Shown: positions 1 through 32,752 of the stretch, one piece after another
Position numbering within the stretch: position 1 is the first letter of the stretch
Layout of the letters: every line of letters begins with the position of its first letter
Virus record (IMG/VR): IMGVR_UViG_3300009164_000209
Location: 1-32,752 of that record
Strand: one strand, 5' to 3'
DNA length: 32,752 nucleotides
Origin: a virus
Program-made: the position numbers and the translations under genes
Notes under the pieces: model-generated
The model's database searches: none
What the model was told of the DNA's origin: nothing
Seen by the model: the letters and a program-made list of their open reading frames with translations, nothing else

Positions 1-1290
1 CATTATATGTTGTTTAACATTTATGTTCAGCAGATATCGAAATTAAATGTTCCTGGTGCTGTTGATCCTACTGCACAAAATGCTAATGCTCAATACATTA
101 CACAGAGTGGTATATCAAATGGTGGTACTGGCATAGGAGTAATAGGTGATATTGGAAGAGCTATTTCAGATAAATTTGGTGTACCTATTAAAAATAGTAT
201 TGCAGGTACTGGATTTGGTGATACTGTAAATGTTGTTCAAGATGCTTTATCACCATTAGGTGATGTTCTAGGTAATTTAGTAAACCAAACTTCAACTACG
301 TTTAATAACAATGTAGTAAAACTAACGAACAATATTGCAATTTATATGCCAGATACAGTTCAATTTGGATCAACTGCATCTTATGATACACAATCATTAT
401 CAGGTGATGCATTATCTATGTTAGGTGTGGGTAAATCATTAGTTGATCAATATACAAATGGTGATAGAGTAGCTAAATCAAATGCTATAACTGCTTTATT
501 AGGTGCTGTAAAAAATAAATTAGGAAGCTCAATTCCAGTATTGAGTAGTCGAACTTTTAATGCGGCATTTATTGGTAAATTTGGTGTAGTTAATCCTATG
601 GTTGAAGTTATGTATTCAAAACCTGAATTACGTAATTTTAGATTTGATTATATGTTTTATCCTAGAAGTGAAAGTGAAGCAGAAAAAGTTCAACAAATAA
701 TTTATCAGTTTCAATATCATCAAGCACCGGAACTTAAATCAGGTACTGCAGGATATATGTTAGTACCTCCATCAACTTTTGATATTGGATTTTATTATCG
801 TGGACAAGTTAATCCAAATATTCCAAGAATACTTTCATGTGTATTAAAACAAGTTGATGTAGATTATGCACCAAATGGTTTTCATGCATTTGAAAGTGAT
901 TATAATCAAACTATACCAAAAAAAGGCGGTACAGGTATGCCCGTTGGTATTAGATTATCATTAGCATTTCAAGAAACACAATATGTCACTAAACAATTTA
1001 TGGATGAAACTAAAGTTGCAGAAGCAGAAAAAGCCACCTATGATGCAAATAATCCAAATACTTGGGGTCGTAGTGATATAAATCCAGAAACAGGATTACC
1101 AAGAGATCAAAATACGTATGGTCCACAAACAAATACTACTTCAATTAGACCTAGTGCGAGACAAGTAAGTGTTAATAACCCAAATAATTTTGCTCGATCT
1201 GAACGAGGAATTATAAATTCAACTTCTCCTGTTTATGTTACAGGCCGAACAACTGCTCAAGAAAGAGCTTTAACAAATTACCGAGATTAA
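1..1290 (+). CDS. 48: Baseplate tail tube cap protein, gp48/gp54-like (5' partial)
   Basis: The product probably caps the baseplate hub and starts tail tube polymerisation, as T4 gp48 and gp54 do. The frame is open to the first base, so the ATG at 7 may be internal and the true start may lie upstream. At least 427 residues are present, against about 364 for T4 gp48. The N-terminal half is Gly/Asn-rich and poorly conserved. The recognisable part is a tube-like fold: residues near 210-240 hold the FRFDYMFYPRSESEAE region followed by an amphipathic helix (IIYQFQYHQAPEL), matching the FxWDLTPRS..E segment of gp48. Near residues 285-325 a DVDYAPNG segment and a beta strand ending in LSLAFQET match the C-terminal strands of that family. 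A low-complexity tail of about 95 residues follows. Position directly before gp53 fits marine T4-like phages. Whether it equates to gp48 or gp54 is not settled by sequence reading. Confidence 0.78.
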   Translation, partial: HYMLFNIYVQQISKLNVPGAVDPTAQNANAQYITQSGISNGGTGIGVIGDIGRAISDKFGVPIKNSIAGTGFGDTVNVVQDALSPLGDVLGNLVNQTSTTFNNNVVKLTNNIAIYMPDTVQFGSTASYDTQSLSGDALSMLGVGKSLVDQYTNGDRVAKSNAITALLGAVKNKLGSSIPVLSSRTFNAAFIGKFGVVNPMVEVMYSKPELRNFRFDYMFYPRSESEAEKVQQIIYQFQYHQAPELKSGTAGYMLVPPSTFDIGFYYRGQVNPNIPRILSCVLKQVDVDYAPNGFHAFESDYNQTIPKKGGTGMPVGIRLSLAFQETQYVTKQFMDETKVAEAEKATYDANNPNTWGRSDINPETGLPRDQNTYGPQTNTTSIRPSARQVSVNNPNNFARSERGIINSTSPVYVTGRTTAQERALTNYRD

Positions 1291-1294
1291 TAAT

Positions 1295-1903
1295 ATGTCA
1301 TTATTCTTTAATAACTTTCCAAAAACATACTATAAAATAGATAATTCTAATGAATTGGATACAGTTACAAATATAACTGCAAATTTTTCAATATTAAATT
1401 CATCTATAAATGCAACACAAGGTTATTATGATTATACAATAAGTGAAGGTGATACACCAGAAATAGTTGCATATAAAGTTTATGGTGATGCAGAATATCA
1501 TTGGTTAATAATGAGAATAAATGGTATAATGAATTTGAATACAGATTGGCCATTAACATATTCACAATTAATGGATTCAATAGAAGATTTATATGGTATT
1601 GCATATGCACAGACAAATTATAAAACACATTATAAAATTGAAAGAAAAACACTTGTTAAAACTGGTGACTATCTAGAAGAATATGTAACAATAGATGCTA
1701 ATACATATGCAAGTTTAGCACCAATTTCAACATTCTATACTTTACCCGATGGTACATCAATGCAACTTGATATCAGTAAACAAAGATTTACTTATTATGA
1801 TGATGAAGTTTTATCTAATGAAAAAAAGAGAACTATTAGATTAGTTAAACCACAATACAAAGAAATGATATTAACAGAATTACAAAGAGTATTGAATGGT
1901 TAA
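1295..1903 (+). CDS. 53: Baseplate wedge subunit gp53
   Basis: This is a baseplate wedge protein that joins neighbouring wedges around the hub in T4. Its length of 202 residues is close to T4 gp53 (196). The N-terminus (FFNNFPKTYYKI) is followed at about residues 43-80 by a LysM-like segment: YTISEGDTPEIVAYKVYGD, then a WLIMRINGIMN helix. The same order is found in T4 gp53 as the YYIKGSPRPEELANAIYG/YWVLLMCN region. The C-terminal half has a YDDEVLSNEKKR motif and ends in a helix (MILTELQRVL), as in gp53 (ENEKLRQIKI...MNDLIRIM). It starts 4 bases after the tube cap stop with only a weak purine stretch in front. Its last 8 bases overlap the next gene, which suggests translational coupling. Confidence is high because several separated motifs keep their order and spacing. 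Confidence 0.88.
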   Translation: MSLFFNNFPKTYYKIDNSNELDTVTNITANFSILNSSINATQGYYDYTISEGDTPEIVAYKVYGDAEYHWLIMRINGIMNLNTDWPLTYSQLMDSIEDLYGIAYAQTNYKTHYKIERKTLVKTGDYLEEYVTIDANTYASLAPISTFYTLPDGTSMQLDISKQRFTYYDDEVLSNEKKRTIRLVKPQYKEMILTELQRVLNG

Positions 1904-3182
1904 TCCTATAAGTAATAATCTTCGTTTCTTTATTGATGAATTAATTTTAGTAACTAAACTAGGTAATTTTGATTTATCAGATAAGTTTGAAGAATTAAAT
2001 ATATTTGATACAATACTTAACCCATGTATGTCGGGTAATATATTAATTACCGATGCTTTAAATTTAACTTCTAAATTTAATTTTGATGGATCAGATTTAC
2101 TTAAAATAAGTATTAAAAAAGATCCAAATGGTCCTATAACATTTAAAAAAACATTTAAAATATATGAAAAAGGTAAAACATTACCCTTAACTACTACATC
2201 TGAACAATATACATTATCATTTGTTTCAGAAGAATATTATTTTTCAAAAACAAAGAAGTTACAAAAAATGTATATAGGAAGAACATACTCAGATATTGCT
2301 CAAGAAATTATAGTAAAAGATTTGAATGTACCAAAGAAATTTATTATTGAAAACACTTTAGGTATCTTAAATTATTCAGGTAATAATAAAACACCTTTTG
2401 AATTTTTAACAGAATGTGCAACAAAAGCAATTTCTGCGGATGATCAATCACCAACGTATGTTTTCTTTGAGAACAAAAATGGTTTTAATTTTGTTTCATT
2501 ATCTTATATTGCAAAACAAAATCCAATAGCTAGAATTAATTATGCACCAAAAAACTTTGGTACTGATGATGAAATTTCTTTTTATGGTGCAATGCATTTA
2601 GAAGTTATTTCTCAGTTTGATGTTATAGATAATATTAATAGTGGATATTATGGCTCAAGTGGTGTTTATGTTGATTATTTAAATCGTAGAGTTATAACTA
2701 AAAATATTGGTCCTATAAGTAATAATACTAAATCAAAACAATTAAATAAAAATCCAGAAGTTTCACCAATACCAGAAGCTGTGAATCCAAATTTACGCAC
2801 TTGGGTTGTATATGGACCTACAGTTATTGCGACACAAAATAACACTTGGGTAAAAGAAAATAATCCTACAGCAACAAACACTTTAGATGATGTTATGCAA
2901 TATTTTGGTAGTAGACCTGCAGAAATGCGTAAGTATACTGAAAAAAGAGTCAAACTAGTAATGCCAGGTAATTTTAATCTAATCTGTGGTTCTGTTGTTG
3001 ATCTTTTAGTAACAAGTCGTGCTCAAAATATTTCATCAGATAGTAGAGATGATTCTTTAAGTGGTAAATATATAGTATTAGCATGTAGACATATTATAAA
3101 ATATGATAGACATGAAACAATATTAGAAATTTCTACAGATTCAAATAATAAAGAACTGTATCGTCCACAATCACAATATTAG
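1896..3182 (+). CDS. 27: Baseplate hub protein, gp27-like
   Basis: The likely role is the trimeric hub ring that sits under the tail tube and holds the spike protein (T4 gp27; related in fold to gpD/VgrG N-termini). It has 428 residues, against 391 in T4. Features seen: an N-terminal beta domain (RFFIDELILVTKLG, then FDTILNPCMSGNILITD), a second strand-rich region with LPLTTTSEQYTLSFVSEEYYF near 85-110, a helical YSDIAQEIIVKDL segment near 130-145, and TPFEFLTECATKAI near 165-180. The last resembles the segment in hub proteins where a helix packs against the second tube-like domain. The C-terminus has a late strand region with LVMPGNFNLICGSVVDLLV and GKYIVLACRHII, typical of hub proteins in this family. 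It overlaps gp53 by 8 bases and ends in TAG, one of only two TAG stops in the window. Followed by the OB-fold spike protein, which is the expected partner. Confidence 0.75.
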   Translation: MVNPISNNLRFFIDELILVTKLGNFDLSDKFEELNIFDTILNPCMSGNILITDALNLTSKFNFDGSDLLKISIKKDPNGPITFKKTFKIYEKGKTLPLTTTSEQYTLSFVSEEYYFSKTKKLQKMYIGRTYSDIAQEIIVKDLNVPKKFIIENTLGILNYSGNNKTPFEFLTECATKAISADDQSPTYVFFENKNGFNFVSLSYIAKQNPIARINYAPKNFGTDDEISFYGAMHLEVISQFDVIDNINSGYYGSSGVYVDYLNRRVITKNIGPISNNTKSKQLNKNPEVSPIPEAVNPNLRTWVVYGPTVIATQNNTWVKENNPTATNTLDDVMQYFGSRPAEMRKYTEKRVKLVMPGNFNLICGSVVDLLVTSRAQNISSDSRDDSLSGKYIVLACRHIIKYDRHETILEISTDSNNKELYRPQSQY

Positions 3183-3197
3183 GAGATTTATTAAATA

Positions 3198-3503
3198 ATG
3201 TCAAGTTTTCCAGGTGTAAATGCTGATATGTATTGGTTCATGGCTATTGTTGAAAATATCTATGATCCAGATATGGCAGGTAAAGTAAAAATTCGTGTCA
3301 TTGGTAAAGATACCTCTGATACAATGGCAACGCCAAGTGAGAGTTTACCTTGGGCACCATGTTTACTTCCAGCAAATTTTTCAAGAAAAACTATAGATGT
3401 GGAACCTGGTGATTGGGTTGTTGGATTTTATGTTGATGGATTAGTTGCTCGTCAACCAATGATTCTTGGCGTTATTCCAGGCATTACAACTTCCACAGGA
3501 TAA
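3198..3503 (+). CDS. gp5-like OB-fold protein (spike N-terminal domain as a separate gene)
   Basis: This 101-residue protein corresponds to the N-terminal OB-fold of the T4 gp5 central spike, which docks the spike under the gp27 ring. Visible signs: an opening strand (MYWFMAIVENIYDPDMAGKV) with the typical DPxxxGKVKIRVIG turn; a middle segment with SLPWAPCLLP; and a C-terminal DVEPGDWVVGFYVDG strand followed by RQPMILGVIPG. All are hallmark features of gp5/VgrG OB domains. T4 gp5 continues into a lysozyme domain and a beta-helix, but this protein stops right after the OB fold. An AGGAG at 3181-3185 lies 12 bases before the ATG, a rather long spacing. The TAA stop is followed by AAA and then the ATG of the next gene in the same reading frame, so only one stop codon separates them. 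Confidence 0.82.
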   Translation: MSSFPGVNADMYWFMAIVENIYDPDMAGKVKIRVIGKDTSDTMATPSESLPWAPCLLPANFSRKTIDVEPGDWVVGFYVDGLVARQPMILGVIPGITTSTG

Positions 3504-3506
3504 AAA

Positions 3507-4391
3507 ATGGCATTAAACTTAAATCTTCAAACAGTATTTCCATATTTGGCGTCAGCGCAACTTGCAAATCTAACGGCAACTCAGCGTTTAAGATTACCAC
3601 AATTGCCAGGTGGTATTGTACCTGCAGGTGGTTATATGAGACCATCTAATACACCAACTGCATCTATTACTACAGAAAATACTTTAGTTAGATTAACAAA
3701 TTTAGATTTGGCTCATGTATGTGATATTAGTGGAGATATAAAAAGAAGTGCTGCATATCAATATCTAAAAAGTCACATTGGTATTGAAGCAATAACTAAA
3801 GCATTAGGAATTACTACTACTGCTAAAGGACTAATACCTTCTGCATTAACAACTACCCTTACTGCTGCTCTTGAATATGTTAGAGATGTATTAAGAACTG
3901 TTAATAAATATTTAAAAATAGTTAAAGCAGTAGCCGATGCGTTAATTCTTTATGTTGTTATCATTCGTGCAGTTATCAATTGGATTATGACATTACCTGC
4001 AAAACTATTAAGAATGATGAAAGAATGTGCATTTGCATTTTTCAATTCAATCATAGCTATTGGAAATGATTTATTAAGCACACCCGGTGGTATTTTAGGA
4101 CCAGAGTTTAAGACACTAACGAATGAGATGAAAGCAACATTTAATGAAGCAAAAAGTGTTATTAAAAATACTCTTGCAGTAGCTCAAATACCAGGTCAAA
4201 TATTAAATGCAGTATTAAATACAAATGTAACTTTAAATCCAGATCAAGCATTAGCTGCATTAGATGAAGCAACTATAAATTTACAAAATACATTAACAGC
4301 TTCAACCGCATTTGATCCGGCAACTCTTGTTCCACCAACAGCTGTAACACAAGATGCGTATCCGGCATCAGGTAAGACAGCTATTACTTAA
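3507..4391 (+). CDS. Unrecognised helical structural protein between the two spike genes
   Basis: I do not recognise a family for this 294-residue protein. Residues 1-70 are Leu/Pro/Thr-rich and probably extended (PQLPGGIVPAGGYMRPSNTP near 31-50). From about residue 95 it looks almost entirely helical. A long hydrophobic stretch lies at about residues 141-185, including AVADALILYVVIIRAVINWIM and then ECAFAFFNSIIAIG. A C-terminal helical part with an Ala/Asn/Thr-rich tail follows. No catalytic motif of lysozyme or endopeptidase type is seen. It sits exactly where T4 gp5 has its lysozyme domain, between OB fold and beta-helix. AGGA at 3497-3500, 6 bases before the ATG, supports this start. By position it is probably a tail-tip component. 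The hydrophobic helices could contact the host membrane or the tape measure, but that is inference only. Confidence 0.7.
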   Translation: MALNLNLQTVFPYLASAQLANLTATQRLRLPQLPGGIVPAGGYMRPSNTPTASITTENTLVRLTNLDLAHVCDISGDIKRSAAYQYLKSHIGIEAITKALGITTTAKGLIPSALTTTLTAALEYVRDVLRTVNKYLKIVKAVADALILYVVIIRAVINWIMTLPAKLLRMMKECAFAFFNSIIAIGNDLLSTPGGILGPEFKTLTNEMKATFNEAKSVIKNTLAVAQIPGQILNAVLNTNVTLNPDQALAALDEATINLQNTLTASTAFDPATLVPPTAVTQDAYPASGKTAIT

Positions 4392-4410
4392 TATAATGGA
4401 AAAATAAAAT

Positions 4411-5430
4411 ATGGCAAGTTTACAGGCAGGTATAGAACAAGCGATTGCTGCAATAAAACCACCTACAACAGTTGCAAGTAGTGGTGAAACAAATAATACA
4501 AACAATGATAATAAATCTATTCCTCCAGCTCCAGGTGGTCAAAGTGGATGGATGGAACCACCATCACCGTTTAATGAAGATCCAGAATTAGGTCCAGTTA
4601 ATAAACCTGTCTATCCACATAATCAAGTAATATCTTCTAAGAGTGGTCATGCATTTCATATGGATGATACGAAAGGTGCTGAACGTGTTAGATTAGAACA
4701 TAGAACAGCCACTTTTTTAGAAATGCATCCTGATGGATCACAAGTTAATAAAATACAAGGTGATAGTTATGAGATTGTTGCTAAAAATAATAATGTATTA
4801 ATCAAAGGTAGTTGTAATATTACTGTTATTGGTGACTGTGTAATAGAATGTCAAAATAAAATTGAAAAGATAAATGGCGATTATAATTTGCAAGTTGCTG
4901 GAAAATTTACAGTAATGGCAGGAGATATGATTGTTCATTCTGATAAAGATGTAGAGATAACGGCGGGATCAGGTACTGTTGGTGTAGGTAATATCCAGTT
5001 AAGTTCTGCAGATGGTGTTTTTGTTAAAGGTAAACTTACTGCTTTAAATAGTTTTTATGCAAATGAAATTTTCTCATCAACTAAAATTACTGCTACTACA
5101 CAAGTTATATCTGGACATCTTGGTTTTCTAAGCCGAACCGGAGGATTATTTCTTGGTGTGGAAGCATCTATTCCAGGTGTGATAGATATTCCCCCTATTG
5201 TAAGTCCCGCATTTTCAATACCTGGAATTGTAGTTAATGGAACTGGTATAACAACTACAGGATTTATGTTAGCTGGATTAAGTATGTTTGCGCCATTGGT
5301 TACAGGTATAGTTACGTCAGATATTTTGGGTCCTATGATGTTTATAAGACTTTGGGACATACTTCATAATCATACTGCACCAACTGGACCAACAACACCT
5401 CCATTACAAGCCGGCACTTTGATGGCTTAA
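4411..5430 (+). CDS. 5: Central spike protein, gp5 C-terminal/VgrG-like beta-helix with HxH tip
   Basis: This 339-residue protein probably forms the trimeric membrane-piercing spike. Residues 1-60 are low complexity (Thr/Asn/Pro-rich). At about 70-110 is the conserved pre-helix segment seen in gp5 and VgrG proteins: SSKSGHAFHMDDTKGAERV, then a LEHRTATFLEMHPDGS strand pair. Residues 110-215 have a regular alternation of short strands and Gly/Asp/Asn turns (IKGSCNITVIGDCVIE; INGDYNLQVAGKFTVMAGD), as expected for the intertwined beta-helix. Residues 240-310 are Gly/Ile/Pro-rich and hydrophobic. The C-terminus has H319-N-H321 followed by a TAPTGPTTPP segment. This matches the tip of P2 gpV and related spikes, where an HxH motif binds an iron ion. 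No OB fold or lysozyme is present; the OB fold is the separate gene at 3198. A GGA 10 bases upstream serves as a modest ribosome binding site. Confidence 0.82.
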   Translation: MASLQAGIEQAIAAIKPPTTVASSGETNNTNNDNKSIPPAPGGQSGWMEPPSPFNEDPELGPVNKPVYPHNQVISSKSGHAFHMDDTKGAERVRLEHRTATFLEMHPDGSQVNKIQGDSYEIVAKNNNVLIKGSCNITVIGDCVIECQNKIEKINGDYNLQVAGKFTVMAGDMIVHSDKDVEITAGSGTVGVGNIQLSSADGVFVKGKLTALNSFYANEIFSSTKITATTQVISGHLGFLSRTGGLFLGVEASIPGVIDIPPIVSPAFSIPGIVVNGTGITTTGFMLAGLSMFAPLVTGIVTSDILGPMMFIRLWDILHNHTAPTGPTTPPLQAGTLMA

Positions 5431-5460
5431 TATGAAGATTACTTTTTTAAGGAAAATATT

Positions 5461-6297
5461 ATGACTGTTATGAATAGATTAAATTATAATTTTGACACTA
5501 CAAAATTTAATGGGTCTGAAGAATTATCTGCTAATTCTAAAGCAATAATTGCATATATGCCAAAAACATTAAAAACTTGGCAAAAACAAATACTAGCTAA
5601 CGGATCAATACAGAATTCTGATTATTATAGAGATCCAACAGTAAATGTTGTTGCTAGTTTACAAACACAAGTAGATTCAATTAAGTCTATAATTAATGGT
5701 ATTGAATTTTGGGATAATAATTCTGGAGTTGCTCAAAGTGCAAACACTTTATATAATACTTTTGCTAATTCTACAATAACATATTTTAAAAAACATACTT
5801 CAAATATTTCAGGATTAACTACATCTTCTGTTAGAGAAGCACCAGATCGTGGAAGAATTATGGGTATTGGAAATGCATTAATAATGGTATTGGGTGAAAC
5901 TGAAACTACTAATGCAAATGCTTTACCTATATTAGGTTGTATGACTAGTCTGTTTATAAATGATGATATTGTTTCAAATACTGCAATTATAACAAACGAT
6001 ATTATCACATTACAGAATTCATTAAGAAACCAAGTTAATGCAACATATGGGTATACTAATGTATATTCCAATCTATCTTCTGTGGGAGTAGATGCATTAT
6101 ATTCTCATGCACTTACTGCAAATAATTTACTTTGGGATAGAAGAAAGCATGATTGTGATTTTCATTATGAATCTTCTAATCTTATTTCAGATTTTCAAAC
6201 AGTTAGATCATTAGGAATGGTTGGCAATACTCAAACATATTTAATTAATAACTATATCGGTACAGATTTATATAAAGAAAAACTGGTAAGTGATTAG
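5461..6297 (+). CDS. Unrecognised structural-region protein (278 aa)
   Basis: No family is recognised. The protein is mainly helical by appearance, with an N-terminal FDTTKFNGSEELSANSKAII region, a TLKTWQKQIL amphipathic helix and VASLQTQVDSIKSIINGIEFW, which could form a short coiled coil. A conserved-looking core follows near 125-150 (REAPDRGRIMGIGNALIMVL). A cysteine lies in the LGCMTS segment and another in KHDCDFHYE near the C-terminus. There is no signal peptide and no clear membrane segment. The ATG at 5461 is preferred over the one at 5470 because AAGGA at 5449-5453 lies 7 bases before it. It lies between the spike and gp25 and reads in the same direction, so it is probably a tail or baseplate protein or an assembly factor. 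It ends in TAG, which is rare in this window. Confidence 0.72.
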   Translation: MTVMNRLNYNFDTTKFNGSEELSANSKAIIAYMPKTLKTWQKQILANGSIQNSDYYRDPTVNVVASLQTQVDSIKSIINGIEFWDNNSGVAQSANTLYNTFANSTITYFKKHTSNISGLTTSSVREAPDRGRIMGIGNALIMVLGETETTNANALPILGCMTSLFINDDIVSNTAIITNDIITLQNSLRNQVNATYGYTNVYSNLSSVGVDALYSHALTANNLLWDRRKHDCDFHYESSNLISDFQTVRSLGMVGNTQTYLINNYIGTDLYKEKLVSD

Positions 6298-6304
6298 AAA
6301 GACA

Positions 6305-6312
6305 GATAAATA
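6305..6312 (+). promoter_or_regulatory. Candidate T4-like late promoter (GATAAATA) before gp25
   Basis: GATAAATA lies in the 19-base gap between the 278-residue gene and gp25. It resembles the T4 late promoter core TATAAATA. No clear ribosome binding site lies between it and the ATG at 6317. If the T4 spacing applied, transcription would begin at or next to the start codon. The motif could occur by chance in such AT-rich DNA. Confidence 0.3.
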
Positions 6313-6316
6313 AGAC

Positions 6317-6724
6317 ATGGCAACCGCACTTACAACAACAGGAATATCAAGATATCGTGATCTGGATTTGAACTTTACTGTTCATCCAATAAGAAAAGAT
6401 ATCAATATTTTGACAGACGAACAATCTGTAGTAACTTCGGTCAAAAATTTAATATTGATGAATTTTTATGATAAACCTTTTCATCCTGAAATTGGGTGTA
6501 ATGTTCGCAGAATGTTATTTGAGAATATGGATGAAATTAGTGCAACAATTATGGAAAAAGAAATAAGACAAACAATAATTAATTTTGAGCCTAGAGTAAC
6601 TATTAATAATATATCAATTTTACCTGATTATGATAATAATAGATTTTCAGTTAATATGACTTTTATTATTGCTAACCAAACAAATCCAATAAATGTAGAA
6701 TTTTTCTTAACAAGAGAAAGATAA
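6317..6724 (+). CDS. 25: Baseplate wedge subunit gp25
   Basis: gp25 is the central wedge protein that links the inner baseplate to the sheath; its relatives include TssE of type VI secretion and the gp25/IraD family. Length 135 residues matches T4 gp25 (132). Conserved features in order: YRDLDLNFTVHPIRKDI near 13-29, a helix with VVTSVKNLILMNFYDKPFHPEIG near 38-60 (the family's GE/GC-type turn after the first helix), a second helix with EISATIMEKEIRQTIINF, and the diagnostic E91-P92-R93 motif followed by two strands. The EPR motif is known to matter for wedge core packing in this family. No convincing Shine-Dalgarno is seen; a GATAAATA late-promoter-like motif ends 4 bases before the ATG. The stop is followed by one base and then the gp6 start. 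Confidence 0.95.
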   Translation: MATALTTTGISRYRDLDLNFTVHPIRKDINILTDEQSVVTSVKNLILMNFYDKPFHPEIGCNVRRMLFENMDEISATIMEKEIRQTIINFEPRVTINNISILPDYDNNRFSVNMTFIIANQTNPINVEFFLTRER

Positions 6725-6725
6725 A

Positions 6726-8798
6726 ATGGCAGATCGTTTACAAGTATCCGAATTAGATTTTGACCAGATTAAATCAAATCTAAAAACATTTTTACAACAA
6801 CAAACAGTATTTGAAGATTATGATTTTGAAGGATCAGGTCTTAATATTCTATTAGATGTATTGGCATATAATACACACTATAATGCCTATTATCTCAATA
6901 TGGTTGCCAATGAATCATTCTTAGATACTGCATTACTTAGAAATTCTGTTGTTTCTCATGCTAAAAAATTAAACTATACGCCAAGATCATCAACTTCTGC
7001 TAGAGCAATTATTAATTTAACTGTTGTTTCTCCTGATACCACTCCAAGTTCTTTAACATTACCTAAAGGTTATGTATTTTATTCAGAACAAATTAATGGT
7101 CTATCATTTAAATTCGTTACATTAAATTCATATACTGTGGATAAAGTTGGTTATAATTTTATATTTAATAATATACCAATTTATGAAGGACAACTAACTT
7201 CAGTTACAACTTTAAATAGTTATACATCAAATCCAAAACAAATATTTACTTTAAATGATTCAAATATTGATACATCTACTTTAGTAGTTAGTGTTAGGCA
7301 ATCAGCTGGAAATACTACAACAATTGTTTATGATAGATCAGAAAATGACTTAAATATTACTGCAAATTCTGAAGTATATTTTCTTCAAGAAGGTACTGAC
7401 GGTAAATATGATATTTACTTTGGGGATAATATTTTAAGTAAAGCAATACCTGATGGTGGTGTAATTACTTCACAATATTTAGTGACAAATGGTGCAGCTG
7501 CAAATTATGCAAACAACTTTATTACTTCTGAAACAATTTCTGGTTATTCAACTCTTATTGTTGCACCGGTAACAAAATCATCAGGTGGTTCTTCAAGAGA
7601 ATCTGTAGATGAAATTAAATTTGGTGCACCATTAAGTTTATTGGCACAGAATCGTGCAGTAACAAAGAATGATTATATTAGATTAATACAACAAAAATAC
7701 CCACAATTTGAGGCAGTTAATGTTTGGGGTGGAGAAGAAAACAATCCTCCAATTTATGGTAAAGTATTTGTATCTGCAAAACCAAAATTAGGTTTTGAAG
7801 TATCTCAAACAGAAAAAGATTATGTAAAAAATAATATACTGAAACCTATTAGTATGTTGACAGTTACACCAGAAATTGTGGATGTAGATTACAATTATCT
7901 TAAAGTAACATCTAAAGTTTATTATAATAAAGCAAAATTATCTACAAGTCAATCACAATTAATTGCCGATATTAAAACTACAATTAGTGATTACTGTGCA
8001 ACTAATTTAAATCAATTTAATAGTTATTTTAATTTCTCGGGTATGGAAACAAGAATTGATGCATATGATAGATCAATTGTTTCAAATGAAGCAACATTAT
8101 TTGTTGCAAAGAAATTTAGACCAGATTTAATTAATTCTGATAACTATATTTTAGATTTTGGATTTGAATTAACTAGAGGAACAACAAATGATAATTTCTA
8201 TTCATCACCAGATTTTACGGTTGCAGATGAGAATGGTGTAAATAGACAATGTTTCTTTGAAGAAGTTCCATCTTCATATAGTGGTGTAGAATCTATTACA
8301 GTAGCAAATCCAGGCATCAATTATACATCTACGCCAACAGTTACGATTGTTGGTGATGGTGTGGGTGCAACCGCTGCGGCAGTTATTGTTAATGGTAAGA
8401 TATCCGAGATTACAGTATTAACACCAGGTATTGGATATACAACTGCAGCAGTTCAGATTACAGGAGGCGGTGGTGAGTTAGGAGAAGGTCTTGCAGTTCT
8501 TCAAGGTAGATATGGACAAATAAGAATCTCATACTACAAGACTGACGAGATTAGTAGTCAGAGTACCAAAATTATTATTAATAGCACAAAAAATAATGGT
8601 GTTACTGGAACCATTGATTATAAATTAGGTAAAATATATATTAATAATTTTAATCCTAGTGCAGTTAATAATGATTTTGGAGATATTATGATACATATTA
8701 TTCCTATGAGTAATATAATTCAATCAAGTTTAAATAAAATGTTAGTATTGGATGATCAAGATCCTACAAGTATTGTTGTTAAGGCAATAGCAATCTAA
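6726..8798 (+). CDS. 6: Baseplate wedge subunit gp6
   Basis: gp6 builds the inner ring of the baseplate by dimerising between wedges (relatives: gpJ of P2, TssF-like proteins). It has 690 residues, against 660 in T4. The N-terminus carries the classic gp6 pattern: LDFDQIKSNLKTFLQQQ, then GLNILLDVLAYNTHYNAYYLNMVANE and LRNSVVSHAKKLNYTPRS. The middle has the shared gp6/J segment (RAVTKNDYIRLIQQKYPQF near 310-330, then YGKVFVSAKP). An insertion at about 521-584 is Gly-rich with paired GxxY turns (NPGINYTSTPTVTI; TPGIGYTTAAVQITGGG). It is the same kind of module seen in the next genes. The gene starts one base after the gp25 stop, and its own TAA overlaps the next ATG (TAATG), so the three wedge genes are probably translationally coupled. 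Confidence 0.95.
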   Translation: MADRLQVSELDFDQIKSNLKTFLQQQTVFEDYDFEGSGLNILLDVLAYNTHYNAYYLNMVANESFLDTALLRNSVVSHAKKLNYTPRSSTSARAIINLTVVSPDTTPSSLTLPKGYVFYSEQINGLSFKFVTLNSYTVDKVGYNFIFNNIPIYEGQLTSVTTLNSYTSNPKQIFTLNDSNIDTSTLVVSVRQSAGNTTTIVYDRSENDLNITANSEVYFLQEGTDGKYDIYFGDNILSKAIPDGGVITSQYLVTNGAAANYANNFITSETISGYSTLIVAPVTKSSGGSSRESVDEIKFGAPLSLLAQNRAVTKNDYIRLIQQKYPQFEAVNVWGGEENNPPIYGKVFVSAKPKLGFEVSQTEKDYVKNNILKPISMLTVTPEIVDVDYNYLKVTSKVYYNKAKLSTSQSQLIADIKTTISDYCATNLNQFNSYFNFSGMETRIDAYDRSIVSNEATLFVAKKFRPDLINSDNYILDFGFELTRGTTNDNFYSSPDFTVADENGVNRQCFFEEVPSSYSGVESITVANPGINYTSTPTVTIVGDGVGATAAAVIVNGKISEITVLTPGIGYTTAAVQITGGGGELGEGLAVLQGRYGQIRISYYKTDEISSQSTKIIINSTKNNGVTGTIDYKLGKIYINNFNPSAVNNDFGDIMIHIIPMSNIIQSSLNKMLVLDDQDPTSIVVKAIAI
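8286..8475 (+). repeat. GxGY-type beta module inside gp6
   Basis: About 63 codons encode a paired strand-turn module (ITVANPGINY, GDGVGATAAAVI, ISEITVLTPGIGY, VQITGGGG). Similar modules occur in the three following genes, at about 9611-9680 and 10262-10633, 12166-12426 and 18491-18715. It looks like an exposed, mobile beta domain within otherwise conserved wedge proteins. Confidence 0.65.
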
Positions 8799-11596
8799 TG
8801 GATCAAGTTTTAACATCTATACTAGTAGAAAGACAATTACCCGAATTTGTTCGTTCTGAACATCCTGTATTTGTAACTTTTCTTAAAAAATACTATGAAT
8901 GGTTAGAAACTAATAATCAAATTAGTTATGAAATAAATGCACTTGCAAACTCTATTGATTTAGATAAAGCAGATAATGATTATCTAAATTTAATAAAACG
9001 AGATTTAATGCCTTATTTTCCAGAAAACATACTGGCAGATAAGAGATTATTTTTAAAATTAATTACAAATTTTTATAAGTCAAACGGTACACCGGATTCA
9101 GTTAAGTTTTTATTTCGTGCTTTATATAACGAAAATATAGACATTTATTATCCAAAAGATGACATACTAAAGGCATCTGATGGTAAATGGGTATTGCCTT
9201 TAGCACTTAGAATTGATACTAGTGATAACAATATCTTTAATATTGAAAAAACAAAAATAACAGGTAGAATATCTAAGGCCACTGCCGTAGTAGAAAAAGT
9301 CATTGAATCTATTGATCGGCAATTAGGCATTTCATATATTGAAGTTTATGTTTCAAATGTAGAAAGATTATTTGAAACGGGTGAATATGTAGATGCAACA
9401 TATAATAATGGTGTTGTTGATGTAACTGTATCTGGTCGTTTAATTGGTGCATTATCAGAAATTAAAGTTGATCCACTAAATCGTGGTTTGTATTATAATG
9501 GGTATGATCCATTAATACCATATAATGGTGATCCAGTTACTATTGTTGGAGGTTTAAATCCAACTGCAAATAGTCCTGTTGGTGCTTTGGCGTATGTTGG
9601 TAATACTACAAAAGGTTCAATAACAGATATTGTATTAACTAATCCAGGTTTTGGATTTAGAAAATCGAGCGAAATAAGTTCATCATATGACACATATGTT
9701 ACAACTATAGATTTTAAAGGTGGATTTGAAAATGCACCTTATGGTTCAGAAGCAAAGGCATCTATAAATTTATTAGATACTTCAACTGTTCGCAAAATAA
9801 ATTTAAGAAATATGTCCATTGAAACTTTGAATGGTCTATATGCAAATATCAATGTTGCGAATGCTATTACAATTTCTAATATTGGTTCATATCAATCATT
9901 TAATGTTTACCCAATTTCATTTGTTACATTAGATCAGGGTGGTGGTGGATACAGAGCAAAACCAACAGTAGATACTTATAGTTTTTATAATGAAACTAAT
10001 TCAGATGTTCTTGTTATATCATCATGTAACATTGTTAAAGATACCAGTATAATAACAGATTTAACACAAGATTTAACTACTTCATTTGAAGTTGGTAACT
10101 ATGTAAGATTATACATTGTAAATAAGATGGAAGATATATTTGAAATTACAGGAGTTACTACTCATACAATTTCTTTTGCCAATACTTTTGCAAATGATGT
10201 TTCTGGTGTTTCTGTATATAAAATTGTAAGAAATGATTTATATAAGATAGGTTCATTAGGTAGAATTGTTACTGCAAATGGTGGTAGTAATTATGCAGTT
10301 AATCAAACATTAACATTTACTGGTGGTTCTGGATATGGTGCTAATGCATATGTGAGTGCAATACATGCCGGTAACAGTGGTATTAAAACAATAACAATTA
10401 ACAATCATTCATCAAATGCATATGTATTAGGTGGTGAAGGTTATACTAGAGATGCATTACCAACAATCACAATAAACACAGTTTCTGGTACTGGCGCTAA
10501 TGTTTATGTTAGTGAAGTTCTTGGTGATGGTGAATCATATTCATTAACTACATCAAGAATTGGTTCTGTAACTTCTTTACGTATAATTAGTTATGGATAT
10601 GATTATGTTGAAGTGCCTACGATATCTTTAAGAAATATGGATTTAACTTTACAGAATGTAACATCTGGACAACTATTTGTATCAAATACAAAAGTATATC
10701 AAGGTACATCCAATACATCAACAACATTCTCTGCATATGTTGATAACTTTACTCAATCTACTGGATTTATTAGGTTGTTTGATTATATAGGAACATTTGA
10801 TGTAACTAAAACAATTAAATCGGATGATGGAACAGTTTCTGGTAATGTTGTTTTAGGTAGCACAACGGTATATGGTGATGGTCGTGCTAAGGCAACTGCA
10901 AACTTTGAAAATGGATTGATTAGATATCCTGGTATCTATCTGAATACTGATGGACATATAAGTGAAGATAAGTTTTTACAAGATGGAAATAAATTTCATA
11001 ATTTCTCATATGTGATTAATTCACAAACAGATTACAATAAATTTAAGAAACCATTAAATGATATTGTTCATCCATTAGGTACAAAAACATTTGTCACAAG
11101 AATTGACAACAATCAAGAAAATGTTTCTGCAAATGACATTAATCAAAGTATTACGGTAACAACTTTACCAACTAAGTTTAATATTGTATATGGTGCTAAT
11201 GCAACTACGAATACAACTGCCAATTTAATGAATTATGTAAATGTTGGTGATGTTGTAATATTTACTGGCGTATATCGACATGTTGCAAATACAGTTAATA
11301 TTTCTCTTGGTTCTAATACAGTATTTGGTAATACTTGTAACTTTATTAATGATATTCTTGATGGTGATATTATTTACTTATCAACTGGCAATACAGAAAC
11401 CGTATTAAGTGTATCAAATAGCAAATATCTAATTACTCAAAATACTCTTGGTGTTACTGCAAATAATGTAACTATTAATCTCTATTTTGATGAGACTAAA
11501 ACTGTTACTTTTGTAAATGCTAATACCATTAAAGTAGCTACAGCATTTACTTCAAATACTTTAAATATTGTCACAAACGTCTTAAAAGTTAAATAA
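8798..11596 (+). CDS. Baseplate wedge protein at the gp7 position (932 aa)
   Basis: This is a large wedge component that takes the position of T4 gp7 (1032 residues) between gp6 and gp8. Direct similarity to T4 gp7 is not visible, so the equivalence is inferred from order and size. The N-terminal 130 residues look conserved: VERQLPEFVRSEHPVFVTFLKKYYEWLE near 9-37, then a helical segment with LMPYFPENILADKRLFLKLI and FYKSNGTPDSVKFLFRALY. That pattern is common in marine T4-like structural proteins. The middle and C-terminal parts are strand-rich. They hold several Gly-rich GxGY units (NPGFGF near 282; residues 489-612 with GGSNY, GGSGYGANAYV, GGEGYT, SYGYDYVEVPTISL) and Thr/Asn-rich strands to the end. 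The ATG overlaps the gp6 stop by one base. Confidence 0.8.
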   Translation: MDQVLTSILVERQLPEFVRSEHPVFVTFLKKYYEWLETNNQISYEINALANSIDLDKADNDYLNLIKRDLMPYFPENILADKRLFLKLITNFYKSNGTPDSVKFLFRALYNENIDIYYPKDDILKASDGKWVLPLALRIDTSDNNIFNIEKTKITGRISKATAVVEKVIESIDRQLGISYIEVYVSNVERLFETGEYVDATYNNGVVDVTVSGRLIGALSEIKVDPLNRGLYYNGYDPLIPYNGDPVTIVGGLNPTANSPVGALAYVGNTTKGSITDIVLTNPGFGFRKSSEISSSYDTYVTTIDFKGGFENAPYGSEAKASINLLDTSTVRKINLRNMSIETLNGLYANINVANAITISNIGSYQSFNVYPISFVTLDQGGGGYRAKPTVDTYSFYNETNSDVLVISSCNIVKDTSIITDLTQDLTTSFEVGNYVRLYIVNKMEDIFEITGVTTHTISFANTFANDVSGVSVYKIVRNDLYKIGSLGRIVTANGGSNYAVNQTLTFTGGSGYGANAYVSAIHAGNSGIKTITINNHSSNAYVLGGEGYTRDALPTITINTVSGTGANVYVSEVLGDGESYSLTTSRIGSVTSLRIISYGYDYVEVPTISLRNMDLTLQNVTSGQLFVSNTKVYQGTSNTSTTFSAYVDNFTQSTGFIRLFDYIGTFDVTKTIKSDDGTVSGNVVLGSTTVYGDGRAKATANFENGLIRYPGIYLNTDGHISEDKFLQDGNKFHNFSYVINSQTDYNKFKKPLNDIVHPLGTKTFVTRIDNNQENVSANDINQSITVTTLPTKFNIVYGANATTNTTANLMNYVNVGDVVIFTGVYRHVANTVNISLGSNTVFGNTCNFINDILDGDIIYLSTGNTETVLSVSNSKYLITQNTLGVTANNVTINLYFDETKTVTFVNANTIKVATAFTSNTLNIVTNVLKVK

Positions 11597-11600
11597 ATAC
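11592..11600 (+). promoter_or_regulatory. Candidate T4-like late promoter (AATAAATAC) before gp8
   Basis: AATAAATAC overlaps the stop codon of the 932-residue gene and is followed by AATT and the gp8 ATG at 11605. It is close to the T4 late consensus TATAAATAC. Placing the last A of TAAATA at -6, as in T4, puts +1 exactly on the A of the start codon. No ribosome binding site lies in the 8-base gap. Confidence 0.35.
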
Positions 11601-11604
11601 AATT

Positions 11605-12930
11605 ATGTCATCACTCATAACAAAAAATTTCAAAGTATTACTTGCCAAACAGTTATATAATCTATTGGATTTAACGGCAAATTCATATCTTCCTACATCA
11701 AGAAGATCATACATGTATGCATTTATAGGTAAACAATTACCTTGGAATGCTGGTACTGAAGTTCCAGTTACCCCTACAGAAACCGATTCTGTGATTAATG
11801 ACTACTATCGGTATGGTATATTGGCAAAACAATTATCTTATACCAATGCATCTTTGGTCGTAGATAGAAATAATTGGACTGCAAACACAAAATATAACAC
11901 TTATGAAGCAAATACTAATTTTTATATATTAAATAGTAGTGATCAAGTATTTAAGTGTTTAGCAAATAACGCAAGTGCAAATTCTACAGTTGAACCCGCA
12001 CTATCATTATCTACAACTTCATTAGAAGAACCATATGTTTTAACTGCAGATGGTTATAAGTGGAAATATTTGTATACTATTTCATCGGTACAAAAACAAA
12101 GATTTTTAACTGCAGATTGGATGCCAGTAGTTAATAATAAATTTGTTACTGCATCTGCAGTTCCGGGTGGTATTGATATTGTTACTATTACTAATGCTGG
12201 AAATAATTATACTAATGGCGCAACACAGAGTATTATATCAATAGATGGTGATGGTACTGGTGCGGTATTAAAAGCAAATGTAACGGGTGGCCGTGTTGTT
12301 AATGTTATTATTCAAGATAGAGGAATGCAATATACCTATGCAGATTTAACATTTACAGATGTTGCTGGTGGTACTGGAACAGCCGCAACTGCTACAGTTT
12401 CTATTGCGCCACATGATGGGCATGGATATGATCCTTTATATGAATTAGCTGCATCTAATTTAATGTTTAATGTTGAATTTAATCAAGATGAATCAGGTAT
12501 ACTACCTACTGATAATGATTTTAGACAAGTAGTATTATTACATAATCCATTTTTAAATGACACATCAACTCCAGCAACAGGTCAATCATATAGTTTATAT
12601 ACAAGAATAACAACATCGCCAGGTGTAGGTGATTTTGGTATTGATGAGGTTGTTTATCAAGGTGCAACTTATGCAGATTCAACATTTACTGCGGACGTTA
12701 TATCTTTTGACACCGTAGAAAATCATCTTTATGTAAATAATGTTCGTGGCATTTTGTCAGTAAATTCTGCAATTAAAGGCCGAGATACAGGTGCAATTCG
12801 TGTTGTAAATGCAATACAGAATCCAACACTTGATTTGTATTCAGGACAGATATTATACATAACTAGTAAAACACCAATAACCCGTGATGATGCACAAACC
12901 GAACGAATCCGTTTTATACTGAGTTTTTAA
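11605..12930 (+). CDS. 8: Baseplate wedge subunit gp8
   Basis: In T4, gp8 is a dimeric wedge protein that binds gp7 and gp10 in the outer baseplate. This version has 441 residues, longer than T4 gp8 (334). It keeps the T4 pattern in order: an N-terminal LLAKQLYNLLD helix, YAFIGKQLPWNAGTEVPVTP with the PW and DS signature (TETDSVINDYYR) near 33-72, and VDRNNWT near 93. The internal DGYKWKYLYTIS near 149-160 matches DGYVWEYLFEI in T4, and the C-terminus ends in IRFILSF, like INILFTF in T4. The extra length is mainly a Gly/Thr-rich insertion at about 188-274 (TNAGNNYTNG, GDGTGAVL, QDRGMQYTYADL, GGTGTAATATV). This is the same GxGY module type seen in gp6. There is no Shine-Dalgarno; an AATAAATAC motif lies just upstream. 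Confidence 0.92.
   Translation: MSSLITKNFKVLLAKQLYNLLDLTANSYLPTSRRSYMYAFIGKQLPWNAGTEVPVTPTETDSVINDYYRYGILAKQLSYTNASLVVDRNNWTANTKYNTYEANTNFYILNSSDQVFKCLANNASANSTVEPALSLSTTSLEEPYVLTADGYKWKYLYTISSVQKQRFLTADWMPVVNNKFVTASAVPGGIDIVTITNAGNNYTNGATQSIISIDGDGTGAVLKANVTGGRVVNVIIQDRGMQYTYADLTFTDVAGGTGTAATATVSIAPHDGHGYDPLYELAASNLMFNVEFNQDESGILPTDNDFRQVVLLHNPFLNDTSTPATGQSYSLYTRITTSPGVGDFGIDEVVYQGATYADSTFTADVISFDTVENHLYVNNVRGILSVNSAIKGRDTGAIRVVNAIQNPTLDLYSGQILYITSKTPITRDDAQTERIRFILSF
12166..12426 (+). repeat. GxGY-type beta module inserted in gp8
   Basis: About 87 codons encode the Gly/Thr-rich module that makes this gp8 longer than T4 gp8. It starts at GGIDIVTITNAGNNY and ends near the APHDGHG segment. 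It has the same strand, GxxY turn, GxGxGA strand order as the module in gp6. Confidence 0.6.
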
Positions 12931-12940
12931 CGAGGAATAA

Positions 12941-15900
12941 ATGACTACCCTATTCAATTACGATCCATATTACGATGATTTCAATGAAGATAAAAATTTC
13001 ATGCGTGTTCTTTTTCGTCCTGGATATTCAGTTCAAGCAAGAGAACTTACTCAACTGCAAACAATTTTATCTAATCAAATAGAAAAATTTGGTAATAATA
13101 TATTCAAAAGTGGTAGTCCAATTATTGGTGGTAAAATTTCATTAGATACTGCGGCCAATTATATTATCTTAAATGCACAATATAATAATGCAGATATTGT
13201 TCCTTCAGATTATCTAGACAAAACAATCGTATCTTATAATTCTACAAAATTAGCACGTGCTAAAGTTGTTGCTGTTGATAGTATTGGTACATATCCTGTT
13301 TTAGTTATTAAATATCTAAGTGGTGATCGTTTTGTTGAAACTGATGAATTAAAGATTTATGGACAAAATATCTTTGCACAATTAAGAGATACAGATGCAT
13401 ATGGTTCTTCATATATTGCCAGTATTCAAGATGGTGTATATTATTTTAAAGGTCAATTTGTAAAAGTTACTCCACAATTTTTAGTAATAGAGTTATTTTA
13501 TAGAATAGGTACTTCTACAACAATTAATAAACAACCATCATATAAGATTGGTGTTGAATTTGAATCAACTATTGTAGATGAAATTGATGATACTTCACTA
13601 TTAGATCCAGCACAAGGTGCATTTAACTATCAAGCACCGGGTGCAGAACGATTTGTAATTAATACTTCATTATCAAAACGATCATTAGATTCTGCAGATG
13701 TATCTTCATTCTTTGAAGTTATTCGTTTAGTAGATGGTGTAAAGACAAAAGAAATTGATTACCCAATCTACAGCGAAATTGAAAAGATGTTGGCACGTAG
13801 AACATATGATGAGTCTGGTAATTATACAGTAGACCCATTTGTTATTTCTATTGAAGAAGGTGATTCTGCCAATGGTATGTTTAATATTGTTCTTGATCCA
13901 GGTAAAGCATATGTTGGTGGTTATGAATTTCAAACTATTGCACCAACAACAATTGAATTAAGTCGTGCTAGAGAAGTAGCAAATACTGAAGGTTATGATG
14001 TATCAACAAATTACGAAAGTTATGTTGTATTGGATAATGTATATGGTACATTAGATATTACAAGTTATCCATTATTAGATGTGCATAGTGTTGCACACAC
14101 AAGTGTTAATACAACAACCACTGCGGCATATAATTCTACAAAGATTGGTGAAATTCGTGCCAATATGATGGATTATAATGACTCAACAACTTTAGAACTT
14201 GGCACTACACATTCATTTACTGTTCACACATTTGCCGCTAATGGCGTATCAATTACTGGTACAACTCAAGCATCGGGATCAAATACAAGATTAATCAATA
14301 TGCCCGCAAGTTTTTCTGCTACACGGAGTACCGATGCATATGCAAATATGTATTTTAGAGTTACTGATGCGGGTGGTACTGCAATTTCTCCAGTATTAAT
14401 TGAATCGTCTAATGCAACACATATCTATTTGTCATCCGCATGGCCAATTGTTCCTGCATCAAATACATTCTCTATTGATTCTGATTTTAAAAATGCAGAA
14501 TCATTTGTAATTAAAAGTGGAACTACAAAAACATTTGGTGGTAGTATTAATAGTGATTCAAAAGATACTGCAACTGGATTTGCATTAATTACAGAACCAC
14601 AAAGATCATCATTAGTATTTGATGTACCATTTCCTGCAATGAAACCATCTACATTAACAAATATGGATTTCTATGCTAAAAAGTTTTATGGTAACAAAAC
14701 TGCAGATGCTGGTGGTGTAGTTAGTATTAGTGCAGAAGGTACAGATACATTCTCATTCTGCGGTTCTGTTGGTGTTATTTCCGATTCAAATATCAGAGAT
14801 AATATTATTTGTATGGTTCGTTATGATACTACTGCAAATGCCACATCTGGTATTGCTGCAAATGCTGTTCTTGGATTAGCAAATAACTTATTTACTGTAA
14901 CTGCGATCAGTTCAACAAATTTTGAGATTGATTTAAATACTGCAGGCGCAAAAGTAGATTTGTTAATTAATACAAAAGTTAATAATGCAGAAAATGCATC
15001 TTCTGGTGCAATTCGTGGTAAACAATTAATACCAGCAACAACTGGTTTAAATCTACATACTAAGATTCCATATGAATTAAATACTGCAGGTACACAAGGT
15101 ACTGATATTTTATATTCTGCAAATTCAACTGGAGTGACTGCAGTAAGTGGAACAGGATATGTATTTCCTACTATTGGTTCAACATTCTTTGACAATACTA
15201 CCGAATTAACAAATTTAAGAACACCAGGTAAAGCAGTAAGTTTACAAGTACCTGATGTATTAGAGATTGTTAGAATTACCGATTCTAGAAGTCCTGCATC
15301 AAATGTAACAACTGCAATGTTATCAAGTTCAACATATGATGTTACTAGTAATTATGATTTTGATAATGGTCAACGTAAAACACATTATGACCATGCCACT
15401 ATTACACTGAAACGTGGGTATAGTGCGCCACGTGGTAAAGTTTATGTTACTTACAAATATCTAAGTCATCAATCTGCACCATCTCCACAAAATGATGGAT
15501 TGTTCACTGTTGATTCTTATTTAAAAGCAGGTTCTAATTTTACATATGATGAAATCTTCTATTTCAATAATAAAGAAGATAACAAATTAGTATCGTTACG
15601 GTCTGCATTTGACTTTAGACCAACAAGAGGTGTTGGTACAACAACAATATCTGGTGCAGTTAATCCATTACCAAATCAATCATTGACAAGTAATTTTGAT
15701 TATTACTTAAGTAGAATTGATCGTGTTGTGGTTAAACAGTCAAGAGATTTTGAAGTATTGACCGGTACATCTGCAATTAAACCTATTGCACCAAATGTAA
15801 ATCTTGGTGATATGTTAATCTATACATTGGCAATACCAGCATATACAGAAAATGTTAAAGAAATTCGTGCTGATTTTCAGAATCATCGTAGATATACAAT

Positions 15901-18900
15901 GCAAGATATTGGTGCATTTGAAAATCGTATTAAACAATTAGAGTATTATGTTACATTAAATTCATTAGAAAGAGATGCAACATCAACAAAAATTACAGAT
16001 GCAAATGGTTTAGAAAGATCCAAGTATGGTATCTTAACTGATAACTTTACTTCAGATTCTATCAAAGCACCACCAAATCAAATTGGATTTGACAATAGAT
16101 GTTTAATTGATGGTGGCGAATTAAAACCCGCATCATTAATGAGAACAATTAATCTTAAAGCAAATACAACTTTATCTACTGGTGAACTTTATGGTGTAAA
16201 TGAACAAAAGATCATGATGTTGAGTTATACAACATCTGTTCTTGCACAACAACCGTATGCAACAAAATCATCACCAGTTGCTGGTGCATTATATGGCACA
16301 TTTAAAGGAACAATGCGTTTGTTCCCAGAATTTACTGGTGATGTAGATTCACAAACCACAGCAAAAGTAATATTAAATTCTACTCAAGGCATTGAAAATG
16401 CATTTAATTTTGTTAATGATGCATTTAAGTATATTGCTGATAATGTAAAACAATGGGCAGATGATAAAGATAGTCCATTTGCACAAATAGCAGATTCAAA
16501 ATGGTACCAAACTAGAACCGAAGAAGGTGGTACAGTTTACAAATATTTAGGTACTGGTGGTTTTGGACATGGTGAATTTTGGGATCCTAGACAAGGTAAA
16601 AATACACAAGGCGGCCAATGGGGTGTTTATCGAGCATATAATGATAATACTTATTTAACTGCTGGTGCTGATCTAAATCAAAAACAAATAACAACATCGG
16701 CATCACAACAAAGTTCTGGAGAGTTTGTAACTGATTTAGCAATTCAACCATACATGAAGTCAAAACAAGTATTATTTACAACAAATGGTTTACGCCCATC
16801 AACAACTGTATATTCATTTTTTGATGATGTAAATGTAAACAAATATGTTGTTGTACCTAATAAAGTTACAATGAATGCCAATACAACATTGATTGCTGGA
16901 GAACCAGTATTAATTGCGAGTTCAACTGCAGATTTAGTAGCGAATCTAGTATCATTGTTAAGTGGTGGTTCATCATATAAATTAGGTGACATTGCTGTTA
17001 GTGAGACTGGTAGTGCTAATGTTTCCATTATTAATCAAACCGGGTTATCACTTGTTGGTAAATATGTTTATGGTTTAGATAGTGGTGTAACATTAACAGT
17101 ATCTTCAGTGAATGACCATAGATCGGGTGTAGGCACTGTATCAGGTGCAACTATTGTATTGGATGGAAATGCATCTACAACTAATGATTACTATAATGGC
17201 AATACAATATCAATAGTTCATACTTCAACTTCAGAAGTTGGTATTGGTGAACAATTTACAATTAGTTCTTATGTTGGCTCTACAAAAACAGCAACATTAA
17301 GTGCTACACCAACAACACAAGGTTCTGTTGTTTATAGTATTGGAACTAATAAAACTAACAAATATGGCCAAGCAGGTGGTGCATTTTATATCCCAACTGC
17401 AACATTCCGTTCAGGTCAAAGAAATTTCCGTGTAACAGAATCATTTAATAATACATATGATGGTGATTCAATATCATTTGCAGATAAATTATATGTTGCA
17501 TCAGGATTAAGTGTATCTAAAACAGAATTAGTTGATACTGTTTATAACTATGATGTAGATTCTAAAATTATTGGAACGACTACATCCGATAAATTAGTAT
17601 CATCTAGATTTGCTGGTGCTAATCTATTATACACATACAATCATGATCCTTTAGCAGAAACATTTTATGTTGATCCGGCAAGATATCCATACGGTATTTA
17701 CTTGAATAGTGTAGATTTATTCTTCAAAGCAAAAGATGATAGTTTACCTGTTTGGATTCAAATTCGCCCAACTGTAAATGGAACACCATCATCTGATTTT
17801 TGGTATCCAGAATCAGTTGTAACTAAAGTGCCATCTCAAGTTAATATTTCAGAAACTCCATCAGTTGACGATGCTACAACAATTACTAATTTCCAATTCT
17901 ATACTCCTATATTCTTAAAACCAGGTTTATATGCAGTTGTTGTATTAACTGATTCACCAGATTACATTTTATGGGAAGCAGAAAAAGGTCAAGTATCAAC
18001 AAGTAATCAATATATTGGTATTAATCCATATATCGGAACATTATATCGTTCACAAAATTCTATGGAGTATGTACCATATATTAATGAAGATTTAATGTTC
18101 AGATTAAATCGTTGTTCATTCTCAACTGCAGCTGCACAAATAGTAATGCAGAGTGAAGAACAGAGTGTAATCTATAATGTTGATAAATTTAGATTATTAG
18201 AAACATCTATTGTTCCAACAGGTACTTCAGTTAATTATTCAGTAAAAGCAAATACAATTAGTGGTACAATGGAAACAAGTTATCGCCCAATTGTACCACA
18301 AGCAGTAATATCTTTTGAGAATGATGACTTGTATGCAGTTGGTTACAGAAGAAAAACTTTAGGTTATAAAGGTGACTTTACTATTATAACTGAATTATCA
18401 ACTACAGATGAAGCAGTTTCACCTATTGTTTCTGTAGAAAAATCTCAATTAAATATTTGGGAAAATTATGTTGATGATGCAGAAATAAATTCAGAAGATT
18501 TTACAATTGTTGCTTCGGGAACTGGTTATGGAAATTCTAATGTTATCGTTATTAGCAGTAATACTGGTACAGGTTTTAGTGGTAATCTTTCATGTGATGC
18601 AAGTGGCAATATTCTTAGTGTGTATGTTTCTGCTGTTGGTTCTGGTTACATTGATGACTATACTATAACTATCGGTGCAAATACAAACTATCCTGCTGTT
18701 GCCGCATCAGGTACAAATGGTAGTGTAGTATTGAATACTGAATATGATTCAAGTGGTGGTCCATGTCTTGCAAGATATATTACAAGACAGATTCAATTGG
18801 CACCAGGATTTGATGCGGGTGATTTACGTGTATTCTTAACTGCAAATAAACCTTTAGGTACTTCAGTTGATGTATTCTGTAAATTATTATCTGGTTCTGA

Positions 18901-19162
18901 TGGTACTCAATTTAAAGATAGAAGATATCAAAAATTGGTTAATATTAATCCAAATCCAGTACCATCATTGACACAATATGAATTTACTGATTATGAATAT
19001 TGTCCATCGGCAACTGATAATTTTATTACCTATACTTCATCTAATGGCGTAACATATAATACATTTATAACTTTATCAATTAAGATTGTAATGAGATCGG
19101 GTGATCCTACAATTTTACCAAGAGTTAAAGATTTACGTGTAATTGCATTGCCTGCGGAGTAA
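12941..19162 (+). CDS. Giant baseplate/virion structural protein, DUF4815-like (2073 aa)
   Basis: The largest gene in the window. Its N-terminus (FNYDPYYDDFNEDKNFMRVLF, then RPGYSVQARELTQLQTILSNQ and SGSPIIGGKI) is the recognisable start of DUF4815-containing proteins. In marine T4-like phages these sit downstream of gp8 and are thought to form the outer baseplate or fibre-attachment part, perhaps in place of T4 gp10 (inference). Residues 100-330 carry the repeated beta pattern of that domain (YIASIQDGVYYFKGQFVKV; IVLDPGKAYVGGYEFQT). The central region is Thr/Ser/Asn-rich beta sequence. Near 990-1030 is a helical IGAFENRIKQLEYYVTLNSLE segment, and near 1590 a LAETFYVDPARYPYGIYLNSVDLFF segment, both typical of the family. 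A GxGY module lies at about 1851-1925. GAGGA 4 bases before the ATG is a good ribosome binding site. Confidence 0.85.
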   Translation: MTTLFNYDPYYDDFNEDKNFMRVLFRPGYSVQARELTQLQTILSNQIEKFGNNIFKSGSPIIGGKISLDTAANYIILNAQYNNADIVPSDYLDKTIVSYNSTKLARAKVVAVDSIGTYPVLVIKYLSGDRFVETDELKIYGQNIFAQLRDTDAYGSSYIASIQDGVYYFKGQFVKVTPQFLVIELFYRIGTSTTINKQPSYKIGVEFESTIVDEIDDTSLLDPAQGAFNYQAPGAERFVINTSLSKRSLDSADVSSFFEVIRLVDGVKTKEIDYPIYSEIEKMLARRTYDESGNYTVDPFVISIEEGDSANGMFNIVLDPGKAYVGGYEFQTIAPTTIELSRAREVANTEGYDVSTNYESYVVLDNVYGTLDITSYPLLDVHSVAHTSVNTTTTAAYNSTKIGEIRANMMDYNDSTTLELGTTHSFTVHTFAANGVSITGTTQASGSNTRLINMPASFSATRSTDAYANMYFRVTDAGGTAISPVLIESSNATHIYLSSAWPIVPASNTFSIDSDFKNAESFVIKSGTTKTFGGSINSDSKDTATGFALITEPQRSSLVFDVPFPAMKPSTLTNMDFYAKKFYGNKTADAGGVVSISAEGTDTFSFCGSVGVISDSNIRDNIICMVRYDTTANATSGIAANAVLGLANNLFTVTAISSTNFEIDLNTAGAKVDLLINTKVNNAENASSGAIRGKQLIPATTGLNLHTKIPYELNTAGTQGTDILYSANSTGVTAVSGTGYVFPTIGSTFFDNTTELTNLRTPGKAVSLQVPDVLEIVRITDSRSPASNVTTAMLSSSTYDVTSNYDFDNGQRKTHYDHATITLKRGYSAPRGKVYVTYKYLSHQSAPSPQNDGLFTVDSYLKAGSNFTYDEIFYFNNKEDNKLVSLRSAFDFRPTRGVGTTTISGAVNPLPNQSLTSNFDYYLSRIDRVVVKQSRDFEVLTGTSAIKPIAPNVNLGDMLIYTLAIPAYTENVKEIRADFQNHRRYTMQDIGAFENRIKQLEYYVTLNSLERDATSTKITDANGLERSKYGILTDNFTSDSIKAPPNQIGFDNRCLIDGGELKPASLMRTINLKANTTLSTGELYGVNEQKIMMLSYTTSVLAQQPYATKSSPVAGALYGTFKGTMRLFPEFTGDVDSQTTAKVILNSTQGIENAFNFVNDAFKYIADNVKQWADDKDSPFAQIADSKWYQTRTEEGGTVYKYLGTGGFGHGEFWDPRQGKNTQGGQWGVYRAYNDNTYLTAGADLNQKQITTSASQQSSGEFVTDLAIQPYMKSKQVLFTTNGLRPSTTVYSFFDDVNVNKYVVVPNKVTMNANTTLIAGEPVLIASSTADLVANLVSLLSGGSSYKLGDIAVSETGSANVSIINQTGLSLVGKYVYGLDSGVTLTVSSVNDHRSGVGTVSGATIVLDGNASTTNDYYNGNTISIVHTSTSEVGIGEQFTISSYVGSTKTATLSATPTTQGSVVYSIGTNKTNKYGQAGGAFYIPTATFRSGQRNFRVTESFNNTYDGDSISFADKLYVASGLSVSKTELVDTVYNYDVDSKIIGTTTSDKLVSSRFAGANLLYTYNHDPLAETFYVDPARYPYGIYLNSVDLFFKAKDDSLPVWIQIRPTVNGTPSSDFWYPESVVTKVPSQVNISETPSVDDATTITNFQFYTPIFLKPGLYAVVVLTDSPDYILWEAEKGQVSTSNQYIGINPYIGTLYRSQNSMEYVPYINEDLMFRLNRCSFSTAAAQIVMQSEEQSVIYNVDKFRLLETSIVPTGTSVNYSVKANTISGTMETSYRPIVPQAVISFENDDLYAVGYRRKTLGYKGDFTIITELSTTDEAVSPIVSVEKSQLNIWENYVDDAEINSEDFTIVASGTGYGNSNVIVISSNTGTGFSGNLSCDASGNILSVYVSAVGSGYIDDYTITIGANTNYPAVAASGTNGSVVLNTEYDSSGGPCLARYITRQIQLAPGFDAGDLRVFLTANKPLGTSVDVFCKLLSGSDGTQFKDRRYQKLVNINPNPVPSLTQYEFTDYEYCPSATDNFITYTSSNGVTYNTFITLSIKIVMRSGDPTILPRVKDLRVIALPAE
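18491..18715 (+). repeat. GxGY-type beta module in the DUF4815-like protein
   Basis: About 75 codons encode FTIVASGTGYGNSN, NTGTGFSGNLS, ILSVYVSAVGSGYIDD and a final strand. The order of strands and GxGY turns matches the modules in gp6, the 932-residue protein and gp8. Confidence 0.55.
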
Positions 19163-19164
19163 TT

Positions 19165-19395
19165 ATGTTATTAAAAGTTGAAGGAACACCTTATTCTAAA
19201 GACACTAATAGTCATGCATTATTGGCGACTAATAGGTCTTTAATACAGGAAAATGAAGCACGAAAAAAACTTAGTAAAAGTATAACTGAGAAAAATAATG
19301 AAATAAATAGATTGAAGAATCAAGTTGAAGAAATGTCATCCGATATGAAAGAAGTCAAGTCGTTGTTAAATCAACTATTAGAAAAAAGTAGATAA
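19165..19395 (+). CDS. Small coiled-coil protein of the baseplate/fibre junction
   Basis: A 76-residue protein of unknown function. Residues 1-25 (LKVEGTPYSKDTNSHALLATN) look like a short folded or docking part. Residues 26-76 are a highly charged helix with clear heptads (INRLKNQVEEMSSDMKEVKSLLNQLLEKSR), so it should oligomerise as a coiled coil. Small proteins of this layout are common downstream of the DUF4815-type gene in marine T4-like phages, which is recalled family context rather than a computed match. It starts 2 bases after the previous stop and ends with a double stop (TAATAA) directly before the next ATG, in the same frame. It may help link the fibres to the baseplate or act in their assembly; this is inference. 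Confidence 0.72.
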   Translation: MLLKVEGTPYSKDTNSHALLATNRSLIQENEARKKLSKSITEKNNEINRLKNQVEEMSSDMKEVKSLLNQLLEKSR

Positions 19396-19398
19396 TAA

Positions 19399-22300
19399 AT
19401 GGCAATAACTAATATCACCAAAAATAATACAATAGATGAATGGCGAATTCAAACCAATCTGTCTGCTAATGCATTAAATACGATAGAAACTGGCAACTAT
19501 TCAAAGACAAATGGTACTTTTACACTTTCAGGTAATTCTAATTTATCAATTACTGCAAATGGTACTGCATTAACAGTTGCTAATGCAGTTTTATTTTCTA
19601 CTGATCTTGAAGTTGGTAAAAGTATAACACTTGGTTCTCAATCTTCACAAACTGGTAATTTAACTGTCGGTGCAAATACTTTCATATATGGTAAAGGAAC
19701 TGCACTCTACGTTGCTAACAATGTTTTAGCAAACTTAAATCTACAAGTAACTAATAATATTACAACAAGTAATATTTCAACAAATAATGATATTGCAATA
19801 GGTAGAAATGCATCTATTGTAAACAAACTAAGTATGACAGGTACTGGTAATGTAGTATTTGTCAATGTAGGTTCTGCAAGTATTAATACTGCATACTTGA
19901 CAGATATGGTAACAACAAATTCAAAATCAACAAGATCAACAATCTATGATACTTTAGATGTTGTTGGTGTTGCAACATATTCTTCAAATATTGTTGGTAC
20001 AAGTTTAAATTTAAGTGCTGTTGCTAATACACTTACATTAAATGTTAGAACAAATGGTACAGTATTTGGTAACTTAAATACAGGTAATACTGTAACTACA
20101 AATACAACACAAACAGGCAATCTAAGAGTAACTACTGCTGCTAATGTTGATGGTACACTTAGAGTAACTGGTGGTGCTAATTTAGATAGTACCTTAAGAA
20201 CAACTGGCGCAGCTAACTTAGATAGTACCTTGAGAGTAACCGGTGGTGCTAACTTAGATAGTACCTTGAGAGTCACCGGTGCATCAAACTTAGCAAGTAC
20301 CTTAAAAGTAACTGGTGGTGCAAATCTAGATAGTACCTTGAGAGTTACTGGTACTGCTAATTTAGATAGCACGTTAAATGTTGTTGCAAATACAACTTCA
20401 GGTAATCTCAATACACTTGGACTTACACATACTGCAACATTACGTTCTACTGGTCGTGCTGACTTTGCAACCACAGTGGATGTTGTTGGTAACACAACTT
20501 CGGGTAATGTAGTAACTGCAGGATTAACACACACAGGCACATTACGTTCTACTGGTCAAGCTGACTTTGCTACAATAGTTAATGTAACAGGAAACGTAAA
20601 TCCAGGTAATGTAGTAACTGCAGGATTAGTTCACACTGGAACTGTAAGAAGCACAGGTCGTGCTGATTTTGCATCAACTGTAGATGTTACAAGTAATACA
20701 ACTTCTGGTAACTTCGTGACTACAGGATTAACTCATACAGGAACATTAAGAACAACAGGTCGTGCTGATTTCTCTACTGTAGATTCAAGTTCTAATACAA
20801 CTGCAGCTAATTTTGTAACCACAGGTCTTACTCATAGTGGAACATTAAGAACAACTGGTGCAGCTAATTTAGAAAGTACCTTAAGAGTAACTGATTCAGC
20901 CAATTTAGATAGCACATTAAGAGTCACCGGTGCATCAAACTTAGCAAGTACCTTAAGAGTAACTGGTGCTGCAAACCTTGATAGTACCTTAAGAGTAACT
21001 GGTACTGCTAATTTAGATAGTGCATTACGTGTTGTTGGTATTGCAAATCTTGATAGCACATTACAAGTTACAGGTAATACTGATGTAGGTAATTTAAATA
21101 CTACTGGATTAGTATATGCTGGAACATTAAGAACAACAGGTCGTGCAGATGTTGGTGGAGCACTAACTGCAGGCGCAGTAACATTTACATCTGGACAAGT
21201 TACCGGTAATTTCTCTGTTGCTGGTGATTTTACAATTAATGGTAATACGGTATACAATTCACCCGCATTAACATTAAGTATTGCAACACCAAATCAAGAC
21301 GGTAAATTTAGTATCTATAGAACAAACAATAGTTTAAGTTTAGCAAATTCAGTTTCTCAAAATGCATCTATTCGTTGGAATGAATCAACTAAATATTTTG
21401 ACTTAACAACTGACCCAGCAAATACTGTTTATTTTCAAATCTTAGATTCTGGTCGTTTAAGTAGTGATTTAACAAATACTTCAACAACAATTATTGCAAC
21501 TGCATCTGCTGCAAACACATTAAACAATCGTGCAACATCTGCTGGTGTATATGCTAATGCTGCATACTTAAGTCAAAACACAAGTGGTGCATATGCCAAT
21601 GCTGCTTATCTAAGTCAAAATACTACAGGTGTATATGCTAATACTGCATACTTACATGCCAACGCTGCTTATTTAAGTCAAAACTCTACAGGCAATTATG
21701 CCAACAGTGCATATCTACATGCTAATAGTTCTTACTTATCACAGAATAGTTCTGGTCAATATGCCAATAGTGGGTATTTACATGCAAATAGTGCTTATTT
21801 AAGTCAAAACTCTACAGGCAATTATGCCAACAGTGCATACTTACATGCTAATGCGGCTTACTTAAGTCAAAATTCTACAGGCAATTATGCCAATGCAGCA
21901 TACACATTAGCAAATACAAAGTTTGCATCTGCTGGTGGTACTGTATCTGGTGATGTTGTAGTTACTGGTAATTTAACTATTTCTGGTTTAACAACATATG
22001 TAAATACAACAGAATTAAAAGTTGGTGATTCTATCATCACATTAAATGCAGATTTACCACAAATATCTGCACCAACTGAAAATGCAGGTATCGAAGTTGA
22101 AAGAGGAACTTCAGATAACGCTGCTATCATTTGGAATGAAACGACAGATAAATGGACATTTACTAATGATGGTACCATCTATAGTAATATAGGTTCTGCT
22201 GCTTCTGAAACATATTCTAACAGTGCCTATCTACATGCAAATAGTTCTTATTTGTCTCAAAACAGTTCTGGTCAATATGCCAACAGTGCTTATCTACATG

Positions 22301-23406
22301 CTAATAGTTCTTATTTGAGTCAAAATGCAACTGGAATATTTGCTAACGGTGCATATCAATATGCCAATAGTGCGGGGTCTTATGCTAATGCCGCTTTTGC
22401 ATTAGCAAATACAGTTAATACGAATGATACTGCCTCAAGAAGTTATGCTAATGGTGCTTTTGTTGCTGCCAATACTGCCGATCAAAGAGCAGTAACATCT
22501 GGTTCATATGCCAATTCTGCATATACACAGGCAAATACTGCAACTACTAATGCTGCTACTGCAGACCAAAGAGTAGTAACATCTGGTTCATACGCTAACT
22601 CTGCATATGCATTGGCTAATACCGTTAATACAAATGATACTGCGGCAAGAAGTTATGCTAATGGTGCTTTTGTGCAAGCTAATACTGCAACAACAAATGC
22701 CGCAACTGCCGATCAACGTGCAGTAACATCCGGTTCTTATGCTAACAGTGCATATGCAAAAGCAAATACTGCGGTTACTTCAGTAACAGGAACTGCACCT
22801 GTTGTATCATCGGGTGGTCTAACACCAGCAATTTCAATGGCAGCTGCAACTTCAACCGTCAATGGTTATATGACAAGTACCTATGCAAGTAAGTTGGATG
22901 GTATTGCTGCGAGTGCTCAACCAGGTACTGTAACTTCAGTTGCTACAGGTAATGGACTAAGTGGTGGAACAATTACAACTACTGGCACATTAACAATGTC
23001 TGGTTCATATACTGGTGATTTTGCAATCACAGGTAATTTAACCGCTACTGGTGATGTTACTGCATTTTATTCAGATCAAAGATTAAAGAAAAATATTACA
23101 CCAATTACAGATGCATTATCAAAAGTTAATACTTTAAGAGGTGTATTGTATCAAGGAAATGAAATTGCTGAATCTTATGGATATACTGATACCAAAATAA
23201 AAGTTGGTGTTATTGCACAAGATTTAGAAAAAGTATTACCACAAGTTGTCGTACCCGCTCCATTTGATACTGATAAAGAAGGTAATAGTATATCTGGAGA
23301 AAATTATAAAACTGTTCAATATGAAAAGATTGTTCCATTATTAATTGAGGCAATAAAAGAATTAACTGCCAAGGTAAGTGAACTTGAATCAAAGATAAAT
23401 AAATAA
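19399..23406 (+). CDS. Tail fibre with 12/34-residue repeats, YAN heptad shaft and C-terminal S74 chaperone
   Basis: A 1335-residue fibre. Residues 1-30 (NITKNNTIDEWRIQTNLSANALNTIETG) form a typical N-terminal segment of marine myophage fibres. Residues 241-603 contain 12-residue TLRVTGGANLDS-type and 34-residue TLRSTGRADFA-type repeats, probably a beta-structured shaft. A divergent copy of the fibre beta module lies near 609-700 and a clear copy at 841-935. Residues 715-840 and 935-1126 are YANxAx heptads. The C-terminus has a peptidase S74 intramolecular chaperone: S1225-D-Q-R-L-K1230-K-N-I, then VGVIAQDLEKVLPQVV, YKTVQYEKIVPLLIEAI and a final coiled coil. In endosialidases the equivalent Ser-Lys pair drives self-cleavage after trimer folding; cleavage here would release about 111 residues. 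The gene follows the double stop of the 76-residue gene. Likely a receptor-binding or structural side fibre. Confidence 0.88.
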   Translation: MAITNITKNNTIDEWRIQTNLSANALNTIETGNYSKTNGTFTLSGNSNLSITANGTALTVANAVLFSTDLEVGKSITLGSQSSQTGNLTVGANTFIYGKGTALYVANNVLANLNLQVTNNITTSNISTNNDIAIGRNASIVNKLSMTGTGNVVFVNVGSASINTAYLTDMVTTNSKSTRSTIYDTLDVVGVATYSSNIVGTSLNLSAVANTLTLNVRTNGTVFGNLNTGNTVTTNTTQTGNLRVTTAANVDGTLRVTGGANLDSTLRTTGAANLDSTLRVTGGANLDSTLRVTGASNLASTLKVTGGANLDSTLRVTGTANLDSTLNVVANTTSGNLNTLGLTHTATLRSTGRADFATTVDVVGNTTSGNVVTAGLTHTGTLRSTGQADFATIVNVTGNVNPGNVVTAGLVHTGTVRSTGRADFASTVDVTSNTTSGNFVTTGLTHTGTLRTTGRADFSTVDSSSNTTAANFVTTGLTHSGTLRTTGAANLESTLRVTDSANLDSTLRVTGASNLASTLRVTGAANLDSTLRVTGTANLDSALRVVGIANLDSTLQVTGNTDVGNLNTTGLVYAGTLRTTGRADVGGALTAGAVTFTSGQVTGNFSVAGDFTINGNTVYNSPALTLSIATPNQDGKFSIYRTNNSLSLANSVSQNASIRWNESTKYFDLTTDPANTVYFQILDSGRLSSDLTNTSTTIIATASAANTLNNRATSAGVYANAAYLSQNTSGAYANAAYLSQNTTGVYANTAYLHANAAYLSQNSTGNYANSAYLHANSSYLSQNSSGQYANSGYLHANSAYLSQNSTGNYANSAYLHANAAYLSQNSTGNYANAAYTLANTKFASAGGTVSGDVVVTGNLTISGLTTYVNTTELKVGDSIITLNADLPQISAPTENAGIEVERGTSDNAAIIWNETTDKWTFTNDGTIYSNIGSAASETYSNSAYLHANSSYLSQNSSGQYANSAYLHANSSYLSQNATGIFANGAYQYANSAGSYANAAFALANTVNTNDTASRSYANGAFVAANTADQRAVTSGSYANSAYTQANTATTNAATADQRVVTSGSYANSAYALANTVNTNDTAARSYANGAFVQANTATTNAATADQRAVTSGSYANSAYAKANTAVTSVTGTAPVVSSGGLTPAISMAAATSTVNGYMTSTYASKLDGIAASAQPGTVTSVATGNGLSGGTITTTGTLTMSGSYTGDFAITGNLTATGDVTAFYSDQRLKKNITPITDALSKVNTLRGVLYQGNEIAESYGYTDTKIKVGVIAQDLEKVLPQVVVPAPFDTDKEGNSISGENYKTVQYEKIVPLLIEAIKELTAKVSELESKINK
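20119..20370 (+). repeat. 36-bp (12-residue) coding repeat array 1
   Basis: Seven consecutive 36-bp units encode [TN]LRVTGGANLDS-like dodecamers (residues 241-324 of the 1335-residue fibre). Variable positions fall mostly at residues 4, 6, 7 and 12 of the unit. Some units are almost identical in DNA, others differ by synonymous changes. Confidence 0.85.
20437..20841 (+). repeat. 102-bp (34-residue) coding repeat array
   Basis: Four units of 34, 34, 34 and 33 residues, each TLRSTGRADFA(T/S), then TVDVxxNTTSGN, then (V/F)VTxGLTHTG. The unit equals two 12-residue repeats plus a 10-residue piece. The region therefore looks like a compound form of the flanking 12-residue arrays. The fourth unit has lost one codon. 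Confidence 0.8.
20842..21057 (+). repeat. 36-bp (12-residue) coding repeat array 2
   Basis: Six 36-bp units encode TLRVTGAANLDS-like dodecamers (residues 482-553 of the 1335-residue fibre). The TLRVTGASNLAS unit at 20914-20949 is nearly the same as the one at 20263-20298 in array 1, which suggests internal duplication of the array. Confidence 0.82.
21541..22776 (+). repeat. YANxAx heptad shaft (21-bp period) in the 1335-residue fibre, split by a beta module
   Basis: Two blocks (21541-21918 and 22201-22776) encode 7-residue repeats such as YANSAYL/HANSAYL/SQNSTGN and SYANGAF/VQANTAT/TNAATAD/QRAVTSG, with a nearly invariant Asn at the fourth position of each heptad. The part between them encodes the SGD..TGNL fibre beta module. 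Confidence 0.8.
23071..23406 (+). other. S74 intramolecular chaperone domain, predicted self-cleavage point
   Basis: The codon for Ser1225 (23071) opens the SDQRLKKNI motif of the S74 family. Downstream GVIAQDLEKVLP and the final VSELESKI helix complete the domain. By family analogy, cleavage would occur just before this serine, with K1230 as the partner residue. Confidence 0.82.
23394..23405 (+). promoter_or_regulatory. Candidate T4-like late promoter (GATAAATAAATA) before the 110-residue gene
   Basis: Two overlapping TAAATA cores lie across the end of the S74 fibre gene. With T4 spacing, transcription would start near 23407-23411, leaving a short leader that still holds the AAAGGA ribosome binding site. 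Chance occurrence in AT-rich DNA cannot be excluded. Confidence 0.35.
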
Positions 23407-23410
23407 TAAA

Positions 23411-23424
23411 AGGAAACAATCTTG
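23411..23424 (+). promoter_or_regulatory. Ribosome binding site that selects a TTG start
   Basis: AGGA at 23411-23414 lies 7 bases before TTG at 23422. The first in-frame ATG is far inside the protein, beyond the conserved EITIEQGATF segment, so TTG is the only reasonable start. Confidence 0.7.
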
Positions 23425-23754
23425 GCTGCTTTTTCAGAAATTACTATAGAACAAGGTGCAACATTTAGCACAACTATCAATGTTGATGATAGTTCAGGAA
23501 ATGCTATAAATTTATATGCATATAGTGCCAATTCTCAAATGAGAAAATCATATTATTCTTCTACTGCATATACAATTAATTCTAGTGTTACTGGAACAGC
23601 AAATGGTGAAATTACTTTAAGCATGACTGCAGCTAATACCGCAAATTTGAGTGCTGGTCGTTATGTTTATGATTTAAAAATAACTTCACCCACCAATATT
23701 GTGACAAGAGTTGTTGAAGGAATCGCCACAGTATTGCCTTCAGTAACGAGATAA
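23422..23754 (+). CDS. Small virion structural protein, Ig-like/BppU-N-like fold (TTG start)
   Basis: A 110-residue beta protein. The N-terminal EITIEQGATFSTTINVDDSSGNAINLYAYSANSQMRKSY pattern (QG.tf...i.v.d.sG...dL.gy...aqmRksy) is a recurring small domain in phage baseplate and fibre loci, probably Ig-like and similar to the N-terminus of baseplate upper proteins. The second half alternates strands with Asn/Thr turns (GEITLSMTAANTANLSAGRYVYDLKIT) and ends in VVEGIATVLPSVTR. No cysteine is present and no signal peptide is seen. Translation must start at TTG, with AGGA 7 bases upstream. It is followed 2 bases later by another small gene. Both are probably accessory virion proteins bound near the fibres; the exact role is unknown. 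Confidence 0.75.
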   Translation: MAAFSEITIEQGATFSTTINVDDSSGNAINLYAYSANSQMRKSYYSSTAYTINSSVTGTANGEITLSMTAANTANLSAGRYVYDLKITSPTNIVTRVVEGIATVLPSVTR

Positions 23755-23756
23755 TA

Positions 23757-23984
23757 ATGGATATAGGTCGTGTAAGAATAACACCTGCTGTAAGAACAAC
23801 TATAGCAGATCCAAATTATAAACCAAAACCAAATGTTGCCATATCTGAATTAAATGGAGTTAATATAACAACCAAAACTCAAGGTGATGTTTTAGTGTAT
23901 GATGCAAATACAGACAATTACATATCATCACCACTTAGTGCTGGTGCAATATCAATTACTAGTATTAAAGGTGGAACTTTTTAA
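23757..23984 (+). CDS. Small fibre-associated structural protein (75 aa)
   Basis: Unrecognised at family level, but the pattern ISELNGVNITTKTQGDVLVYDANTDNYISSPL resembles the short LsDLnDV...dGdvLvYd...y segments found in fibre proteins of marine T4-like phages. The N-terminus (GRVRITPAVRTTIADPNYKPKP) is basic and Pro-rich, and the C-terminus ends in ITSIKGGTF. It starts 2 bases after the previous stop, and its TAA overlaps the ATG of the following 1444-residue fibre (TAATG). This suggests coupled, perhaps stoichiometric, synthesis. It could be a fibre connector or a detached head piece of the next fibre; both are inference. Confidence 0.7.
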   Translation: MDIGRVRITPAVRTTIADPNYKPKPNVAISELNGVNITTKTQGDVLVYDANTDNYISSPLSAGAISITSIKGGTF

Positions 23985-26900
23985 TGGCAACTACCGAAAA
24001 TACAGTAATACAGATAAAATTTTCAGAAGCAAATTCTGCACCTGTTACATTAAATGTTGCAGAGTTAGCTTATTCTTACGTTAGTAATACACTTTTTATT
24101 GGTAACACAACTAATAGTGCTATAATTATTGGTGGTAAATTATATATTGATCGTTCAAATAGTTCTTATATACAAGCTAATGCAGCATTTAATGCTGCTA
24201 ATAATGCTGCTAATAATGCTGTAGATACTTGGGTAAGAAGTGCTGCCAATAGTGCAAGTTCTTATGCTAATAGTGCATTTAATGCTGCTAATAATGCTAC
24301 CGATACATGGGTAAGAAATGCGGCTAATAGTGCAAGTTCTTATGCTAATAGTTCTTATACATTTGCAAATACTGTAAACACATATGCTTATAGTGCATAT
24401 GCTTTTGCAAATACAGCTAATACGTATGGTTATGGTGTTAATGATTTACAAAATACAAATATAACATCCGCATCATCATATGCCAATGGTGCTTTTACAT
24501 TTGCAAACACGGTAAATACTTACGCATATAGTGCATATACTTTTGCCAATACATCAAATACGTATGGTTATGGTGTCAATGCCTTACAGAATACAAATAT
24601 AACATCCGCATCATCATATGCCAATGGTGCCTTTACTTTTGCCAATACTGCTAATGGGTATTTTTATGGTGTTAATGCTCTACAAAATACCAATATAACA
24701 TCTGCATCATCATATGCCAATGGTGCATTTACTTTTGCCAATACTGCTAATGGGTATTTTTATGGTGTTAATGCTCTACAAAATACCAATATAACATCGG
24801 CTAGTTCATATGCCAACGGTGCATTTACGTTTGCTAACACTGCTAATGGTTATTTCTATGGTGTTAATGCGTTACAAAATACCAACATAACATCAGCTTC
24901 AAGTTATGCAAATGGTGCTTTTACTGCCGCTAATACTGCAGACCAAAAAGGTGTAAATGCTGGGTCTTATGCAAATAGTGCATATGGTGTTGCTAACAGT
25001 GCAAGTAGTTATGCGAATGGTGCATTTGCATCTGCCAATACAGTAAATGTATATTCTTCTAATGCATATTCTTTTGCTAATACTTCCAATAGTTATTTCT
25101 ATGGTGTTAATGCGTTACAGAATACCAACATAACATCAGCTTCAAGTTATGCCAATGGTGCATTTGCGGCCGCTAATACTGCCGATCAAAAAGGTGTAAG
25201 TGCCGGTTCTTATGCTAATGGTGCGTATGGTGTTGCTAACAGTGCAAGTAGTTATGCGAATGGTGCCTTTACTGCTGCAAATACTGCCGATCAAAAAGGT
25301 GTTAGTGCAGGTTCATATGCCAATGGCGCTTATCAGTTTGCTAATAGTGCAGGTTCTTATGCTAATGGTGCTTTTGCTGCGGCAAATACAAAGTTTTCTT
25401 CATCTGGTGGTACGATATCTGGTGATACTACAATCACTGGTAATTTAACTGTTTCTGGTAATGTAACATATGCTAATACTATAACAGTAACTCTTGGTGA
25501 TAATATTATCACCCTTAATGCAGATTTACCACAAGCATCACAACCATCAGAAAATTCTGGTATTGAAATTGAACGTGGCGCACAACCTAATGCTCAATTT
25601 TTATGGATTGAATCTGCGGGTAAATGGTCAGCAAACAACGGTAATACTTTATTTTATATTGGCGCTGAGTCTGATGGTTCATATGCCAATAGTGCATATC
25701 TTCAAGCCAACTCTGCTTATCTGAGTCAAAATTCTACAGGTAATTATGCTAACTCTGCATATGGGGTTGCTAATAGTGCATCTAGTTATGCCAATGGTGC
25801 CTTTACTGCTGCTAATACTGCAGATCAAAAAGGTGTTAGTGCAGGTTCATATGCCAATGGTGCATTTGGTATTGCCAATAGTGCATCTAGTTATGCCAAC
25901 GGCGCATTTACTGCGGCTAATACTGCCGATCAACGTGCCGTTACTTCTGGTTCATATGCTAACTCTGCATATACTCAAGCCAATACTGCAACTACTAATG
26001 CGGCAACTGCAGATCAAAGAGCAGTAACATCAGGTTCTTATGCTAACTCTTCATTTGGTGTTGCTAACAGTTCATCTAGTTATGCAAATGGTGCCTTTAC
26101 TGCTGCTAATACTGCCAACACAAATGCTATAAGTGCTGGTTCATATGCGAATTCTGCTTTTGCTCTTGCTAATAGTGCTGCTGCGGGTTCTGTAGATGCA
26201 TGGGCAAGAAATGCAACCAACGCTGCTTCTTCATATGCTAATAGTGGTTTTGTTCAAGCAAACACAGCTAATACAAATGCCATAAGTGCAGGTAGTTATG
26301 CTAATTCCGCATATGCATTTGCTAATACAATTAATACTTATAGTTATGGTGTTAATGATTTACAAAATACAAATATAACATCTGCATCATCATATGCCAA
26401 TGGTGCCTTTACTGCTGCTAATACTGCCAACACTTTAGCACAAGCCGCATTTGATATTGCTAATACTGCCGCAGCGGGTTCTGTAGATTCATGGGCAAGA
26501 ACATCTGTCAATAGTGCTTCTAGTTATGCTAATAGTGCTTTTGCACAAGCCAATTCTGCTTGCACATATTCACAATCAGCGGGTTCATATGCTAACTCTG
26601 CATTTACTAAAGCCAATACTGCAAACACTTTAGCACAAGCCGCTTATGATGCTGCCAATAGTATTAGTTTAACTGGCAATACAATTAATTTAGGATCCAA
26701 TACTGTTGGATTATTAGTTAGTAATGCAGTTACACTTACAACAACAACTAAAGTAACAGATGGTCTTGCTCTATTGAATAACGTATTGGGTAAATTAGTG
26801 CCTGCATCACCAACACCATTTCCAGGTGCAACATCATTATCCATTAGTAGTTTGACAACAACCTATCGTATAACAAACTATACTCAACCAGATAACACTA

Positions 26901-28318
26901 CAACTGCTAGTAAAACTCTTGCTGCAGGTTCAGTTGTAACTGCTCTTCGTAGAGCGGCATCATATACGACAAATACTTTTGATAATTTTGGTCCAGGTGA
27001 TTCTGGTACATTAACTTTATTTAAAAATAATGTAGCTACAGGTGCAATTACATTTACAGGTTCTTCTGCAAACGGAACATATAGTGATTTAATTGTCAGT
27101 GATAGTAAAGACTATGCGTTAATAACTGGTGCAGCATCAGGTTTTTGGAGAAGTTTTGATTGCCAAGGTTCTGGATCAGTATCACAAGGTTGGAATGAAA
27201 TTTTTATTGCACACTCTGGTGCATCAAATACTTCAACTGTTTCGTGGTTCTATGATAATGCAGCACCAGGTACACCAACATTTGCATCTGCAAGTATAGC
27301 ACCATTATCAGAATCATTTACATATTCAAGCACGATACCACATTATAATAGTTCAACAACATTTAGATTAAGTGTTGCCGTATCTAAACTAAGTGGTAAT
27401 ACATTTCCAGCAAGTAATACATTCTTTACTGGAACTGCTGGTGGTGCATTTTTAGCACCTTCAAGTAATACATATCCTGCAGTGGGTATTACATATCCAT
27501 TAGCACAAAATCTTTATGTTTCAAGTGGTAGTGTAACTGTAAATACATCATCATCTATTACAACAGGATTTGGTTCATCTTCTACTGGACCAAGTGTAAC
27601 AGTAGACAATAGTTATTTAACTGGTTCACAAGTATTTACAACTGCATTAGCAAATACTGTTTTATATAAAACAGGTACCGCTAGTTCAATGGAAGAAACT
27701 ACAATTACATTTGGTTCAACTGTAGGTACTGGTTCTGGATTAGCTGCAAGAATTGTAAATCCAGGTACTACAGATAATCCAACATATACTGCCAGTGCAT
27801 CATTATTTAATAGTCAAAGTGGTACGTTGACTTCAAATTGTGCTACTATTGTTGCTGCTGTTTTAAAACACGATCAAACAAATTATTCATCTGGTTATTT
27901 ACCAGTAGGTCCAAATTTAAGTTCTGGAAGAACAGGTTCTCAATATTTCACGTTTAGATTTATTAGAACATCTGTATCTAAATTCAATATTAAATTTACT
28001 GGAACAATTGCGGGTCTTTGGGTTGCATTACCTGGAAGCACTATTGACTCCACATCATCTTTAAATGGATGGTTAGATATGTCAATTGCATATGCAGGTT
28101 CAGGTATACCTGGCATAAATAGTCCAGGTAATGGAAGTAATGGATGCGCTTTGGGTGGTGTTGTAACTTTAAATTCTGCCGTAACTGCACATAGCAAGAC
28201 ATGCACATTTGGTACAGTTTCAAGTTCTGATACATCAACTAACGAAATATATGTTCGCATTAAACTTACTAGTGGACAAACTGTAACTGCTTTATCCTTA
28301 GAAACTGCGAGTAATTAA
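23984..28318 (+). CDS. Tail fibre with beta-prism-like head, long YAN heptad shaft and unique 550-residue tip
   Basis: A 1444-residue fibre. Residues 1-55 (VIQIKFSEANSAPVTLNVAELAYSYVSNTLFIG, then IIIGGKLY) match the small N-terminal head pattern (P..L..GElay...d.LyiG) by which many fibres attach to the baseplate. Residues 60-470 and about 567-892 are heptad repeats, including three 96-bp superrepeats. Residues 470-566 are the shared beta module (GGTISGDTTITGNLTVSG, then GDNIITLNADL, ENSGIEIERG, FLWIESAGKW). From residue 893 the repeats stop. A unique tip of about 550 residues follows, rich in Ser/Thr/Gly with FGPGDSGTLTLFKNN, FWRSFDCQGSGSVSQGWNEIFIAHSG and a C-terminal TNEIYVRIKLTSGQTVTALSLET. 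It has two or three probable beta domains. This is the best candidate for a receptor-binding tip in the window; no chaperone domain is seen. Confidence 0.85.
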   Translation: MATTENTVIQIKFSEANSAPVTLNVAELAYSYVSNTLFIGNTTNSAIIIGGKLYIDRSNSSYIQANAAFNAANNAANNAVDTWVRSAANSASSYANSAFNAANNATDTWVRNAANSASSYANSSYTFANTVNTYAYSAYAFANTANTYGYGVNDLQNTNITSASSYANGAFTFANTVNTYAYSAYTFANTSNTYGYGVNALQNTNITSASSYANGAFTFANTANGYFYGVNALQNTNITSASSYANGAFTFANTANGYFYGVNALQNTNITSASSYANGAFTFANTANGYFYGVNALQNTNITSASSYANGAFTAANTADQKGVNAGSYANSAYGVANSASSYANGAFASANTVNVYSSNAYSFANTSNSYFYGVNALQNTNITSASSYANGAFAAANTADQKGVSAGSYANGAYGVANSASSYANGAFTAANTADQKGVSAGSYANGAYQFANSAGSYANGAFAAANTKFSSSGGTISGDTTITGNLTVSGNVTYANTITVTLGDNIITLNADLPQASQPSENSGIEIERGAQPNAQFLWIESAGKWSANNGNTLFYIGAESDGSYANSAYLQANSAYLSQNSTGNYANSAYGVANSASSYANGAFTAANTADQKGVSAGSYANGAFGIANSASSYANGAFTAANTADQRAVTSGSYANSAYTQANTATTNAATADQRAVTSGSYANSSFGVANSSSSYANGAFTAANTANTNAISAGSYANSAFALANSAAAGSVDAWARNATNAASSYANSGFVQANTANTNAISAGSYANSAYAFANTINTYSYGVNDLQNTNITSASSYANGAFTAANTANTLAQAAFDIANTAAAGSVDSWARTSVNSASSYANSAFAQANSACTYSQSAGSYANSAFTKANTANTLAQAAYDAANSISLTGNTINLGSNTVGLLVSNAVTLTTTTKVTDGLALLNNVLGKLVPASPTPFPGATSLSISSLTTTYRITNYTQPDNTTTASKTLAAGSVVTALRRAASYTTNTFDNFGPGDSGTLTLFKNNVATGAITFTGSSANGTYSDLIVSDSKDYALITGAASGFWRSFDCQGSGSVSQGWNEIFIAHSGASNTSTVSWFYDNAAPGTPTFASASIAPLSESFTYSSTIPHYNSSTTFRLSVAVSKLSGNTFPASNTFFTGTAGGAFLAPSSNTYPAVGITYPLAQNLYVSSGSVTVNTSSSITTGFGSSSTGPSVTVDNSYLTGSQVFTTALANTVLYKTGTASSMEETTITFGSTVGTGSGLAARIVNPGTTDNPTYTASASLFNSQSGTLTSNCATIVAAVLKHDQTNYSSGYLPVGPNLSSGRTGSQYFTFRFIRTSVSKFNIKFTGTIAGLWVALPGSTIDSTSSLNGWLDMSIAYAGSGIPGINSPGNGSNGCALGGVVTLNSAVTAHSKTCTFGTVSSSDTSTNEIYVRIKLTSGQTVTALSLETASN
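24161..25390 (+). repeat. YANxAx heptad shaft, block 1 of the 1444-residue fibre
   Basis: About 410 codons of 7-residue repeats (SYANGAF, TFANTAN, GYFYGVN, ALQNTNI) with regular 4-residue breaks (TSAS). Units of 32 residues (four heptads plus four residues) or 46 residues (six heptads plus four) are visible. DNA is repetitive at 21 and 96 bp. Confidence 0.82.
24629..24916 (+). repeat. Three tandem 96-bp superrepeats
   Basis: Units at 24629-24724, 24725-24820 and 24821-24916 each encode AF(T)FANTANGYFYGVNALQ followed by NTNITSASSYANG. The first two share long runs of identical DNA; the third differs mostly at synonymous sites. Confidence 0.85.
25681..26659 (+). repeat. YANxAx heptad shaft, block 2 of the 1444-residue fibre
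   Basis: About 325 codons of heptads after the beta module (SYANSAY, GVANSAS, TAANTAD, QRAVTSG, QANTATT and others). They include two VDxWAR segments and two TLAQAA segments. The array ends where the unique tip begins near 26660. Confidence 0.8.
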
Positions 28319-29770
28319 ATGGCTTTTACTGATGCACAAAAAGTTGATCTATTATATAAAAAATTATTTGGTGTTGCTAAAACTGAAACTAGCACAAATA
28401 AAGGTGTTAGTAATGAATCAATTGCAAGTCCATTAATTAATCGTGCAGATAAAATATGGAAAAGTGCTTCTAGTATTCCCGCAACTGCTGCGGCTGTTGC
28501 AAACATTGTTCAATCATATCAAACAACTGCTTCAGTTCAATGTACCGCAGATACTACATCAACACCAATTAGTAGTGTATATCCTACTTGGAAAACAAAT
28601 TTAACTGATTGGATTCCACCTGAATTTGGTTCAACGTATTTTGTAAAAGTTTATGTAGATAATTCTGGTGCTTCAAATCCTGCATCAACTGGAACTCAAA
28701 TATTTGATTCTGGTTCTGGTGGTGTTGGTGAATGGTGGTTTGATTATCAAGCAGGTGTTTTAAATTTTGTAGGTAGTTCTGCGATACCTGCATCACTAAC
28801 TTCCAGCAAAGTAATTTTTATTGCAGGTTATAGATATATTGGTGAATTTGGTTATAATGTTGATGGTTCATTTGCACAAGCAAATTCATCTTACATACAA
28901 GCCAATGCGGCATTTACTTTTGCCAATACTGCTAATGGGTATTTTTATGGTGTAAATGCTCAACAAAATACAAACATAACATCCGCAAGTTCTTATGCCA
29001 ATGGTGCCTTTGCTGCGGCAAATACTAAATTTAATTCTTCTGGTGGTACGATATCTGGTGATACCACAATTACGGGGAATTTAACTGTTTCAGGAAATGT
29101 AGTATACGCAAATACTATAACAGTTAATCTTGGCGATAACATAATAACTTTAAATGCAGACTTAGGTCAATCAGGAACACCAACAGAAAATTCTGGTATT
29201 GAGATTGAACGTGGTATACAACCTAATGCACAATTTTTATGGATTGAATCTGCTGGTAAATGGTCTGCAAATAATGGAAACACTTCATTCTATATTGGTT
29301 CTGAGTCCGATGGTTCATATGCTAATAGTGCATATCAAGCAGCAAACAGTGCTGGATCATATGCTAACAGTGCATACAATGCCGCTAATAATGCAACCGA
29401 TACATGGGTAAGAACCGCAGCAAATAGTGCATCTAGTTATGCGAATGGTGCGTTCAATCAAGCTAATACTGCAAATACTTTAGCACAAGCTGCATATGAT
29501 AAAGCAAATACAGGTGGTGGTGGCAGTGGAAATTCATTCAGTGTTATTGCTACTACCCCAGGTAGTGGTTATTCAAATATTATTGCAACTGCAGCCGATT
29601 CAGTATTAACAATAACTGGTGAAAGTGGTATTGTAGTTGGACTTGATCCTACAACCAATAAAATAGTTATTGGTAATATGTATGTTGGTGCTCAAGATAT
29701 CACTTTAGATTATGGAACATTAGACTATTTTACTGATGCAATTAGGTATGACTATGGATTTGTTTCATAA
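28319..29770 (+). CDS. Short tail fibre / fibre connector with conserved 180-residue head
   Basis: A 483-residue fibre. Its N-terminal domain (1-183: MAFTDAQKVDLLYKKLFGVAKTE, then ADKIWKSASSIPATAAAVANIVQ and IPPEFGSTYFVKVYVDNSG, EWWFDYQAGVLNFVG, IFIAGYRYIGEFG) is non-repetitive. It looks like the conserved, probably baseplate-binding head found in related marine phages. Residues 184-236 and 333-398 are YAN heptads around one beta module (237-332) nearly identical in protein to that of the preceding fibre. A GGGGSGN linker leads to a short C-terminal domain (SVIATTPGSGYSNIIATAADSVLTITGESG) ending in DYGTLDYFTDAIRYDYGFVS. The ATG directly follows the TAA of the 1444-residue fibre with no gap and in the same frame. 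It is probably a short fibre or a joint between longer ones. Confidence 0.82.
   Translation: MAFTDAQKVDLLYKKLFGVAKTETSTNKGVSNESIASPLINRADKIWKSASSIPATAAAVANIVQSYQTTASVQCTADTTSTPISSVYPTWKTNLTDWIPPEFGSTYFVKVYVDNSGASNPASTGTQIFDSGSGGVGEWWFDYQAGVLNFVGSSAIPASLTSSKVIFIAGYRYIGEFGYNVDGSFAQANSSYIQANAAFTFANTANGYFYGVNAQQNTNITSASSYANGAFAAANTKFNSSGGTISGDTTITGNLTVSGNVVYANTITVNLGDNIITLNADLGQSGTPTENSGIEIERGIQPNAQFLWIESAGKWSANNGNTSFYIGSESDGSYANSAYQAANSAGSYANSAYNAANNATDTWVRTAANSASSYANGAFNQANTANTLAQAAYDKANTGGGGSGNSFSVIATTPGSGYSNIIATAADSVLTITGESGIVVGLDPTTNKIVIGNMYVGAQDITLDYGTLDYFTDAIRYDYGFVS
28868..29514 (+). repeat. YAN heptads and beta module shared with the 1444-residue fibre
   Basis: Heptads at 28868-29026 and 29315-29514 flank a beta module at 29027-29314. 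The module protein is very close to the copy at 25391-25680, but the DNA differs at many third codon positions. Confidence 0.8.
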
Positions 29771-29774
29771 ATAC
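29766..29774 (+). promoter_or_regulatory. Candidate T4-like late promoter (CATAAATAC) before the 909-residue fibre
   Basis: CATAAATACAAT overlaps the stop codon of the 483-residue fibre and is close to the T4 late consensus TATAAATAC. With T4 spacing, transcription would start near 29779, leaving a 17-base leader with GAGA at 29787-29790 before the ATG at 29796. It is the most convincing of the four candidates. Confidence 0.42.
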
Positions 29775-29795
29775 AATAAACTAAGCGAGATATAA

Positions 29796-32525
29796 ATGTC
29801 AATAAGAGTTCAATTTAGAAGAGGTAATACAGCACAAACATCGACCTTCACGGGTGCGTATGCTGAAGCTACAATAGATGTTACCAAACATACTATAGTT
29901 GTTCACGATGGTTCTACTCAAGGTGGTTTTCCTCTTGCTCTTGAATCTTCATTAGGTGTAACAACATCCAATGCTTCTGCTGCTTCATCATATGCTAATA
30001 GTTCTTATCTACAAGCCAACAGTGCCTATTTAAGTCAAAACTCTACAGGTAATTATGCCAATAGTGCTTATCTTCATGCCAATGCATCTTATCTAAGTCA
30101 AAATACAACTGGCGATTATGCCAATAGTGCATTTACTAAAGCAAATACTGCAACTACTGCCGCAGCAACTGCAGACCAACGTGCCGTTACATCTGGCGAT
30201 TATGCCAACAGTGCCTATCTACACGCAAATAGTTCTTACTTAAGTCAAAATGCAACAGGTATATTTGCTAATGGTGCATATCAATATGCCAATAGTGCAG
30301 GGTCTTATGCTAACAGTGCATTTGTTGCTGCCAATACCGCAGATCAAAGAGCAGTAACATCTGGTTCATATGCCAACTCTGCATTTTTAGTTGCTAATAG
30401 TGTAAATAATTTTACGCAGATTGGTACTGCCAACAGTGCAAGTTCATATGCTAATAGTGCTTATCTTCATGCAAATGCTTCTTATCTAAGTCAAAATAGT
30501 TCTGGTCAATATGCTAATGCTGCATATGGTGTTGCTAATAGTGCATCTAGTTATGCTAACAGTGCATTTTTAGTTGCCAATGCAGTATATAATTATGTTC
30601 AAATTGGTACTGCTAATAGTGCTTCATCATATGCAAATAGTGGATATCAAGCAGCAAATAGTGCAGGGTCATATTCTAATAGTGCATTTGTTGCCGCCAA
30701 TACTGCCGATCAGAGAGCAGTAACATCTGGTTCATATGCTAACAGTGCATTTTTAGTTGCCAATGCAGTATATAATTATGTTCAAATTGGTACTGCTAAT
30801 AGTGCCTCATCATATGCTAACTCTGCATATCAAACTGCTAACAGCGCTGCCTCATATGCAAATACAGGATTACAGTTTGCTAATAGTGCAGGTAGTTATG
30901 CAAATACAGGATTACAGTTTGCTAATAGTGCAGGTAGTTATGCTAATACAGGATTACAATTTGCAAATAGTGCCGGTTCATATGCTAACTCTGCATTTAC
31001 AAAAGCAAATAATGCACTTGCAAATGCAACAGGAACATTTAGTGGTGATTTAACTATTACAGGTAACTTAATTGTTCAAGGTAATACTGTAACTGTTAAT
31101 GTAAATACTTTAGCCGTTGAAGATTCAATGATACAATTAGCTAAAGATAATTTATTGGATACAGTTGATATTGGTTTTGTTGGACATTATGATGCAAATA
31201 ATTGGCATACTGGTCTTATTAGACATGCTTCAGATGACACTTACTATTTGTTTGAAAAATATCCACTGGATCCAACTACAAATACAATTGATATTGCAAA
31301 TAATCAATTTACTATTGCAACACTTAAAGCAAATTTAACATCTGATGTAGTATCAATTCGTGGATATGATCCTATTAGTCATACTAATACTGCATTTACT
31401 GCTGCAAATACTGCCGATCAGAGAGCAGTAACATCTGGTTCATATGCTAACAGCGCTTATCTACAAGCTAACAGTTCTTATCTAAGTCAAAACTCTACAG
31501 GTAACTATGCAAATAGTGCCTATTTACATGCCAATGCTTCTTATCTGAGTCAAAACTCTACAGGTATATTTGCAAATGGTGCTTATCAATATGCCAATAG
31601 TGCAGGGTCTTATGCTAATGGCGCATTTACTGCTGCGAATACCGCAGATCAACGTGCCGTTACTTCTGGTTCATATGCTAATAGTGCTTATGGCACTGCT
31701 AATAGTGCATCTAGTTATGCTAATGGTGCATTTACTGCCGCTAATACTGCAGACCAAAGAGCAGTAACATCTGGTTCATACGCAAATAGTGCATTTTTAG
31801 TTGCTAACAGTTCATATAATTTTACTCAAATTGGTACTGCTAACAGCGCTTCATCATATGCTAACAGTGCATATCAAGCGGCAAATAGTGCAGGTTCATA
31901 TGCTAATAGTGGATATACACAAGCCAATACTGCAACCACTAATGCTGCTACTGCAGACCAAAGAGCCGTAACATCAGGTTCTTATGCTAACAGTGCTTAT
32001 ACTCAATCAAATACCGCAACTACTAATGCTGCTACCGCAGATCAAAGAGCAGTAACATCAGGTTCATATGCTAACAGTGCTTACGGTACTGCTAATAGTG
32101 CTTCTAGTTATGCTAATGGTGCCTTTACTACTGCTAATACAAAATTTGCATCTGCTGGTGGTACAATATCAGGTGATGTTGCAGTTACAGGTATAATAAC
32201 TGTAAATACAAATTCGATAATAGAAACAACTAGTATAACAACATCTACAACTTCACAAATTACTCTTGATTCTTTTGCAACAGCAACTTATCGTTCGGCT
32301 AAATACTTAATTCAAATGACTAGTGGTTCTGCATATCATATGATTGAATTAAGTTTGATCCATGATGGAACAACTGTTTACTTAACACAATATGGAGAAG
32401 TAAAAACTGGCGCTTCATTAGGAACTTTTGATGCAACAATATCTACAGGTACATTGAGTATTTTATTTACTCCAACCAATGCTGTAACTACTGCAAAAGT
32501 TTTTCAAATAACTATTAAAGTATAA
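29796..32525 (+). CDS. Tail fibre with Mtd-like N-terminal head, YAN heptad shaft and beta tip
   Basis: A 909-residue fibre. Residues 1-52 (VQFRRGNTAQTSTFTGAYAEATIDVTK, then HTIVVHDGSTQGGFPLALES) closely match the N-terminal beta-prism of the Bordetella phage major tropism determinant, which anchors that protein to the phage. Residues 64-410 and 529-782 are YAN heptads, including three 42-bp tandem units. A globular insertion at about 415-526 starts like the shared module (FSGDLTITGNLIVQGN) but continues with ILAKDN-like, DIGFVGHYDANNWHTGLIRH and YYLFEKYPLDP segments, typical of fibre domains in marine myophages. After a last GGTISGDVAVTG motif, residues 800-909 form a beta tip (TTSQITLDSFATATYRSAKY, IELSLIHDGTTVYLTQYGE, TLSILFTPTNA). 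No C-type lectin fold and no reverse transcriptase are seen, so a tropism-switching role is not supported here. Confidence 0.87.
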   Translation: MSIRVQFRRGNTAQTSTFTGAYAEATIDVTKHTIVVHDGSTQGGFPLALESSLGVTTSNASAASSYANSSYLQANSAYLSQNSTGNYANSAYLHANASYLSQNTTGDYANSAFTKANTATTAAATADQRAVTSGDYANSAYLHANSSYLSQNATGIFANGAYQYANSAGSYANSAFVAANTADQRAVTSGSYANSAFLVANSVNNFTQIGTANSASSYANSAYLHANASYLSQNSSGQYANAAYGVANSASSYANSAFLVANAVYNYVQIGTANSASSYANSGYQAANSAGSYSNSAFVAANTADQRAVTSGSYANSAFLVANAVYNYVQIGTANSASSYANSAYQTANSAASYANTGLQFANSAGSYANTGLQFANSAGSYANTGLQFANSAGSYANSAFTKANNALANATGTFSGDLTITGNLIVQGNTVTVNVNTLAVEDSMIQLAKDNLLDTVDIGFVGHYDANNWHTGLIRHASDDTYYLFEKYPLDPTTNTIDIANNQFTIATLKANLTSDVVSIRGYDPISHTNTAFTAANTADQRAVTSGSYANSAYLQANSSYLSQNSTGNYANSAYLHANASYLSQNSTGIFANGAYQYANSAGSYANGAFTAANTADQRAVTSGSYANSAYGTANSASSYANGAFTAANTADQRAVTSGSYANSAFLVANSSYNFTQIGTANSASSYANSAYQAANSAGSYANSGYTQANTATTNAATADQRAVTSGSYANSAYTQSNTATTNAATADQRAVTSGSYANSAYGTANSASSYANGAFTTANTKFASAGGTISGDVAVTGIITVNTNSIIETTSITTSTTSQITLDSFATATYRSAKYLIQMTSGSAYHMIELSLIHDGTTVYLTQYGEVKTGASLGTFDATISTGTLSILFTPTNAVTTAKVFQITIKV
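29985..32141 (+). repeat. YANxAx heptad shaft of the 909-residue fibre
   Basis: Two blocks (29985-31025 and 31380-32141) of 7-residue repeats, with recurring longer cassettes such as SYANSAYLHANASYLSQNS, FANGAYQYANSAG, TAANTADQRAVTSG and FLVANAVYNYVQIGTANSAS. The same cassettes recur in the other fibres in different orders. Confidence 0.82.
30858..30983 (+). repeat. Three 42-bp tandem units, two of them identical
   Basis: Units at 30858-30899 and 30900-30941 read as identical 42-base copies; the third (30942-30983) has a few changes. Each encodes ANTGLQFANSAGSY, that is two heptads. This indicates recent in-frame expansion. Confidence 0.9.
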
Positions 32526-32539
32526 CAAAAGAAAGAGTT

Positions 32540-32558
32540 AAGGGGACAATGAACCTTG
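32540..32558 (+). promoter_or_regulatory. Ribosome binding site and TTG start of the collagen-like gene
   Basis: AAGGGG at 32540-32545 lies 10 bases before TTG at 32556. An ATG at 32549 is nearer but opens only a six-codon frame ending at TAG 32567-32569. The TTG context (ACAAT, then CTTGGC) resembles that of the TTG-start gene at 23422. Confidence 0.6.
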
Positions 32559-32752
32559 GCAACAAATAGTAATTTTACAGTAAAGAATGGGTTATCTGTT
32601 GGCACAACAGAAATTATCAATTCATCTGGAATTTGGGCTGGTCCATCAACCAATATAGTTGGTCCTCAAGGTTATGCTGGTAATGCTGGTTCTACTGGCG
32701 TTCCTGGTGTTGCTGGTGTTCAAGGTATTCAAGGCGCTCAAGGTGCTCAAGG
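32556..32752 (+). CDS. Collagen-like tail fibre or adhesin (3' partial, TTG start)
   Basis: Only the first 65 codons are present; the gene runs off the window. The start (MATNSNFTVKNGLSVGTTEIINSSGIWAG) has the FtVKNGLsvg...vi...G.w pattern that begins many fibre proteins of marine T4-like phages. From residue 36 it changes to strict Gly-X-Y triplets (GPQGYAGNAGSTGVPGVAG, then GVQGIQGAQGAQ), ten in a row to the edge, predicted to form a collagen-like triple helix. TTG is preferred because the only nearby ATG is closed after six codons and the reading frame from TTG is open to the end. By position it is the fifth fibre-type gene of the cassette. Confidence 0.75.
   Translation, partial: MATNSNFTVKNGLSVGTTEIINSSGIWAGPSTNIVGPQGYAGNAGSTGVPGVAGVQGIQGAQGAQ

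Follow-up and report, generated by a model that had tools for sequence, protein, structure and literature searches.

The three consecutive genes that follow the tail hub gene in this virus are best read as a single gp5-type central spike that has been divided by fission. The broader reading favoured here, to which we give a probability of about 0.6, is that the spike underwent fission, that a structural helical module took up the lysozyme slot, and that the peptidoglycan hydrolase is carried by another tail protein. The window (the whole stretch of DNA analysed, a linear virus record of 32,752 bases) carries on its + strand a T4-like baseplate cluster in the order cap, gp53-like protein, hub, OB domain, a helical protein referred to here as MID, β-helix, U5, gp25, and gp6 (Table 1). 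The cap gene has a longer version in the overlapping contig L002, and the 89 bases of L002 upstream of it do not reveal the identity of the neighbouring gene. From its gene position, the 428-aa hub probably fills the role of T4 gp27; a sequence search of the PDB matched nothing to the phrog_350 hub proteins, which occupy the gp27 place.

Table 1. Genes of the baseplate cluster from the tube cap to U5, with positions in the window and the basis for each assignment
Feature	Position	Strand	Basis
Tube-cap protein (phrog_230)	7..1290	+	phrog_230, E 1e-33; truncated by window start
gp53-like wedge protein	1295..1903	+	PF11246, 24.6 bits against a cut-off of 21
Hub protein, 428 aa (phrog_350 'tail protein')	1896..3182	+	phrog_350, E 1.5e-60
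OB domain of central spike, own 101-aa gene	3198..3503	+	T4 gp5 and phrog_430 profile matches
MID, 294-aa helical protein	3507..4391	+	Family of 127 distinct sequences, linker match, predicted helices
β-helix needle, 339 aa, HxH tip near residue 319	4411..5430	+	T4 gp5 and phrog_430 profile matches
U5, 278 aa	5461..6297	+	No Pfam or PHROG family match; adjoins β-helix gene

Past gp6, the cluster continues with more baseplate and fibre genes. These include a DUF4815 protein of 2073 aa (12941-19162), a length unusual for the cluster, and a fibre-like protein of 1335 aa (19399-23406) that ends in a C-terminal Peptidase_S74 intramolecular chaperone domain. The Pfam scan covered all ORFs of the window except that at 29796-32525.

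The divided spike and the lysozyme slot

The initial annotation proposed that the OB fold and the β-helix of gp5 are encoded here by separate genes, and profile comparisons bear this out. An OB profile made from the window protein and two relatives matches T4 gp5 at residues 6-104 (E 7e-8), and the β-helix profile matches it at residues 382-503 (E 2e-23), so that the two lie on either side of the lysozyme. The same ORFs match phrog_430, the OB ORF at the N-terminus (E 3e-21) and the β-helix ORF at positions 312-465 (E 4e-35). A single gp5-like precursor chain, of the kind that T4 cleaves during maturation, is absent; three separate ORFs are found instead, and MID is the sole counterpart in the window of the T4 gp5 stretch between OB and β-helix, where the lysozyme lies. 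The HxH tip noticed on the 339-residue protein is also present, as LHNHTAPTG, and HxH occurs within the last 60 residues of 101 of the 110 homologous β-helix proteins of MID loci.

The middle gene had been regarded as an open, single case, which no longer holds: MID is a widespread family with 127 distinct relatives. Single-sequence searches with MID returned two copies identical to it and two relatives that are 26-28% identical, all in the same gene order. To build the family, alignments of MID, OB, β-helix, and hub were run against viral contigs and the fetched loci were scanned with HMMs, which yielded about 170 MID ORFs (127 distinct sequences) on uncultured viral contigs; the MID from the contig group closest to the window is 58% identical. 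Every separate MID with a known upstream gene follows an OB gene (88 of 88, median gap 2 bases), and every MID with a known downstream gene precedes a β-helix gene (122 of 122, median gap 3 bases). This is the survey of synteny that the initial annotation had suggested, and an identical gene order at more than 100 loci is beyond chance. In 34 of the 127 distinct sequences MID is fused to the C-terminus of the OB domain; the HMM scan of the fetched loci revealed none fused to the β-helix. On the hub tree, presence or absence of MID accounts for five changes, and fused or separate state for five changes among the rows with MID; thus, both characters have changed repeatedly. U5 is kept directly after the β-helix gene in most loci whether MID is present or absent and is not specific to MID. 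No MID was found among cultured phages by tblastn with diverse MID proteins against 50,697 records, at BLAST sensitivity only, nor in bacterial genome contigs, and no published description of MID was found in the open-access literature searched.

What ties MID to the spike is a linker. In fused spikes whose OB and β-helix have nothing inserted between them, there is a linker, GFxDPxGxxPxxxxExTxxRLARGxxxxT; when it is added to the OB profile, the match to T4 gp5 runs to residue 140, ahead of the lysozyme. The second half of this linker aligns with the MID N-terminus, GxPTxPxLARGxxxxTxI, with an hhalign score of 24.1, as compared with 12.6 for the best of 40 column shuffles. In the OB-MID fusions, a GFxDxR motif is retained after OB, and profile comparison finds the LARG half of the linker in the MID family; the split copy of the window, in which the gp5-type linker spans about residues 41-65 of MID, has no clear GFxD part. 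With the gp5-type linker before it and a T4-type β-helix after it, MID falls in the lysozyme slot, an assignment that is well supported. The placing of the middle gene in the lysozyme's position by the initial annotation is upheld by this linker together with the OB fusions.

The divided spike thus resembles T4 gp5 in having a homologous OB domain, the linker that follows it, and a triple-stranded β-helix, and differs from it in being encoded by three genes rather than as one chain, in having a helical module rather than a lysozyme, and in the HxH tip on its needle. The place assigned to MID is that of the T4 lysozyme domains, which flank the β-helix and are connected through two long linkers (PMC3004832).

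The helical module and its possible roles

The 294-residue protein was described as having no lysozyme motif, and the window MID has no lysozyme match in Pfam or PHROG. Nor did a profile search place it in a known unrelated family, since none fits among Pfam, PHROG, and solved structures. Comparison of 72 members with Pfam and the PHROGs gave only scattered matches to unrelated coiled-coil families (tape measures, SbcC, and coiled coils), some of them reaching E-values of about 1e-6 or 1e-7, that fall on charged helices, and comparison with the sequences of solved structures yielded nothing beyond designed coiled coils and the helices of fusion proteins. At the level of structure, Foldseek found no match for MID in the PDB. 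VIA-align returned STAT, MukF, and t-SNARE bundles at Z of about 12 (best 12.6), values that are common among helical bundles and below the discriminating level, and neither program found a specific structural relative with known function. The top structural match of a MID model is A0A6J5LI42 of the BFVD, an uncharacterised protein of an uncultured Caudovirales phage with no recorded function (Foldseek probability 0.99, 25% identity, E-value 0.012, low TM-score), which is probably itself a member of the MID family.

Three positions, C72, P164, and C174, do not vary among 72 MID representatives, and at four more (H70, D73, I160, and L163) conservation is at least 90%. The motif HxC[D/G/E] is present in 118 of 120 distinct sequences, and 90 of the 120 have exactly two Cys; in the window protein, HxCD lies at 70-73, an SLP-type turn at 162-164, and the other invariant Cys at 174. 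AlphaFold2 predicts helices at 75-106, 114-161, 165-190, and 199-226 of the window MID with a mean pLDDT of only 63, which is low, and at 55-87, 93-139, 143-171, and 175-197 of a compact member with a moderate pLDDT of 74. MID is predicted to form a long four-helix bundle.

Taken together, these observations are consistent with a mechanism in which the product of the OB gene would dock to the trimeric hub, MID would be joined after it via the gp5 linker, and the β-helix gene would supply the needle, whose His-x-His tip probably holds a metal. MID itself would be a non-enzymatic long helical bundle that replaces the T4 lysozyme domain, most likely as a structural adapter or spacer that joins the OB ring to the separate needle and fills the packing space of the lysozyme. 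Peptidoglycan would be cut by the tape-measure-like protein beside gp26, bearing an M23, lysozyme, SLT, GH19, or GH24 domain and delivered through the tube. The adapter role is suggested by the position of MID, its fusion to OB, and its helical content, and the parts of the spike presumably assemble as trimers.

A different role is conceivable for the helices. The long hydrophobic stretch noted in the 294-residue protein is real, with a best 19-residue Kyte-Doolittle mean of 2.16 from residue 145, and 54% of 120 MIDs contain a 19-residue window with a mean hydropathy of at least 1.6 (the best windows hold a median of one charged residue). MID could be a membrane-active module, akin to the membrane-inserting tail tip component considered by the initial annotation: its helices would be exposed when the needle is shed and would enter the outer or inner membrane, as a DNA path or an anchor for the tube, and its two nearly invariant Cys might serve as a switch that responds to redox state or metal. 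Against this, just under half of the MIDs fall below 1.6, most helices are amphipathic, as would fit a soluble bundle equally well, and searches matched MID to no pore-forming family or fold. We regard this possibility, the chief alternative to the adapter role, as unlikely, and its more specific form, a membrane-penetrating spike module stapled or gated through metal or redox chemistry by the His and two Cys with wall cutting left to the tape measure, as decidedly doubtful. Nothing in these results shows that MID acts on the cell envelope, as the lysozyme replacement considered by the initial annotation would.

MID could also act outside the virion, as an assembly chaperone for the spike or the tape measure, as might be expected of a small helical gene in a tail operon with weak coiled-coil PHROG matches to tape measures. 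Those matches are spread across unrelated coiled-coil families, however, and the OB fusions and the gp5 linker indicate that MID belongs to the spike chain, which makes a chaperone improbable. It is more improbable still that MID is an unrecognised cell-wall enzyme that directly replaces lysozyme: the slot that it occupies and the conserved His-x-Cys-Asp motif would suit such an enzyme, but the conserved polar residues are nearly limited to H70, C72, D73, and C174, the prediction is all-helical with no match to an enzyme family, and in relatives a different tail protein bears a recognised hydrolase. T4 has additional hub proteins, gp28 among them, whose place is uncertain (PMC3004832), and MID might likewise be a hub or tip protein without relation to gp5 that happens to be encoded between its two parts; the linker homology, strict gene order, and OB fusion make this hardly credible.

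The probable site of the peptidoglycan hydrolase

The spike encoded in the window contains no hydrolase domain in profile scans, and GH24, VgrG3-C, M15_3, and M23 have no match in the window record. A second, lysozyme-bearing gp5 elsewhere in the genome had been named as a finding that would overturn the divided spike; each of 19 related contigs has one gp5-type OB, and thus no second gp5. In the relatives, hydrolase domains lie on ORFs of 440-790 aa that are found upstream of the cap next to a gp26-like gene (phrog_150), mostly on the opposite strand. A recognised hydrolase is present on this ORF in 16 of the 21 MID phages whose gp26-adjacent ORF was in hand, and the matching gene lies outside the window. 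The domains are of many kinds: GH24 (L254, L255, L286), GH19 below the curated cut-off (L256), VgrG3-type (L257), Phage_lysozyme2 or SLT (L259, L260, L269, L278), M23 (L262, L265, L270), and PHROG endolysin or transglycosylase matches (L261, L263, L266, L277). The remaining five (L264, L267, L268, L284, L285) show weak hydrolase signs only. The M23 match of L262 (E 3e-30) comes from the closest relative, a contig that shares 64% hub identity with the window.

We call the gp26-adjacent ORFs tape-measure-like because some of them match PHROG tape-measure families; these matches fall partly within the lysozyme region, and the tape-measure identity is a probable one judged from sequence. In L254-L257, L261, L264, L266, L268, L270, L277, L278, and L286, the tape-measure position is occupied by two adjacent ORFs, with the hydrolase usually on the gp26 side, and several of these pairs resemble paralogues.

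Phages with a hydrolase on gp5 itself show the reverse arrangement. Only one of five also has a hydrolase on the gp26-adjacent ORF: L271, L272, L273, and L282 carry their own GH19, VgrG3, or M15-type domain on gp5 and none on that ORF, the exception being L258/L222. In this last phage, represented by L222:8338-9999 and L258:2710-4710, the spike has a weak C-terminal M15-like match below the cut-off and the ORF at the tape-measure position has GH19. The comparison between MID phages and phages with a hydrolase-bearing gp5 gives a Fisher p of 0.03, but the independent-pairs test has only 2-3 pairs, and with so few independent evolutionary events the trade-off between spike and tape-measure hydrolase is a pattern and not proof. 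Spikes with neither MID nor a hydrolase (L037, L041, and XG4) are also accompanied by a hydrolase on the gp26-adjacent ORF; in L037 and L041, which were checked for a hydrolase at the tape-measure position, this looks like parallel replacement.

The absence of lysozyme reported by the initial annotation thus stands for the spike, which has no hydrolase, and probably not for the function as a whole. As relatives carry the hydrolase on a tape-measure-like protein, lysozyme absent probably means lysozyme relocated. Relocation may hold for the window phage too, whose hydrolase gene would be out of view because the window starts inside the cap gene.

There is published precedent for a hydrolase on another tail protein in phage P1, whose gp5 has no lysozyme and in which an SLT domain is part of the tape measure, Sit (PMC9024508). 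The P1 gp5 is reported as OB and β-helix only, and neither a MID module nor a three-gene layout is described there (PMC9024508). Similarly, gp25 of Anabaena phage A-1(L) is a spike of an OB domain and a β-strand needle without a hydrolase, and the hydrolases are on another baseplate protein (PMC10966104). Unlike the MID phages, A-1(L) has these on the hub, and it has no helical module between OB and needle. The gp5 of Synechococcus phage BUCT-ZZ01 (UTS51949.1) shares with the window the hub family, the gene order, and the OB and β-helix, but it is one chain of 939 aa that bears GH19 and a weak C-terminal M15-like match.

The spike of T4 serves as the model for how contractile tails pierce the cell, and its lysozyme is usually taken as built in. 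Many uncultured T4-like phages appear to differ, with the spike encoded in two or three genes and an unnamed, conserved helical family in the lysozyme slot, and with diverse hydrolases borne by a separate tail protein. For annotation, this predicts that MID marks spikes that have no hydrolase. These phages may thus offer a testable case of the separation of the piercing and wall-cutting functions of the tail.
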